Assembly: GCF_011174775.1 (NCBI RefSeq)
Contig: NZ_JAANHS010000016.1
Span: 1 to 58,506, forward strand
DNA: 58,506 nt
Reading direction: 5' to 3'
Origin: Rhodobacter calidifons
GTDB taxonomy: Bacteria > Pseudomonadota > Alphaproteobacteria > Rhodobacterales > Rhodobacteraceae
Shown here piece by piece: positions 1 through 58,506 of the stretch. Numbering within the stretch: position 1 is the stretch's first letter; each line of letters opens with the position of its first letter. Both the position numbers and the translations under genes were made by a program. The notes beneath the pieces are model-generated. The model made no database searches, had not been told where the DNA came from, and worked only from the letters and a program-made list of their open reading frames with translations.

Positions 1-79
1 CCTACAGCTTGTGCTTCGACACCACGAGTTTGGCACATCGCAATGCCGTCAGGGGAGAGCGGCATCCACCCCATCTCCG
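1..79. repeat. 79-bp terminal inverted repeat, left copy
   Basis: The first 79 bases are the exact reverse complement of the last 79 bases (58428-58506); identity stops at base 80. A perfect inverted repeat at both extreme ends suggests that the window is a full contig whose ends lie in copies of one multicopy element. Read outward on the minus strand, an open frame ends in LRCAKLVVSKHKL, which could be a piece of a transposase, but I do not recognise the family. Confidence 0.9.
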
Positions 80-142
80 GCGTCGCCGCATTGGCAATCC
101 GCCGCCCGCCGCTATCATCCCCCTGTCCCGACGGAAGGCGCC

Positions 143-1141
143 ATGACCCGACCCCCGCTTCTGATCCCGCGCCCCGAGGGGCTCTACTGCCCCGGCGGCG
201 ATTTCTTCATCGACCCGACGCGCCCCGTCGCCCGCGCGCTGATCACCCATGGCCATTCCGACCATGCCCGCCCCGGCCATGGCGCGGTCATGGCCACGGC
301 ACAGACGCTGGACATCATGGCGATCCGCTACGGCGAGGACTTCACCCGCAGCCGTCAGGTGCCGGAAGGCCCGACCCGCATCGGCGAGGTCACGGTCAGC
401 TTCCATACGGCGGGCCATGTGCTCGGCTCGGCCCAGATCGCGGTGGAAGGCCAGGGGACGCGCATCGTCGTCTCGGGCGACTACGCCCGCGTGCCGACCC
501 CGACCTGCGCGCCCTTCGAACCAGTCCCATGCGACATCTTCGTCACCGAGGCGACCTTCGCCCTGCCGGTGTTCCGCCACCCGCCGCCGCAGGCAGAGAT
601 CGCCCGGCTGCTGGCCAGCGTCACGGCCTATCCCGACCGTGCGCATCTGATCGGCGCCTATGCGCTGGGCAAGGCGCAGCGGCTGATCGCGGCGATCCGC
701 GCGGCGGGGTGGGATGCGCCGATCCATATCCACGGCGCGCTGCAACGGCTGTGCGATTACCACGTCGCGCAGGGCATCGACCTGGGCGACCTGCGCCCGG
801 CGACCGAGGGCCGCAAGGCCGATTTCGCCGGTTCCATCGTCATCGCGCCCCCCTCGGCCTTCGCCGCCACCTGGGCACAGCGCTTTCCCGATCCGGTCAT
901 CGCCTTCGCCTCGGGCTGGATGCAGGTCCGCGCCCGTGCCCGCCAACGCGGCGTCGAACTGCCGCTGGTCATCTCTGACCACATCGACTGGCCGAACCTG
1001 ACCGCCACCATCACCGAACTGGACCCCGCCGAGGTCTGGATCACCCATGGCCGCGAGGACGCGCTGCTGCGCTGGTGCGAACTGACCCGGCGGCAGGCGC
1101 GGCCCCTGCACCTTGTCGGCTACGAGGACGAGGCGGAATGA
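143..1141 (+). CDS. Ligase-associated DNA exonuclease (metallo-beta-lactamase fold)
   Basis: Predicted DNA-processing nuclease of the metallo-beta-lactamase/beta-CASP type that accompanies bacterial ATP-dependent DNA ligases. The metal motif T-H36-G-H38-S-D40-H41 is intact near the N-terminus, and later histidines follow in HTAGHVLGS and SDHID. The frame is open upstream to base 11, but the start at 143 gives the family-typical beginning MTRPPLL and a protein of 332 residues. Its stop overlaps the ligase start by four bases (ATGA), so the two are translationally coupled. In other genomes this pair travels with a DEXH helicase and the phosphoesterase PdeM; neither is present here, but the window begins just upstream. 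Confidence 0.93.
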   Translation: MTRPPLLIPRPEGLYCPGGDFFIDPTRPVARALITHGHSDHARPGHGAVMATAQTLDIMAIRYGEDFTRSRQVPEGPTRIGEVTVSFHTAGHVLGSAQIAVEGQGTRIVVSGDYARVPTPTCAPFEPVPCDIFVTEATFALPVFRHPPPQAEIARLLASVTAYPDRAHLIGAYALGKAQRLIAAIRAAGWDAPIHIHGALQRLCDYHVAQGIDLGDLRPATEGRKADFAGSIVIAPPSAFAATWAQRFPDPVIAFASGWMQVRARARQRGVELPLVISDHIDWPNLTATITELDPAEVWITHGREDALLRWCELTRRQARPLHLVGYEDEAE

Positions 1142-2721
1142 GCCTCGCCGCCTTCGCCACGCTTCTGGAGCGGCTGGCCTTCACCCCGCAGCGGCTGGGC
1201 AAGGAACGCCTTCTCGCCGCCGCCTTCGCGGGCCAGCCCGATCCCGAACGCGGGTTGATGCTGGCCGCCCTGACCGGCGACCTGAAGCTGCGCCAGGTCA
1301 CGCCCGGCCTTCTGCGCGGGCTGGCCGAGGCGCGGGTCGATCCGGTGCTCTTTGCCGCCAGCTACGATTTCGTCGGCGACCTGGCCGAGACGATCGCCCT
1401 GATCTGGCCCGAAGGCGCACGGTCCGACCCGCCGCTGTCCGAAGTTGTCCAAGAACTTTCCACCACCCCGAAGGCCCGCCTTCCCGCCCTGATCGCCGCC
1501 CGGCTCGACGCTCTCGGCGGCTCGGAACGCTACGCCTACCTCAAGCTGGCCACCGGAGCCCTGCGGGTCGGCGTCTCGGCCCGCCTCGCCCGCGCGGCCT
1601 TCGCCGGCTGGGCCGGGCTGCCCCTGACCGAGGTCGAGGAGATCTGGCACGCCCTCTCGCCCCCCTACCATGAGCTTTTCGCCTGGGCGGCGGGCGCCCC
1701 GCGCCCCGAGGCCGCCGCCCGCGCGCCGTTCCGCCCGGTGATGCTGTCCACCGCGACCGATCTTGACCAGCTGGCGGCGCTGGACCCCGCCGATTTCGCG
1801 GCGGAATGGAAATGGGACGGCATCCGCGTGCAGGCCGTCAGCGACGGCGGCACGCGGCGGCTCTATTCCCGCACCGGCGAGGACATCAGCGCCGCCTTTC
1901 CCGATGTGGTCGAACGCATGACCTTCGAGGGCGTGCTGGACGGCGAACTGCTGGTGCGGCGCGGGGACGAGGTGGCCCCTTTCGGCGACCTCCAGCAGCG
2001 GCTGAACCGCAAGACCGTGACGCCCGCGCTGCTGCGGTCGCATCCGGCGGGGCTGCGGCTTTACGACGTGCTGTTCTGGCAGGGCAGGGACCAGCGCGAC
2101 CGGCCCTGGCAGGACCGCCGCGCCGTGCTGGCCGATGCCGTGGCCGGACTCGACCCGAGGATCGACCTGTCCCCGGAACTGGCCTTCGCCGGCTGGGACG
2201 ACCTGGCCGCGCTGCGCGCCGCCCCGCCCTCGGCGGTGATCGAGGGGGTGATGATCAAGCGCCGCGACAGCCCCTATCTGGCGGGCCGGGTGCGCGGCCA
2301 CTGGTTCAAGTGGAAGCGCGATCCCTACCTGATCGACGCGGTGCTGATGTATGCCCAGCGCGGCCATGGCAAGCGGTCGGGCTACTATTCCGACTTCACC
2401 TTCGGCGTCTGGAACGGGGATGAACTGGTGCCGGTGGGCAAGGCCTATTTCGGCTTCACCGATGCCGAACTGAAGGATCTGGACCGTTTCGTGCGCAACA
2501 ACACGGTGGACCGCTTCGGCTCGGTCCGTTCCGTGGCCCGGACCCGGGTGGTCGAGGTCGCCTTCGAGGGGCTGAACCGTTCCTCCCGGCACAAGTCCGG
2601 CGTGGCCATGCGCTTTCCCCGCATCAACCGCATCCGCGACGACAAGCCCGCTGCCGAGGCCGACGATCTGGCCACGCTTCAGGCCCTGCTGGACAGGAAC
2701 CCGGCGGGCAGCACGAAGTGA
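1138..2721 (+). CDS. ATP-dependent DNA ligase, cisplatin damage response type
   Basis: Joins DNA nicks using ATP and probably acts in damage repair with the upstream exonuclease. It has 527 residues in the order N-terminal ligase domain (about 1-190), adenylation domain with motif I K225-W-D-G-I-R230, motif V region IEGVMIKRRDSPY, WFKWKRDPY, and an OB-fold C-terminus. K225 is the expected AMP-accepting lysine. The start at 1138 overlaps the exonuclease stop. No primase or Ku genes are adjacent, so this is not a LigD end-joining locus. The C-terminus ends in a short tail after the OB domain. Confidence 0.93.
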   Translation: MSLAAFATLLERLAFTPQRLGKERLLAAAFAGQPDPERGLMLAALTGDLKLRQVTPGLLRGLAEARVDPVLFAASYDFVGDLAETIALIWPEGARSDPPLSEVVQELSTTPKARLPALIAARLDALGGSERYAYLKLATGALRVGVSARLARAAFAGWAGLPLTEVEEIWHALSPPYHELFAWAAGAPRPEAAARAPFRPVMLSTATDLDQLAALDPADFAAEWKWDGIRVQAVSDGGTRRLYSRTGEDISAAFPDVVERMTFEGVLDGELLVRRGDEVAPFGDLQQRLNRKTVTPALLRSHPAGLRLYDVLFWQGRDQRDRPWQDRRAVLADAVAGLDPRIDLSPELAFAGWDDLAALRAAPPSAVIEGVMIKRRDSPYLAGRVRGHWFKWKRDPYLIDAVLMYAQRGHGKRSGYYSDFTFGVWNGDELVPVGKAYFGFTDAELKDLDRFVRNNTVDRFGSVRSVARTRVVEVAFEGLNRSSRHKSGVAMRFPRINRIRDDKPAAEADDLATLQALLDRNPAGSTK

Positions 2722-2769
2722 AGACAGGCGCGGGATCGGAACCGGCGGTCGGCCCGGCCGGCGTGGCCG

Positions 2770-3666
2770 TCATCCCGTCGCGCCCGGCCCGGCCTGCGGC
2801 GTGCTCACATGCCGCGCCGCCGCCCGCGATGCCGCCCCGGCCGCGGCGCGCCGGCTCTCGCCCCGCACCAGGCCTGCCGCCAGCGTGCCGATGAAGGCAT
2901 CGCCCGCGCCGTGCGAGGACACCACCTGCACCGGCTCGGCCGGCAGGGCGAATGCCGTCCCCGGCTCTGCCGCCGCAAGGCCATGGGCGCCGGCGGTGAC
3001 GATCACGGCGCGAAAGCGCGCGGCCAGGCGGCGGGCGGCGGCGGCGGCGCTGTCCAGCGAGGCCACCTGGCCTGCCCCCATCATCTCGGCCTCGACGGCG
3101 TTGACCACCAGCAGGTCCACCAGCCCGGCCAGTTGCGGCGGCAGGTCCCGCGCCGGGGCCGCGTTCAGCAGGCAGCGGATCCCCCGCGCCCGGGCCGCGT
3201 GCGCCGCCGCCAGGTTCAGCGTCTCGGGGATCTCGTTCTGCAACACCAGAAGCCCCACGTCCTGCCACAGCTCCGGCGCCGCCAGCGCGGCGGGATCGGC
3301 CAGAAGATTCGCCCCGGAGACGATGGTCGCGGCATAGTCGCCCTGCGCATCCAGGATCGCCACGCTCATCCCCGAGCCCGCTCCGGGCAGGGTCGCCACG
3401 AACCGGTCGTCCACGCCGCCCGCCCGCAGCCCCGCGCGCAGGAAGGCGCCGAAACCGTCGTCGCCCACCGCGCCGAACATCCGGCAGGGCACCCCGGCCC
3501 GCACGGCCGCCACCGCCTGATTGCCGCCCTTGCCGCCGAACCGGGGATACCAGCGCCGGCCGATGGCGGTCTCGTCGCGGCGGGGCAGGTGGTCGGCCTC
3601 GACGATGATGTCATGGTGCAGGCTGCCGACGACAAGGACGGTGGCCGGGACTTTGGCTTCGGTCAC
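2770..3666 (-). CDS. PfkB-family carbohydrate kinase (ribokinase-like)
   Basis: Predicted ATP-dependent sugar or nucleoside kinase of 298 residues. The N-terminal PfkB signature GGKGGNQAVAA and the C-terminal GAGDAF motif, with its catalytic aspartate, are both present. It ends 49 bases from the ligase stop on the opposite strand and is divergent from the amidohydrolase at 3781. It is only distantly similar to the second ribokinase at 20313, so this is not a recent duplication. The substrate could be ribose or another sugar; the sequence alone does not decide. The C-terminus is Ala/Arg-rich and somewhat long. Confidence 0.88.
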   Translation of the reverse strand: MTEAKVPATVLVVGSLHHDIIVEADHLPRRDETAIGRRWYPRFGGKGGNQAVAAVRAGVPCRMFGAVGDDGFGAFLRAGLRAGGVDDRFVATLPGAGSGMSVAILDAQGDYAATIVSGANLLADPAALAAPELWQDVGLLVLQNEIPETLNLAAAHAARARGIRCLLNAAPARDLPPQLAGLVDLLVVNAVEAEMMGAGQVASLDSAAAAARRLAARFRAVIVTAGAHGLAAAEPGTAFALPAEPVQVVSSHGAGDAFIGTLAAGLVRGESRRAAAGAASRAAARHVSTPQAGPGATG

Positions 3667-3780
3667 GGGGGACTCCTTCGCTTTCGCCGCAGGTTACGGC
3701 GCCCGCAGCCTTGCGCAAGCTGTTGCCCGCAGCGGCTGCCGGTGTAGCATCCGGCCAGGCGACCCTGGCACGAGGCCCCC

Positions 3781-4626
3781 ATGCCCGACTTTCCGATCAT
3801 CGACAGCCACCTGCACCTGTGGGATCCCCGGCGGCTGGACTATCCCTGGCTGGCCGGCCTGCCGCTGGACCGGCCCTTCCTTCCGGCGGATTTCCGCGCC
3901 GCCAGCGCCGGGGTGGACATCGAGGCGCTGGTCTTTCTGGAATGCGCCGCCGCGCCGCATCTGACCTTCGCCGAGGCGCAGGCCGTCCTCGGCTGGGCGG
4001 AAGAAGAGCCCCGCATCGCCGCCATGGTCTGCAACGCCGCGCTGGAGCGGGGCGACGCGGTGCGCGGCGATCTGGAGCGGCTGGCGGCGACCGAGAAGGT
4101 CCGCGGCATCCGCCGCATCTATCAGGACGAGCCCGACCCGGACTTCTGCCTGCGGCCCGATTTCGTGGCCGGGGTCCGTGCCCTGTCCGATTACGGCCTG
4201 TCCTTCGACCTCTGCCTGAAACATCCCCAGCTGCCCGCGACCATCGGCCTTGTCGATGCCTGCCCCGACGTGCCGATGGTGCTGGACCACATCGCCAAGC
4301 CCGGCATCGCGGCGGGGCTGATGCAGCCCTGGGCCGACCAGCTGCGCGATCTGGCCCGGCGCGAGAATCTGGTCTGCAAGCTGTCCGGCGTGGCCACCGA
4401 AGCGGCAGAGGACTGGACGCCCGCGACGCTGCGCCCCTACATCGATGTGGCGCTGGAGGCCTTCGGGCCATCGCGGATGATGTTCGGCGGCGACTGGCCG
4501 GTGTCCACCTTGCGGCTCGGCTATCGCGACTGGGTGGCGCTGGTGGACGAAGTGACCGCCGATCTGTCCGATACCGAAAGGCGGCAGATCTTCCGCGACA
4601 CGGCGAGGGCCTTCTACCGGCTCTAG
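3781..4626 (+). CDS. Amidohydrolase family protein, lactonase-like
   Basis: A TIM-barrel metal hydrolase of 281 residues, of the amidohydrolase-2 group that includes L-fuconolactonase and 2-pyrone-4,6-dicarboxylate lactonase. The N-terminal metal motif D8-S-H10-L-H12-L is present, then HPQLPA and VLDHIAKPG in mid-protein, and FGGDWPVS carries the late catalytic aspartate. ATG at 3781 begins MPDFPIIDSHLHLWD as expected. If it serves the sugar block that starts at 6216, it would hydrolyse the lactone made by the aldo/keto reductase at 9538. That link is inference, since the oxygenase gene at 4866 lies between. Confidence 0.85.
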   Translation: MPDFPIIDSHLHLWDPRRLDYPWLAGLPLDRPFLPADFRAASAGVDIEALVFLECAAAPHLTFAEAQAVLGWAEEEPRIAAMVCNAALERGDAVRGDLERLAATEKVRGIRRIYQDEPDPDFCLRPDFVAGVRALSDYGLSFDLCLKHPQLPATIGLVDACPDVPMVLDHIAKPGIAAGLMQPWADQLRDLARRENLVCKLSGVATEAAEDWTPATLRPYIDVALEAFGPSRMMFGGDWPVSTLRLGYRDWVALVDEVTADLSDTERRQIFRDTARAFYRL

Positions 4627-4865
4627 TGTTCCGCATCTAACACAAGCTTCCGCCTTGAGTGACGAAGGGCAGCAATGCGGGACAAAGCTGCCATCCGACG
4701 CCGTGCGACGTCTTCGAATGCTGGCGCGAAAGCTATCGCTGACAATTCGAGCGGACGTCAATTGCCCTCATTAAGCTATTTATGAAGAATATCCGTCGTC
4801 GCGAAAACGCCAATACGCCGCGGCGCACCGGCTTTCAAACGCGCTGGTCTGCATCAAGGTGATGT

Positions 4866-6023
4866 TCAGGATGCAGTTTGAGTGCTCGCGCGGTATTCCG
4901 ATCCCTTGTCCCCAATGTAGCGTGCGTTCTCCTCGCGCAGACGTGCCGCCGCGTCGTCATAGAGGAACGGAAGGAAGGCAAAGCGCCTGCCCTTTGTGAC
5001 AGTGCTCACTTTATGAAGAAGCGAACATGAAAACACCACCGCACCGCCGGGCGGAGCCTTGAAACTGCGCGGTCCATATTCCGGAAAACTGACTTCGCCA
5101 CCCTCGAAGTCGTCATTGAGGTTCACCGATACCGCAAACCGTCGATGCACTGTGCCCTTTGTGGTGTTGTCCCGGTGTGCTGAGAAATGCCCCCCATCCT
5201 CGGCGGCATAGCAAGAGACGATGTATCGCTCCATCCGCGTCACCTTGAATTGGTAAACCTTCTTGATCTCCGGTACAACACGGCGCACGAAACGCGCTTG
5301 CAGGGCAGAAATCAGGTCCTTGTCCTCGATGTTGTAGTCCTTGCGCCGTTTGAAGCCTGGGTCCGTTATGCCAATGGTCCTGCCGTCGACCTCGCGCATA
5401 AAGCCGCTCTCCTCGCCGCCTTGTGCTTCGTAAAGGCCGATCAGATGACGGCACAGCTCGGGCTCAAAGACCCGCGGCAGGAACAGGATCGGCGCCATGA
5501 TCTCAACCCCGGCGTAGCGCTCCGGTGGAGGCAGATCGTCGATCACAGCCATGACAGCTGCAATATCGCCTCTGTCCTCCCGAAACGGAATCGCAGCAAT
5601 GACCCGCATTGTAGGGTCAATGACCACCCATTGCCGTGCAAACGCTACGTGTCCGCCAACCGGCTGCGCATCCGCCGCCACGACACCATAAAGGCGCGAT
5701 GCAACAAGGTCGAAGTCCCAGAAATGACGATAGCCGGGAATTCGGTTCTGAACGCGGTTGGCGGCCTCGTCGCCAGGGTCCACGCTCACGCCAAAAAAGC
5801 AGGCCTGAACGTCGTTAAATACATCAGGCCGCGCATATGCAGCGTTAAGTGCGGCCTGCGCATGGCCATCAGCCGCGCTGCCGAAGAAGCAAAGCACGAG
5901 ATACCGCCCCGCAGCTGAATCGAAAGCGTAGCGTGGATTGCTGACGCTGCGTTGAATGAAGGAAGGAGCGGGGTCGCCCGGCGTGATCAGGGTTGGACTG
6001 TCGGTCTGCAATGGTGACGCCAT
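4866..6023 (-). CDS. Redoxin-like domain fused to 2-oxoglutarate/Fe(II) dioxygenase
   Basis: A two-domain protein of 385 residues. Residues about 12-165 look like an AhpC/TSA redoxin fold but lack a recognisable peroxidatic cysteine motif. Residues about 175-365 form a prolyl-4-hydroxylase-like dioxygenase with iron ligands H283-R-D285 and H337 and an arginine at 346-347 for 2-oxoglutarate. I chose the start at 6023 because GGAAAGG lies eight bases upstream; an in-frame start at 6074 lacks a good ribosome site. GC content is visibly lower than in the flanking genes, and the gene stands alone between weakly coding gaps, which suggests acquisition. The substrate is unknown. Confidence 0.82.
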   Translation of the reverse strand: MASPLQTDSPTLITPGDPAPSFIQRSVSNPRYAFDSAAGRYLVLCFFGSAADGHAQAALNAAYARPDVFNDVQACFFGVSVDPGDEAANRVQNRIPGYRHFWDFDLVASRLYGVVAADAQPVGGHVAFARQWVVIDPTMRVIAAIPFREDRGDIAAVMAVIDDLPPPERYAGVEIMAPILFLPRVFEPELCRHLIGLYEAQGGEESGFMREVDGRTIGITDPGFKRRKDYNIEDKDLISALQARFVRRVVPEIKKVYQFKVTRMERYIVSCYAAEDGGHFSAHRDNTTKGTVHRRFAVSVNLNDDFEGGEVSFPEYGPRSFKAPPGGAVVFSCSLLHKVSTVTKGRRFAFLPFLYDDAAARLREENARYIGDKGSEYRASTQTAS

Positions 6024-6215
6024 GTCTTGGCCCTTTCCGTCTGGGTTTTCGCCTTCAATTCTCAACAAGAACACGTATGCAAGTCAATCTGTTGCCCGCC
6101 TCTGCCAAGAGTCTGCAAAGGCAAGCACCTGCAGGTCCAGTCAGACCCAAATGAGAGTCCGTTTCGGGCTCCAAGCAGTCATTGGGCATCTTGTGCCAGG
6201 TGACGAACACTTGCC

Positions 6216-7727
6216 TCACATCACCGCGCCGATCTGCCATGGCACGAACTCGGCCCCGCCAAAGCCCAGCTCTTCCGACAGCGTGCGCGCGCCCGAGGCG
6301 ACGGCGATGATCTTCTCCAGGATCTCCTCGCCCTTGGCCTCGATGCTGGTGCCCTCGAGGATGTCGCCGCAGTTGATGTCCATGTCCTCCTTCATGCGGG
6401 CATACATCTCGGTGTTGGTGGCCAGCTTGATGCAGGGGCTGGGCTTGTAGCCCGAGACGGAGCCGCGCCCGGTGGTGAAGACGATCAGCGTGGCGCCGCT
6501 GGCGATCTGGCCGGTCACGCTGCACGGATCATAGCCGGGGCTGTCCATATAGACGAAACCGGGCGTGGTGATCGGTTCGGCGAACCTGTACACCCCGCTC
6601 AGGGGGGCCGTGCCGCCCTTGGCCACCGCGCCCAGCGATTTTTCCAGGATCGTCGTCAGCCCGCCGCGCTTGTTGCCGGGCGAGGGGTTGTTGTCCATCT
6701 CGCCGCCGTTGACGGCTGTGTAGTTCTCCCACCAGCGGATGCGCTCCAGCAGGCGCTCGCCGACTTCCGGGCTGACGGCGCGGCGGGTCAGCAGGTGTTC
6801 GGCGCCGTAGATTTCCGGCGTCTCGGACAGGATCGTGGTGCCGCCCATCCTGACCAGCAGGTCGCTGGCGTGCCCCAGAGCCGGGTTCGCGGTGATCCCG
6901 CTGTATCCGTCCGATCCGCCGCATTGCAGCCCGACGATCAGCTTCGACACCGGCGCGGCAACGCGCGTGACCTTCGAGGCGACCTCTGCCATCTCGCGCA
7001 GCACGCCCAGCGCCCGGTCGATGGTGGCGCGCGTGCCGCCCTCGCCCTGGATCGTCATGTAGCGGAAATTGCCGTCAGGCCGCAGCCGGCCCTGACCCAC
7101 CAGGTCCGGCACCTGCATCACCTCGCAGCCCAGACCCACCAGCAGGATGCCGCCGAAATTCGCGTTCCGCGCATAGCCCTTCAGCGTGCGCATCAGCGTG
7201 TCGTAACCCTCGTTCACCCCCGACATGCCGCAGCCGGTGTTGTGGACGATGGGCACGAAACCGTCGATGTTCGGCATGGACGACAGCACGGGGTCCTTCT
7301 CGGCCGCCTCGGCGATGAAGCGCGCGACGGACCCCGAGCAGTTCACGCTGGTCAGGATGCCAAGGTAGTTGCGCGTCCCCACCTGCCCGTCCGCGCGGGG
7401 ATAGCCCAGGAACTCGCGCGGCGGCAGCGGGGACAGGGGGCGGACCTCGGCGCCGATGGCATAGTCGGTCGAATGCGGCCCCATGCCCAGATTGTGGCTG
7501 TGGATGTGCCCGCCCGCCGGGATGTCCTCGGTCGCCTGGCCGATGGCCTGGCCATAGCGCAGCACCGTCTCGCCCCTGGCAATCGCGCGGGCGGCGATCT
7601 TGTGGCCGCGTGGGACAGGGCCGGGCAGGGGGACGTCCAGCCCCGCCACCGCGGCGCCCTTGGGCAGGTCGGCCAGCGCGATCACCAGGTTGTCCCGCCC
7701 GTGCAACCGTATTACGGCATCCGCCAT
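6216..7727 (-). CDS. UxaA-family sugar-acid dehydratase (altronate dehydratase-like)
   Basis: A dehydratase of 503 residues from the UxaA/GarD family, whose members convert altronate, galactarate or related sugar acids to 2-keto-3-deoxy acids. The N-terminal SAF-type domain (about 1-90) contains GGHIHSHNLG. The large catalytic domain shows NCSGS, HNTGCGM, LGCE and QCGGSDGYSG, which are conserved in the family. It has the full single-chain length. It is divergent from the GntR regulator at 7796, and the shared operator lies about 56 bases from its start, so it probably belongs to that regulon. The exact sugar acid is not determined. Confidence 0.9.
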   Translation of the reverse strand: MADAVIRLHGRDNLVIALADLPKGAAVAGLDVPLPGPVPRGHKIAARAIARGETVLRYGQAIGQATEDIPAGGHIHSHNLGMGPHSTDYAIGAEVRPLSPLPPREFLGYPRADGQVGTRNYLGILTSVNCSGSVARFIAEAAEKDPVLSSMPNIDGFVPIVHNTGCGMSGVNEGYDTLMRTLKGYARNANFGGILLVGLGCEVMQVPDLVGQGRLRPDGNFRYMTIQGEGGTRATIDRALGVLREMAEVASKVTRVAAPVSKLIVGLQCGGSDGYSGITANPALGHASDLLVRMGGTTILSETPEIYGAEHLLTRRAVSPEVGERLLERIRWWENYTAVNGGEMDNNPSPGNKRGGLTTILEKSLGAVAKGGTAPLSGVYRFAEPITTPGFVYMDSPGYDPCSVTGQIASGATLIVFTTGRGSVSGYKPSPCIKLATNTEMYARMKEDMDINCGDILEGTSIEAKGEEILEKIIAVASGARTLSEELGFGGAEFVPWQIGAVM

Positions 7728-7761
7728 CGCCTTCCCCCTTCACCCGCGGGGGCCAGGCCGC

Positions 7762-7798
7762 TTGACAGCCCGACCACCCGGTCTAACATGTTAGCATG
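7762..7798 (+). promoter_or_regulatory. Promoter with GntR-type palindromic operator, copy 1
   Basis: TTGACA (7762-7767), a 16-base spacer and TAACAT (7784-7789) form a good sigma-70-like promoter for the GntR gene. A perfect 12-base palindrome, CTAACATGTTAG (7783-7794), covers the -10 element and continues into CATG, overlapping the start codon at 7796. The 16-base word CTAACATGTTAGCATG recurs with small changes at 10577 and 18705. Binding there would block transcription of the regulator and perhaps of the divergent dehydratase. The assignment to the adjacent GntR protein is inference. Confidence 0.72.
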
Positions 7799-8527
7799 CT
7801 ACCAGCGCCCGCAACCGGATCACAAGACCAGAATGGCCCGGCCCGGCTGGAGCCGCTGGACCGCTTTCAGGGCTCGCTCGGCCAGCGGGTCTACCAAAGC
7901 CTGAAGCAGGCGATCCTTACGCTGGAGTTCCGCCCCGGCGACAGCATCCGCAAGCCCGAGATCTGCGACCGTCTCGGCGTCTCGCGCAGCCCGGTGGCCG
8001 ATGCGGTGGCGCGGCTGGCGGCGGACGGGCTCGTGGATGTGATCCCCCAGGCCGGCACCTTCGTCACCCGCCTGTCGATGACCGACATCCGCGAAGGCGC
8101 CTTCATCCGCGAGGCGATCGAGGTTGCCGCCGCCGAACGGGTCGCCGCGCAGATCACCGAGGACCAGCTGCGCGACCTGCGCCGCAACCTGCGCCTGCAA
8201 GAGGCGCTGGTGTCCGAGGGCGACCGGCGCGGCTTCATGGCGCTCGACGCGCAGATGCACGAGATGATGCTGTCCTTCACCGGCTTTCCGCGCCTTGCCC
8301 AGGTGGCGCAGACCGCCTGGCTGTCGGTGGATCGCGCGCGCCAGCTGATCCTGCCGGTCGAAGGGCGGTTGCAGGCCACGCTGGAGGAACACCGCGCCAT
8401 CCTCGCCGCCTTCGAGGCGCGCGACCCCCAGGCGGCCCGGCAGGCGCTGCAACACCATCTGCGCCAGCTGCTTACCTATCTCGCGCCGCTGGAACGCGCC
8501 CATCCCGAACTGTTCGCAGCCCCATGA
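7796..8527 (+). CDS. GntR-family transcriptional regulator (FCD subgroup)
   Basis: A DNA-binding regulator of 243 residues. The winged helix-turn-helix lies at about residues 27-95, with LGVSRSPVADAVARLAADG as recognition helix region, followed by an FCD ligand-binding domain whose D..H residues appear in ALDAQMHEMM and LEEHRAIL. The start at 7796 falls only seven bases after the predicted -10, so the mRNA may be leaderless; no later in-frame start is obvious before the DNA-binding domain. It overlaps the next gene by four bases. It probably represses the sugar genes through the CTRACATGYTAGYATG sites. Confidence 0.92.
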   Translation: MLPAPATGSQDQNGPARLEPLDRFQGSLGQRVYQSLKQAILTLEFRPGDSIRKPEICDRLGVSRSPVADAVARLAADGLVDVIPQAGTFVTRLSMTDIREGAFIREAIEVAAAERVAAQITEDQLRDLRRNLRLQEALVSEGDRRGFMALDAQMHEMMLSFTGFPRLAQVAQTAWLSVDRARQLILPVEGRLQATLEEHRAILAAFEARDPQAARQALQHHLRQLLTYLAPLERAHPELFAAP

Positions 8528-9486
8528 TCCCGAACAAGCCCCGCTATGCCACCCGGCTGAACGCCTTCAAGCGGAAGGGCGACACGGTAAAGCAGATGAT
8601 CGCCGCCGCCGGGCAGGTCGGGGGCCTTGATGCCGCCGACCTGAACTTCCCCGACCATTTCGACCACCATTCCCCGGCCGAGCTGTCGCGGATCCTCGCC
8701 GACCACGGCATGGCACTGAACGGCCTCGCCATGCGCTATTACACCGATCCGGGCTTCCGCCTCGGGGCCTTCAGCCACCCCGACCCATCGGTGCGCCGCG
8801 CCGCCATCGACCTCACGAAACGCGGGATCGACGCGCTGGCGGCGATGGGCGGGCGGCTGATGACGCTCTGGCTGGGGCAGGACGGCTTCGACTATTCCTT
8901 CCAGGCCGATTACGCCCGGATGTGGGACGACAGCATTTCGGCCATCGCCGAGGTCGCCGACCACAACCCCGCCATCGACATTGCCGTGGAATACAAGCCC
9001 AACGAACCCCGCGCCCATGTGGTGATGCCCGACATGGCGACGACGCTGCTGGCCCTGGCAGAGGTCGCCCGGCCCAACACCGGCGTCACGCTCGACTTCT
9101 GCCACATGCTTTTCGCGGGCGAGATGCCCGCCCGTGCGGCGATGCTGGCAGGCCGCCACAGCCGCATCCTCGGCGTCCACCTGAACGACGGCTACGGCAA
9201 GCGCGACGATGGCCTCATCGCGGGCTCGGTGCATCCGGTGCAGACGGTGGAACTCTTCATGGCGCTGGACCGTCTTGCCTATGACGGGGTGATCTACTTC
9301 GACACCTTCCCCGACCACGGCGGCACCGACCCCGTGGGCGAGGCGCGGGCGAACATCGCCGCGACCGACCGCCTGCGCGCCATCGCGCGGTCTCTGGCTG
9401 GCAACGCCGATCTGGCGGCGGCGCAGACCCGCCAGGACGCCGCCGCCGCAACCCGGATCGTGATGACTGCGCTTTACGGCGCCTGA
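8524..9486 (+). CDS. Sugar phosphate isomerase/epimerase (xylose isomerase-like TIM barrel)
   Basis: A predicted metal-dependent sugar isomerase or epimerase of 320 residues from the AP-endonuclease-2 superfamily. Candidate metal ligands appear in the usual order: glutamate in VEYKPNEPR, aspartate in TLDFCHML and histidine in GVHLNDGYG. ATG at 8524 overlaps the GntR stop (ATGA), so the two genes are co-translated. The protein would convert the transported sugar, or its oxidised form, to the ketose used by the FGGY kinase at 12558. The substrate is unknown. Confidence 0.87.
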   Translation: MIPNKPRYATRLNAFKRKGDTVKQMIAAAGQVGGLDAADLNFPDHFDHHSPAELSRILADHGMALNGLAMRYYTDPGFRLGAFSHPDPSVRRAAIDLTKRGIDALAAMGGRLMTLWLGQDGFDYSFQADYARMWDDSISAIAEVADHNPAIDIAVEYKPNEPRAHVVMPDMATTLLALAEVARPNTGVTLDFCHMLFAGEMPARAAMLAGRHSRILGVHLNDGYGKRDDGLIAGSVHPVQTVELFMALDRLAYDGVIYFDTFPDHGGTDPVGEARANIAATDRLRAIARSLAGNADLAAAQTRQDAAAATRIVMTALYGA

Positions 9487-9537
9487 GGCCGCTCGTCGTC
9501 GCCCCGTGCGACGGGGCAGACGGTGCAGGAGCAGGCA

Positions 9538-10560
9538 TCAGACCGGCGCATCCGCCCGGATCAGCCCCTCGTCCCGCAGCGCCTGCCACAACGCCTGCGG
9601 GATCACCGCCTGCGCCGCGGCCAGGTTCGACGCCATCTCCGAAAGCCCCTGCCCGCCGGGGATGACCGAGACCACCGCAGGATGCCGCAAGGGGAACTGG
9701 AACGCCGCATCGACCAGCCGCACCCCATGCGCCGCGCAGACGTCTTGCAGACGTGCCGCCTTGTCCAGCACCCAGTCCGGCGCGGGCGCATAGTTGTAAT
9801 GCACCCCGGGTTTCGGCCCGACGGCCAGCACGCCCGAATTGTAGGGCCCGCCGACGACGATCCCCACGCCCCGCGCCTGGCACATCGGCAGGAAACTCTC
9901 CAGCGCCTCCTGCTCCAGCAGCGTATAGCGCCCCGCCAGCAGGAACAGGTCGAAATCGCCGCGCTCCAGCAGCCACTGGCAGGGCTGCCATTCGTTGATC
10001 CCGCCGCCGAAGGCCCGGATCACCCCCTGATCGCGCAAGGCCACCAGCGCGCGGTAGCCGCCCGCCATGAAGGCCTCCAGCCGCTCCTGCAAGGCGGCTT
10101 GCGAGCCGTGGTTGAAGATGTCCAGATCATGCGCATAGAGGATGTCGATCCGGTCCAGCCCCAGCCGCTCCAGCGAAAACTCCAGGCTGCGCATGGTGCC
10201 GTCATAGCTGTAGTCATAGACCTCCTTGCGCGAGGGCACATCGACCCATTTCCCCGCCCCGTCGCCCTGTCCCGGCGGGACGGCCCGCAAAAGCCGCCCG
10301 ACCTTGGAGGACAGGACGTATTCGTCGCGCGGCTTGCCCCGCAGGAACCGGTTCAGCCGCGTCTCGGCCAACCCCAGCCCATACAGGGGCGCGGTGTCGA
10401 AATAGCGCACCCCGCCCTCCCAGGCCGCCTCCAGCACCGCATGGGCCTCATCGTCGCCGATCGCCCGGAACAGGTTGCCCAGAGGCGCCGTGCCGAAGCC
10501 CAGTTCAGTGAAGGTCAGCCCCCCGTTCCCCAGCCGATCCCAGTGTCTTGTCGCCAGCAT
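9538..10560 (-). CDS. Aldo/keto reductase, D-threo-aldose 1-dehydrogenase-like
   Basis: A NAD(P)-dependent oxidoreductase of 340 residues. Catalytic residues are recognisable: FDTAPLYG (Asp and Tyr), LSSKVGR (Lys) and LYAHDLD (His). The protein resembles L-fucose, L-galactose or D-threo-aldose 1-dehydrogenases, which oxidise a pyranose to its lactone. It is divergent from the BtpA-family gene at 10650, with operator copy 2 between them, so it is probably co-regulated. A mutarotase (FucU) and a lactonase-like protein encoded nearby would fit an oxidative pathway. Pyridoxal dehydrogenase is an alternative within the same family. Confidence 0.87.
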   Translation of the reverse strand: MLATRHWDRLGNGGLTFTELGFGTAPLGNLFRAIGDDEAHAVLEAAWEGGVRYFDTAPLYGLGLAETRLNRFLRGKPRDEYVLSSKVGRLLRAVPPGQGDGAGKWVDVPSRKEVYDYSYDGTMRSLEFSLERLGLDRIDILYAHDLDIFNHGSQAALQERLEAFMAGGYRALVALRDQGVIRAFGGGINEWQPCQWLLERGDFDLFLLAGRYTLLEQEALESFLPMCQARGVGIVVGGPYNSGVLAVGPKPGVHYNYAPAPDWVLDKAARLQDVCAAHGVRLVDAAFQFPLRHPAVVSVIPGGQGLSEMASNLAAAQAVIPQALWQALRDEGLIRADAPV

Positions 10561-10576
10561 CCGCCCCTCCCGCTTG

Positions 10577-10594
10577 CTGACATGCTAGTATGAT
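10577..10594 (+). promoter_or_regulatory. GntR-type operator, copy 2, with -10-like TATGAT
   Basis: CTGACATGCTAGTATG (10577-10592) matches the motif at 7783 and 18705, differing at three and two of 16 bases. It lies in the 89-base gap between the divergent aldo/keto reductase and BtpA-family genes and runs into TATGAT (10589-10594), a plausible -10 for the rightward operon. I see no strong -35. The central palindrome is imperfect here. Confidence 0.62.
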
Positions 10595-10649
10595 CCGGCT
10601 TCCCGTCCAACGCCTTTCGCGTTAGCGTGACCCCTGTGGGAGGATGAGA

Positions 10650-11462
10650 ATGTCACGCTTCAAGGCCGTTTTCGGCGACCGCAAGCCGGTCATCGCCATG
10701 GTTCATCTCGGCGCCTCACCGGGAGCGCCGTTGCATGACGCCGCCGCCGGGGTCGAGGGCATCCTCGCCGCCGCCCGCGCCGACCTGCGCGCGCTGCAAG
10801 CCGCAGGCTTCGACGCGGTGATGTTCGGCAACGAAAACGACCGGCCCTACGAGCTGCGCGTCGATACCGCCACCTCCGCCACCATGGCCTACATCATCGG
10901 CCGCCTGCGGGACGAGATCACCGTGCCCTTCGGCGTCAATGTCCTTTGGGACCCGATGTCCACCTTCGCCGTCGCCGCCGCCACGGGTGCGGCCTTCGTG
11001 CGCGAGATCTTCACCGGCACCTATGCCTCCGACATGGGCATCTGGGCCCCCGAAGCCGGCGCCGCCGTCCGCTACGCGCAGCGGCTTGGCGCTGGCAACG
11101 TCGCCCGCCTCTACAACGTCTCCGCCGAATTCGCCGACAGCCTCGACCGCCGCCCCCTGCCTGACCGGGCACGCTCCGCCGTCTTCTCCTCGATCCCCGA
11201 CGCCGTCCTCGTCTCGGGCGCGATCACCGGCGAGGCCGCGCGGATGGAGGACCTCGAAGCCGTCAAGCGCGCCCTGCCCGCCACCCCCGTCCTCGCCAAC
11301 ACCGGGGTGAAACACGCCACGATCGCCGATGTCCTCGCCGTCGCCGACGGCTGCATCGTTGGCTCCGCGCTCAAGCACAACGGCGACACCTGGGCCGCCG
11401 TCGACCCCGACCGCGCCGCCGATTTCATGGCCCGCGCCCGCGCGGCCCGAGGTGGGAAATGA
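10650..11462 (+). CDS. BtpA/SgcQ family protein
   Basis: A TIM-barrel protein of 270 residues of the BtpA/SgcQ family (COG0434 type), with the typical opening VIAMVHLGASPGAPLHD, the acidic FGNENDRPYE segment and the late GVKHATIADVL and CIVGSALK phosphate-binding-like loops. GGGAGG at 10638-10643 places the start at 10650 rather than the in-frame ATG at 10644. In Escherichia coli the homologue SgcQ lies in the uncharacterised sgc sugar locus together with SgcX. The same pairing occurs here with the M42 gene at 11473. The reaction is not established. Confidence 0.88.
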   Translation: MSRFKAVFGDRKPVIAMVHLGASPGAPLHDAAAGVEGILAAARADLRALQAAGFDAVMFGNENDRPYELRVDTATSATMAYIIGRLRDEITVPFGVNVLWDPMSTFAVAAATGAAFVREIFTGTYASDMGIWAPEAGAAVRYAQRLGAGNVARLYNVSAEFADSLDRRPLPDRARSAVFSSIPDAVLVSGAITGEAARMEDLEAVKRALPATPVLANTGVKHATIADVLAVADGCIVGSALKHNGDTWAAVDPDRAADFMARARAARGGK

Positions 11463-11472
11463 GGGTCGGGAA

Positions 11473-12561
11473 ATGACTCTCCCCTCCGTCGCCGACCTCA
11501 CCACCCAACTCATGCTGATCCCCGGCCTCGCCGGATACGAGACCCGCGTCGCCGCCGCCATCGCAGCACACCTCGAAACCCTCGGCCTGCCGCACACCTC
11601 CGACCGCCTCGGCAACCTGACCTGCACGATTCCCGGCGACCCGGCCCTGCCGCCCGTGATGATCTTCACCCACATAGACCAGCTCGGCTTCATCGTCCGC
11701 AAGATCGAGCCCTCCGGCCTCATCCGCCTCGAACGCCTCGGCGGCGTCCCCGAACGCGCACTTCCCGCGCAAGCCGTCCTCCTCTGCACCGACCACGGGG
11801 ACCTCCCCGCCCTCATCGCCAACAAAAGCCACCACGCCACCACGCCGGAGGAGAAATACAAGGTCCTCCCCTACGCCGAGCTCTACGTCGATGCGGGCTT
11901 CACCTCGAAAGCCGAAGCCGAGGCCGCAGGCGTCCGCATCGGCACCCCCGTCACCTACCTCCCCCGCGCGCTGACCCTTGCGGGCGGCCGCATCGCCGGC
12001 ACCTCCGTGGACGACCGCGCCGGATGCGCCGCCCTCCTGAAACTCGCCGAGGCCCGCCGCGCGAAACCCGGCCCCACCCTCCACCTCGTCTGGTCGGTGC
12101 AAGAGGAATACAACCTCCGTGGCGTCCTCCCCGCCGCCACCGCGCTGCAACCCGCCATCGCCGTCCAGATCGACCTCCTCCTCGCCTGCGACACCCCCGA
12201 CATGACGGCCCGAGGCGACGTCACCCTCGGCGGCGGCCCCGGCATCTCGCTCTACTCCTTCCACGGCCGCGGCACGCTGAACGGCGTCATCCCGCACCCC
12301 GCCCTCGTCCGCCTGATGGAAACCGCCGCCGCCACCGCCAACCTCCCCCTCCAGCGCTCCGCCCATACCGGAGCCCTCACCGACCTCAGCTACATCCAGT
12401 TCATGGGCCCCGAAGGCGTCGCCTGCCTCGATGTGGGCTTTCCCATGCGCTACTCGCACTCCGCCCTCGAAGTCGTCGACCCCAAGGACCTCGAAGCCCT
12501 CGTCACCCTCCTCGACACCGCGCTTTCCGCCATCACCCCGGACCTGAAACTCACCCGATGA
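11473..12561 (+). CDS. M42 family metallopeptidase-like protein (SgcX-like)
   Basis: A protein of 362 residues with the M42 aminopeptidase/endoglucanase fold. Metal ligands are visible in the expected order: IFTHIDQLGF (His/Asp), SVDDRAGC (Asp), VQEEYNLRG (Glu-Glu), LLACDTPD (Asp) and the late MRYSHSALEV (His). ATG at 11473 follows GTCGGGAA, ten bases after the preceding stop, and its stop overlaps the kinase start by four bases. Placement between an SgcQ homologue and a sugar kinase argues for a role on a sugar or glycosyl compound rather than on a peptide; that is inference. Leucine codons here are unusually rich in CTC. Confidence 0.86.
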   Translation: MTLPSVADLTTQLMLIPGLAGYETRVAAAIAAHLETLGLPHTSDRLGNLTCTIPGDPALPPVMIFTHIDQLGFIVRKIEPSGLIRLERLGGVPERALPAQAVLLCTDHGDLPALIANKSHHATTPEEKYKVLPYAELYVDAGFTSKAEAEAAGVRIGTPVTYLPRALTLAGGRIAGTSVDDRAGCAALLKLAEARRAKPGPTLHLVWSVQEEYNLRGVLPAATALQPAIAVQIDLLLACDTPDMTARGDVTLGGGPGISLYSFHGRGTLNGVIPHPALVRLMETAAATANLPLQRSAHTGALTDLSYIQFMGPEGVACLDVGFPMRYSHSALEVVDPKDLEALVTLLDTALSAITPDLKLTR

Positions 12562-14048
12562 CCCACACTCTCGGCCCCCACACACTGGGAATCGACATCG
12601 GCACCTTCGAATCCAAGGGCGTCCTCGTCGATGCCCAAGGGAAGATCACCGCCCAGGCCTCCCGCCCGCACAAGATGCTCGTCCCCCGCGCCGGATGGGC
12701 CGAGCACCGCGCGGATGAGGACTGGTGGGGCGATTTCGTCCACATAACCAAGGCGCTCCTCGCCCAATCCGGCCTCGACCCGCACGAGATCAAGGCCGTC
12801 GCCACCTCTGCCATCGGCCCCTGCATGCTGCCCGTGGACGCCGCAGGCAAACCCCTGATGAACGGCGTCCTCTACGGCGTCGATACCCGCGCCACCGACC
12901 AGATCGCCGCCCTGAATGACCGGATCGGAGAGGCCACGATCCACGCCCGCTGCGGCAACGCGCTGACCTCGCAGTCCGTCGGGCCAAAGATCCTCTGGCT
13001 CAAGGAAACCCACCCCGACCTTTACACCCGCACGGCCAAGGTCCTGACCTCCACCAGCTACCTCACCTGGAAGCTGAGCGGCGCATACGTCATCGACCAC
13101 TACACCGCCGCCAACTTCTCGCCCCTCTACGACGTCGGCACCCAGAACTGGACCGCCGACCTCGCCCCCGAGATCATCCCCCTCCACAAACTCCCGCGCC
13201 TGATGTGGTCCACCGAAATCGCCGGTCACATCACCGCCGCCGCCGCGCGCGAGACCGGCCTCGCCCAGGGCACCCCCGTCACCTGCGGCACCATCGACGC
13301 CGCCGCCGAGGCGGTCAGCGTCGGCGTCCAGAACCCGGGCGAGATGATGCTGATGTATGGCTCCACCATCTTCATCATCCAGGTCACGGGCGAACCCGTC
13401 CGCGACCCGCGCCTGTGGTATGCGCCCTGGCTCTTCCCCGGCACCCATGCCTCGATGGCGGGCCTTGCCACCTCTGGCACGCTGACCCACTGGTTCCGCG
13501 ACCAGCTTGCCCGCGACACCGACTTTGCCGCCCTCGTCACCGAGGCCGCCCAAAGCCCCAAGGGCGCCAAGGGCCTCCTCTGCCTGCCCTATTTCTCCGG
13601 TGAGCGCACGCCGATCCACGACCCGCACGCCCGCGGCGTGTTCTTCGGCCTGAACCTGACCCACACCCGCGCCGACCTGTTCCGCGCCGTCTGCGAAGGC
13701 ATCGCCGCAGGCACCGCGCATGTGCTGGAGACCTATGCTCAGGTCGGCGCCTCCCCCGCCCGTGTCCTAGCCGTCGGCGGCGGCACGAAGAACCCGCTCT
13801 GGCTGCAAGCCACCTCCGACTTCGGCGGCGTTCCGCAGCATGTCTGCGAAAAGACCATCGGTGCCAGCTACGGCGACGCCTTCCTCGCCGCCTGCGCCAT
13901 AGGGGCCGCAAACCCACAGGACATCCTGACCTGGAACCCGAACGCGACCACGGTCCAGCCCGAAGCCGTCCCCGCCTACGCCACGCAATTCCCGCTGTGG
14001 AAACGCCTCTACACCCAGACCCGCGACCTGATGCAGGCCCTGCCGTGA
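12558..14048 (+). CDS. FGGY-family carbohydrate kinase
   Basis: A sugar kinase of 496 residues similar to xylulokinase. The N-terminal phosphate loop GIDIGTFESKGVLVD, the substrate region AGWAEHRADEDWW, the ATP-site GTIDAAAEAV and the C-terminal VGGGTKNPLWLQ are present, so both FGGY domains are complete. It overlaps the preceding gene (ATGA at 12558) and is the last gene of the operon starting at 10650. It probably phosphorylates the ketose formed by the isomerase at 8524. Codon choice resembles that of the two upstream genes (many CTC leucines). Confidence 0.92.
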   Translation: MTHTLGPHTLGIDIGTFESKGVLVDAQGKITAQASRPHKMLVPRAGWAEHRADEDWWGDFVHITKALLAQSGLDPHEIKAVATSAIGPCMLPVDAAGKPLMNGVLYGVDTRATDQIAALNDRIGEATIHARCGNALTSQSVGPKILWLKETHPDLYTRTAKVLTSTSYLTWKLSGAYVIDHYTAANFSPLYDVGTQNWTADLAPEIIPLHKLPRLMWSTEIAGHITAAAARETGLAQGTPVTCGTIDAAAEAVSVGVQNPGEMMLMYGSTIFIIQVTGEPVRDPRLWYAPWLFPGTHASMAGLATSGTLTHWFRDQLARDTDFAALVTEAAQSPKGAKGLLCLPYFSGERTPIHDPHARGVFFGLNLTHTRADLFRAVCEGIAAGTAHVLETYAQVGASPARVLAVGGGTKNPLWLQATSDFGGVPQHVCEKTIGASYGDAFLAACAIGAANPQDILTWNPNATTVQPEAVPAYATQFPLWKRLYTQTRDLMQALP

Positions 14049-14175
14049 CCCGGACCCTCGCCGGACGGTGGACCGGCCGATTGCTTGCCCCGTTCGTCGA
14101 TGACTTCGCCACTTCTCGCTGCCGACCGCGCTTCGACGGGACGCCGAAGGCGCACGAGGAGGCATCCCCGGGGCA

Positions 14176-14631
14176 TCACAACTCGGGCAATTCCACCACG
14201 CCCTTCTTCAGGATGAAGCAGCCGTAAGGGCCGGAGTCCGAGGTGCGGATGATCGCGAAGGCTTGCTTGGCGGCGGCGTAGAACTCGAACCGCTCCAGCG
14301 CCGCGATGGGCACCGGGCGCCCCTCGGCCTGATCGACGACGGCCTGCATCCGGGCGAAGATCGGCACCTGCCCGTCCGGGTTGCCCACCACCTGCATCCG
14401 CGTGACCGGCGCCGGGACAAAGGTATCCAGCGGCATCAGCGTCAGGATCGCCCTCGCGGCCGTGGGGATGTCGCATCCCGCCATGTCGATCAGCCGGCCA
14501 TAGGTCGTCTCTGCCGCGATGGTCGCCGCGGGATGGTTCACGTCGCAGATCACCAGATCGTCGCCATGCCCCATCAGCATCAGGACATGCACCACCTCGG
14601 CCGACAGTCTCTGGTCGATCCCTCTCAGCAT
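14176..14631 (-). CDS. RbsD/FucU family sugar mutarotase, copy 1
   Basis: A small mutarotase of 151 residues that interconverts sugar anomers. The family opening MLRGIDQRL, the catalytic MGHGDDLVICD histidine/aspartate segment and the C-terminal PYGCFILKKGV are present; FucU proteins are usually about 140-150 residues. It is the last gene of the leftward transporter operon, 93 bases after the permease gene. A paralogue of the same length lies at 19857 in the divergent operon. Confidence 0.92.
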   Translation of the reverse strand: MLRGIDQRLSAEVVHVLMLMGHGDDLVICDVNHPAATIAAETTYGRLIDMAGCDIPTAARAILTLMPLDTFVPAPVTRMQVVGNPDGQVPIFARMQAVVDQAEGRPVPIAALERFEFYAAAKQAFAIIRTSDSGPYGCFILKKGVVELPEL

Positions 14632-14724
14632 GGTTGCACAGGCCCGCAGAGTGTTACCAAATCATGAATGCCCACAGCCAACCCATTGATTCCATTGACA
14701 CCGAGAGACGCGCCGCGCGCGGCG

Positions 14725-15690
14725 CTACTTCACCGCCCCCGCCGCCATGCCCTTGATGATGAACCGCTCCAGCAGGACCCCGATCACGATCAGGGGCAGG
14801 ATCGCCGCGAAGGACAGCGCCGCCATCGACCACCAGTTGATCCCCTGGCTGCCGGTCTGGCTGGCCACCATCACCGGCAGGGTATTGGCGTGGGTCGAGG
14901 TCAGGAGGGCGGCGAAGAAATACTCGTTCCAGGTCAGGACGAGGGACAGGATGAAGGCTGCCACCATGCCGGGCAGCGCGATGGGCAGGATGATGGTCAG
15001 GAAGGCCCCCCAGATCGACAGCCCGTCCACCAGGGCAGCTTCCTCAAGCTCGGTGGGGATGGTCTCGAACTGGTCCTTCATGATCCAGATGACGATGGGC
15101 AGTACGGTCAGCGTGTAGAGCAGGATCAGCCCGATCCTGGTGTCGAGGAGCGCGAGTTCCTTGTACAGGACCAGGAAGGGCAGGGCCAGCACGACGGGCG
15201 GCAGGATCAGCTGGCTGAGAAAGAAGAACGAGATGTCGTCGTTCTTCATGAAGCCGAAGCGGTAGCGGAACCGCGACAGGCCATAGGCCGCCAGCGATCC
15301 CAGCACCACCGCCAGCGTCGAGGCCGACAGCGCCACGATGGCCGAATTGCCGAACCGCTTGACGAACTCGGCCCGCGCCGTGCTTTCGCGGCCCAGCGCC
15401 TCGGGCGACAGGCCGATCGATTCCCAGCCCTTCCACTTCGGCGCAAAGAACAGCTTCTTCGCCCAGTCGCCCTCGGGCGTCCAGTCGGCGGGCCAGGGGA
15501 TCATCTGCCCCTGCATCACGTTCGGCGCCATCTTGAAGCTGGTGGTCGCGGTCCAGTAGATCGGGAACAGGCAGATCACCGCCCAGAGCGCAAGCACCCC
15601 GTAGATCGCCGCCCGGCCCGCCCACCATCTCATGCGGAAGCTGCGGTCGCTGTCGCTGTCGCGGAAGATCGGCGCGGGAGTGTCGGTCAT
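14725..15690 (-). CDS. Carbohydrate ABC transporter permease (MalG type)
   Basis: An inner-membrane permease subunit of 321 residues with six predicted membrane segments, starting at GVLALWAVICLFPIYW. The EAA loop EEAALVDGLSIWGAFLTIIL, which contacts the ATPase, is intact. It follows the MalF-type permease by 13 bases and belongs to the operon SBP-MalF-MalG-FucU read leftward from 18508. It pairs with the ATPase encoded divergently at 18789. Confidence 0.93.
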   Translation of the reverse strand: MTDTPAPIFRDSDSDRSFRMRWWAGRAAIYGVLALWAVICLFPIYWTATTSFKMAPNVMQGQMIPWPADWTPEGDWAKKLFFAPKWKGWESIGLSPEALGRESTARAEFVKRFGNSAIVALSASTLAVVLGSLAAYGLSRFRYRFGFMKNDDISFFFLSQLILPPVVLALPFLVLYKELALLDTRIGLILLYTLTVLPIVIWIMKDQFETIPTELEEAALVDGLSIWGAFLTIILPIALPGMVAAFILSLVLTWNEYFFAALLTSTHANTLPVMVASQTGSQGINWWSMAALSFAAILPLIVIGVLLERFIIKGMAAGAVK

Positions 15691-15703
15691 CGCCGGGATC
15701 GCC

Positions 15704-16807
15704 TCAGGTGCGCGGCCGCGTCAGGCGCGCGGCGAGTTTCATCAGGATGGTCATGCCGATCACGATCAGCACCAGATAGACCATGGCCAGCATCGTGCCG
15801 TAGCCGACATTCGACCTTTCGCGGTATTCGCGGAAGATGAAGCTGGTGACGGTATCCGTCGCCCCCCCCGGCCCGCCCGAGGTGATGGTGATGACGATGT
15901 CGGCCAGCTTCAGCTTGAAGATGATGCGGATCAGGATCGCGGTCACCGAGACCGGCAGCATCAGCGGGAAGGTGATCTCCCAGAACGATTTCCACCCCGA
16001 GGCGCCGTCAACCCGGCTCGCCTCCTGCAACTCTTTCGGAATGGCCTGAAGGCCAGCCAGCAGCATGATCATCATGAAGGGGATGAAGGTCCAGGCGTCC
16101 AGCACCATGATGGTCAGCTTGGCCATCCAGGGCGACTCGAAGAAGCTGGGGTTCTCGATCCCCAGGGCGCGGGCAAGACGTGCCAGGGGGCCGAAGCGCG
16201 GCTCGAGCATCGACTTGCCGATCATCCAGCTGACCGCCACCGGCGACAGCATCAGGGGCATGAGGAAGGATACCCGCCAGAACTTCCGCGCCCGGATCTG
16301 GCCCGCAAGGATCAGCGCCAGACCGAAGGCGATGGCATATTCCACCACGATCGCGGCGACATAGATCACCATGTTGCCAAGCGCGTTCCAGTAGAACGGG
16401 TCGTGCCACATCTGCACCAGGTTCGCGGTGCCGTTGAACTGGCGGCCCGAAAGGCTGCTGAGATTCCAGTTGGAAAAGGCAATGACCAGTCCGAAAAGCA
16501 GCGGGAACACCGTCAGCGAGATCACGAACAGGGCGGCCGGCAGGACGAAGAGCGTCCGCTTGCCCTGTTCGCCCCGGACAAGGACCTGCGCCCAGCACAG
16601 GCAGGTGGCAAAGAGGCAGTAGGCATACAGCGTCGGGCGCCAGTTGGCGAAGCCGAAGTCCCGCCAGCCCGCAGTCTGGGCGACCTGGGCCGCCGCGACC
16701 AGCGCCATCAGGGCCGCCGAGCCCCAGACCAGCGCCCGGCCCATCCGGCGCCGGCTGTCGGAAATGTCGTCACTGGTCACGACGTGAAGCTGATCGCTGC
16801 CGCTCAC
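15704..16807 (-). CDS. Carbohydrate ABC transporter permease (MalF type)
   Basis: A membrane permease of 367 residues with about eight hydrophobic segments. The EAA motif LQEASRVDGASGWKSFWEIT is clear in the C-terminal third. The N-terminal 30 residues are cytoplasmic and polar. It is encoded between the solute-binding protein and the MalG-type permease of the same operon, 72 bases after the former. Together they would import a mono- or disaccharide whose identity the sequence does not reveal. Confidence 0.93.
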   Translation of the reverse strand: MSGSDQLHVVTSDDISDSRRRMGRALVWGSAALMALVAAAQVAQTAGWRDFGFANWRPTLYAYCLFATCLCWAQVLVRGEQGKRTLFVLPAALFVISLTVFPLLFGLVIAFSNWNLSSLSGRQFNGTANLVQMWHDPFYWNALGNMVIYVAAIVVEYAIAFGLALILAGQIRARKFWRVSFLMPLMLSPVAVSWMIGKSMLEPRFGPLARLARALGIENPSFFESPWMAKLTIMVLDAWTFIPFMMIMLLAGLQAIPKELQEASRVDGASGWKSFWEITFPLMLPVSVTAILIRIIFKLKLADIVITITSGGPGGATDTVTSFIFREYRERSNVGYGTMLAMVYLVLIVIGMTILMKLAARLTRPRT

Positions 16808-16879
16808 CTGACTGCCCCTGCCTTCGGCGAAGAAGGGCGCGCAGGTCTCCCCGCGCGCCCCGCTGGTTCACGGATCGGG

Positions 16880-18508
16880 TCACATCCCCAGGCTGGCCTT
16901 GTAAAGCGCGATCTGGTTGTCGCGGCCGATCTGGTCGGTGATCTTCTCCCAGGCGGCGGCAATGGCATCCGCGGTTTCCTGGGCCGACTTGTACTGCCCG
17001 GCAAAACCCTTGGCCAGTTCGTCCTCGGCCACCGAGTAATACTGGAAGATGCCCGGGATCCGCGGCTCGATCGCCGCATTCGGGTGGTTGTAGCTGTCGG
17101 CGTTCGACCCGAGGTAGTCCTCGACGAAGGCCCGGTCATAGCCCGCCGCTTCCCATTCCTCGTAGTTGAAATGCGAGTTGCGGTAGGGCTGGAAGCCCGA
17201 GGGATAGGCCGCCGTCCACAGGGACAGGTCCTTGCCGCCCAGATGCGCCGCAGCCGACCAGGCCGCCTTGCGCTTCTTCTCGTCGCCCGAGACGCGGCTG
17301 GTCACATAGATGCCCCAGCCGATGTAGGCCATGACCGGCGCCTCGTTCGCGGTCTCTTCCCAGGCCCCTGCGGCAGAGTTGTAGCGCCGCTCCGATCCGG
17401 GGTTGATCCCGAAGCCCACCACGTCACCCACGACCGAGGTGTCCGAGGTGCGGGCCGAGGACCCCACGTCGCCCCACCACATCAGCATCGATCCGGTGCC
17501 GGCCAGGAACTGGCTGAAGGCCGTGGTGCCCGGGTCGGCGTTGATCTGGTCGGCCGGATAGGCACCGGGGGTGGCGATCAGGTCCATCACGTCCTGGATC
17601 GCCTGCACCCAGCCGGGGTTGTTCACCCGCGGCTTCATCGTGTCGGGATCGAACAGCCATGCCCGGTCGTCGGGGTGCTTCACATAGGCTGCGGCGCGGT
17701 TGCAGATGAAGTAGAAGCCGAAGCCGCCCCAGCCCTTCAGCGGATCAAGGTAGCCATGTGCCGGCAGGCCGGTCAGCGGGTCGGTCTGGCCGACCAGCGC
17801 CTTGGACACGGCGTTGACCTGTTGCCAGGTCCTGGGAACCTCGGCCCCGCCGATGGCGCCTTCGCCGAAGTAATCCTTGCGGTAGGCGAAGGTGTGGCAG
17901 TCGCCGTCGATGGTGATGCGGTATTTCTTGCCGTTCCAGGTGCCGACGGGCGGCTGGAGGTAGCCCACGAGGTCGCTGTCATCGATCTGGGCCGACACCC
18001 AGTCCGGCATCTCGTCCAGCAGGCCGCGGCCGGCGGTGTCGCCCTCGAAGGGGGCGCCCATCTCGAGGATGTCGAAATCGACCGTCCCGGTGGCGATGGA
18101 CTGCTGGAGGCGCGAGTTGTAGTCGGCCTGCGCCAGGTCGATCCAGTTGATCCTGGCGCCGGTATAGGCTTCCCACGGCTTGAGGAAGCCGCGGAACAAG
18201 AGGTTGTGCAGGTTCTGGTTGTTCAGCCCCATGAAGGTCAGCTCGACCCCGGCGAACTCGCCCTCGGCCACGTTGGCCTTGGTGGCGCCGAGGCAAAGCT
18301 CGCCCACCTGCTGCCAGTGCGCGTCCGTCGGGCTGCCTTGGCCGACGCCCGGAATGGCAAGGATCCGGGCGCGCAGATTGTCCTGGGCCGAGGCCGGTTT
18401 CGGCATGAGGCCGGCAGGCAGCGCGCTGGCCGCCCCCAGAGCGGTCGCGCCCTTCAGGAACCGGCGCCGGCTGAGCCGGCTTGCATACTCGTATAGTCTT
18501 GGTTTCAC
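16880..18508 (-). CDS. Tat-exported sugar ABC transporter substrate-binding protein
   Basis: A periplasmic binding protein of 542 residues, long for this family (often 400-450). The N-terminus carries a twin-arginine signal, SRRRFLKG, followed by a hydrophobic stretch and the cleavage-like PKPASA. I chose GTG at 18508 because GGGAGGA lies just upstream and this places the signal at residue about 13; reading frames extending upstream add implausible sequence. It heads the leftward operon, with operator copy 3 about 200 bases upstream. Export in folded form may indicate a bound cofactor or metal, which is speculative. Confidence 0.9.
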   Translation of the reverse strand: MKPRLYEYASRLSRRRFLKGATALGAASALPAGLMPKPASAQDNLRARILAIPGVGQGSPTDAHWQQVGELCLGATKANVAEGEFAGVELTFMGLNNQNLHNLLFRGFLKPWEAYTGARINWIDLAQADYNSRLQQSIATGTVDFDILEMGAPFEGDTAGRGLLDEMPDWVSAQIDDSDLVGYLQPPVGTWNGKKYRITIDGDCHTFAYRKDYFGEGAIGGAEVPRTWQQVNAVSKALVGQTDPLTGLPAHGYLDPLKGWGGFGFYFICNRAAAYVKHPDDRAWLFDPDTMKPRVNNPGWVQAIQDVMDLIATPGAYPADQINADPGTTAFSQFLAGTGSMLMWWGDVGSSARTSDTSVVGDVVGFGINPGSERRYNSAAGAWEETANEAPVMAYIGWGIYVTSRVSGDEKKRKAAWSAAAHLGGKDLSLWTAAYPSGFQPYRNSHFNYEEWEAAGYDRAFVEDYLGSNADSYNHPNAAIEPRIPGIFQYYSVAEDELAKGFAGQYKSAQETADAIAAAWEKITDQIGRDNQIALYKASLGM

Positions 18509-18693
18509 GTTCGGTCCTCCCTTGGTTGTCTCTAGTGCCCCTTTGCGGGGTCGCGTCCTGTTCGTGCCGGCGTGCCGGAGGGGCTGCCGCCATTGGCGGT
18601 GGCCCGGGATTGTTCCTGGGAAAGGTTGCGGGGCCTCCCAACCCCGGGACAGCTGCCTGTCCCTGCGGCAAGCTTCGCAGTCCGGTCGGGGCT

Positions 18694-18722
18694 CTGTCAA
18701 GCTTCTAACATGTTAGTATGCT
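18694..18722 (+). promoter_or_regulatory. Promoter with GntR-type operator, copy 3
   Basis: CTGTCA (18694-18699), a 17-base spacer and TATGCT (18717-18722) form a plausible rightward promoter. The spacer holds the perfect palindrome CTAACATGTTAG (18705-18716), and CTAACATGTTAGTATG differs from copy 1 at one base. The site lies in the 280-base gap between the divergent transporter genes (binding protein at 18508, ATPase at 18789). I see nothing else coding in that gap. A leftward TTGACA is also present (18700-18695) but without a good -10. Confidence 0.68.
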
Positions 18723-18788
18723 CAGCGGGTGGACAGCGCCTTGCGGCTGCGCTTAGTCTGGCGGCAGGGAACAGGGAGAGGGTGGCCC

Positions 18789-19838
18789 ATGGCCGAAGTG
18801 ACGATCCGGGCGCTGGAGAAATCCTATGGCGGACTGAAGGTCATCCATGGGCTGGACCTGGACATCCCGGACGGGGCCTTCGTGGTGCTGGTCGGGCCCT
18901 CGGGCTGCGGGAAGTCCACGCTTCTGCGGATGATCGCCGGGCTGGAGGAGATCACCGCCGGCGAGATCCGCATCGGCGCGCGGCGGGTGAACAACCTGCC
19001 ACCGTCCGAGCGCGACATCGCCATGGTGTTCCAGAACTACGCGCTTTACCCGCACAAGACGGTGGCGGCCAACATGGGCTTTGCGCTGAAGATGCGCGGC
19101 ATGAACAAGGCGGCGATTCGGACCAAGGTCGAACAGGCGGCGGCGATCCTGGGACTGACGCCCTACCTTGACCGCTATCCCCGCGCCCTGTCCGGCGGTC
19201 AGCGCCAGCGCGTCGCCATGGGCCGCGCCATCGTGCGCGACCCGCAGGTGTTCCTGTTCGACGAGCCGTTGTCGAACCTGGACGCCAAGCTGCGCGTCCA
19301 GATGCGGACCGAGATCAAGGAGCTGCACCAGCGGCTGAAGACCACGACCGTCTATGTCACCCACGACCAGATCGAGGCGATGACCATGGCCGACCGGATC
19401 GTGGTGATGCAGGGCGGCCGGATCGAGCAGGTCGGCGCCCCGCTGGACCTGTATGACCGCCCCGCGAACACCTTCGTCGCGGCCTTCATCGGCAGCCCCT
19501 CGATGAACCTGCTGGACGGGCGCATCGCTGGCGGGATGGTCGAGGTGGCAGGCGTCCGCCTGCCCCTGCCCGAAGGCGCGCAGGCCGAGGAGGGCTGCGC
19601 CGTGATCTACGGTATCCGGCCCGAGCATCTGGCCCTGGCCGATGCGGGTCTGTCCGGGACCGTTGCGGTGGTGGAGCCCACGGGATCGGAAACCCATGTC
19701 GTCGTCCGCCTTCAGGGCCGCGAACTGACGGCGGTGTTCCGCAACCGTGTGGGCTTCGGGCCGGGGGCCACGATCACTCTGGCGCCCGACGCCGCGGTGG
19801 CGCATCTATTCGACAAGGCCACGGGCCAGCGGCTTTAG
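18789..19838 (+). CDS. Sugar ABC transporter ATP-binding protein (MalK/UgpC type)
   Basis: The ATPase subunit of the carbohydrate importer, 349 residues. Walker [10 protein letters not shown] is at 36-44, the signature LSGGQRQR precedes Walker [13 protein letters not shown], and a C-terminal TOBE regulatory domain follows residue about 240. GGGAGAGGG upstream supports the start at 18789. It heads the rightward operon ATPase-FucU-RbsK, divergent from the permeases it should energise. Confidence 0.95.
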
Positions 19839-19856
19839 GATCGGACAGGGGGGACC

Positions 19857-20309
19857 ATGCTGAAGGGGATCGACAACCGGCTGAATGCCGATGTGCTGCG
19901 CGTGCTGCGGGCGATGGGGCATGGCGATGTGCTGATTGTCGCCGACACCAACTTTCCATCGGATTCCACAGCGCGGGCAACCGTGACCGGAGAACTGCTG
20001 CGGATGGAGAACCTGACCGCCGCCCAGGCGGTGCAGGCGATCCTCTCGGTCCTGCCGCTGGACACCTTCGTCGAGGATTTCGCCGGCCGGATGGAAATCG
20101 TCGGCGACCCCGCCACCATCCCTCCGGTGCAGGCCGAGGTTCAGGCCGAGATCGACCGTGCCGAGGGGCGACACCGCCCGATGATCGGCATCGAACGCTT
20201 CGCCTTCTACGACATGGCGCGGCGGTCCTATGCCGTCATCCAGACCGGCGAGCGGCGGTTCTACGGCTGCTTCATGTTCCGCAAGGGCGTGATCCCCCCG
20301 GAGGCCTGA
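19857..20309 (+). CDS. RbsD/FucU family sugar mutarotase, copy 2
   Basis: A mutarotase of 150 residues, paralogous to the protein encoded at 14176. MLKGIDNRL, RAMGHGDVLIVAD and FYGCFMFRKGV align with the same places in copy 1, while the middle differs enough to exclude a very recent duplication. It starts 18 bases after the ATPase stop and is followed three bases later by the ribokinase, so it is within a tight operon. Confidence 0.92.
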   Translation: MLKGIDNRLNADVLRVLRAMGHGDVLIVADTNFPSDSTARATVTGELLRMENLTAAQAVQAILSVLPLDTFVEDFAGRMEIVGDPATIPPVQAEVQAEIDRAEGRHRPMIGIERFAFYDMARRSYAVIQTGERRFYGCFMFRKGVIPPEA

Positions 20310-20312
20310 GAC

Positions 20313-21242
20313 ATGAAACCCATCGTCATCCTCGGCATCTTTGTCGCCGACACCGCCTATCGCGCCGAGCGTCAGCCGAAGATGGGCGAGACCATCCTCG
20401 GCACCTCCTTTGCCCTCGGGCCGGGGGGCAAGGGCTCGAACCAGTCGGTCGCCGCCGCGATGGCGGGCGGCAAGGTGCATTTCATCACCCGCCTGGGGGC
20501 CGATGCCTTCGCCGAGATCGCACAATCCACCTGGGCCAGGGCGGGCGTCGTGCCCGAGGTGAAGGTGGATCGCGACAGCTATACGGGTGCGGCCTACATC
20601 TTCATCGAGAACGCCACCGGCAACAACGCGATCATCGTGGCACCCGGCGCGGCGGGAAGGGTCTCGGTCGAAGATGTGGAAGAGAAGGCCGACCTGATCC
20701 GGTCCGCCTCGGTCTTCGTCACCCAGCTGGAACAGCCGATTCCCGCGGCGCTGCGGGCGTTGCAGATCGCGCGTGCGGCCGGGGTGACGACGATCCTGAA
20801 CCCCGCCCCCGCCGCCAGCCTGCCGGACGAGATGCTGGCGCTGTGCGACTACCTGACGCCGAACGAATCCGAGGCCGAGGCGCTGACCGGCCTGCCCGTG
20901 ACCTCGGTCGAAGAGGCAGAGGCCGCGGCCCGGGCCCTGCGCGCGCGGGGCGTGGGCGCGGTGGTGATCACGCTGGGTGACAAGGGCGCGCTTTACCACG
21001 ACGGCACGCGCACGGTGCATGTGCCGGTCATCTCGGCCGGCCCGGTGGTCGAGACGACGGGCGCGGGCGATGCCTTCAACGGCGGCTTCGCCGTCGCGCT
21101 GGCCGAGGGGCGCGAGGTGATCGAGGCGGTGCGCTTCGGCTGCGCCACGGCCGGGATTTCGGTCACCCGCCCCGGCACGGCCCCCGCCATGCCCGCAAGG
21201 GCCGAGATCGAGGCGCTGCTGGCGCGCGTTGCGGCGGGCTAA
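20313..21242 (+). CDS. rbsK: Ribokinase-like PfkB sugar kinase
   Basis: A sugar kinase of 309 residues with GPGGKGSNQSVAAA near residue 40 and the catalytic TTGAGDAFNGG near residue 250; the full ribokinase length is present. It lies directly behind an RbsD/FucU mutarotase, a classical arrangement for ribose use, but here in a transporter operon of the MalK type instead of the RbsA type. The sugar may therefore not be ribose. The stop overlaps the convergent DeoR gene by four bases. Confidence 0.85.
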   Translation: MKPIVILGIFVADTAYRAERQPKMGETILGTSFALGPGGKGSNQSVAAAMAGGKVHFITRLGADAFAEIAQSTWARAGVVPEVKVDRDSYTGAAYIFIENATGNNAIIVAPGAAGRVSVEDVEEKADLIRSASVFVTQLEQPIPAALRALQIARAAGVTTILNPAPAASLPDEMLALCDYLTPNESEAEALTGLPVTSVEEAEAAARALRARGVGAVVITLGDKGALYHDGTRTVHVPVISAGPVVETTGAGDAFNGGFAVALAEGREVIEAVRFGCATAGISVTRPGTAPAMPARAEIEALLARVAAG

Positions 21243-22018
21243 CGGGCCACCCGGATCGTCGTGCCCCAGTGGCGCGCGGCGGCGGCCAGGTCCTCGGGCG
21301 GGTCCTCGTCGGTGACCAGGATGTCGATGTCGCGCGGATCGCCCAGCAGGATCGGCGCGGTGCGGTGGAACTTGCGGGCGTCGGCCGCGACGATGCAGCG
21401 CGCGGCCTGGTCCACCATGGCCCGCGCCAGCTGCGCCTCGGTCAGGTCCGAGAACATCAGCCCGCGCTCGGGGCAGATGCCCGAGGTCGAGATCACCGCC
21501 AGATCAAGCCGGAAGTTCCGCACGAAGGCCAGCGCCTCGGGCCCGAAACTGCCGCCGTCATTGGCGCGCAGCTCGCCCCCCGCGAAGAACACGCGGTTGC
21601 CGTTGCGCATCGCCAGCCGGTAGGCGACGGCGACCGAATTCGTCACCACGCTGAGGCCGGAATGACGCTGCAACGCCTCGGCGATCAGGCTGGTGGTGGA
21701 GCCCACGTCAAGAAACAGCGAGGCTCCGTCGTCGATCAGCCGCGCGACCTCGGCGGCGATGCGGCGCTTGGGTTCGGCATGTTCCTGAAGCCGCGTGGTC
21801 AGGTCGGCCTCGACCGCACGTTCGACCAGCCGCGCGCCGCCATGGTGCTTCTGCACCAGCCCGCCCTCGACCAGCCGGCGCAGGTTCCGCCGGATCGTTT
21901 CGTCCGATACGTCCAGCGCGCTGGCCAGGCTCTGGATCCGGGCCGTCCCGCCCGCCTTGCGCAGGGCCTCCAGGATCTCGGCCTGGCGGTGGTTCGAAGT
22001 GGTGTCGAGGTCGGTCAT
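21239..22018 (-). CDS. DeoR/GlpR-family transcriptional regulator
   Basis: A sugar-responsive repressor of 259 residues. The N-terminal DeoR helix-turn-helix (NHRQAEILEALRKAGG to DETIRRNLRRLVEGG) precedes a ribose-5-phosphate isomerase-like sensor domain with DVGSTT and VVTNSVAVA. It is convergent with the ribokinase and divergent from the betaine transporter genes at 22205. It could regulate either neighbour; members of the family usually bind phosphorylated sugars, which favours the sugar block. Confidence 0.92.
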   Translation of the reverse strand: MTDLDTTSNHRQAEILEALRKAGGTARIQSLASALDVSDETIRRNLRRLVEGGLVQKHHGGARLVERAVEADLTTRLQEHAEPKRRIAAEVARLIDDGASLFLDVGSTTSLIAEALQRHSGLSVVTNSVAVAYRLAMRNGNRVFFAGGELRANDGGSFGPEALAFVRNFRLDLAVISTSGICPERGLMFSDLTEAQLARAMVDQAARCIVAADARKFHRTAPILLGDPRDIDILVTDEDPPEDLAAAARHWGTTIRVAR

Positions 22019-22117
22019 CGCTGTCTGCTTCTGTGGGACTGTTGAAATCTATCGCAGAAAGTCACGGAAAGCCACATGAACCAAGGTATCCGCGAGGGAT
22101 ATCTTGGAAATTCGTTG

Positions 22118-22127
22118 CGACATGTCG
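22118..22127. promoter_or_regulatory. Small palindrome in the DeoR/betaine transporter gap
   Basis: CGACATGTCG is a perfect 10-base palindrome in the 186-base gap between the divergent DeoR gene (start 22018) and the binding-protein gene (start 22205). TTGCGA overlaps its left edge and could be a -35. The site may be an operator, but a single short palindrome is weak evidence. I see no other feature in the gap. Confidence 0.25.
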
Positions 22128-22204
22128 TGCCGGTGTTACTTTCGGTGCATCGCAATGGGGAATCACCCCGCGTCAACAAGAACCGGAAAACAGGGAGTCG
22201 ACGG

Positions 22205-23152
22205 ATGAGGAAGATGCTGCTCGCTTCGGTAGCCTTGGTGCTGGCGCAGGCCGTGACGGTCGGCGACCTGCGGGCCGAGGTGGAAAGCCCGGACCCGATC
22301 AGGCTGACCACGCATGACTGGTCGGGGCAGGTCATCAGCGCCACCATCATGTCCGAGGTGCTGCGCAAGGCCGGCTACAACACCGAGCTGGTCCAGGCCG
22401 ATTATCTGGCGCAGTTCGCCGGGCTGAAGACCGGGGACCTGCACCTGGCGATGGAGATCTGGGCCACCACGGGAACCGACGCGCTGGAAGAGGCGACCGC
22501 CACGGGTAATGTGGTGAATTTCGGCGAGACCGGAATGATCGCGCGCGAGGAATGGTGGTATCCGGCATATATGGAAGAACGCTGCCCCGGTCTGCCGGAC
22601 TGGCGGGCGCTGCTGGACTGCGGCGAGGCGTTCTCGACGGTGGAGACCGCGCCGAACGGCCGCTACCTGGGCGGTCCCGTGACCTGGGGCGGCTATGACG
22701 AGGAACGGGTCGAGGCGCTGGGCCTGCCCTTCGAGGTCGTCCACGCCGGCACCGATGCGGCGCTCTTCGCCGAGCTTCAGGCCGCCTACGAACGGCAGGA
22801 TCCGATCATCCTGTGGATCTACGAACCGCACTGGGCCCCCGCGAAATACGCCGGCAGGTTCATCGAATTCCCGCCCTACGATCCGGCCTGCTACAGCGAT
22901 CCGGCCTGGGGCGAGAACCCGGACATGGCCTATGACTGCGGCAAGCCCCTGGGTCCGATCTGGAAGGCGGGCTGGGCCGGTCTGGAAGGGAAATGGCCGG
23001 GCGCGGCGAAGATCATCCGCAACTTCTCCATCACCAACGACGAGATGGGGGCGATGGTCTACAAGGCCGATGTCGAGGGCGTCAGCATCGACACGGTGGT
23101 GGCCGAATGGATGGCCGCGAACGAGGCCACATGGCAGGCCTGGCTGAACTGA
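22205..23152 (+). CDS. Glycine betaine/choline-type ABC transporter substrate-binding protein
   Basis: A periplasmic binding protein of 315 residues of the OpuAC/ProX family. A signal peptide spans residues 1 to about 24 (MRKMLLASVALVLAQAV...LRA). The mature part shows LTTHDWSGQVISATIMSEVL and aromatic-rich segments such as WIYEPHW, as expected for a quaternary-amine cage. The frame is open back to 22076, but GGGAG before 22205 and the signal peptide fix the start. First gene of the operon that runs to 29581. Confidence 0.9.
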   Translation: MRKMLLASVALVLAQAVTVGDLRAEVESPDPIRLTTHDWSGQVISATIMSEVLRKAGYNTELVQADYLAQFAGLKTGDLHLAMEIWATTGTDALEEATATGNVVNFGETGMIAREEWWYPAYMEERCPGLPDWRALLDCGEAFSTVETAPNGRYLGGPVTWGGYDEERVEALGLPFEVVHAGTDAALFAELQAAYERQDPIILWIYEPHWAPAKYAGRFIEFPPYDPACYSDPAWGENPDMAYDCGKPLGPIWKAGWAGLEGKWPGAAKIIRNFSITNDEMGAMVYKADVEGVSIDTVVAEWMAANEATWQAWLN

Positions 23153-23218
23153 CCCCAGCCTCGGCCCCGGTTGCGCCGGGTCCGGCCTTTCCCCTGCCGC
23201 ATGGAATCCACAGGCCCG

Positions 23219-24247
23219 ATGGAACGCCCGACCGTCCTTGAATGCCGGAACCTCTGGAAGCTTTACGGCGCCCAGGCCGAGGCGGTGCTTGCCCGGCACG
23301 GCGGCGCGCCCACGCCCGAGGCGCTGCGCGAGGCCGGGATCGTTCCGGCGGTGCGGCAGGCGGATGTCACGGTCGCCAGGGGCGAGATCTTCGTCATCAT
23401 GGGCCTGTCGGGGTCGGGCAAATCCACCCTGGTGCGCTGCCTGTCGCGGCTGATCGAACCCACCGCCGGCGAGATCCGCTTCGAGGGCCGCGACCTTCTG
23501 GCGATGTCGGAGGCCGAGCTGATCGACCTGCGCCGACACCGGATGGGCATGGTGTTCCAGCATTTCGCCCTGCTGCCGCATCTGACCGTGCTGGAAAACA
23601 CCGCCTTCCCGCTGGAAGTGCAGGGCGTTGACCGCCGCACGCGGCTGGAGCGCGCGCGCGAGGTGATCGAACTGGTCGGCCTGACCGGACGCGAGACGCG
23701 CTATCCGCATCAGCTCTCGGGCGGGCAGCAGCAGCGCGTGGGCATCGCGCGCTCGCTGATCGTCGAGCCGGACCTGTGGTTCCTGGACGAACCCTTCTCG
23801 GCGCTGGACCCGCTGATCCGGCGCGAGATGCAGGACGAGCTGCTGCGGCTTCAGGCCCGGTTGCAGAAGAGCATCGTCTTCATCACCCACGACTTCGACG
23901 AGGCGATCCGCCTGGCCGACCGGATCGCGGTCATGCGCGACGGCGCGATCGTGCAGACCGCGACACCCGAGGAACTGGTGTTGCGCCCGGCGACGGACTA
24001 TGTCGCCGCCTTCACCCGCCACATCCCGCGCGCCAAGGTCATGCGGCTGGCCACCGCCGCGCGGCCTCTGACCGGCGCCGACTTTGCCGGCGATCTGCCC
24101 GCCAGCGCCCTGGTTGCCACCGTCGCCGACCGGATCGAGGCCGCCGGCAAGCCTTTCCGGGTGATCGGCGCCGCGGGTGAGGTCCTGGGCCAGGTCGATG
24201 CGCGCACCATCGTCGATATCCTGCTGGGACGGGACCTGCCGGCATGA
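23219..24247 (+). CDS. Glycine betaine-type ABC transporter ATP-binding protein (ProV/OpuAA)
   Basis: The ATPase of the betaine importer, 342 residues from the chosen start. Walker A GLSGSGKST, signature LSGGQQQRV and Walker B LWFLDEPFSALD are intact, and the family insertion before Walker A (EAVLARHGG...ALREAGIVPAV) is present. A C-terminal region after residue about 265 replaces the paired CBS domains with a shorter segment. In-frame ATGs at 23201 and 23171 are possible; none has a strong ribosome site, and 23219 gives the typical MERPTVLECRNLWKLYG. It overlaps the permease gene by four bases. Confidence 0.9.
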   Translation: MERPTVLECRNLWKLYGAQAEAVLARHGGAPTPEALREAGIVPAVRQADVTVARGEIFVIMGLSGSGKSTLVRCLSRLIEPTAGEIRFEGRDLLAMSEAELIDLRRHRMGMVFQHFALLPHLTVLENTAFPLEVQGVDRRTRLERAREVIELVGLTGRETRYPHQLSGGQQQRVGIARSLIVEPDLWFLDEPFSALDPLIRREMQDELLRLQARLQKSIVFITHDFDEAIRLADRIAVMRDGAIVQTATPEELVLRPATDYVAAFTRHIPRAKVMRLATAARPLTGADFAGDLPASALVATVADRIEAAGKPFRVIGAAGEVLGQVDARTIVDILLGRDLPA

Positions 24248-26232
24248 TCCGCGCACGCGCCGCGCGCTGGGCCTTCTGGCTGGGGCTTGCCGCGATCACC
24301 GCAGTCCTGTCGCTGAACGGCAAGGAGATCTCGCAGGCCCTGGGCTGGACCTGGGCCACCAGATATCCGCAGGCCTGGCAGCTGAACCTCGACCGCCAGA
24401 TCTCGGCCGCGCTGAAATGGCTGCTGGAGGAGGCGAGCCTGGGGCCGTTTCGGTTCCGCGATGTCACCCGGCTCATCTCGGCGCTGATCGAGGCGCCCTA
24501 CACGCTGCTGCGCGGGCTGGTCGTCGAGGGGTTCGCCTGGGGGCAGGGTCAGCAGGCGGTGCCGATCCTGCCGCCGATGTCCTGGCTGCCGGTGATCCTG
24601 GGCGCGGGCCTTCTGGGGCTGCGCCTGGGAGGCGCCCGGCTCGCGGTGCTGGCGGCTGCGGCCTTCCTTTACCTTCTGCTCTTCGGGCTGTGGCAATCGG
24701 CCATGGTGACGCTGGTCTCGGTCGCCATCGCGGTGCCGCTGGGGGTGCTGGGCGGGGCTGCGCTGGGCGTCGCGGCCTTCCGGCTGCGCTGGGTGGACCG
24801 GGCGCTGCGGCCGGTGCTTGACCTGATGCAGACCGTCCCGGTCTTTGCCTATCTGGTGCCGATCCTGATCCTGTTCGGCTTCGGCCCGGTGGCGGCGCTG
24901 GTCGCCACGGTGATCTACGCCATGCCGCCGATGGTGCGGATCACCACCATGGGTCTGCGGTCCGTGCCGGATGAGGTGGTCGAGGCCGGGCGCATGGCCG
25001 GCTGCACGGCGCGGCAACTGCTGTGGAAGGTCCAGCTGCCCTCGGCGCGCAGAGTGATGATGGTCGGGGTGAACCAGGTCATCATGCTGACGCTGAACAT
25101 GGTCATCATCGCCTCGATGATCGGGGCGGGAGGGCTGGGCTACGACGTGCTGACGGCGCTGCGCAAGCTGGACGTGGGGCGTGGCGTGGAGGCGGGGTTC
25201 GGCATCGTGGTCCTGGCCATAGCGCTGGACAGGCTGAGCCAGGCGGCGGCCGCCCTTGGCCCGCAGGAACCCGGCGACAGACACTGGCTGTGGCGCAACC
25301 GCGGGCTTCTGGCCTGGCTGGCGGTGGTTGTCGCCAGCTACCCCCTGGCCCTGATCTTCCCCGCGCTGGCGGTCTATCCCGAGGGCTGGCAGCTTTCCAC
25401 CGGCGGGTTCTGGGGCGCGGTCGTCTCCTGGATCAACCTCAACCTCTACGACCAGATCGAGGCGGCGAAGGTCGCCGCGCTGACCTATGTGCTGGTGCCG
25501 GTCAAGACCTTCCTTCTGGGCATCCCCTGGGCCTGGGGACTGGTGCTGGCTGCGGCCATCGCGGGCGGGATCGGCGGCTGGCGGCTGGGGCTGATGGCGC
25601 TGGCGATGACCGGGTTCATCGTCTCGGCCGGTCTCTGGCCGCAGGCGATGGTCACGGTCTATCTGTGCGGCGTGTCGGTGGTGATCGCCATGCTGATCGG
25701 CGTGCCCATCGGCATCCTTGCCGGGCAGAACGACCGCGCCCATGCCGCGGTCACGGTAGTGCTCGACACGCTGCAAACGCTGCCCAGTTTCGTCTATCTG
25801 ATCCCGGTGGTGATGCTGTTCCGGGTCGGCGACTTCTCGGCGATGATCGCGGTGGTGCTTTATGCCGTCGTCCCCGCCATCCGCTACGCCGCCATGGGCA
25901 TCCGCGGCGTCGATCCGCAACTGGTGGAGGCCGGGATCGTCTCGGGCTGCACCAGGGGCCAGCTGATGCGCAAGGTGAAGCTGCCGCTGGCCATGCCCTC
26001 GATCCTTCTGGGTCTGAACCAGACCATCATGCTGGCCCTGTCGATGCTGGTCATCACCGCGCTGGTCGGGACCCGCGATCTTGGCCAGGAGGTCTATATC
26101 GCCCTGACCAAGGCCAATGCCGGCAAGGGCATCGTCGCCGGTCTGGCCGTCGCCTTCATCGCCATCATGAGCGACCGGATCATCACCGCCGCCATCGCCC
26201 GCCGCACCGCTGCAAGAGAGAGCCATGCCTGA
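24244..26232 (+). CDS. Glycine betaine-type ABC transporter permease, two fused permease domains
   Basis: A membrane protein of 662 residues containing two ProW-like permease domains in tandem. EAA-type loops occur twice: VVEAGRMAGCTARQLLWKV near residue 245 and LVEAGIVSGCTRGQLMRKV near residue 560, each followed by the same NQ.IMLxLxMxVI signature. A usual ProW has one domain, so this chain can form the whole channel by itself. It overlaps the ATPase gene by four bases and the next gene by eight, which implies coupled translation. Confidence 0.92.
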   Translation: MIRARAARWAFWLGLAAITAVLSLNGKEISQALGWTWATRYPQAWQLNLDRQISAALKWLLEEASLGPFRFRDVTRLISALIEAPYTLLRGLVVEGFAWGQGQQAVPILPPMSWLPVILGAGLLGLRLGGARLAVLAAAAFLYLLLFGLWQSAMVTLVSVAIAVPLGVLGGAALGVAAFRLRWVDRALRPVLDLMQTVPVFAYLVPILILFGFGPVAALVATVIYAMPPMVRITTMGLRSVPDEVVEAGRMAGCTARQLLWKVQLPSARRVMMVGVNQVIMLTLNMVIIASMIGAGGLGYDVLTALRKLDVGRGVEAGFGIVVLAIALDRLSQAAAALGPQEPGDRHWLWRNRGLLAWLAVVVASYPLALIFPALAVYPEGWQLSTGGFWGAVVSWINLNLYDQIEAAKVAALTYVLVPVKTFLLGIPWAWGLVLAAAIAGGIGGWRLGLMALAMTGFIVSAGLWPQAMVTVYLCGVSVVIAMLIGVPIGILAGQNDRAHAAVTVVLDTLQTLPSFVYLIPVVMLFRVGDFSAMIAVVLYAVVPAIRYAAMGIRGVDPQLVEAGIVSGCTRGQLMRKVKLPLAMPSILLGLNQTIMLALSMLVITALVGTRDLGQEVYIALTKANAGKGIVAGLAVAFIAIMSDRIITAAIARRTAARESHA

Positions 26233-27127
26233 ACCGGCCCCATCCCCCGCCGAAGCCCGCCTGATCGAAGCCGCACGCGGCCTGTCCTGCTTTGTCGCGC
26301 CCTCGGACGTGCGGCTGCTGGAAGGCGGCAAGACCAACCACAACGTGCTGGTCACGGATCAGGGCCGTCGCTTCGTCGTGCGCTTCGGCAGCGACATCCC
26401 CGAACACGGCATCCTGCGCTGGAACGAACTGGCGATCACCCGCGCCGCCGAACGGGCAGAGGTCGGCCCCGCCGTCCGCCATGCCGAGCCGGGCCTGCTG
26501 GTGCTGGACTATGTCGAGGCTCGGCCCCTGACCCCCGCAGACCGCGACGATCCGCTGCTGATCCCGCGGCTGGCCGATCTTGTCGCCCGGGTCCACCGTG
26601 ACGTGACCCGTGTCGTCTCGGGCCCGGTCCTGTGCTTTTGCGTCCCGCACATCCTGCGCGACTATGCCCGGCTGCTGACCGAACGCGGCTCGCCCCACGC
26701 GCCGCTTCTGCCGGGGCTTCTGGCCCGGGCCGAGGACCTTGACCGCGCCATCGGCCCCTTCGAGCCCTGCCTCTGCCACAACGACCTTCTGCCCGGCAAC
26801 ATCCTGATCGGGGACAGCGGGATCTGGCTGATCGACTGGGAATACGGCGGCTTCGGCAATCCGCTGTTCGATCTGGGCGGCATCACCTCGAACAACGGCT
26901 TCTCGCCCCCCGAGGAACGGCTGCTGCTGGAGGCTTACCACGACCGCCCGCTGACTGATGCGCAATGGCGCAGCTATTCGGCGATGAAATGCGCGTCCCT
27001 TCTGCGCGAGACGCTATGGAGCATGGTCAGCGAACTGACCTTGACGCTCGACTTCGACTACGCCGCCTACACCGCCGAGAACCTGGCTGCCTTCGATGCG
27101 GCCTTCCAAGATTTCCGCACATTGTAA
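26225..27127 (+). CDS. Choline kinase-like phosphotransferase (APH fold)
   Basis: A predicted small-molecule kinase of 300 residues. The Brenner-type catalytic motif CHNDLLPGNIL and the metal motif LIDWEYGGFGNPLFDLG match the choline/ethanolamine kinase and aminoglycoside phosphotransferase fold. It starts eight bases inside the permease gene and is followed by the demethylation flavoprotein, so it belongs to the quaternary-amine operon. Phosphorylation of choline or a related amine is likely; the exact substrate and purpose are inference. Confidence 0.85.
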   Translation: MPEPAPSPAEARLIEAARGLSCFVAPSDVRLLEGGKTNHNVLVTDQGRRFVVRFGSDIPEHGILRWNELAITRAAERAEVGPAVRHAEPGLLVLDYVEARPLTPADRDDPLLIPRLADLVARVHRDVTRVVSGPVLCFCVPHILRDYARLLTERGSPHAPLLPGLLARAEDLDRAIGPFEPCLCHNDLLPGNILIGDSGIWLIDWEYGGFGNPLFDLGGITSNNGFSPPEERLLLEAYHDRPLTDAQWRSYSAMKCASLLRETLWSMVSELTLTLDFDYAAYTAENLAAFDAAFQDFRTL

Positions 27128-27136
27128 GGACTTGCC

Positions 27137-29581
27137 ATGTCTGATCTTCCCGCCGCAGCGAAGGTTGTCGTCATCGGAGGCGGCATCGTCGGCTGTTCCA
27201 CCGCCTATCACCTGGCCCGGATGGGGGTGGAGGTCGTGCTTCTGGAACGGAAGAAACTGACCTCGGGCACCACCTTCCATGCCGCCGGGCTGGTCGGCCA
27301 GCTGCGCACCAGCGCCAATGTCACGCAGCTTCTGGGCTATTCGGTGGAGCTCTACAAACGGCTGGAGTCCGAGACCGGCCAGGCCACCGGCTGGAAGATG
27401 AACGGTGGGCTGCGGCTGGCCTGCAATCAGGAACGCTGGACAGAGGTGAAGCGCCAGGCCACCACGGCGCACAGTTTCGGACTGGACATGCAGCTTCTGA
27501 CCCCGAAAGAGGCGCAGGATCTCTGGCCGCTGATGGACGTGGGCGATGTGGTCGGCGCGGCCTTCCTGCCGACGGACGGGCAGGCGAACCCGTCCGACAT
27601 CACCCTGTCGCTGGCCAAGGGTGCCCGCATGGCCGGGGCGAAAATCTTCGAGGACACCAAGGTCCTGTCGATCGACATCCGGGATGGCGTCATCCGGGGC
27701 GTGATCGTGGAAGGCGGGCGGATCGACTGCGAAAAGGTCGTGGTCTGCGCCGGCATGTGGACGCGCCCCTTCTGCGCGGCGCATGGCGTGAACGTGCCGC
27801 TGGTCCCGGTCGAACACCAGTACATCGTGACCGAGCGGATCGAGGGCGTCACCCCGACCCTGCCCACGCTGCGCGACCCCGACCGGCTGACCTACTGGAA
27901 GGAGGAAGTGGGCGGCCTCGTGATGGGCGGCTACGAGCCGAACCCCAAGCTCTGGCGCGACGGCAGCCTGCCGCCGGGGTTCCACTTCACGCTGCTGGAC
28001 AACGACTTCGACCATTTCACCCCGATGATGGAACAGGCGCTGGGCCGGGTGCCGGCGATGCAGACCGCCGGGATCAAGCAGATGATCAACGGCCCCGAAA
28101 GCTTTACCCCCGACGGCATGTTCATCCTGGGCGAGGCGCCGGAACAGCGGAACCTGTTCGTCGGCGCGGGATTCAACGCCTTCGGCATCGCCTCGGGCGG
28201 CGGGGCGGGCATGTGTCTGGCGGAATGGGTGGCCAAGGGCGAGGCGCCCTTCGATCTCTGGCCGGCCGACATCCGCCGTTTCGGCCGACCGCATTTCGAC
28301 AGCGACTGGATCCGCAAGCGCACCTACGAGGCCTATGGCAAGCATTACAGCATGGCCTGGCCGGGGGAAGAGCACCAGTCGGGCCGCCCCTGCCGGAAAT
28401 CCCCGCTGTACGAGACCCTGAAGGCCGATGGCGCCGTCTTCGGCGAAAAGCTGGGCTGGGAACGGCCGAACTGGTTCGCCGATCTCGCAGCGGGCGAGGA
28501 ACCGCGCGACGTCTATACCTACGGCCGCCCGAACTGGCATGCGGCGGTGGGCCGCGAACACCGGGCCTGCCGCGAGGGGGTGGTGATTTTCGACCAGACC
28601 TCGTTTGCCAAGTTCGCGCTGAAGGGGCCGGATGCGGAAAGGGCGTTGTCCTGGATCTGCGCCAATGACGTGGCCCGCCCCGTGGGCAGCCTGACCTATA
28701 CTCAGATGCTGAACGACCGGGGCGGGATCGAGGCCGATCTGACCGTGGCCCGCCGCGCGCCCGACGAATTCTACATCGTCACCGGCACCGGCTTTGCCAC
28801 GCATGACTTCGACTGGATCAAGCGCAACATCCCGGCCGGGGCCAATGCGCAGCTGTTCGACATCACCTCGGCCAATTCCGTCCTGTCGCTGATGGGGCCC
28901 CGCTCGCGTGAGGTGTTGCAGGCGGTGACGAGGGCTGATGTGTCGAACGCGGCCTTCCCCTTCGGCACCGCCCGCACCATCGGCATCGCCGGCTGCCCGG
29001 TCCTGGCCCTGCGCGTCACCTATGTCGGCGAGCTGGGCTATGAGCTGCATTTCCCCGTCGAATATGCGACCGCAGTCTATGCGGCCCTGCGCGAGGCCGG
29101 AGCGCCCTTCGGCATCCGCAACGCCGGCTACCGCGCCATCGAATCGCTGCGGCTGGAAAAGGGCTACCGCGCCTGGGGCTCGGACATCGGGCCGGACCAC
29201 ACGCCCGACGAGGCGGGGCTGGGCTGGGCGGTCAAGCTGAAGCGGGACATCCCGTTCAAGGGGCGCGAGGCGGTGGCAGCGCAGCGCGCGCAGGGGGTGA
29301 AGAAGAGGATGGCCACGTTCACCGCCGATCCGGGCGTGATCCTGCACGGGCGCGAGACGATCTACCGCGATGGCCGGCGCGTCGGCTGGCTCAGCTCGGG
29401 CGGCTTCGGGTTCACCCTGAACCGTTCGATCGGCATGGGCTATGTGCGCAATCCCGAAGGCGTGACGGCGGACTACGTCCTGTCGGGCCGCTATGAACTT
29501 GAAGTCGCCACCGAAAGGGTGCCGGCCGAGGTCACCCTGGCGCCGCTCTACGACGCGGGGATGGAACGCATCAAAGCCTAA
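27137..29581 (+). CDS. Dimethylglycine/sarcosine dehydrogenase-like FAD and GcvT-domain oxidoreductase
   Basis: A flavoenzyme of 814 residues. The N-terminal FAD domain opens with VVVIGGGIVGCSTAYHLARMG and HAAGLVGQLRTS. A middle linker follows, and the C-terminal half (about 430-810) is a GcvT-like folate-binding domain with GELGYELHFPVEYA and LRLEKGYRAWGSDIGPD. Such enzymes oxidatively demethylate dimethylglycine or sarcosine and pass the one-carbon unit to tetrahydrofolate. Its position behind a betaine transporter supports this. It overlaps the convergent comM gene by four bases. Confidence 0.9.
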   Translation: MSDLPAAAKVVVIGGGIVGCSTAYHLARMGVEVVLLERKKLTSGTTFHAAGLVGQLRTSANVTQLLGYSVELYKRLESETGQATGWKMNGGLRLACNQERWTEVKRQATTAHSFGLDMQLLTPKEAQDLWPLMDVGDVVGAAFLPTDGQANPSDITLSLAKGARMAGAKIFEDTKVLSIDIRDGVIRGVIVEGGRIDCEKVVVCAGMWTRPFCAAHGVNVPLVPVEHQYIVTERIEGVTPTLPTLRDPDRLTYWKEEVGGLVMGGYEPNPKLWRDGSLPPGFHFTLLDNDFDHFTPMMEQALGRVPAMQTAGIKQMINGPESFTPDGMFILGEAPEQRNLFVGAGFNAFGIASGGGAGMCLAEWVAKGEAPFDLWPADIRRFGRPHFDSDWIRKRTYEAYGKHYSMAWPGEEHQSGRPCRKSPLYETLKADGAVFGEKLGWERPNWFADLAAGEEPRDVYTYGRPNWHAAVGREHRACREGVVIFDQTSFAKFALKGPDAERALSWICANDVARPVGSLTYTQMLNDRGGIEADLTVARRAPDEFYIVTGTGFATHDFDWIKRNIPAGANAQLFDITSANSVLSLMGPRSREVLQAVTRADVSNAAFPFGTARTIGIAGCPVLALRVTYVGELGYELHFPVEYATAVYAALREAGAPFGIRNAGYRAIESLRLEKGYRAWGSDIGPDHTPDEAGLGWAVKLKRDIPFKGREAVAAQRAQGVKKRMATFTADPGVILHGRETIYRDGRRVGWLSSGGFGFTLNRSIGMGYVRNPEGVTADYVLSGRYELEVATERVPAEVTLAPLYDAGMERIKA

Positions 29582-31095
29582 AGCCCGCCCCTGGCCGAGG
29601 CGAGGCGGAAGCTGATCGCCTCGGCGACATGGGGCCTGCGCACCGCCGGACTGCCGTCCAGATCGGCGATGGTGCGCGCGACGCGCAGGACGCGGTGATA
29701 GCCGCGTGCCGAAAGCCCCATGCGCTCGGCGACCCGGCCGATCAGGTCGCGCCCCTCGGCATCCGGCGTCGCGTGCTCCTCCAGCGCTGCGCCTTCCAGA
29801 TCGGCATTGACGCGCAGCGCGGGATGGTCGCGGAAGCGGGCGGTCTGCCGGTCGCGGGCGGCGGCGACGCGGGCAGCGATCGTGGCCGAGCTTTCGCCGG
29901 TCGCCGGCAGGTCGAGATCGGCGAAGGCCACGGGCGGCACCTCGACCCGCAGGTCGAAGCGGTCCATCAGCGGGCCCGAGATGCGGCCCAGATAGTCCTC
30001 TCCGCAAAGCGGTGCGCGCCCGCAGGCACGGGAAGGATCGGAGAGATAGCCGCATTTGCAGGGGTTGGCGGCGGCGACCAGAAGGAAGCGGCAGGGATAG
30101 CGGACATGGGCGTTGGCCCGCGCGACCATCACGCTGCCGGTCTCGATCGGCTGGCGCAGCGTGTCCAGCACCATGCGCGGAAATTCGGGAAGCTCGTCCA
30201 GAAAGAGGACGCCGTTGTGGGCCAGGCTGATCTCGCCCGGCTTCGCCCCCCGCCCACCGCCCACGATGGCGGCCATCGAGGCGGTATGATGCGGCTCGCG
30301 GAAGGGGCGGTCGCGCGAGATGCCGCCTTCGGTCAAGAGCCCCGCAAGCGAATGGATCATCGAGGTTTCCAGCGCCTCGGGGGCCGACAGCGGCGGCAGG
30401 ATGCCGGGCAGGCGGGCGGCCAGCATCGACTTGCCGCTGCCCGGCGTGCCGACCATGAACAGGTGGTGCCGCCCCGCGGCGGCGATTTCCAGCGCGCGCT
30501 TGGCGCGTTCCTGGCCCTTCACCTCGCGGAAGTCGCGGGGGGTGGCGGTGCGGACGACTTCTCCCGCTTCGGCGGGAAGCAGGGGGGTGCGGCCGGTGTA
30601 GTGGTGCAGCACCTCTTCCAGAGAGGACGCGGCTAGGACAGTGGTGGCACCGACCCAGGCGGCCTCGGCCCCGCAGGCCTTGGGGCAGAGCAGCGCGCGA
30701 TCTTCGACGGCGGCCGCCATGGCAGCAGGCAAGGCCCCGGCGACGGCGATCAGACGGCCGTCGAGGGACAGCTCGCCCAGGGCCACGGTGCCCTCGATGT
30801 CTTCGCGCGGGATGATCTCGAGCGCGGCGAGGAGGGCGACCGCGATGGGCAGGTCGAAATGCGAGCCTTCCTTGGGCAGGTCGGCGGGCGACAGGTTCAC
30901 CGTGATCCGCTTGGCCGGCAGCGCAATCGACAGCGCCTGAAGGGCCGCTCGGACCCTTTCCTTGGCCTCGGTCACCGCCTTGTCGGGCAGACCCACCAGA
31001 GTGAAGGAGGGCGAGCCGGGAGAGACGGCGCATTGCACCTCGACCAGGCGGGCCTCGACCCCCTCGAAGGCGACGGTGAAGGCCCGGGCCGTCAT
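29578..31095 (-). CDS. comM: YifB/ComM family Mg-chelatase-like AAA ATPase
   Basis: A AAA+ ATPase of 505 residues. The N-terminal domain is Lon-like (about 1-165), then the ATPase core carries Walker A VGTPGSGKS and Walker B GVLFLDELPEF, and a Mg-chelatase-type C-terminal domain ends with the lid RVARTIADLDGS. ComM acts as a branch-migration helicase that helps integrate incoming DNA during natural transformation. It is monocistronic, with no com genes nearby. Confidence 0.94.
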   Translation of the reverse strand: MTARAFTVAFEGVEARLVEVQCAVSPGSPSFTLVGLPDKAVTEAKERVRAALQALSIALPAKRITVNLSPADLPKEGSHFDLPIAVALLAALEIIPREDIEGTVALGELSLDGRLIAVAGALPAAMAAAVEDRALLCPKACGAEAAWVGATTVLAASSLEEVLHHYTGRTPLLPAEAGEVVRTATPRDFREVKGQERAKRALEIAAAGRHHLFMVGTPGSGKSMLAARLPGILPPLSAPEALETSMIHSLAGLLTEGGISRDRPFREPHHTASMAAIVGGGRGAKPGEISLAHNGVLFLDELPEFPRMVLDTLRQPIETGSVMVARANAHVRYPCRFLLVAAANPCKCGYLSDPSRACGRAPLCGEDYLGRISGPLMDRFDLRVEVPPVAFADLDLPATGESSATIAARVAAARDRQTARFRDHPALRVNADLEGAALEEHATPDAEGRDLIGRVAERMGLSARGYHRVLRVARTIADLDGSPAVRRPHVAEAISFRLASARGGL

Positions 31096-31220
31096 CCTTT
31101 CGGTCCCCAGCCTTCTGACCGGTCAAGCCCTGCCCCAGGACCCGGACCCCGCCGCCACGTTCCGCACCGCGCCATGCGCCCCACCCGATTCACCTTGGTT
31201 AACGGGTAGGGCGAAATGGT

Positions 31221-32108
31221 TTACGAGTGGTAAAGCGCCATGAACTTCGGCCAGGCCTCGCCGTCGGCGAGGGTCTTGTCGCGGCAGAAGGCGTTGCAGA
31301 AGCCGAAGCGGCGGCCATAGATTTCCAGCGCATGGGTGACGGGCTTGCCGGAGTAGGGGCAGGCGCTGTTCACGGTGTCGGCGCAGTCAACCCTCCTCGC
31401 GGGCAGCGGCACCGGACCGGGCCAGTCGCGGCGGGGGTAGTCGCGGCGGTAGAAGTCCTGATCCGCGCCGTCGATCAGGCCCATCGCGCGCCAGCGGCGG
31501 AAGCCGGGATGGGACAGATGGGCGTTGACGTAGAGCATCGCCTCGGGTCCGACCGGCAGGTTGTAGGTGGCGATCCGGCTGGCGACGGGCGCAAAGAAGG
31601 CATCGGCAGCAGAATAGGCACCGCAGAGCCAGGGGGTCGTGGAACCGGTCGTCTGCCGCGCCCAGGACCAGAGGGTTTCCAGGCGGCGGAGGTCGGAAAG
31701 GACCGCCTCGGGCGGCTTGCAGCCGGTGTAGCTGACGCGCAGGTTCATCGGGCAATGACTGCGAAGCGCAGAGAAGCCCGCGTGCATTTCGGCGGCAAGG
31801 ACGCGGGCGGTCGCGCGGGCGTGGGGATCGGTGGGCCAGATGCCGGCGTCGGGGTGGCGGGTCGCCAGTTCCTCGGCGATGACGATGGTCTCGGGCACGA
31901 CCGCGCCGTCGGGGGTTCGCATCGTCGGCACGGTCCGCGCGGGGAAGTAATCCTTCAGCAGCGTCGGCAGCTCGTCGGTATAAAGCCGGGCCGAGTGTGT
32001 CCGCACCGGGATGCCGAACGCGTCGAACAGAAGCCAGCCGCGCAGGGACCAGCTGGAATAGGCACGGTCGCCGATCACGAGGTCGTACGGGGGAAGGTCA
32101 TAGGTCAT
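31221..32108 (-). CDS. Glutathione S-transferase with cysteine-bearing C-terminal extension
   Basis: A protein of 295 residues. Residues about 8-215 form a GST with the N-terminal thioredoxin-like segment LVIGDRAYSSWSLRGWLLFD and TVPTM. After the GST domain comes an extension of about 60 residues containing CADTVNSACPYSGKPV and FGFCNAFCRDKTLADGE; the paired cysteines suggest a small metal-binding domain resembling YHS modules. The extension is not part of ordinary GSTs. The gene is single, 73 bases from the cobC-like gene upstream. Substrate unknown. Confidence 0.87.
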   Translation of the reverse strand: MTYDLPPYDLVIGDRAYSSWSLRGWLLFDAFGIPVRTHSARLYTDELPTLLKDYFPARTVPTMRTPDGAVVPETIVIAEELATRHPDAGIWPTDPHARATARVLAAEMHAGFSALRSHCPMNLRVSYTGCKPPEAVLSDLRRLETLWSWARQTTGSTTPWLCGAYSAADAFFAPVASRIATYNLPVGPEAMLYVNAHLSHPGFRRWRAMGLIDGADQDFYRRDYPRRDWPGPVPLPARRVDCADTVNSACPYSGKPVTHALEIYGRRFGFCNAFCRDKTLADGEAWPKFMALYHS

Positions 32109-32181
32109 GTCTGTTGTCCTTTCGCCGGCATTTGACCCACGGCAGAGGCGGAAGGGAAACGCAGAATCGTGGCGTCGGCCA

Positions 32182-32745
32182 TCACGGACAGTGATTGACC
32201 GACAGAACCCCGGGAGGCGCGAAGGTCAGGCAGGTGACCGACAGGTTGGCAATAGTCTGGGCCAGCGCCTGATACGGGGTCAGCCCGGCGGCGCGCTGAT
32301 ACTGGGTGAGGATGACGCCGAAATGCGCGACCACGATGATGTCGGGCAGCGGCGGCAGGCGGCCGAGGGCGCGTTCGACCCGATCGGCGGCGGCATGCCA
32401 GCTTTCGCCCCCGGGCGGCGCGATCTGGCCGGGCTCTTCCCAGTAACGGCGGCTGAGATCGGGCCAGCGCCGGGACACCTCGTCGAAATGCAGGCCCTCC
32501 CAGTCGCCGAAGTTGAACTCGCGCAGGTCGGGGTCATGCGGCAGGCGGGGGCGGGTCTTGCAGATGGCATCGGCGGTTGCCGTGGCCCGGCACAGGTCGG
32601 AGGAGATCACCGGCGCCTGCGCGGGCAGATGGGCGTCCAGTCGCGCGAGAGCTGCCGTATCAGTCAGATCGGCGGGGATGTCGCGCCACCCGGCGAAGGC
32701 CCTGGTGTGGGTCGGACCATGCCGCACGAACCAGAACCGCGTCAC
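32182..32745 (-). CDS. cobC: Histidine phosphatase family protein, probable alpha-ribazole phosphatase
   Basis: A phosphoglycerate-mutase-like phosphatase of 187 residues. The catalytic RHG motif appears in FWFVRHGPTHT, with the second conserved region VISSDLCRATATA, the acidic LREFNFGDWEG and the late VVAHFGVI. It starts with GTG and overlaps the cobU stop by four bases. That coupling points to alpha-ribazole-5-phosphate dephosphorylation in cobalamin nucleotide-loop assembly; without the neighbour it would be a generic phosphatase. Confidence 0.82.
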   Translation of the reverse strand: MTRFWFVRHGPTHTRAFAGWRDIPADLTDTAALARLDAHLPAQAPVISSDLCRATATADAICKTRPRLPHDPDLREFNFGDWEGLHFDEVSRRWPDLSRRYWEEPGQIAPPGGESWHAAADRVERALGRLPPLPDIIVVAHFGVILTQYQRAAGLTPYQALAQTIANLSVTCLTFAPPGVLSVNHCP

Positions 32746-33272
32746 GGCAGGCTGCCTTTCAGGACCAGCGGCAGACCGGCGATGACCGTCACGACCAGCC
32801 CGGCGACCTCGGCCAACCGCTGGTTCAGCCGCCCCTGTTCATCCCGAAACCGTCGGGCCAGTGCGTTTTCGGGAACGATTCCCCAGCCGGTTTCGTTGGA
32901 TACGATGACGACGGGGGCCGGGCAGGCCGCAAGGGCGGTCAGAAGGCGCGCAGTCTCGGCGGCAAGGTCATGGTCGGCGAGAAGGTGGTTCGTCAGCCAG
33001 AGCGTGGCGCAATCGATCAGCACCGCCTCTTCGGCCCGCACCGCCGCGAGGGGTGTTGCAAGGTCGAGAGGGGCCTCGTCGGTCGTCCAGCCGGCACCCC
33101 GGTCCGCACGATGCCGCGCGATCCGGTCGCGCATCTCGTCATCCCAGGCTTCGGCCGTGGCGATATAGCGGCGGGGGCGACCGGAAGCGGTGACCAGGCC
33201 CTCGGCGAAGGCGGATTTCCCCGACCGCGCGCCGCCGACAACCAAAGTGAGGGGCGGGAGTGATCCGGTCAC
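32742..33272 (-). CDS. cobU: Adenosylcobinamide kinase / adenosylcobinamide-phosphate guanylyltransferase
   Basis: A bifunctional nucleotide-loop enzyme of cobalamin synthesis, 176 residues. The P-loop GGARSGKS is at the N-terminus, then RYIATAEAWDDEM with ARHRADRG holds the expected guanylylated-histidine region, and VSNETGWGIVP is family-typical. GTG at 33272 gives the normal length; the upstream extension in the same frame overlaps the rpoH promoter and start region and is not plausible. No other cob genes are in the window, and the gap to rpoH (66 bases) is too short for a cobalamin riboswitch. Confidence 0.9.
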   Translation of the reverse strand: MTGSLPPLTLVVGGARSGKSAFAEGLVTASGRPRRYIATAEAWDDEMRDRIARHRADRGAGWTTDEAPLDLATPLAAVRAEEAVLIDCATLWLTNHLLADHDLAAETARLLTALAACPAPVVIVSNETGWGIVPENALARRFRDEQGRLNQRLAEVAGLVVTVIAGLPLVLKGSLP

Positions 33273-33290
33273 GGATTGGCCTCGTAGAAG
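33261..33290 (+). promoter_or_regulatory. Candidate RpoE-type promoter for rpoH
   Basis: TGATCC (33261-33266), an 18-base spacer and TAGAAG (33285-33290) resemble the TGATCC-type -35 and T-A-rich -10 of Rhodobacter RpoE promoters, a known control of rpoHII. The -35 lies within the first codons of the divergent cobU gene. The predicted RNA would begin about 45 bases before the rpoH start. Promoter activity is inferred. Confidence 0.5.
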
Positions 33291-33338
33291 GGACAAGAAC
33301 GGGCGAAAGCGCCGCTGCTGGATAATCTGGAGGTGGTC

Positions 33339-34214
33339 ATGGCACTTGACGGATATACCGATCTGAACGTGTCGCGCCAAGCGATGAAGGCCGAACTGCT
33401 TGACGCCGAAACCGAGGTGCGACTGGCCCGGGCCTGGCGCGATCAGCGGGACGAACGCGCGCTGCACCGGCTGATCACCGCCTACATGCGGCTGGCCATC
33501 AGCATGGCCGCCAAGTTCCGCCGCTATGGCGCGCCGATGAACGATCTGATCCAGGAGGCGAGCCTGGGTCTGATGAAGGCAGCCGACAAGTTCGACCCGG
33601 ACCGGGGTGTGCGGTTTTCGACCTATGCGGTCTGGTGGATCAAGGCCTCGATCCAGGACTATGTGATGCGCAACTGGTCGATGGTGCGCACCGGATCCAC
33701 CTCCAGCCAGAAGGCGCTGTTCTTCAACCTGCGCCGGGTGCAGGCCAAGCTAGAGCGCGAGGCCTCGCAGCGTGGCGAGACCCTGGACCAGCACCAGCTG
33801 CGCCAGCTTGTCGCAGCCGAGGTCGGCGTGCCGGTGGCAGATGTCGAAATGATGGAAGGCCGGCTTTCGGGGTCCGACTTTTCGCTGAACGCCACGCAGT
33901 CGTCCGACGAGGACGGCCGGGAATGGATCGACGCGCTGGAAGATGACGGCGTGCAGGCCGCCGAGCTGATCGAGGATGCGCACGACGGCGCGCGGCTGCG
34001 GGGCTGGCTCGTAACCGCGATGCGGGGCCTGAATGCGCGCGAACGCTATATCGTGGCCGAACGCAAGCTGAAGGATGAGGGCCGGACGCTGGAATCCCTT
34101 GGCGAGGAGTTGGGCCTGTCGAAGGAGCGTGTCCGCCAGCTGGAGGCGGCGGCCTTCGCCAAGATGCGCAAGAGCCTGGAAGGCCAGTCGCGCGAGGTGC
34201 GGCATTTCCTGTGA
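33339..34214 (+). CDS. rpoH: RNA polymerase sigma-32-type factor (RpoHII-like)
   Basis: A heat-shock-type sigma factor of 291 residues. Region 2 (LITAYMRLAISMAAKFRRYG to VRFSTYAVWWIKASIQDYV), the RpoH box QKALFFNLR and region 4 with LGLSKERVRQLEAAAFAKM are complete. TGGAGG precedes ATG at 33339; the in-frame GTG at 33333 overlaps that ribosome site and is less likely. The sequence resembles Rhodobacter RpoHII, which responds to singlet oxygen through RpoE; the TGATCC element upstream agrees. A second RpoH is expected elsewhere in the genome. Confidence 0.93.
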   Translation: MALDGYTDLNVSRQAMKAELLDAETEVRLARAWRDQRDERALHRLITAYMRLAISMAAKFRRYGAPMNDLIQEASLGLMKAADKFDPDRGVRFSTYAVWWIKASIQDYVMRNWSMVRTGSTSSQKALFFNLRRVQAKLEREASQRGETLDQHQLRQLVAAEVGVPVADVEMMEGRLSGSDFSLNATQSSDEDGREWIDALEDDGVQAAELIEDAHDGARLRGWLVTAMRGLNARERYIVAERKLKDEGRTLESLGEELGLSKERVRQLEAAAFAKMRKSLEGQSREVRHFL

Positions 34215-34415
34215 CCTGCGCGGGCTGCTGCTGAATTGACCGTCTGCGCGCAGCTCCATTGCCTCGCGGTGTCGTGTGAAGAACAGGACCGCGCTCAGGG
34301 CGCGCCTCACGCAGGCACGTCGGGATGAGGCTGGCAGGCCGGGATGCGTGGCGCGGGTGTTGAGTTTGCCCCGCTCCGCCCCTACACCTTGGGGCAGGCC
34401 ACGGGGGATCTGCCG

Positions 34416-35612
34416 ATGCTGGCGGACAAGCGCATTCTTCTGATCATCGGCGGCGGGATTGCAGCCTACAAGGCGCTGGACCTGATCCGTCGCCTTCGCG
34501 AGCGTGGCGCCCAGGTCCGCGCGGTGATGACCGGGGCCGCGCAGCAGTTCATCACGCCCCTGTCGGTCGGGGCGCTGACGGCGGATCATGTGTTCACCGA
34601 CCTCTTCGACCGGCAGGACGAACAGGATGTCGGCCACATCCGCCTGTCGCGCGAGGCGGACCTGATCGTGGTCGCCCCGGCGACAGCCGACCTGATGGCC
34701 AAGCTGGCGCAGGGTCTGGCGGGGGATCTGGCAACGGCGGTGCTCCTGGCGGCGGACAAGCCCGTGCTGATGGCTCCGGCAATGAACCCGGCGATGTGGG
34801 CACATCCGGCGACCCGGCGCAATCATGCGCAGCTTCAGGCGGATGGCATTCGCTTTGTCGGTCCGAACCGGGGCGAGATGGCCGAAAGCGGCGAGGCGGG
34901 CGAGGGCCGGATGGCCGAACCGCTGGAGATCGTCGCGGCAGTCGAAGGCGCGCTGGGCGGGGGGCCGCTTTCGGGCAGGCATGTGATCGTGACCTCGGGG
35001 CCGACGCACGAACCCATTGATCCGGTGCGATTTATCGCCAACCGCTCCTCGGGCGCGCAGGGGACGGCGATTGCGGCCGCTCTTCGGGCGCTTGGCGCAA
35101 GGGTGACTTTCGTGACGGGGCCTGCGTCAGTGCCTCCACCCTCGGGCGTGACGGTCGTGGCCGTGGAAACCGCGCAGGAAATGGCGGCGGCGGTCGAGGC
35201 GGCCTTGCCGGCCGATGCAGCTGTGATGGCGGCGGCGGTGGCGGACTGGCGGGTGGCCAATGCAAGCGCGCAGAAGCTGAAGAAGGACGGGTCGGGCCGC
35301 GCCCCGGCGCTGGAGTTCGCCGAGAACCCGGACATCCTGGCTTTGGTGGCGAAGGGTCCGAAACGGCCCCGGCTGGTGGTAGGGTTCGCGGCGGAAACAA
35401 CGGATGTGGTCGCCCATGCCACGGCCAAGCGGGCGCGGAAGGGCTGCGACTGGATCCTGGCGAACGACGTGTCGCCCGCGACGGGGATCATGGGTGGGGC
35501 CGAGAACGCGGTCACGCTGATCTCGGAAGCCGGGGCCGAGGTCTGGCCCCGGATGGGCAAGGCAGAGGTCGCGCGGCGGCTGGCGGCGCGGATTGCGGAA
35601 GCGTTGCGTTAG
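34416..35612 (+). CDS. coaBC: Phosphopantothenoylcysteine decarboxylase / phosphopantothenate-cysteine ligase
   Basis: A bifunctional coenzyme A enzyme of 398 residues. The CoaC flavin domain (1 to about 185) shows [16 protein letters not shown], the histidine in [13 protein letters not shown] and APAMNPAMW. The CoaB domain starts at [21 protein letters not shown] and includes ILANDV. The frame is open from 34344, but ATG at 34416 gives the normal N-terminus. The preceding gap from 34215 holds TTGAGT (34361) but no clear gene. Confidence 0.95.
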
Positions 35613-35621
35613 CTGGGGCGT

Positions 35622-35660
35622 CGGAGCCTCCGGCGGGGATATTTTGGGACAGATGAAAGG
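35622..35660 (+). repeat. Intergenic GATATTT/GACAGATGAAAG element
   Basis: After the coaBC stop, the small hairpin CGGAGCCTCCG (35622-35632) is followed by GGCGGGGATATTTTGGGACAGATGAAAGG. The same tail occurs at 47570-47594 and inverted at 47705-47729. The hairpin plus T-run could terminate the coaBC transcript, while the end of the element supplies the ribosome site of dut. Confidence 0.6.
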
Positions 35661-35667
35661 TTCGGTA

Positions 35668-36138
35668 ATGCGTCCTGTTGTGCAGGTGCTTTGGGAAGAC
35701 TGGGCCGACCGGAGCCTGCCCTTGCCCGCCTATCAGACGGCGGGGGCGGCTGGGGCGGACCTGTGCGCGAACTTTCCGCCGGATGCGCGAGAGGCGGGTC
35801 TGACGCTGGCCCCGATGCAGCGCGCGATCTGTCCGACGGGGGTCCGGGTGGCGGTGCCGGAGGGGTATGAGATGCAGGTGCGGCCGCGGTCGGGCCTGGC
35901 GTCCAGGCACGGGATCACGCTGCCGAACACGCCCGGAACGATCGACAGCGACTATCGGGGGCCGTTGGGGGTGTCGCTGGTCAATCTGGGAACCGAACCC
36001 TACACGATCCGCCACGGCGACCGGGTGGCGCAGGTTGTCGTGGCCCCGGTGGTGCAGGCGGGCTTTGCGGTCGTGGAGGCGCTGGACGACACCGCGCGGG
36101 GGACGGGCGGGTTCGGCTCCACGGGCTTGCGCGGATGA
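35668..36138 (+). CDS. dut: dUTP diphosphatase
   Basis: Hydrolyses dUTP to dUMP, keeping uracil out of DNA. With 156 residues it shows all trimeric dUTPase motifs: [30 protein letters not shown], the RVAQVVV strand and the C-terminal [11 protein letters not shown] chose ATG at 35668 because GAAAGG lies six bases upstream; an in-frame ATG at 35653 would add five residues. The stop overlaps the moeB start by four bases. Confidence 0.94.
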
Positions 36139-37184
36139 TCGGGCTTCTGGGCTTTGCCGGACTTTGGGCGCTGGGCCGCTGGCGCGGCTGGGGGGCGCGG
36201 TGGCTGTGGCTGGCGGCGGGGTGGTGGGGCCTGCTGATGCTGGTCCATCTGCCGATGCAGGTGGAAAACCCCCTGGCACGGGTCCTGGGGGGCGACTTCC
36301 GGGGCTGGACGGTGTTCGGGCTGCTTGCTGCGGTCGTGCTGGGGTACCGCGAGGTGCTTCGCATGGTTCGCCGTCGGAAGGGGACCCAGCCGGAGGCTGC
36401 TCCTGCGACGGGGACGTTCCGCGAGGCCGAACTGGACCGCTATGCCCGCCACATCATCCTGCGCGAGATCGGCGGGCCGGGGCAGAAGCGGCTGAAGGGC
36501 GCGCGCGTGCTGGTGGTGGGGGCGGGGGGGCTGGGGTCTCCGGTCCTGTTGTATCTGGCGGCGGCGGGGGTGGGGACCATCGGGGTGATCGACCATGACG
36601 TCGTGGAAGGGTCGAACCTCCAGCGGCAGGTGATCCACACCGACGGGCGGATCGGGATGCCGAAGGTCTTCTCGGCCGAGGTCGCCATGCGCGCCCTGAA
36701 CCCGTTCATCGAGGTGCGGCCCTATCATCGGCGGCTGACCGAGGAGATCGCGGTCGATCTGGTCCGGGACTATGATCTGGTGCTGGACGGGACGGACGAT
36801 TTCGACACCCGCTATCTGGTGAACCGGGCCTGCGTGGCGGCGGGGGTGCCGTTGATTTCCGGGGCGATCACCCAGTGGGAGGGGCAGATCAGTCTGTTCG
36901 ATCCGGCGAAGGGCGGCCCCTGCTATGCCTGCGTCTTCCCGGTTCGCCCCGCGCCGGGGCTGGTGCCGACCTGTGCCGAGGCGGGGGTGGCGGCGCCCTT
37001 GCCGGGGGTGATCGGGGCCATGATGGCGATGGAGGCGGTGAAGTGGGTCACGGGGGCCGGGGAGGGGCTTGCGGGGCGGCTGATGATCCACGATGCGCTG
37101 TATATGGAGACCCGGGTGATCGCGGTGAAAAGGCGGCCCGACTGCGAGGTCTGCGGGGGGCTGGCGGGCCGAAGCCCGACCTAG
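36135..37184 (+). CDS. moeB: MoeB/ThiF-type adenylyltransferase with N-terminal membrane region
   Basis: An E1-like enzyme of 349 residues that would adenylate the C-terminus of a sulfur carrier such as MoaD. The nucleotide loop [10 protein letters not shown] is near residue 130, the catalytic cysteine region is present, and two zinc CxxC pairs (CYAC near 263 and CEVC near 335) are intact. Residues 1 to about 78 are an extra hydrophobic segment with two probable membrane spans, then a basic linker. There is no C-terminal rhodanese domain. Its start overlaps the dut stop. Confidence 0.9.
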
Positions 37185-38559
37185 GGGGTGATCGCCGGGA
37201 TTTCGGGTGCGAGAAGGTCTGCGAGGTCGAGCAGGATGTCCTCACACCCCCGGTCGGCAAGGGCCTGAATGCCGATGGGGTGGTTCGCGCTGCGGCCCGT
37301 GGTGACGGTCAGGCCGGGCAGGCCCTTGAACGGGGGGCGATCTGGGGCATCTGCGCCTCGATCACCTGGGCAAAGGCCTCGGGGCTGGACGTGTCGTGGT
37401 GGTCGGGAAACGGGAGTTGCCCCGAGACGGGGGTCAGCAGCACCGGCCAGTCGGCGAAGAAGAGGCGCCAGAGGCGGGCGAGGCGGGCGCGGGATTGCAG
37501 CGCGCGCATGAAGCTTTCCAGCGTCGGGGCTGGGGCGAGTTTCGTCAGTTCGGCGTGGATGAAGCTGGCGTCGGGGTCGGCTTCGCGGGCGATGGCCTGC
37601 GCCCCGCCGAGGCCGAATTCGCAGAGCCAGAGGGTGAGGTGCAGCTCCATCGCCTCGCGGAAGGGGGGGAGCGGCGGGGTGCCGATCTCCCATCCCTGCG
37701 CCTGAAGGAATTTCGCGGCCTCGGTCAGGGCCTGCCGTATGGCGGGGTCGGTTTGCAGACCGTCGGGGGCAAGGGCGAGGGCGGCACGTCTGGGGTAGGG
37801 CGCGGGCGCGGGCGTGACGGGGCTGTGCCAGGGGTCGCGCGGGTCGGGGTGGGAGAGGGCCAGGAGGCCGAGGCGCAGGTCGGCGGCAGAGCGGGCGAGC
37901 GGGCCGGAGACGGCCATGAGCTGCCCGCCGATCAGCCGGTCGCCCGCAGTGGCGTTGAAGGCGGGGACGCGGCCGAGGCCGGGGCGGAGGCCGTGGATGC
38001 CGCAGGCATGGGCTGGATAGCGGATGGACCCGGCGATGTCGGTGCCGTGGGCCAGCGGGCCGAGGCCAGCGGCGACGGCCGCGGCGGCACCGCCCGAGGA
38101 GCCCCCGGGTGTGAGGGCGGGGAAGGCGGGGTTCTTCGTGGCCCCGTGGAGCGCGTTGCGGGTGAACCAGCGGAGGGAGAAGGCCGGCGTGTTGGTGCGG
38201 CCGACGATGATTGCGCCCGCGCGGCGGAGGTTGGCGACGGGCGGGCTGTCCTCGGCGGCGATCAGGTCGGCCTGGATGCGGAGGCCGTTGGTCGTGGCAA
38301 AGCCTGCCTGGTCGATGTTGACCTTGACCGTGACGGGCACGCCGGCCAGGGGGCCGGGGTCTTCGCCGCGCGCAAACCGGGCGTCGATCGCGCGGGCCGC
38401 GGCGAGCGCCTGATCGTCCATCCGCTGCACGATGGCGTTGAGGCCGGGGTTCAGCCGGTCGATGCGGGCAAGGGTGGCGCGGGTCGCCTCTTCGGCCGAG
38501 ATCTGGCGGGAGCGGACCAGGGCGGCGAGGGTCGCGGCGGTGCGTGTGGCGGGGTCCAT
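37181..38559 (-). pseudogene. Amidase, disrupted by a one-base frameshift near the 3' end
   Basis: An amidase-signature hydrolase: the Ser-cis-Ser-Lys triad region is recognisable in PVTVKVNID, TPGGSSGGAAAA and GTDIAGSIRYPA. The frame from ATG at 38559 ends prematurely at 37309 after QMPQIAPRSRACPA. Another frame continues exactly where it should, PPFKGLPGLTVTTGRSANH to a stop at 37181. The break is in a run of six G (37332-37337, six C in the sense strand) where seven would restore a 459-residue enzyme. This could be a sequencing or assembly error or a recent mutation. It overlaps the moeB end. Confidence 0.82.
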
Positions 38560-38711
38560 GGGGCGCGCTCCTTCCCCGGGGCAGGTTGGAGCGGAACTGC
38601 GGGCAGGGAAAGAGGCAACGGCACGGACGGTGCGGGACGTGCGTGCCGCCTTGCATCGCGCATGGCGCATGGCATAGTCGGCGTTTGACAATTCCAACGG
38701 GAGCCTGACCG

Positions 38712-39497
38712 ATGAAGACCGCTGCTGCCGCCCTTCTGGGCCTGACACTTGCCGCCCTGCCCGCGCTGGCGCAGGACCTGCCGGACCTTGGCGGGCGGGA
38801 GGTCGTCGTCGTGACCGAGAACGCCTATCCGCCCTTGCAGTTCCTGGACAAGTCGGGCGCCGCGGTGGGTTGGGAATACGACGCGATGGCGGAAATCGCC
38901 AAACGGCTGAATATCACCGTGACCTATCAGAACACCAGCTGGGACGCGATGATCCCGGCGGTCTCGGAGGGCCAGTTCGACATCGGCATGACCGGGATCA
39001 CCATCAAGGAAGAGCGCAAGGAAAAGGTGGATTTCTCGGACCCCTACATGCGGTCGGAGATGCTGATGATCGTGCGGGGGGACGAGGAGCGGTTCACCGA
39101 TGCGGCGTCCTTTGCGGCGAACCCGGAGCTGCTGGTCAGCGCGCAGCCGGGGACCTCGCCCTTCTACGCGGCGGTCTATGACATCCTGGACGGCAACGAG
39201 GAGAACCCGCGCATCATCAAGTTCGAGACCTTCGGCGCGGGGCTGGAGGCGCTGAAGGCGGGGGATGTGGATCTGACGCTGTCGGATTCGACGGCGGCGA
39301 ATGGCTATGTGGCGGCGTCGAACGGGGGCCTGAAGATCATCGGCGAACCGCTTGCGACCGAGGATTTCGGCTTCATCTTCCCGAAAGGGTCGGATCTGGT
39401 GGCGCCGATCAACGCGGCGATTGCCTCGATGAAGGCCGACGGCACGCTGGATGCGCTGAACCAGAAGTGGTTCCTCGACTACAAGATGGGCGAGTGA
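38712..39497 (+). CDS. Amino acid ABC transporter substrate-binding protein
   Basis: A periplasmic binding protein of family 3, 261 residues, with a Sec signal peptide ([20 protein letters not shown]). The family pattern [24 protein letters not shown] and the core [20 protein letters not shown] indicate a polar amino acid ligand. GGGAG lies nine bases before ATG. The permease follows 34 bases downstream; no ATPase is adjacent. Confidence 0.92.
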
Positions 39498-39531
39498 AGG
39501 ACAGCCCCCGGCCCGATCCGGGGGCGATCCG

Positions 39532-40326
39532 ATGGCCCCGAACGCCGATCCGGACAAGGACTTTCCCTGGTGGCTGGTGATCCTGGCGATCACCGGCCTG
39601 TGGCTGTTGTACGAGATGCTGGCGGACGAGGTCTATGCCTCGGCCCTGCGGGTGCTGTCCAAGGGGCTGGTCGTGACGCTGACGGTGGCGGTGGTGGCCT
39701 ATATGGGGGCCTGTGCGATCGGGCTGGGGCTGGCCACGATGGGCATGTCGCGGTTCATGGTCGTGCGTCAGCTGGCGCGGCTGTACATCGAGGTCATGCG
39801 CGGCGTGCCGATCGTGGTGCTGCTCTTGTACGTCGCCTTCGTGCTAGTGCCGGGTCTGGTGGCCGGGATGAATGCGCTGGCGGGCGAAGAGCTGCTGCGC
39901 ACCCGGGATGTCCCCTTGCTGTATCGTGCGATCCTGGCCCTGATGCTGGCCTATTCGGCCTTTCTGGCCGAGATCTTCCGGGCGGGTCTTCAGGCCGTGG
40001 ACAAGGGCCAGATCGAGGCGGCGCAGGCCCTGGGCCTGAACGGCTGGCAGCGGTTCCGCCATGTTCGATTTCCGCAAGCCTTTCGGCTGATCCTGCCGCC
40101 GTTGGGCAATGATTTTGTGGCAATGGTGAAAGATTCGAGCCTGGTGGCGGTGCTGGGAATCTCGGACGTGGCGCAGCTGGCCAAGGTCACGGCGGCGGGG
40201 AACTTCCGATATTTCGAAACCTACAACGTGGCGGCCTTCCTGTATCTGGTGATGACCATCGGGCTGTCGCTTCTGCTGCGCCGGTTCGAGCATCGGATGC
40301 GTCAGCGCGGGCGGGACGGCCACTGA
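39532..40326 (+). CDS. Amino acid ABC transporter permease
   Basis: A membrane permease of 264 residues of the HisM/GlnP type with about five spans. The EAA loop is IEAAQALGLNGWQRFRHVRF, and FVAMVKDSSLVAVLG is the usual C-terminal family signature. It forms a two-gene unit with the binding protein at 38712. The ATPase partner must be encoded elsewhere or borrowed from another importer. Confidence 0.92.
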   Translation: MAPNADPDKDFPWWLVILAITGLWLLYEMLADEVYASALRVLSKGLVVTLTVAVVAYMGACAIGLGLATMGMSRFMVVRQLARLYIEVMRGVPIVVLLLYVAFVLVPGLVAGMNALAGEELLRTRDVPLLYRAILALMLAYSAFLAEIFRAGLQAVDKGQIEAAQALGLNGWQRFRHVRFPQAFRLILPPLGNDFVAMVKDSSLVAVLGISDVAQLAKVTAAGNFRYFETYNVAAFLYLVMTIGLSLLLRRFEHRMRQRGRDGH

Positions 40327-40390
40327 GCGGAGCGGCTTGCGCCGCATCTCTTCTGTCTCGTCGTCGGCCTTCGCCTCCTCCTCGGATAAT

Positions 40391-40435
40391 GGGGGTTTCA
40401 CCCCCCAGACCCCCGGGCCCAGACCCCCGGGATGG
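40391..40435 (+). repeat. GC-rich intergenic element, possible terminator
   Basis: GGGGG-tttca-CCCCCC (40391-40406) can form a hairpin just after the permease gene, and CAGACCCCCGGG is repeated directly at 40406 and 40420, followed by GATGG. The ACCCCCGGGAT core is shared with the elements at 47563 and 47705. It probably ends the transporter transcript; no gene is seen in the gap 40327-40505. Confidence 0.45.
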
Positions 40436-40505
40436 TTCGGGAAGGGAAAGCCGGGGTGGACCTTCCTTCGGGGCGGGCCTAGCTTCGAAGCAAAGGAGAT
40501 CTGCG

Positions 40506-42515
40506 ATGAATGTGCTGCTGGAAAACTGGGACAGGCCGTTCGGTCTGCCGCCCTTTGACCGCATCCGGGACGAGGATTTCGGGCCGGCCTTCGATACGGC
40601 GCTTGCCCGGGCGCGGGCGGCGATCCTGGCGATTGCCGAAGGGCCGGGGACGTCCTTTGCCGAGGTGATCGAGGCGCTGGAACTGGCGGAGGGCGATCTC
40701 GACCGGGTGGCGGGGGTGTTCTACAATCTGGCCGGGGCCGACTCGACCTCTGCGCGCGAGGCCCTGATGCGGGAGCTGGCGCCGAAGATGTCGGCGTTTT
40801 CCAGCGAAGTCACCAACAACAAGGCGCTTTGGGCCAAGATCGAGGACCTGTGGCAGGCACGCGAGGGCCTGGGGCTTTCGCCCGAGCAGGCCCGCGTGCT
40901 GGAGCTGTACCGGCAGATGTTCCTGCGGTCCGGTGCGGCGCTGGAGGGAGCGGCGGCGGAGCGCATGACGGCGGTGAAGGCGCGGCTGGCGGTGCTGGGG
41001 ACGCAGTTTTCGCAGAACCTGCTGGCGGACGAGAGGTCCTGGCACATGGAGTTGTCGCAGGCCGAACTGGCCGCGCTGCCGGGGTTCGTGCAGGAGGCCG
41101 CAAGCGCCGCGGGTGCGGAAAAGGGGCTGGGGCCGGTCATCACGCTGAACCGCAGCCTGATCGTGCCCTTCCTGCAATTCTCGCCCAACCGGGATCTGCG
41201 CGAGAAGGCCTATGAGGCCTGGGTCGCACGGGGGGCAAACGGGGGCGAGACGGACAACCGGGCGATCGCGGCAGAGATCCTTGCGCTGCGCCACGAGCGG
41301 GCAACGCTGCTGGGCTATCCCGACTTTGCCGCCTACAAGCTGGAGCCGGAGATGGCGAAGACCCCGGCGGCGGTGCGCGACCTTCTGATGCGGGTCTGGC
41401 AGCCGGCGCGGGCCCGGGCGCTGGCGGATGCGGGCGTGCTGGAGGCGATGCTGAGGGCGGACGGGTTCCCCGGGCCGCTGGAGCCCTGGGACTGGCGCTA
41501 TTACAGCGAGAAGCGCCGCAAGGCGGAGCATGACCTGGATGAGGCGGCGCTGAAGCCCTACCTGTCGCTGGACGCGATGCTGGGGGCGATGTTCGACTGC
41601 GCGACGCGGCTTTTCGGGCTTGAGTTCCGCGAGATCGCGGGGCCGTTCTATCACCCGGACGTGCGGGGGTGGGAGGTCACTCGGAACGGCGCGCATGTGG
41701 CGGTCTTTCTGGGCGACTACTTTGCCCGGGGGTCGAAACGGTCGGGCGCCTGGTGTTCGGCGATGCGGTCGCAGCGCAAGCTGGGCGGGGAGCAGCGGCC
41801 GATCGTCGTGAACGTCTGCAATTTCGCCAAGGGTGAGCCGCGTCTTCTGTCCTGGGACGATGCGCGGACATTGTTCCACGAATTCGGCCATGCGCTGCAC
41901 CAGATGCTGTCGGATGTGACCTATGGGTTCATCAGCGGGACGAACGTCGCGCGGGATTTCGTGGAGCTGCCGAGCCAGTTGTACGAGCATTGGCTGGAGG
42001 CGCCCTCGGTGCTGGAGGCCCATGCGCGGCACCATGAGACCGGCGAGCCGATGCCCGCCGACATGTTGCGGCGGCTGCTGGCGGCGGGAACCCATGACCA
42101 GGGCTTTGCCACGGTGGAGTTCGTGGCAAGCGCGCTGGTGGACCTGGAGTTCCACACCGGCACGCCCCCTGCGGATCCGATGCAGAAGCAGGCCGAGGTG
42201 CTGGAGGCGCTGGGGATGCCCCGGGCGATCCGGATGCGGCACGCGACGCCGCATTTCGCGCATGTGTTCAGCGGCGACGGCTATTCCAGCGGCTATTACA
42301 GCTATATGTGGTCGGAAGTGATGGATGCCGACGCTTTCGCGGCTTTCGAGGAGGCGGGCGATGCCTTCGATCCCGCGGTGGCCGCGCGGCTGGAGCGGTT
42401 CATCCTGTCGGCCGGAGGGTCGGAGGAGGCCGAGGCGCTGTATATCAAGTTCCGGGGCAGGATGCCGGGGGTCGAGGCGTTGTTGAAGGGCCGGGGGCTG
42501 CTGGACGCGGCCTGA
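40506..42515 (+). CDS. M3 family oligopeptidase (Dcp/PrlC-like)
   Basis: A zinc oligopeptidase of 669 residues acting in the cytoplasm on short peptides. The catalytic motif LFHEFGHALHQML (HExxH) is at about residue 458, and the third-ligand region with GTNVARDFVELPSQLYEHW follows. AAAGGAG precedes ATG at 40506; the frame is open upstream only through the repeat element. The length suits dipeptidyl carboxypeptidase or oligopeptidase A; I cannot separate these two. Confidence 0.92.
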   Translation: MNVLLENWDRPFGLPPFDRIRDEDFGPAFDTALARARAAILAIAEGPGTSFAEVIEALELAEGDLDRVAGVFYNLAGADSTSAREALMRELAPKMSAFSSEVTNNKALWAKIEDLWQAREGLGLSPEQARVLELYRQMFLRSGAALEGAAAERMTAVKARLAVLGTQFSQNLLADERSWHMELSQAELAALPGFVQEAASAAGAEKGLGPVITLNRSLIVPFLQFSPNRDLREKAYEAWVARGANGGETDNRAIAAEILALRHERATLLGYPDFAAYKLEPEMAKTPAAVRDLLMRVWQPARARALADAGVLEAMLRADGFPGPLEPWDWRYYSEKRRKAEHDLDEAALKPYLSLDAMLGAMFDCATRLFGLEFREIAGPFYHPDVRGWEVTRNGAHVAVFLGDYFARGSKRSGAWCSAMRSQRKLGGEQRPIVVNVCNFAKGEPRLLSWDDARTLFHEFGHALHQMLSDVTYGFISGTNVARDFVELPSQLYEHWLEAPSVLEAHARHHETGEPMPADMLRRLLAAGTHDQGFATVEFVASALVDLEFHTGTPPADPMQKQAEVLEALGMPRAIRMRHATPHFAHVFSGDGYSSGYYSYMWSEVMDADAFAAFEEAGDAFDPAVAARLERFILSAGGSEEAEALYIKFRGRMPGVEALLKGRGLLDAA

Positions 42516-42566
42516 GGGGGGGTTTCACACCCCCGCACCCCCGTGAAGTATTTCGGACATGGGCAA
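42516..42566 (+). repeat. GC-rich intergenic element between convergent genes
   Basis: GGGGGGG (42517-42523), a seven-base loop TTTCACA, and CCCCC (42531-42535) form a hairpin directly after the M3 peptidase stop, followed by CACCCCCGTGAAGTATTTCGGACATGG. It is a diverged relative of the ACCCCCGGGATATTT-GACAG family and lies between convergent genes, a natural place for a bidirectional terminator. Confidence 0.45.
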
Positions 42567-42568
42567 GA

Positions 42569-43549
42569 TCAGGTCGGGTGCAAGGCCCTAGCCTGGCGTC
42601 GCAGGCTGACGGGCGGCTGGCCGAAGCGGGCCCGGAAGGCGCGCGAGAAGGTGGCGGGGCCGGAAAAGCCGGTGCGGAGGGCAACCTCGGCGATGGGGTG
42701 GCGGGTGTCGGTCAGCATCCGGCGGGCAGCCTGGAGGCGCAGGTCGAGCGCGTGGGCGGCGGGGGTGGTGTCCAGCGCCTGCCGGAAGAGCGCTTCCAGA
42801 CGGCGGGGGGAGAGGCCGACGGCTCTGGCTGTGGCGGCGGCGGGTTCGGGGGCGTCGATCCGCGCCTCCATCCTGGCCAGGGCTGCGGCCACGCGCGGGT
42901 CGAGGGCCGGGTCCTGGGGGGCGATCTGGGGCTCGTGCCCGGGGCGGTGGGTGGCCAGGAAGCTGGCGGCGACCTGCCGGGCCAGCGCGGCGCCGTGGCG
43001 GCTGCGGATCAGGTGCAGCATGAAGTCCTGCGCGGGGGCCGCGCCCGAGATGGTGACGCGGTTGCGGTCGATAACGAAGCGGTCGGGGACGACGTCGATG
43101 TGCGGGTGGGCGGCGGCGAGGTCTTCGAGGTCTTCCCAATGGACGGTGGCGCGGTGGCTGTCGAGGAGGCCCGCGCGGGCGAGGACCCAGGGGCCGGCGT
43201 CGATGCCGCCGACCAGCTGGAAGCGGGGGGCGATGCGGCGGAGGTCGCGGATCAGCGGGCGGGTGGCGACTTCGGCCAGGCGGTAGCCGGCGATGACGAT
43301 GAGGGCGTCGGCGCCGCTGGCGTGGGCGAGAGGGCCGGAGGAGGGCAGTTCGATGCCACAGGTCAGGGGGACGGGGGCGCCATCGGGCGAGACGACGCGC
43401 CAGCGGTAGGCCTCTGACCCAAGCTGGCGGTTGGCGTTGCGCAGGGGGTCGAGGGCGGAAGCGACCTCGAGGATCGAGGCCTGCGGCAGGACGAGAAGCG
43501 CGATGGTCAGGGGCTCTCGCGATGGCTGAAAGATGGCGTTTTCCGTCAT
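42569..43549 (-). CDS. GlxA-family AraC-type regulator (CdhR-like)
   Basis: A regulator of 326 residues with an N-terminal DJ-1/PfpI-like sensor domain (about 10-180) and a C-terminal AraC helix-turn-helix pair (about 220-320, ending RTGFSGPATFSRAFRARFG). It is divergent from the dehydrocarnitine cleavage gene, the position held by CdhR, the activator of carnitine genes in pseudomonads. It probably responds to carnitine or a breakdown product. The 73-base gap to 43623 must hold its site, but I cannot define it. Confidence 0.87.
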   Translation of the reverse strand: MTENAIFQPSREPLTIALLVLPQASILEVASALDPLRNANRQLGSEAYRWRVVSPDGAPVPLTCGIELPSSGPLAHASGADALIVIAGYRLAEVATRPLIRDLRRIAPRFQLVGGIDAGPWVLARAGLLDSHRATVHWEDLEDLAAAHPHIDVVPDRFVIDRNRVTISGAAPAQDFMLHLIRSRHGAALARQVAASFLATHRPGHEPQIAPQDPALDPRVAAALARMEARIDAPEPAAATARAVGLSPRRLEALFRQALDTTPAAHALDLRLQAARRMLTDTRHPIAEVALRTGFSGPATFSRAFRARFGQPPVSLRRQARALHPT

Positions 43550-43622
43550 GAAGGTTTCGTAAGGTGCAAAGCGTGGGCTGGCAAGCGGGCTATGGTGGGG
43601 TCAAAGCCCGGGGAGGTCCGCG

Positions 43623-44537
43623 ATGCCGCTGAACATGAACAAGGAAGTCTTCATCACCTGCGCCGTGACGGGGTCGGGGGGAACTCAGGACCGCTCGCCG
43701 CACGTGCCGCGCAGCCCGAAGCAGATCGCCGAAAGCGCCATCGCGGCGGCGAAGGCGGGGGCGGCGGTGGTGCATTGCCATGTGCGCGACCCCGAGACGG
43801 GCAAGCCCAGCCGCAAGCTGGAATATTACCGCGAGGTGACGGAGCGAATCCGGGACAGCGATACCGATGTTGTCCTGAACCTGACGGCGGGCATGGGCGG
43901 CGACATGTATTTCGACGGCACCGAGAAGATGACCGAGATGGCCGCGATTTCCGATATGTGCGGGGCCGAGGAGCGGGTGGCGCATATCGTCGAATGCCGC
44001 CCCGAGATCTGCACGCTGGACTGCGGCACGATGAATTTTGCCGAGGCCGATTATGTGATGGTGAACACTCCCGGCATGCTGCGCGACATGGCGCGGCGGA
44101 TGACGGCGGCGGGGGTGCGGATCGAGATCGAGGCCTTCGACACGGGTCACCTCTGGCTGGCCAAGCAGCTGGTGTCCGAGGGCGTGATCCCGGAGCCGGT
44201 GCTGGTGCAGCTGTGCATGGGGGTGCCCTGGGGCGCGCCGGACGACCTGAACACCTTCATGGCGATGGTGAACAACGTGCCCCAGGGCTGGCATTTCAGC
44301 GCCTTTTCGCTGGGCCGGAACGAGATGGCCTATGTCGCGGCGGCGACACTTGCGGGCGGCAATGTCCGGGTCGGGCTGGAGGACAACCTCTGGCTGGAGA
44401 AGGGTGTCCTTGCGACCAACGCGCAACTTGTGGAGCGCGCGGCGACCATTGTCGAGAACCTGGGTGCGCGGGTGATCACTCCGGCCGAGGTGCGGGCGCG
44501 GCTGAAGCTGGAGAAGCGGGCTCCGGTGGCGAAGTAG
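43623..44537 (+). CDS. 3-keto-5-aminohexanoate cleavage (BKACE) family protein, probable dehydrocarnitine cleavage enzyme
   Basis: A TIM-barrel beta-keto acid cleavage enzyme of 304 residues that condenses a beta-keto acid with acetyl-CoA. Typical segments are ITCAVTGSG, AKAGAAVVHCHVRDPETGKPS with metal-binding HxH, and the late VRVGLEDNLWL. GGGGAGG precedes the start. Next to a carnitine dehydrogenase fusion and a CdhR-like regulator, it should cleave 3-dehydrocarnitine to betainyl-CoA and acetoacetate (CdhC role). Confidence 0.88.
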   Translation: MPLNMNKEVFITCAVTGSGGTQDRSPHVPRSPKQIAESAIAAAKAGAAVVHCHVRDPETGKPSRKLEYYREVTERIRDSDTDVVLNLTAGMGGDMYFDGTEKMTEMAAISDMCGAEERVAHIVECRPEICTLDCGTMNFAEADYVMVNTPGMLRDMARRMTAAGVRIEIEAFDTGHLWLAKQLVSEGVIPEPVLVQLCMGVPWGAPDDLNTFMAMVNNVPQGWHFSAFSLGRNEMAYVAAATLAGGNVRVGLEDNLWLEKGVLATNAQLVERAATIVENLGARVITPAEVRARLKLEKRAPVAK

Positions 44538-44541
44538 GCCG

Positions 44542-44892
44542 ATGCGGAGACCAGGCGCGGTGGCGCGGCCCATCGGGGCGGGGACCTGCCTTCTGCTTTT
44601 TGCGGCCTGCGTCGGGGATGGGCAATGGTACACGCCGGCGGGTGTGCCGCTGGGCGAGGTCGATTGCACCAGTCCGGCACCGCTGGATGGACCTGCGGGG
44701 CTGGAGATCTGCCTCGCGCGGGTGATCGACGACAGCCCCGATGCGGTGGTGCGCTGCCGAAGGGATGGCGGGCGGACGGGGCCGGTGTCGGTGGTGGACC
44801 GGCGCTTTGCCTGCGACTACCGCAAGCGGGACGATGGGTCCGTCAGCGGGTCGGATGACGGCAGGAAACAGGGAACGGGGGCGCGGCAATGA
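44542..44892 (+). CDS. Small predicted lipoprotein in the carnitine operon
   Basis: A protein of 116 residues without a recognised family. The N-terminus has basic residues, a hydrophobic stretch and a lipobox-like LLFAAC, so it is probably lipidated at Cys22 or 23 and faces the periplasm. The remainder is small and polar with several cysteines (DCTSP, EICLA, RCRRD, FACDY). It starts four bases after the cleavage-enzyme stop and overlaps the dehydrogenase start (ATGA at 44889), so it is clearly co-expressed. Function unknown. Confidence 0.72.
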   Translation: MRRPGAVARPIGAGTCLLLFAACVGDGQWYTPAGVPLGEVDCTSPAPLDGPAGLEICLARVIDDSPDAVVRCRRDGGRTGPVSVVDRRFACDYRKRDDGSVSGSDDGRKQGTGARQ

Positions 44893-46367
44893 ACCGGAAG
44901 GCGGCAATCATCGGGGGCGGGGTCATCGGCGGCGGCTGGGCGGCGCGGTTCCTGCTGAATGGCTGGGATGTGGGGGTGTTCGACCCCGACCCCGAGGCGG
45001 AGCGCAAGATCGCTGCGGTGATGGAGAACGCCCGGGCGGCGCTGCCCGCGCTGTCCGACGTGCCGATGCCGGCGGAGGGGAAGCTGACCTTCCACGGCAC
45101 CATCGGCGAGGCGGTCGAGGGGGCGGACTATGTGCAGGAAAGCGTCTCGGAACGGATCGAGCTGAAGCACAAGGTCTATGCCCAGTTGCAACAATCGAAC
45201 CCCGGAGTGCTGATCGGGTCGTCCACAAGCGGGTTCAAGGCCAGCGACTTGCAGAAATCTGCGGTTGCTCCCGAAAACATCATCGTCGCGCATCCGTTCA
45301 ACCCGGTCTATCTGCTGCCCCTGTCCGAGATCAGCGGCAGCCCGGCCAACCCGCCCGAGGTGGTCGAAAAGACCGTGCAGATCATGAAGGATGTGGGCAT
45401 GTTCCCGCTGGTGATCCGGCACGAGATCGACGCCTTCATCGGCAACCGATTTCTTGAGGCGGTCTGGCGCGAGGCCTTGTGGATGCTGAAGGACGGCATC
45501 GCCACGACCGAGGAGATAGACGAGGCGATCCGCATGGGCTTTGGCCTGCGCTGGGGCCAGATGGGCCTGTTCGAGACCTACCGGATCGCCGGGGGCGAGG
45601 CGGGGATGCGGCATTTCATGGCGCAGTTCGGCCCGGCGCTGAAATGGCCCTGGACCAAGCTGATGGACGTGCCCGAGTTCAACGACGAGCTGGTGGACCT
45701 GGTCGCCAGCCAGTCCGACGCGCAGTCGGGGATGTATGGCATCCGTGAACTGGAGCGCATCCGCGACCGCAACCTCGTGGGCTTCCTGCGGGCCTTGAAG
45801 GAACGCAACTGGGGCGCGGGGAAGGTGCTGCGCGAGCACGACGAACGCCGCGCCGCCGCCTTCTATGCCGAGATGGCGAAGGGGCTGGACACGGGGGCCA
45901 AGGCGGCCCCTCTGGTCATGTGGCAGGGGCAGGTCCTGCCGGGCTGGATCGACTACAACGGCCACATGACGGAAAGCCGTTATTACTTCTGCAATTCTGA
46001 GACGGTGGACAACTTCCTGCGGCTGATCGGCGCAGGGATGGACTATGTGGCAGCGGGACATTCGTACTATTCGGCCGAGACGCATATCCGCCATCTGGGC
46101 GAGGCGAAGCTGGGGGATCAGCTGCGCGGCGAGTTGCAGATCATCTCGGCGGACGAGAAGCGGTTCCGCAGCTTCGTGCGCATCCTGAAGGGCGAGGATT
46201 GCGTGGCGACGGTGGAGCAACTTTGCCTGCATGTGGACATGAAGGCGGGCAAGACGGTGCCGGCCGCGCCCGAGGTCTGGGCAAACCTGAAAGCCGTCGC
46301 GGATGCTCATGCCGGGTTGCCGATGCCGGAAGGCGTGGGCCGGGCGGTCGGCCAGAAGAAGGAGTAG
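44889..46367 (+). CDS. L-carnitine dehydrogenase fused to a betainyl-CoA thioesterase-like domain
   Basis: A two-domain enzyme of 492 residues. The N-terminal part (1 to about 320) is a 3-hydroxyacyl-CoA dehydrogenase-type NAD enzyme, with GGGVIGGGWAARFLLNG and VAHPFNPVYLLPL. The C-terminal part (about 335-485) is a hotdog thioesterase with WIDYNGHMTESRYY near residue 357. Together they would oxidise carnitine to dehydrocarnitine and hydrolyse betainyl-CoA to glycine betaine, the CdhA and CdhB roles in one chain. It overlaps the lipoprotein gene and precedes the acyl-CoA dehydrogenase by four bases. Confidence 0.92.
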   Translation: MNRKAAIIGGGVIGGGWAARFLLNGWDVGVFDPDPEAERKIAAVMENARAALPALSDVPMPAEGKLTFHGTIGEAVEGADYVQESVSERIELKHKVYAQLQQSNPGVLIGSSTSGFKASDLQKSAVAPENIIVAHPFNPVYLLPLSEISGSPANPPEVVEKTVQIMKDVGMFPLVIRHEIDAFIGNRFLEAVWREALWMLKDGIATTEEIDEAIRMGFGLRWGQMGLFETYRIAGGEAGMRHFMAQFGPALKWPWTKLMDVPEFNDELVDLVASQSDAQSGMYGIRELERIRDRNLVGFLRALKERNWGAGKVLREHDERRAAAFYAEMAKGLDTGAKAAPLVMWQGQVLPGWIDYNGHMTESRYYFCNSETVDNFLRLIGAGMDYVAAGHSYYSAETHIRHLGEAKLGDQLRGELQIISADEKRFRSFVRILKGEDCVATVEQLCLHVDMKAGKTVPAAPEVWANLKAVADAHAGLPMPEGVGRAVGQKKE

Positions 46368-46371
46368 GGCG

Positions 46372-47535
46372 ATGGATTTCGGACTGACCGAAGAACAGCG
46401 GATGATCGTCGAGACGACGCGGGCCTTCGTCGAGGAGGAGCTTTACCCGCATGAGCAGAGGGTGGAGCGGACCGGGGTCCTGCCGCTGGAGCTGATCCGT
46501 GAGATCCAGGCAAAGGCCATCGCGGCGGGGCTTTACGCGGCCAACATGCCGGTAGAGGTGGGCGGCGCGGGGCTGGATACGCTGTCCTGGCTGCTTTACG
46601 AGAAGGAACTGGGCCGGGCGAACTATGCGCTGCACTGGACCTGCGTCGCGCGGCCGTCGAACATCCTTCTTGCCGGGAATGCCGAGCAGCGGGAACGCTA
46701 CCTCATGCCCTGCATCCGGGGCGAGACCTGGGATTGCCTGGCGATGACCGAACCCGGCGCGGGGTCGGACCTGCGCGGGATGAAGGCCAGCGCGCGGGCC
46801 GAGGGTGGCGACTGGGTTCTGAACGGGACGAAGCATTTCATTTCCCACGCCGACCTTGCGGGCTTTGCCATCGTCTTCATGGCGACGGGGGAGGAAGAGA
46901 CTCCACGCGGCCCGAAAAAGCTGATCACGGCGTTTTTCGTGGACAAGGGCACCCCGGGGTTCACGGTCCGCGAGGGGTATCGGAACGTCAGCCACCGGGG
47001 CTATACGAATTCGGTGCTGGAGTTCGACGACTGCCGCGTGCCGGCGGAGAACGTGCTGGGCGAGGTCCACAAGGGGTTCGAGGTGGCGAACTCCTGGCTG
47101 GGGGCGACACGGTTGCAGGTGGCCTCGACCTGCCTCGGCCGGGCCGAGCGGGCGCTGGCGCTTGCCGTGGCCTATGCCGCGGAACGCAAGCAGTTCGGGC
47201 AGCAGATCGGCAAGTTCCAGGGGGTGTCCTTCAAGCTGGCCGACATGGCGCTGGAGCTGAAGGCGGCCGAACTGCTCACGCGCGAGGCGGCGTGGAAATA
47301 CGACCAGGGCACGGTGACGGACGGCGACATGGCCATGGCCAAGCTGAAGGCGACCGAGGTGCTGGCGATGGTTGCGGACGAAGCGATCCAGATCCACGGC
47401 GGCATGGGGCTGATGGACGAGCTGCCGTTGGAGCGGATCTGGCGGGATGCCCGCGTGGAACGGATCTGGGAAGGCACGTCCGAGATCCAGCGGCACATCA
47501 TCAGTCGCGAATTGCTGAGGGCGGTCGGGGGGTGA
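46372..47535 (+). CDS. Acyl-CoA dehydrogenase family protein (CaiA-like)
   Basis: A FAD-dependent acyl-CoA dehydrogenase of 387 residues. The FAD loop LAMTEPGAGSDLRGM, KHFISHADLAGFAIVF, the KQFGQQIGKFQG helix and the C-terminal WRDARVERIWEGTSEIQR are family-standard. Its start lies four bases after the carnitine dehydrogenase stop, with AAGAAGGAG overlapping the end of that gene. In this company it may oxidise gamma-butyrobetainyl-CoA or reduce crotonobetainyl-CoA; a fatty acyl substrate is an alternative. Confidence 0.9.
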   Translation: MDFGLTEEQRMIVETTRAFVEEELYPHEQRVERTGVLPLELIREIQAKAIAAGLYAANMPVEVGGAGLDTLSWLLYEKELGRANYALHWTCVARPSNILLAGNAEQRERYLMPCIRGETWDCLAMTEPGAGSDLRGMKASARAEGGDWVLNGTKHFISHADLAGFAIVFMATGEEETPRGPKKLITAFFVDKGTPGFTVREGYRNVSHRGYTNSVLEFDDCRVPAENVLGEVHKGFEVANSWLGATRLQVASTCLGRAERALALAVAYAAERKQFGQQIGKFQGVSFKLADMALELKAAELLTREAAWKYDQGTVTDGDMAMAKLKATEVLAMVADEAIQIHGGMGLMDELPLERIWRDARVERIWEGTSEIQRHIISRELLRAVGG

Positions 47536-47544
47536 ACCGGCGCA

Positions 47545-47594
47545 CCGGGGGCCAGCCCCCGGACCCCCGGGATATTTGAGGACAGATGAAAGGG
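47545..47594 (+). repeat. Intergenic hairpin/GATATTT element, direct copy
   Basis: CCGGGGGC-ca-GCCCCCGG (47545-47562) forms a strong hairpin right after the acyl-CoA dehydrogenase stop, followed by ACCCCCGGGATATTTGAGG and ACAGATGAAAGG. The inverted counterpart lies at 47704-47755, leaving about 110 bases between. Probable transcription terminator. The gap 47536-47780 contains no credible gene. Confidence 0.65.
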
Positions 47595-47703
47595 TTTGTT
47601 AACCTTGGCCTGCAAGAATGATCGCGCGGTACAGGCGGGGACGCCGATGACCGCGACAGGTGAAACCCTGCCTCGGTTCGCCGGGGCAGGGCGCCTTTCT
47701 TCG

Positions 47704-47755
47704 AATTTCATCTGTCTGCAAGTATCCCGGGGGTCCGGGGGCAGCGCCCCCGGGG
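47704..47755 (-). repeat. Intergenic hairpin/GATACTT element, inverted copy
   Basis: Read on the minus strand: CCCCGGGGGCGCTGCCCCCGG, then ACCCCCGGGATACTTGCAG, then ACAGATGAAA. It is the inverted partner of 47545-47594, about 26 bases upstream of the CoA ligase start. Confidence 0.65.
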
Positions 47756-47780
47756 CTTGTGCCGCAGAGCGGGGCCGCGC

Positions 47781-49769
47781 ATGAGCCGTCTCGACCGCCT
47801 TCTCCGCCCGCGCCACATTGCCGTCCTTGGGGCCGGATGGGCGCTGAACGTGATCGAACAGTGCGCCAGGATGGGGTTCACGGGCCCGGTCTGGCCCGTG
47901 CATCCGACGAAGCCCGAGATCGGGGGGCTGAAGGCCTATGCGAGCCTCGCCGATCTGCCCGTAGCGCCGGATGCGGTCTTCGTCGGCGTGAACCGGTTTG
48001 CGACGATCGATGTCGTGGAGGAACTGGCCGCGCTTGGGGCGGGGGGAGCGATCTGCTTTGCCTCCGGTTGGACCGAGGCCGGGGAGCCTGGCTTGCAGGA
48101 CAGGCTGGTCGCGGCGGCGGGGGACATGCCGATCCTGGGGCCGAACTGCTATGGGGTCATCAACTATCTGGACGGGGCGCTTCTGTGGCCGGACCAGCAT
48201 GGCGGGGTTCCGGTGCAGACCGGCGTGGCGCTGGTCAGCCAGTCTTCCAACATCGTCATCAATATGGGGATGCAAGCGCGCGGCCTGCCGGTGGCCTATG
48301 TCGCCTGTCTGGGCAATGCCGCTGTCGTCGGGCTGGCCGAACTGACCGGGGCGCTGCTGGATGACCCTCGCGTGACAGCGGTGGGCCTGTATATCGAGGG
48401 GATCGACGATGCCCCTGCCTTTGCGGCGCTGGCCGAGAAGGCGCGGGCGATGGGCAAGGGGGTGGTGGCGATCAAGTCGGGCAAGACCGAAGCCTCGCGC
48501 ACGGCGGCGGCTTCGCATACTGCCTCGCTGGCGGGGGGCGGGGCGGCCTCCAGCGCCTTTCTGCGGCAGGTGGGGGTGGCAGAGGTGAACACGCCAAGCG
48601 AGCTGATCGAGACGCTGAAGATCTTCCACGTCCACGGGCCGCAGATCGGGCGGCGGCTGTGCAGCCTGTCCTGTTCGGGGGGCGAGGCGGGGCTGGTGGC
48701 GGATCTGGCGGCGCCGCACGGGCTGGAGTTCCCTGCGGTGCCGAAGGCGACGCATGACCGGCTGTTCGCGGTTCTGGGCGAGATCCCCACGATCGCCAAC
48801 CCCTTGGATTACCACACCTTCATCTGGGGCGACGGGCCGAAGACGACCGAGGTGTTCAGCGCGATGCTGGAGGCCTATGATGCGGGGATCTACATCATCG
48901 ACACGCCCCGGGCGGATCGCTGCGATCCGTCGAGCTATCAGCCTGCGCTGGAGGCGATCGTGGCGGCGCAGAAGGCGACCGGCAAACCCGCCTTCCCCGT
49001 CGCCTCGATGGCCGAAAACTTCGGCGAGGGCCGGGTGCGGGACATGATGGCTCAGGGGGTCTGCGCGCTTTTGGGTCTGGAAACCGCGCTGGCGGCGATC
49101 CGGGCGGCTCAGACCCCCGCCGGAGTGCCGGGCTGGCGACCGGTGGCCGCGCTGCCCCCGCGCGAGACGCGGATGCTGTCGGAAGCGGAGGGGAAGGCGC
49201 TGCTGGCCGGGGCGGGAGTGGTGGTGCCGGGGTCGGTGACCGGGGCGACGATTGCCGAGGTGGCGGGTAAGGTGCGCTTTGGCGGGCCTTACGTCCTCAA
49301 GGGTCTGGGCTTTGCCCACAAGACCGAGGCGGGGGCGGTGCGGCTGGGGCTGGCCTCGCTGGAGGATCAGGCCGAGATGCCGGGGGCGACCGGCTATCTG
49401 GTAGAGGAGATGGTGACGGGTGCCGTGGCCGAGGTGCTGCTGGGTTTGCGCCGCGACCCGGTTTACGGCGTGACGCTGACCCTGGGGATGGGCGGGGTGA
49501 CGGCGGAGGTGCTGGCCGATACGGTGACGCTGGTGCTGCCGGTGACGGAAGCGCAGGTGCTGGCGGCGGCGCGGGGCCTGCGGCTCTGGCCCCTGCTGGA
49601 CGGCTATCGCGGGCGGCCGAAGGCGGACATGGGCGCCGTCGCGGCGATGGCGGTGCGGCTGGGGGCGCTGATGCTGGCCGACGAGAGCCTTGAGGAAATC
49701 GAGATCAATCCGGTCATGGTGCGCGAGACGGGCGCCGTGGCGGTGGATGCACTGGTCAGGAGGGTATGA
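47781..49769 (+). CDS. Acetate-CoA ligase (ADP-forming)-type protein
   Basis: An NDP-forming acyl-CoA synthetase of 662 residues. The N-terminal CoA-binding domain begins RPRHIAVLGAGWALN, then come GPNCYGVINYL, the succinyl-CoA-ligase-like region with the probable phospho-histidine H246 in ASHTASLAGG, and a C-terminal ATP-grasp domain (about 450-660) ending EEIEINPVMV. It may activate carnitine or a betaine derivative to the CoA thioester for the neighbouring dehydrogenase and hydratase; the acyl substrate is inferred only. Its stop overlaps the next start. Confidence 0.88.
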   Translation: MSRLDRLLRPRHIAVLGAGWALNVIEQCARMGFTGPVWPVHPTKPEIGGLKAYASLADLPVAPDAVFVGVNRFATIDVVEELAALGAGGAICFASGWTEAGEPGLQDRLVAAAGDMPILGPNCYGVINYLDGALLWPDQHGGVPVQTGVALVSQSSNIVINMGMQARGLPVAYVACLGNAAVVGLAELTGALLDDPRVTAVGLYIEGIDDAPAFAALAEKARAMGKGVVAIKSGKTEASRTAAASHTASLAGGGAASSAFLRQVGVAEVNTPSELIETLKIFHVHGPQIGRRLCSLSCSGGEAGLVADLAAPHGLEFPAVPKATHDRLFAVLGEIPTIANPLDYHTFIWGDGPKTTEVFSAMLEAYDAGIYIIDTPRADRCDPSSYQPALEAIVAAQKATGKPAFPVASMAENFGEGRVRDMMAQGVCALLGLETALAAIRAAQTPAGVPGWRPVAALPPRETRMLSEAEGKALLAGAGVVVPGSVTGATIAEVAGKVRFGGPYVLKGLGFAHKTEAGAVRLGLASLEDQAEMPGATGYLVEEMVTGAVAEVLLGLRRDPVYGVTLTLGMGGVTAEVLADTVTLVLPVTEAQVLAAARGLRLWPLLDGYRGRPKADMGAVAAMAVRLGALMLADESLEEIEINPVMVRETGAVAVDALVRRV

Positions 49770-50572
49770 TGCCAGAGATGCAGATGCGAACCGAGGGTCC
49801 GATCCTGACCCGGCGCGAGGGGGCGATCCTGGAGGTCACGCTGGACCGGCCCAAGGCCAATGCGATCGACCTGAAGACCAGCCGGATCATGGGGCTGGTA
49901 TTCCGCGACTTCCGTGACGACGACTCGCTTCGCGTCTGCATCCTGCGTGCGGCGGGGGAGAAGTTCTTCTGCCCCGGCTGGGACCTGAAGGCGGCGGCCG
50001 AGGGCGATGCGGTGGACGGGGATTACGGGGTGGGCGGCTTCGGGGGATTGCAGGAACTGCCGAACCTCAACAAGCCGGTGATCGCGGCGGTGCAGGGCAT
50101 CTGCTGCGGCGGAGGGCTGGAACTGGCCTTGAGCGCCGACCTGATCCTGTGTTCGACGACCGCGACCTTCGCTCTGCCGGAAATCCGGTCGGGGACGGTG
50201 GCCGATGCCGCCAGCATCAAGCTGCCGAAGCGCATTCCCTGGCATGTGGCAATGGACCTGCTGCTTACGGGGCGCTGGTTCGACGCCGAAGAGGCGTTCC
50301 GCTGGGGCCTCATCAAGGAAATCTGCGCGCCGGAGGAGCTGATGGCCAGGACCTGGGCCCTGGCCCGGCTCTTGGAAAGCGGCCCGCCGCTGGTCTATGC
50401 CGCGATCAAGGAGATCGTGCGCGAGGCCGAGAACATGCGCTTTCAGGACGCGCTGAACCGGATCACAAAGCGCCAGTTGCCCACGGTGGACCTGCTGTAT
50501 TCCAGCGAGGATCAGCTGGAAGGCGCCCGGGCCTTTGCGGAAAAGCGCGATCCGGTGTGGAAAGGGCGATAG
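49769..50572 (+). CDS. Enoyl-CoA hydratase/isomerase family protein, CaiD-like
   Basis: A crotonase-fold protein of 267 residues from the chosen start. ILEVTLDRPKANAIDL, the oxyanion-hole segment FFCPGWDLKAA and GICCGGGLELALSADL match carnitinyl-CoA dehydratase-like enzymes. AGGAGG ends five bases before ATG at 49769; an adjacent ATG at 49766 is possible. It is coupled to the CoA ligase and closes the carnitine cluster. Hydration of crotonobetainyl-CoA is the likely role, by context. Confidence 0.88.
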   Translation: MPEMQMRTEGPILTRREGAILEVTLDRPKANAIDLKTSRIMGLVFRDFRDDDSLRVCILRAAGEKFFCPGWDLKAAAEGDAVDGDYGVGGFGGLQELPNLNKPVIAAVQGICCGGGLELALSADLILCSTTATFALPEIRSGTVADAASIKLPKRIPWHVAMDLLLTGRWFDAEEAFRWGLIKEICAPEELMARTWALARLLESGPPLVYAAIKEIVREAENMRFQDALNRITKRQLPTVDLLYSSEDQLEGARAFAEKRDPVWKGR

Positions 50573-50586
50573 GAGGCAGGGCGGGG

Positions 50587-50904
50587 TCAGAAGACTTCGG
50601 TCACCTCGTACATCACCGGCTCGAAACTGCGGCAAAGTTCGTTGATGCGGCGGTTCCTTTCGCGCATTTCGGGGGTGCGCAGCATGGCCTGATAATCGGC
50701 GCGGCTTTGCCATTGCGAATAGTTGCAGATCCGGGTCCGGGCGTCGTTCATGTGCAGGCCGGCGGCGATGAAACCGGGCTGATGGCGGATGCAGTCGCGA
50801 TAGGCGGCCTCCAGCGCCTCGACCAGATCAAAGGCCATGGCGGGTGTCGTCTCGAAGGTGGTGATGACGGTTTGTCCTTGGAAATCCTTGACAATCTGCG
50901 GCAT
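50587..50904 (-). CDS. Antibiotic biosynthesis monooxygenase (ABM) domain protein
   Basis: A small ferredoxin-like-fold protein of 105 residues with the ABM pattern IRHQPGFIAAGLHMNDARTRICNYSQWQSRADYQAML. Such proteins are dimeric monooxygenases or heme-binding or stress proteins; no cofactor motif decides here. GGGAGG lies six bases before the start at 50904; an in-frame upstream ATG at 50994 lacks support. It is convergent with the CaiD-like gene and divergent from the DUF3329-like gene. Confidence 0.85.
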   Translation of the reverse strand: MPQIVKDFQGQTVITTFETTPAMAFDLVEALEAAYRDCIRHQPGFIAAGLHMNDARTRICNYSQWQSRADYQAMLRTPEMRERNRRINELCRSFEPVMYEVTEVF

Positions 50905-50955
50905 GTCGTCCTCCCTTTGTTGCCCAAGGATGCCATGAACCGGGGGCGATGGGCC

Positions 50956-51144
50956 ATGAAATTTCTCGATCCGAACGACCCCGTCTTCCGCCATGCCTGG
51001 GTGCGCTGTCTGGTCGTGGTCCTGCCGCTGGTCTGGGGAGTGGTCGAGTTCGTCTGGATGCAGGCCCCGTTCTGGGGGATCCTGTTCCTGGCCGCGGGGG
51101 CCTATGCCGGCTATGCGCTGTTCGTCCAGCGCGACCGGGACTGA
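50956..51144 (+). CDS. Small membrane protein, DUF3329-like
   Basis: A protein of 62 residues with two hydrophobic segments (CLVVVLPLVWGVVEFVW and APFWGILFLAAGAYAGYALF) and the opening MKFLDPNDPVFRHAWVR, which resembles short DUF3329 proteins of Rhodobacteraceae. An in-frame ATG at 50935 with AAGGA upstream is the alternative start. It ends three bases from the convergent zinc-ribbon gene. Function unknown. Confidence 0.75.
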   Translation: MKFLDPNDPVFRHAWVRCLVVVLPLVWGVVEFVWMQAPFWGILFLAAGAYAGYALFVQRDRD

Positions 51145-51147
51145 AGC

Positions 51148-52284
51148 CTAGTCCATCCAGTCCGGCTGCGGCAGGCCGATGGCTTCGGGGTCCGACAGAT
51201 AGACCGCCCCCAGCGCCAGCGCGGCCACCACCAGGACCGCAAGGGCGATCTTCCAGATCGACCACGGCCTTTCGCCCTGCACCTCTCCGGTCTGGCCGTT
51301 GACGAGGAAGCGGTAGCTTTTGCCGTTGTACTTGTAGGCCGCCATCCAGACCGGCAGCAGGATGTGCTTGAAGGTCTCGTCCGACCAGCGCGTGTCGATG
51401 GAATGGATGCGCTGTTCGTCGCCGCCGATGTCGCGGCGGACATCGCTGCGGATCACGGACTCCATCCGGCTGCGGGCCTCGCGGTGGCCCTCGGCCAGCG
51501 GCACGGTATAGCCTTCGGCCTGGAAACCGGCCAGGAATTCGGGGGAATAGCTGGTCAGGGCGCCGAGGTCCCAGGGGGTGAGTTCATTGCCCAGCCGCGC
51601 GGGCAGGCTGCGCGAGGCCATCACCAGCACATCGTCGAAATCCCGCGCCACGCGGCCCGATGCGGGATACCAGCGCGTGCGGCGCACCTGTTCCTGTCGG
51701 GTCTCCGTCCGGCCGTTGACCCGCACCTGTACGGTCCGCATCTCATAGTAGTACTCGCCGCGCTCGCCGGCGTAACGGCTGGCGGTTGCGGCATCGAAGG
51801 TCCAGTAGGGGACATAGATCCCGGTCAGCGCCCGGCCCTTGCGGGCATATTCCAGCAGCGTGCCGGGGGCGAACCAGAGGCTGCCCAGCCAGGCGATCAT
51901 CCGTTGCCGCGCCTCGGCCTCGGTCAGGACGAAGGGCACCAGCGCCTGCGGCTTGATGTGGCGTTCGGTCCCGGTGTCCAGCACGACCGGCGTGTCGCAG
52001 AAGGGGCAGGAGGTGGCATGGGTCGCGCCGGTGATCTCGACCTTCGCGCCGCAGCCGGGGCAGGAGGTCGTGCGCACCTCGACCATGTCGGTGCTGGCAA
52101 GGTCGTCACGCAGGCCCCGCGCAAGGTCAAGCTCTTGCAAGGCGCGTGCCCGCGCGCGGGGCGGGGCGGCCGGGATGTCCTGTTCATGGCCGCAATGGGC
52201 ACAGACCAGATGGGTCTGGCCCGGCGCATAGCGCAGCTGCGCGCCGCACTGCGAACAGGGCCAGCGGTATTCCTCCTGCGACAT
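51148..52284 (-). CDS. Zinc-ribbon protein with C-terminal membrane segment (YdjG-like)
   Basis: A protein of 378 residues. Two zinc ribbons occur at C10/C13/C28/C31 and C75/C78/C93/C96, followed by a long soluble region rich in aromatic and charged residues (VPYWTFDAATASRYAGERG) and one membrane span near 345-362 (IALAVLVVAALALGAVYL). The arrangement resembles Bacillus YdjG, encoded beside an SPFH protein. Here it is the last gene of a leftward operon, seven bases after the SPFH gene. A role in recruiting proteins to the membrane is inference. Confidence 0.82.
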   Translation of the reverse strand: MSQEEYRWPCSQCGAQLRYAPGQTHLVCAHCGHEQDIPAAPPRARARALQELDLARGLRDDLASTDMVEVRTTSCPGCGAKVEITGATHATSCPFCDTPVVLDTGTERHIKPQALVPFVLTEAEARQRMIAWLGSLWFAPGTLLEYARKGRALTGIYVPYWTFDAATASRYAGERGEYYYEMRTVQVRVNGRTETRQEQVRRTRWYPASGRVARDFDDVLVMASRSLPARLGNELTPWDLGALTSYSPEFLAGFQAEGYTVPLAEGHREARSRMESVIRSDVRRDIGGDEQRIHSIDTRWSDETFKHILLPVWMAAYKYNGKSYRFLVNGQTGEVQGERPWSIWKIALAVLVVAALALGAVYLSDPEAIGLPQPDWMD

Positions 52285-52290
52285 GACGGT

Positions 52291-53394
52291 TCAGGGCTTC
52301 GGCGGCGGGGGCGGCACCTGGTCCAGAAGGCGGGCAAGCTCGGTCTCGGCGGCCATCTTCCAGCCGTCCTGGCCCGGGGTCCAGACCATCGTCGCGCGGG
52401 ACAGCCGGCCCTCGGCCGCCATGCGCGCCAGGTCGGCCTCGGCGAAGGGGCCCGAGGTCGCCCCGTCCACCGCCAGATGCCACTGCTTGCCGGCGGGGGG
52501 CGGAGGCGGCGGCGGAGGCGGCGGGGCGGCGGCTGCACCCGGCTGCGCGCCCCAGGGCCCCATGTTCTGCGCCATCGCGGCCCCCATGCCCATGCCCATC
52601 CCGGCCCCCATGGCCGAGCCCATCGCGCTGCCCGGCCGGCCCATGCTTTCGGCCGCGTTGAACTGCATGTAGCGGTTCAGATTGCCCACCACGCCCATCG
52701 AGGTGCGCTTGTCCAGCGCCTTTTCCACCTCTTCCGGCAGGCTGATGTTCTCGATGTAGAATTCCGGGATCGACAGGCCGTATTCCCCGACCTTCGGCGC
52801 GATGGCATTGGCGATGATCTTGCCCAGATCGGCCAGGTTCGCCGCCATGTCCAGCACCGGGATCCCGGACTTGGCCAGCACCTGGCTTGCTTCTTGCACG
52901 ATGATGTTGCGGATCTGGACGCTGATCTCGTCGGCGGTGAATTCGCCATCGGTCCCGACGATCTCTGTCATGAACTTTCCGGGATCGGTGACGCGCATCG
53001 AATAGGTGCCGAAGGCGCGCAGGCGGACCGGCCCGAATTCGGGGTCGCGCGCCATGATCGGATTCTTGGTGCCCCATTTCTGGTCGTTGAAGCGGGTGGT
53101 GTTGACGAAATAGACCTCGGACTTGAAGGGCGACCGGAAGCCATGGTCCCAGTGCTGCAAGGTGGTCAGGATCGGCATGTTGTTGGTTTCAAGCATGTAG
53201 AGCCCGGGGCCGAACACATCGGCCAGCTGGCCTTCGTGGATGAAGACCGCGGCCTGCCCCTCGCGCACCGTCAGCTTGGCGCCATACTTGATCGCCTGGC
53301 CCCGCCGGTCAAAGCGCCAGACCATGGTGTCGCGCGTGTCATCCAGCCATGAGATGACGTCGATGAATTCGCCCTTGAGGAAATCGAAGACCAT
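52291..53394 (-). CDS. SPFH-domain protein with C-terminal GYF-like domain (YdjI-like)
   Basis: A protein of 367 residues. Residues about 30-235 form an SPFH (virion-core-type) domain, with RFDRRGQAIKYGAKLTVREG and EFYIENISLPEEVEKALDKR. A Met/Gly-rich segment (MGAGMGMGMGAAMAQNMG), a run of ten prolines and a C-terminal GYF_2-like domain (WHLAVDGATSGPFAEADL) follow. No membrane span is visible, so membrane contact must be through the SPFH part or partners. GGAGGG precedes the start. It is encoded between the lipoprotein and zinc-ribbon genes. Confidence 0.88.
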   Translation of the reverse strand: MVFDFLKGEFIDVISWLDDTRDTMVWRFDRRGQAIKYGAKLTVREGQAAVFIHEGQLADVFGPGLYMLETNNMPILTTLQHWDHGFRSPFKSEVYFVNTTRFNDQKWGTKNPIMARDPEFGPVRLRAFGTYSMRVTDPGKFMTEIVGTDGEFTADEISVQIRNIIVQEASQVLAKSGIPVLDMAANLADLGKIIANAIAPKVGEYGLSIPEFYIENISLPEEVEKALDKRTSMGVVGNLNRYMQFNAAESMGRPGSAMGSAMGAGMGMGMGAAMAQNMGPWGAQPGAAAAPPPPPPPPPPAGKQWHLAVDGATSGPFAEADLARMAAEGRLSRATMVWTPGQDGWKMAAETELARLLDQVPPPPPKP

Positions 53395-53412
53395 GGGACC
53401 CTCCGTTTGGGT

Positions 53413-54351
53413 TCAACTGTCGCCGCCGGTCAGCCGGCGCGCAAGGGAATTGACGATGGGGCGGGCTTCGGCAGCGGTCATGCCGGGGCGCAGCTCGCGG
53501 CTGTAAAGGATGCGCAGCAGAAGCTCGTCGTGATCGGTCAGCAGCGCGAACTCCTCGTCGTCGTTGAAGATCGAGGGCCGCGCGCGGGGCGAATCGTTCG
53601 GCAGGCCAAGCCCTTGCGTCAGTTCCTCGTGCAGGCAGGACAGGCGCAGAAGGTCGGGATGTTCGGCGCGGATCACCGCGAAGGCCCGGGTGTAGGCCCC
53701 CCTGTCGTTGTCGGCCAGCGCATAGACCAGGCAGTAGGTGGACCGCGGCATGTCGGTGATCCCGGCCACTTCCGATGGGCCAAGGCCGGGCAGGGCGGCG
53801 CGGATGACCGGTCCCAGCGCCTCGCGTTCGTCCTCCGAGACGATGTGGATCAGGAAGTTCGGCGCCCGTTCATCGACCGAGATCGGATGGCCGGTGATCC
53901 GCGACAGACGCGCGGCGAAACTGGCGACCCGCGCCCGGTCGGTCGCCTGCCGGTCCGGCGGCACGCTGGCGCCGAAGCGCAGCCCGATGCGCACCGGGAT
54001 CTCCCACCGTCGCAGGCTGCTTTCGGTCTCTTCGCGCACAAAGCCGCCCGGGGCGCGACGATATTCGTCGAACAGCGCGATGCGCATGAAATTGTCGGCC
54101 AGCATCCGGTCGGTGAAGGGAATGTCGGCGCCACCGTCGGTGCGCAGCATGCCCTGGGACAGCAGCGACTGCTGCACCCGGGCGTAATAGGCCATGGCCG
54201 CCGCGCTTTTCGCCGAGGGCGGAAGGGGTTCTGCCGGCGCGGGGGCCGCGGGCAGAGCCGGGCGGTCCACGGGTCCCGAGGCGATACAGCCGGCCAGGGC
54301 AAGGCAGGCAGCACCGGTCACAAGCGATCCGACTGTCGGGCTGCGTACCAT
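53413..54351 (-). CDS. DUF2927-type lipoprotein
   Basis: A predicted periplasmic lipoprotein of 312 residues, with lipobox LALAGC near residue 22. The body has the DUF2927 pattern, including CLHEELTQGLGLPNDS, a peptidase-like HE motif, and DDEEFALLTDHDELLLRILYS. Whether it hydrolyses peptides is not known. It lies 16 bases after telA in the same operon, so it is the outer-compartment partner of an otherwise cytoplasmic and inner-membrane set. Confidence 0.84.
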   Translation of the reverse strand: MVRSPTVGSLVTGAACLALAGCIASGPVDRPALPAAPAPAEPLPPSAKSAAAMAYYARVQQSLLSQGMLRTDGGADIPFTDRMLADNFMRIALFDEYRRAPGGFVREETESSLRRWEIPVRIGLRFGASVPPDRQATDRARVASFAARLSRITGHPISVDERAPNFLIHIVSEDEREALGPVIRAALPGLGPSEVAGITDMPRSTYCLVYALADNDRGAYTRAFAVIRAEHPDLLRLSCLHEELTQGLGLPNDSPRARPSIFNDDEEFALLTDHDELLLRILYSRELRPGMTAAEARPIVNSLARRLTGGDS

Positions 54352-54367
54352 GCCGTCGCGCCGGGCC

Positions 54368-55540
54368 TCAGGCCGAAGCCGCGGGCGTGATCTGGCGCGC
54401 CCTGGCCGCGGCCAGCGTGTCGCGCAGTTCCGCCTCCATCTTCACCAGTTCTTCCTCGGCCCTGGCGCGCCGCGCCTTGCCTTCGTCGGCGATGGCCAGG
54501 CTTTCGTTGATCGTGGCGATCAGGGTCGCATTGGCCGCCTTCACCGTCTCGATGTCGAAGACGCCGCGCTCCATCTCTTCGCGCACCACCTTGTTCGCCT
54601 GTTGCAGGTTCTCGGCGTTCGACTTCAGCAGTTCGTTGGTCAGGTCGTTGGCCTCGCGCACCGCCTGAGCCGCCTCTTTCGAGCGCTGGATCGTCACCGC
54701 CTGGGCCAGCTGGGTTTCCCACAGCGGCACGGTGTTGACGAGGGTGGAGTTGATCTTCGTCACCAGCGACTTGTCATTTTCCTGCACCAGTCGGATCGAG
54801 GGCAGCGACTGCATCGTCACCTGCCGCGTCAGCCGCAGGTCGTGTACCCGGCGTTCCAGGTCATCGCGTGCGGCGCGCAGGTCGCGCAGTTCCTGGGCCT
54901 TCATCACCTGATCGGCCTCGGGCGCGGCGGCGACCTCGGCCTCTTTCGCCGGAATCGTCACCGAATCCGTCTCGGCCAGCTTGGCCTCGCCGGCGGCGAT
55001 ATACAGGGCCAGTTCGTTGTAGAAGGTCAGCGTCTTTTCATAGAGGATGTCCAGGCTCTTGATATCCTTGAGCAAGGTGTGCTCGTGCGTCAGAAGCTCG
55101 CTGGTGATCCGGTCGATCTGGGCCTGCACTTCCTCGTATTTCGCGACGAATTCGGCGAAGGGGGCGGCGCGGCCCAGAAGCCTTTCCCACCAGCTGGCCT
55201 CGCGGCGCAGGTCCAGCTCGTCCGCGCCGAAGCCGCGGATCGTGGTGACGATCTTGCGCAAGGAGTCGCCCGCCGGGCCGACATCCTTGTTCTTTACATC
55301 CTGCAACATCGCCTGGCTTATGACCTGAAGTTCGGCCTGGGCGGCCGAGCCGAAGGAAATGATCGACTGCGTGTTGGCCAGGTCCACCTCGGCCATGCGC
55401 TTGCGGATTTCCTCGGCCTGGGGGGCGGAGGCCTCTTCCAGCGGCACGACCTCGGCCATGGGCTCGGGCAGGATGACGGCGGTGACCTTCTCGACCTCGG
55501 TCAGAAGGGCCTGGGCATTGGCTTGGACAGTGTCGGACAT
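54368..55540 (-). CDS. TelA family toxic-anion resistance protein
   Basis: A largely helical protein of 390 residues, typical of TelA/KlaA-like proteins linked to tellurite and cell-envelope stress. Recognisable parts are FGSAAQAELQVISQAML, long coiled-coil-like segments such as RAARDDLERRVHDLRLTRQVTMQS and SIRLVQENDKSLVTKINSTL. GAAGGA lies seven bases before ATG at 55540; the in-frame ATG at 55561 is less likely. It is flanked by xpaC and the DUF2927 gene. Confidence 0.9.
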   Translation of the reverse strand: MSDTVQANAQALLTEVEKVTAVILPEPMAEVVPLEEASAPQAEEIRKRMAEVDLANTQSIISFGSAAQAELQVISQAMLQDVKNKDVGPAGDSLRKIVTTIRGFGADELDLRREASWWERLLGRAAPFAEFVAKYEEVQAQIDRITSELLTHEHTLLKDIKSLDILYEKTLTFYNELALYIAAGEAKLAETDSVTIPAKEAEVAAAPEADQVMKAQELRDLRAARDDLERRVHDLRLTRQVTMQSLPSIRLVQENDKSLVTKINSTLVNTVPLWETQLAQAVTIQRSKEAAQAVREANDLTNELLKSNAENLQQANKVVREEMERGVFDIETVKAANATLIATINESLAIADEGKARRARAEEELVKMEAELRDTLAAARARQITPAASA

Positions 55541-55557
55541 CTGGGTTTCCTTCAGGG

Positions 55558-56424
55558 TCAATGGTCAAGCTTGAGGCGGTCGCGCAGGACGGCGATCTCG
55601 ACGTCCAGGTCGGTGCGGCTGTTGGTAAGGAAGGTTTTCGACTTTTCCGCGAAGGTTGTTTCAAGATCGGCCAGCAGCGATTCGTAATCGGCACGCGCGG
55701 CGGCATCGCGGCTTCGGGCGTAGTGGTCGGCGAACTTGACCGTCGCGTCCCGGGCCCCCATCAGATAGACCGACAGATACTTGCGCGCCGCCGTCAGGTC
55801 GCCCGGGTCGGATTCGATGGTGCGGAACAGGCCCCGAGCCGTCGCGGCAAACTGGTCCACCCGCCGTTCCAGCCCCCGGTCGCCCGCGCGCAGGATCGCG
55901 TCCCTCATCGCGGCCAGATGCGCCTCGCCTTCCTCTACCGCCCGGGCCACGCGGCCGGTCTGGAAGGCGTCGATCCCCTCCATCCCCTTGTCGGCCATCG
56001 GGTCCGGCCCGAAGGCCCCCAGATGCAGCCCCGCGCCCACCAGCGCGAAGAGCAGCGGATAGACGATCCCGTGGTCGGCGATCAGCCCGCCCACCGCCAG
56101 CGCCGCGCCGGTCAGCGCCGCCCCCAGAAGCTTGCGCGGCAGCGCCGGGCGCCGGGCGATCCTGCGGGCGTCATAGGCGGCCTCGGCCCGCATCCCCTCG
56201 CGTGTGAGCCAGGCGGACAGGATCAGCAGGCCCCCGGCGGCCAGGCCCATCAGCATCTCGCGCGGGCCGTCGCCGAAGGCCGGGAACAGGAACAGGAAGG
56301 CGCTGAGGAACAGGATCGAGGCCCGCCAGCCCCCCTTCGGCCGCAGATCCGCCGGGGCGGGTGCCTGTGCCGGGGGGCGGTTGGCCTGCGGCGAATACCT
56401 GCCGCCGAAACGCTCGGCCATCAT
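55558..56424 (-). CDS. XpaC family protein (5-bromo-4-chloroindolyl phosphate hydrolysis family)
   Basis: A membrane-associated protein of 288 residues. Hydrophobic segments occur near 37-50, 58-75 and 105-135, and the C-terminal half (about 150-280) is the helical XpaC domain, with DLTAARKYLSVYLMGARDATVKFADHYARS. XpaC and TelA genes are commonly adjacent. The start codon ATGATG overlaps the stop of the 27-codon ORF at 56421, indicating translational coupling. The molecular function is not known. Confidence 0.85.
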   Translation of the reverse strand: MMAERFGGRYSPQANRPPAQAPAPADLRPKGGWRASILFLSAFLFLFPAFGDGPREMLMGLAAGGLLILSAWLTREGMRAEAAYDARRIARRPALPRKLLGAALTGAALAVGGLIADHGIVYPLLFALVGAGLHLGAFGPDPMADKGMEGIDAFQTGRVARAVEEGEAHLAAMRDAILRAGDRGLERRVDQFAATARGLFRTIESDPGDLTAARKYLSVYLMGARDATVKFADHYARSRDAAARADYESLLADLETTFAEKSKTFLTNSRTDLDVEIAVLRDRLKLDH

Positions 56425-56504
56425 GCGCCTCCGGACCAGGCGACATAGGCGACAAGCATCACCAGCAGGACCAGCGAGAGGTTCCGGAGCCCGGTTCCCG
56501 ACAT
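56421..56504 (-). CDS. 27-residue membrane peptide at head of the TelA operon
   Basis: A short ORF of 27 codons, MSGTGLRNLSLVLLVMLVAY then a tail ending WSGGA. The peptide is essentially a single hydrophobic span. An excellent ribosome site, GGAGGT, lies five bases before its ATG, and its TGA is embedded in the ATGATG start of xpaC. It may be a real membrane microprotein or a leader that controls translation of xpaC. No comparison could be made. Confidence 0.62.
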   Translation of the reverse strand: MSGTGLRNLSLVLLVMLVAYVAWSGGA

Positions 56505-56626
56505 TCCGTGACCTCCTGCAATTGCACCTTGGCCGACCTTAGCCGAGGAGTCGGATTCATGCCAGCGCGACCGGGGGGAAATCGGCGTCATTCTTCCCCG
56601 CCGGCGCGGGTCGGGACGGCGCCGGT

Positions 56627-57679
56627 TCAGCCCTTCCTGGGCCCGCCCGCGCGGGGGCCGCCGGGCCGCGCGGGGCGGCCGGCCGCGGGCCGGTCCGAGA
56701 CCTTGCGGCCAGAGGGGCGGGTGATCGCCGACCAGGCATCGGAAAGCTCCTGCAATCCTTCACCCGGCTTCAGTCTGGCCTTGGGCGGCTTGGCCGGCTT
56801 GTCCCTGGCCCCTGCCCGGGGCGGTTTGGCGGCCGTCTGCGCGGCGGGCTTCGCGGCAGGCTTCGGCGCGGCCTTGCGTCCGGCGGGTTCTGGCCGCGCG
56901 CTGTCGCCGCCTAGCCCCAGCTGATCGCGCAGGATGCGGGGCTTCACCTCCTCGACCTCGCCGGGCTGCAACTCGCCCAGCCGGAAGGGGCCGTAGGAAA
57001 TGCGGATCAGCCGGTTCACCGTCAGCCCGATATGCGACATCGCGCGGCGGATCTCGCGGTTCTTGCCCTCGCGCAGGCCGACGGTCAGCCAGGCATTGGC
57101 GCCCTGATGGCGGTCAAGCCTGACCTCCATCGGCTGGAACCGCTCGCCCTCGACGGTGACGCCCTTGCGCAGGGGTTCGAGGTCCGGGTCGGTCGGGTTC
57201 CCCTTCACCCGCACCCGGTATTTCCGCAGCCAGCCGGTGGAGGGCAGTTCCAGCCGCCGCTTCAGTTCGCCGTCGTTGGTAAGCAGCAGCAGCCCCTCGG
57301 AGTTCAGGTCCAGGCGACCCACCGACATGACGCGGGGCATGTCCTCGGGCAGGTGGTCGAACACGGTGTCGCGGCCCTTCTCGTCGGCCGCCGAGGTCAC
57401 CAGACCCTCGGGCTTGTAGTAAAGCCACAGGCGCGGCGGTTCGGGCTGGCCCACGGGCTCGCCGCGCACGGTGATCCTGTCCCGGGGCGTGACGTTCAGG
57501 GCCGGCGAGGTGATGACCTTGCCGTTGACCTGCACTTCGCCCAGTTCGATCAGCCGCTCGGCCTCGCGCCGCGAGGCGATGCCGGCGCGAGACAGGACCT
57601 TGGCGATGCGTTCGCCTTCGGGCGCGTCGGTCGCCTTGGCGGGCGTCTTCGGGGCGGGGGGCTTTTCTTTTCCGGCCAT
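56627..57679 (-). CDS. rRNA pseudouridine synthase (RluB/RsuA family)
   Basis: A pseudouridine synthase of 350 residues. An S4 RNA-binding domain (about 23-70) precedes the catalytic domain with D124 in GRLDLNSEGLLLL and the late GKNREIRRAM. GAAGGAT eight bases upstream favours ATG at 57679; an ATG at 57688 would add three residues. Residues about 260-350 form a basic Ala/Pro/Lys/Arg-rich tail that probably contacts RNA. It is divergent from tadA. Confidence 0.92.
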   Translation of the reverse strand: MAGKEKPPAPKTPAKATDAPEGERIAKVLSRAGIASRREAERLIELGEVQVNGKVITSPALNVTPRDRITVRGEPVGQPEPPRLWLYYKPEGLVTSAADEKGRDTVFDHLPEDMPRVMSVGRLDLNSEGLLLLTNDGELKRRLELPSTGWLRKYRVRVKGNPTDPDLEPLRKGVTVEGERFQPMEVRLDRHQGANAWLTVGLREGKNREIRRAMSHIGLTVNRLIRISYGPFRLGELQPGEVEEVKPRILRDQLGLGGDSARPEPAGRKAAPKPAAKPAAQTAAKPPRAGARDKPAKPPKARLKPGEGLQELSDAWSAITRPSGRKVSDRPAAGRPARPGGPRAGGPRKG

Positions 57680-57733
57680 GGGGCACATCCTTCGGGCCTT
57701 GGTGGCCGGGATGCGCAGGATAGTGATGCGGGC

Positions 57734-58198
57734 ATGAAAGAGCAACGCGAAGGCTTCCGGTCGTTCATGTCCCTGGCGCTGGACGAGGCGCGCGCGGCGG
57801 CGGCGCGAGGCGAGGTGCCCGTGGGCGCCGTGGTGGTCCGGGTCGACGAGGTGCTGGCGCGGGCCGGGAACCGGACGCGGGAGCTGTCCGATCCGACGGC
57901 CCATGCCGAGATGCTGGCGATCCGCGAGGCCTGCCGGATCACTGGGTCGGAGCGGCTGGTGGGCTGCGACCTCTATGTCACGCTGGAGCCCTGCGCGATG
58001 TGCGCCGCCGCGATCTCGGCGGCGCGGGTCGGGCGGCTGTACTATGGGGCGGCGGACCCGAAGTCGGGCGGGGTGACCGTCGGCGCGCGGGTCTTCAGCC
58101 ACCCCCAGTGCCACCACGTCCCCGAGGTCTATGACGGCATCGGGGCAGCGGAGGCGGAGGCCCTGCTGAAGGCGTTCTTCGCGGACCGACGGGGGTAG
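57734..58198 (+). CDS. tadA: tRNA adenosine(34) deaminase
   Basis: Converts the wobble adenosine of tRNA-Arg to inosine. It has 154 residues with the zinc motifs TAHAEMLA (His, catalytic Glu) and EPCAMCAAA (two Cys). ATG at 57734 is used; an alternative ATG at 57767 would remove 11 residues without touching the domain. It is divergent from the pseudouridine synthase gene, a common neighbourhood. Confidence 0.93.
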   Translation: MKEQREGFRSFMSLALDEARAAAARGEVPVGAVVVRVDEVLARAGNRTRELSDPTAHAEMLAIREACRITGSERLVGCDLYVTLEPCAMCAAAISAARVGRLYYGAADPKSGGVTVGARVFSHPQCHHVPEVYDGIGAAEAEALLKAFFADRRG

Positions 58199-58427
58199 CT
58201 GACCACGCGCGGGCAGATTTTCTTGCCTTATGATTTCAATGGCTTGGCTGTGGGCGGTAGGGTGTGGTTAACTCAAGTTCCAAGTGCAACGGTTGTTGGT
58301 GTTTTTTCGAGTTCCTCGGCGAGGGCCTGGGCAGTGTCCCACGACGTGGTGTAGGAGGCCGCGCGCGGAGCCTTCGGCGTAGCGCAGCGCGCGGCCGGGG
58401 GTGACGCTGGCGGTCATCGCCGATCTT
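58199..58427. other. Non-coding end region, possible insertion-sequence remnant
   Basis: No gene with credible coding character is seen in these 229 bases. GC drops near 58215-58320. On the minus strand GTTGCACTTGGAACTTGAG (58290-58272) resembles the ends of IS30-family elements as I remember them, but I find no transposase sequence beside it, so the assignment is weak. Confidence 0.35.
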
Positions 58428-58506
58428 CGGAGATGGGGTGGATGCCGCTCTCCCCTGACGGCATTGCGATGTGCCAAACTCGTGGTGTCGAAGCACAAGC
58501 TGTAGG
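58428..58506. repeat. 79-bp terminal inverted repeat, right copy
   Basis: Exact reverse complement of bases 1-79. The two copies point the same sequence inward from both ends, which fits two oppositely oriented copies of one repeat bounding the contig. Confidence 0.9.

Follow-up and report, generated by a model that had tools for sequence, protein, structure and literature searches.

A conserved palindrome through which one GntR repressor very probably controls a fucose-type sugar cluster in Rhodobacter calidifons and dozens of related bacteria

A conserved palindromic switch very probably lets a single GntR repressor control a fucose-type sugar cluster in dozens of related bacteria. In the window – the whole stretch of DNA analysed here, 58,506 nt of contig NZ_JAANHS010000016.1 of Rhodobacter calidifons – three palindromes lie between divergent genes (Table 1), and sequence comparison makes us rather confident that they are the operators of the GntR/FCD protein encoded at 7796–8527, most likely the repressor of an L-fucose-type regulon and translated from a leaderless mRNA of its own. 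It would be a sharply bounded regulon, open to test, in a bacterial family of wide occurrence.

A preliminary description of this DNA had placed copies of one motif in the UxaA/GntR, AKR/BtpA and SBP/MalK intergenic regions, and a scan of the window bears this out: CTRACATGYTAGYATG matches exactly at 7783, 10577 and 18705, and the remaining four of the seven matches found at up to three mismatches are re-readings of the same three places. Shuffled sequences searched in the same way gave 0.56 matches on average and 5 at most, so that none of 100 reached seven. The 12-base palindrome said to be identical in two copies is indeed so, CTAACATGTTAG occurring without mismatch at 7783 and 18705 and with two mismatches at 10577. 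Throughout the genome, exact CTRACATGYTAG is confined to these three sites, as the whole-genome scan proposed at the time now shows; one-mismatch copies occur at three more places (which were compared with the genes of the cluster and five other genes), one of them within a MalK-like reading frame, and at two mismatches the motif is not enriched in the whole genome (64 and 86 matches, by strand, vs 142 and 150 for the reversed control). The proposal that about 13 genes over 15 kb belong to one regulator stands as regards the regulon; the genes themselves, from 6216 to 21242, number 14.

Table 1. Genes, candidate operators and putative promoter elements of the cluster (positions in the window)
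Feature	Position	Strand	Remarks
UxaA-family dehydratase, proposed L-fuconate dehydratase	6216..7727	-	replaced by FucD in four relatives
GntR promoter -35 TTGACA	7762..7767	+	16 bp before TAACAT; from sequence
Operator 1, CTAACATGTTAG	7783..7794	.	between UxaA (-) and GntR (+); GntR ATG 1 nt further
GntR -10 TAACAT, inside operator 1	7784..7789	+	ATG 6 nt downstream; from sequence and spacing
GntR/FCD regulator, proposed repressor	7796..8527	+	Pfam GntR and FCD
Xylose-isomerase-like TIM-barrel protein	8524..9486	+	directly behind GntR
Aldo-keto reductase (AKR), proposed L-fucose dehydrogenase	9538..10560	-	nearest solved chains are L-galactose dehydrogenases
Operator 2, CTGACATGCTAG	10577..10588	.	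between AKR (-) and BtpA (+)
AKR promoter -35 TTGGAC	10605..10610	-	TAGCAT of operator 2 follows after 17 bp
BtpA/SgcQ family protein	10644..11462	+	
M42 peptidase-family protein	11473..12561	+	
FGGY sugar kinase	12558..14048	+	
RbsD/FucU mutarotase 1 (FucU1)	14176..14631	-	
ABC permease 2 (BPD_transp_1)	14725..15690	-	
ABC permease 1 (BPD_transp_1)	15704..16807	-	own operator in relatives where at least 620 bp from SBP
SBP with Tat signal	16880..18508	-	GTG at 18508 likelier start than TTG at 18700, by eye
CTGTCA box, conserved, possible MalK -35	18694..18699	+	TATGCT at 18717 as -10; putative role
Operator 3, CTAACATGTTAG	18705..18716	.	between SBP (-) and MalK (+)
GGACAG box (CTGTCC on -), conserved, possible SBP -35	18731..18736	-	putative role
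MalK/UgpC-type ABC ATPase	18789..19838	+	
RbsD/FucU mutarotase 2	19857..20309	+	
PfkB/ribokinase-family kinase	20313..21242	+	

The proposed regulator belongs to the FCD subfamily of the GntR superfamily (PF00392, 63.6 bits against a cut-off of 27; PF07729, 97 bits against 24.3), and stays below the cut-offs of the NCBIfam GntR equivalogs compared – PhnR, NanR, LldR, UxuR and others – the best being PhnR with 97.2 vs 271.5 bits. Many copies at unrelated genes, which the preliminary description had named as evidence against a single regulon, are not what the genus holds. In 32 genus genomes (relatives named Tabrizicola; L075, from another family, was excluded), all 48 copies of the exact 12-mer fall in this cluster – 24 at GntR/UxaA, 21 at SBP/MalK and three before permease 1 – and the reversed control 12-mer gives none. 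The exact 12-mer is present in all 24 GntR-bearing genus genomes vs one of the eight without the gene (Fisher p 2e-6), and in that sole exception the contig ends inside AKR, before the expected GntR position. In other genera of the family it occurs in 14 of 33 genomes with the GntR gene vs three of 125 without (p 1e-8), these three not exceeding the reversed control (6 of 159 genomes); from the other 19 GntR-bearing genomes it is missing in a scan confined to exact matches. This co-occurrence in genus and family lends comparative support to the earlier choice of the GntR gene as the candidate regulator of one regulon.

Within the related loci, taken as the best 80 of 202 relatives, sites with at most one mismatch precede GntR by no more than 200 nt in 78 of 80 named loci, UxaA in 67 of 67, AKR in 55 of 62, BtpA in 50 of 55 and SBP in seven of eight; none was found over the same distance before Epim (0/65), M42 (0/56), RbsK (0/13), amido (0/40) or rbk1 (0/42). 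Genes with less than 200 nt upstream were left out of these counts, and those whose best alignment starts after query residue 30 were dropped (L078 and L079 for GntR). Among distinct MalK upstream regions, 28 of 42 carry a mismatch-free operator and the other 14 one with at least two mismatches; here, and in the counts of GntR starts, permeases, flanking boxes and FucD, identical upstream sequences were counted once.

That the copies lie on or beside -10-like elements, as had been suggested, is borne out by TTGACA-16-TAACAT towards GntR and TTGGAC-17-TAGCAT towards AKR. The GntR ATG stands at +1 after the palindrome, in frame, at 80 of 85 distinct GntR sites (L075 and L179 being out of frame), and where an ATG lies within 5 nt (82 distinct sites), TTGAC occupies -21 in 65. 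On the AKR side 28 of 60 sites have TTGG at -22, and the SBP/MalK sites have CTGTC at -11 and GACAG at +27, each in 27 of 28; these flanking-box counts exclude sites with two or more mismatches, a choice that on its own makes the motif columns more informative. By eye, we saw no convincing -35 element for BtpA or UxaA. As the ATG follows TAACAT by only 6 nt, the GntR mRNA is probably leaderless, with the operator lying over its -10 element. Fusion of the operator to the regulator's start codon is a less ordinary feature of an otherwise familiar system, and would make a clear example in which to study how leaderless regulator genes are repressed and translated. The description of the motif can also be refined at the first site, where GntR translation starts on the very ATG that forms the 3' end of the 16-mer.

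In the mechanism that we infer, a GntR dimer bound to CTAACATGTTAG, which overlaps -10 elements in the divergent promoters, would bar RNA polymerase from six predicted units: UxaA, GntR–Epim, AKR, BtpA–M42–FGGY, SBP–Perm1–Perm2–FucU1 and MalK–FucU2–RbsK. Release would come from a metabolite of the L-fucose-type oxidative route, be it L-fucose, L-fuconate or 2-keto-3-deoxy-L-fuconate. With TTGACA-16-TAACAT-6-ATG as its start, the regulator mRNA would begin at or beside its ATG, so that one 12-bp element could serve as operator, -10 carrier and 5' border of the regulator gene.

A blocking repressor is the usual interpretation of an operator that covers the -10, as it does at GntR and AKR; the SBP/MalK operator, however, falls between the putative -35 and -10 of MalK, and a minus-strand TTGACA lies beyond it towards SBP, so that the GntR protein might act as an activator or dual regulator, which we regard as improbable. 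It is very improbable that the palindromes are bound instead by the DeoR-family regulator encoded at 21239–22018. That gene does close the cluster, but among 25 compared rows a DeoR match was found only in the window and L056 (many stretches ending near RbsK), and six loci with intact operators and DNA beyond RbsK (L057, L108, L109, L110, L165 and L186) have no DeoR gene beside it; L196 has a 35% match 2.9 kb past RbsK. Least credible of all is that the repeats are conserved -10 elements with no repressor bound: each strand of the palindrome does offer TAACAT as a -10, yet this would leave unexplained the 12-bp palindromy, the way the motif's presence follows the GntR gene in whole-genome comparison, and its confinement to the cluster in 32 genomes.

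The GntR/FCD repressor remains our preferred reading, with the proviso that the motif by itself does not tell which protein binds it, because the same palindrome also stands at DapA and TRAP genes near a different GntR gene in three other genomes (L176, L191 and L192). The GntR proteins there have, by eye, different recognition helices, and elsewhere the palindrome may serve further GntR proteins. For the same reason a DapA aldolase with an operator at L176:4904 was dropped as an extra target, as it probably belongs to another regulon; the source genome gave no match to the DapA of L176.

Permease 1 offers a further case of an operator set against a start codon, and its operator is likewise less ordinary. 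Where it lies at least 620 bp from SBP, an operator stands 1–2 nt before the ATG at its start in 11 of 11 distinct loci, and where the distance is at most 471 bp, in none of 25, a border chosen from the data themselves; with a split at 250 bp instead, two of 13 long-gap loci are without it. All 11 rows belong to one clade of 17, and since deletion of the spacer would take the operator along, permease position and operator are not independent. The count covers SBP/Perm1 pairs that share a strand, have complete ends and are separated by 0 to 8000 bp; beyond it, further loci, including L104, L133, L157 and L162, have the operator before permease 1 in stretches that hold no SBP.

As to substrate, the GntR/FCD protein is best read as repressing an oxidative pathway of L-fucose type. 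The window holds AKR, lactonase (the latter with no operator), UxaA and mutarotases, and a homologue (71%) of the FAH hydrolase is found on another contig, in a locus devoid of operators with at most one mismatch. In four loci that lack UxaA (L154, L157, L162 and L184) an operator lies 29–50 nt upstream of FucD, and none was found there in three loci that have both genes (L159, L168 and L171); this exchange suggests a function for a UxaA-family dehydratase. FucD of L154 matches solved L-fuconate dehydratases with E 4e-164, although among solved proteins an unnamed mandelate-racemase-like one ranks first and human ENOSF1 second, with the L-fuconate dehydratases after both; FucD reaches no NCBIfam cut-off, and the NCBIfam scores of UxaA, AKR, lactonase and FucU1 are likewise under theirs. 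Another substrate – L-galactose, D-arabinose or a glycoside imported by the ABC system – seems unlikely, but is a serious alternative: L-galactose dehydrogenases are the nearest solved relatives of AKR, galactarate dehydratase is the nearest NCBIfam model of UxaA, and BtpA, M42 and FGGY have no place in a simple fucose route. Against it stand the best models of the lactonase (L-fucono-1,5-lactonase) and of FucU1 (FucU-type mutarotase), and the replacement of UxaA by FucD in relatives. For the L-fucose-type pathway and its switch taken as a whole, we tentatively propose, at somewhat less than even chance, that the 12-bp palindrome, besides being an operator, carries the -10 of divergent promoters and marks the 5' edge of leaderless genes; that an operator–ATG cassette precedes the permease gene wherever this is parted from its operon; that the UxaA-family enzyme is an L-fuconate dehydratase at the step of FucD; and that the BtpA–M42–FGGY module takes part in fucose-type catabolism.

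The kind of regulon is already known, as Leyn et al. 2017 (PMC5507952) predicted FucR sites at oxidative L-fucose loci, the figured loci including Rhodobacteraceae bin08, where the pathway is complete and a fucose ABC system is predicted. To judge by the names alone, bin08 is probably the MAG HLUCCA08 (our L157), which has operators and an ortholog of the GntR protein at 64%; 'HLUCC' does not occur in the accessible text of that article. The same text gives for FucR no protein family, motif or site-bearing genomes, and we did not meet there the leaderless layout or the permease operator; here, moreover, UxaA takes the place of FucD. A repressor gene that comes first in a leaderless operon under its own control is seen in acuR-acuI-dddL of Rhodobacter sphaeroides (PMC3017554), where leaderlessness was measured – here it is predicted – and the repressor AcuR is a TetR-family protein whose co-inducer is acrylate. 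The fuc operon of Campylobacter jejuni (PMC7685106), in the parts of that article available, is similarly an L-fucose cluster with a predicted uxaA'-type dehydratase, a hydrolase, a mutarotase and the regulator FucR; unlike the window, it has two MFS transporters and dapA, and no ABC system is named. Literature searches on TAACATGTTA returned nothing on the GntR regulator (judged by title), those combining BtpA, GntR, ABC transporter and altronate found nothing, and those on SgcQ with BtpA, or BtpA with fucose, brought only unrelated work by title. The sgc cluster of E. coli pairs BtpA (SgcQ) with an M42 protein (SgcX) as the window does, but differs in its PTS transport and DeoR-type regulator; through the present regulon the poorly understood BtpA/SgcQ and M42 pair would gain a concrete catabolic setting.

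The 16-base motif reported for this sugar cluster in a preliminary description is present without mismatch at three places in the window, a count unmatched by shuffled sequences, and a perfect 12-bp palindrome is indeed common to two of the copies. Pfam and NCBIfam identities bear out the flanking gene pairs: UxaA/GntR, AKR (aldo-keto reductase)/BtpA and SBP/MalK. A scan of the 3.62-Mb genome for CTRACATGYTAG gave no exact matches beyond those in the cluster. At up to two mismatches, CTRACATGYTAG matches in this genome are not in excess of a reversed control, and no other use of the palindrome was seen there.

The placement of these putative operators was followed in 80 loci – the best 80 of 202 relatives, among them Tabrizicola, Rhodobacter, Gemmobacter, Roseibacterium, Sulfitobacter, Hoeflea and Hongsoonwoonella – obtained by a profile search of genome contigs with an 11-row alignment. 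When each upstream region was shuffled once, the best match always had at least two mismatches. Paralogous ATPases from other parts of the loci (~40% identity) account for some of the MalK genes without a site. The motif carries 1.8–2.0 bits per column – values partly inflated by the choice of sites at 0–1 mismatch – against 0.3–0.9 upstream and 0.3–1.1 downstream.

Positions of features in the window and, among the best 80 of 202 relatives, genes with a site (0–1 mismatch) at most 200 nt upstream. Epim, TIM-barrel gene behind GntR; Perm1 and Perm2, ABC permeases; FucU1 and FucU2, mutarotases; RbsK, PfkB/ribokinase-family kinase
Feature	Position	Upstream site
Operator 1 (UxaA/GntR)	7783	
Operator 2 (AKR/BtpA)	10577	
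Operator 3 (SBP/MalK)	18705	
TAGCATGCTA	7787-7802	
CGCGTTAGCGTG	10617-10632	
Lactonase-like gene	3781-4626	
GntR	7796-8527	78/80
UxaA		67/67
AKR		55/62
BtpA		50/55
SBP		7/8
MalK		7/21
Perm1		7/26
FGGY		1/58
FucU1		1/40
FucU2		1/41
Epim		0/65
M42		0/56
Perm2		0/44
RbsK		0/13
amido		0/40
rbk1		0/42

Motif and regulator gene also travel together. Among 32 genomes of the genus, probably Tabrizicola, 25 carry the exact palindrome at 48 places – 24 at GntR/UxaA, 21 at SBP/MalK and 3 directly 5' of ABC permease 1 in the fetched stretches – and the reversed control matches none. All 24 genomes with the GntR gene have the motif, and seven of the eight without it lack the motif. The eighth (G011) has a single copy at SBP/MalK, plus operator 2, on a contig that runs through permeases, FucU1, FGGY, M42 and BtpA and ends inside AKR, just short of the expected GntR. 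In two loci (L078 of G014 and L079 of G025) the GntR gene is split over two frames, probably by a frameshift or an assembly error.

In a family sample of 159 genomes, one per genus, the exact motif occurs in 18 and GntR (E 1e-45 or better) in 34; leaving out the own genome, the motif is found in 14/33 genomes with GntR versus 3/125 without (Fisher 1e-8). By coordinates, ten of these 14 have a site no more than 90 bp from the GntR match; in the other four (G079, G085, G095, G123) it is at SBP/MalK. As the reversed control matches 6/159 genomes, the three exceptions (G074, G190, G191) are, by number, at chance level. Nothing was recognised around the palindrome of G191; in G074 and G190, as in locus L176, it precedes TRAP genes, and a GntR gene other than that of the cluster adjoins it or lies one gene off, so that several GntR proteins in the family may share it as a core operator. 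The TRAP-side palindromes (CTAACATGTTAG; L176:4904, L191:4893, L192:6815) face DapA or a further GntR gene of the FCD type; by eye, the recognition helices of these GntR proteins differ.

Control of palindromic operators by GntR/FCD regulators is familiar, and the regulon is of a known type, with two less ordinary features. A fucose regulon in Rhodobacteraceae has probably been put forward in print before: the L-fucose loci treated in the parts of Leyn et al. 2017 consulted (PMC5507952) come from two Halomonas strains, A. marincola and Rhodobacteraceae bin08. Predicted FucR sites are drawn in a figure there, and the text consulted leaves the FucR family, its motif and the genomes with sites unstated. 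In the window, the model nearest to the lactonase-like gene is L-fucono-1,5-lactonase (151 bits, under the cut-off of 400), that nearest to FucU1 is L-fucose mutarotase (69 bits, under the cut-off of 141), and the solved chains nearest to AKR are L-galactose dehydrogenases.

Within the fetched stretches of the best 80 of 202 relatives, 67 have UxaA, 7 a FucD-family dehydratase, 3 both and 9 neither. This exchange suggests that UxaA carries out the FucD step. In the FucD-only loci (L154, L157, L162, L184) the operator lies 29–50 nt 5' of FucD, and in those with both genes (L159, L168, L171) FucD has no operator. Against solved L-fuconate dehydratases FucD of L154 reaches E 4e-164, and it scores better against human ENOSF1 (6e-167) and best against an unnamed mandelate-racemase-like chain (1.6e-169); those of L157, L162 and L184 are 82–86% identical to it. 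An SDR and an FAH hydrolase adjoin the L154 FucD and also occur in many UxaA loci. A homologue of this FAH-type hydrolase, at 71% identity, is encoded in the own genome away from the cluster, on another contig (G000:C22:75309-76157, L198); its locus has no operator with 0–1 mismatch.

Operators at Perm1 follow the distance from SBP. In 36 distinct loci with both genes on one strand, the operator sits at the Perm1 start, with the ATG 1–2 nt behind, in 11/11 with a gap of at least 620 bp (one mismatch in L073), and in 0/25 with gaps of 58–471 bp; split at 250 bp, the counts are 11/13 versus 0/23 (Fisher 1.3e-7). Four loci from other genera agree: L197 (gap ~3.8 kb) has the operator, and none was seen in the short-gap L194, L195 and L196. 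The intervening DNA varies, encoding a nucleotide-sugar epimerase-type protein (L059, L070), a glycosyltransferase (L070) and a PUCC protein (L061). On the tree, the Perm1 operator requires a minimum of 6 changes (5 from the starred branches alone), all within one clade of 17, which repeated gains would explain as well as a single gain followed by several joint deletions of spacer and operator.

The geometry around the sites differs between promoters. At 80/85 distinct GntR sites a single nucleotide separates the palindrome from an ATG that is in frame and open; the ATG is out of frame at the same spacing in L075 and L179, and there is no ATG within 5 nt in L161, L176 and L184. TTGAC stands at −21 from the palindrome in 65/82 ATG-bearing GntR sites; a further 5 have it at −22 or −23. 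The arrangement TTGACA-16-TAACAT-6-ATG places the expected transcription start on the ATG, from which we infer a leaderless GntR mRNA. A leaderless repressor operon has been described in R. sphaeroides (PMC3017554), and mapping in S. meliloti gave 171 leaderless starts (PMC3616915). Of 60 AKR sites, 28 show TTGG at −22 and 25 show GGAGG at +19 to +21, so that AKR mRNA seems to have a short leader; Perm1 sites have TTGC at −21 in 5/20. At MalK/SBP sites, CTGTC at −11 and GACAG at +27, each in 27/28, may be two −35 boxes. In general, a palindrome allows one −10 to function on both of its strands.

Two further elements adjoin the operators. The palindrome TAGCATGCTA overlaps operator 1, offset 8 bp downstream, and spans the GntR start codon, possibly as a second binding register. 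Between operator 2 and BtpA lies CGCGTTAGCGTG, for which relatives have CACGCTAGCGCG; conserved as judged by eye, it is possibly the site of another regulator.
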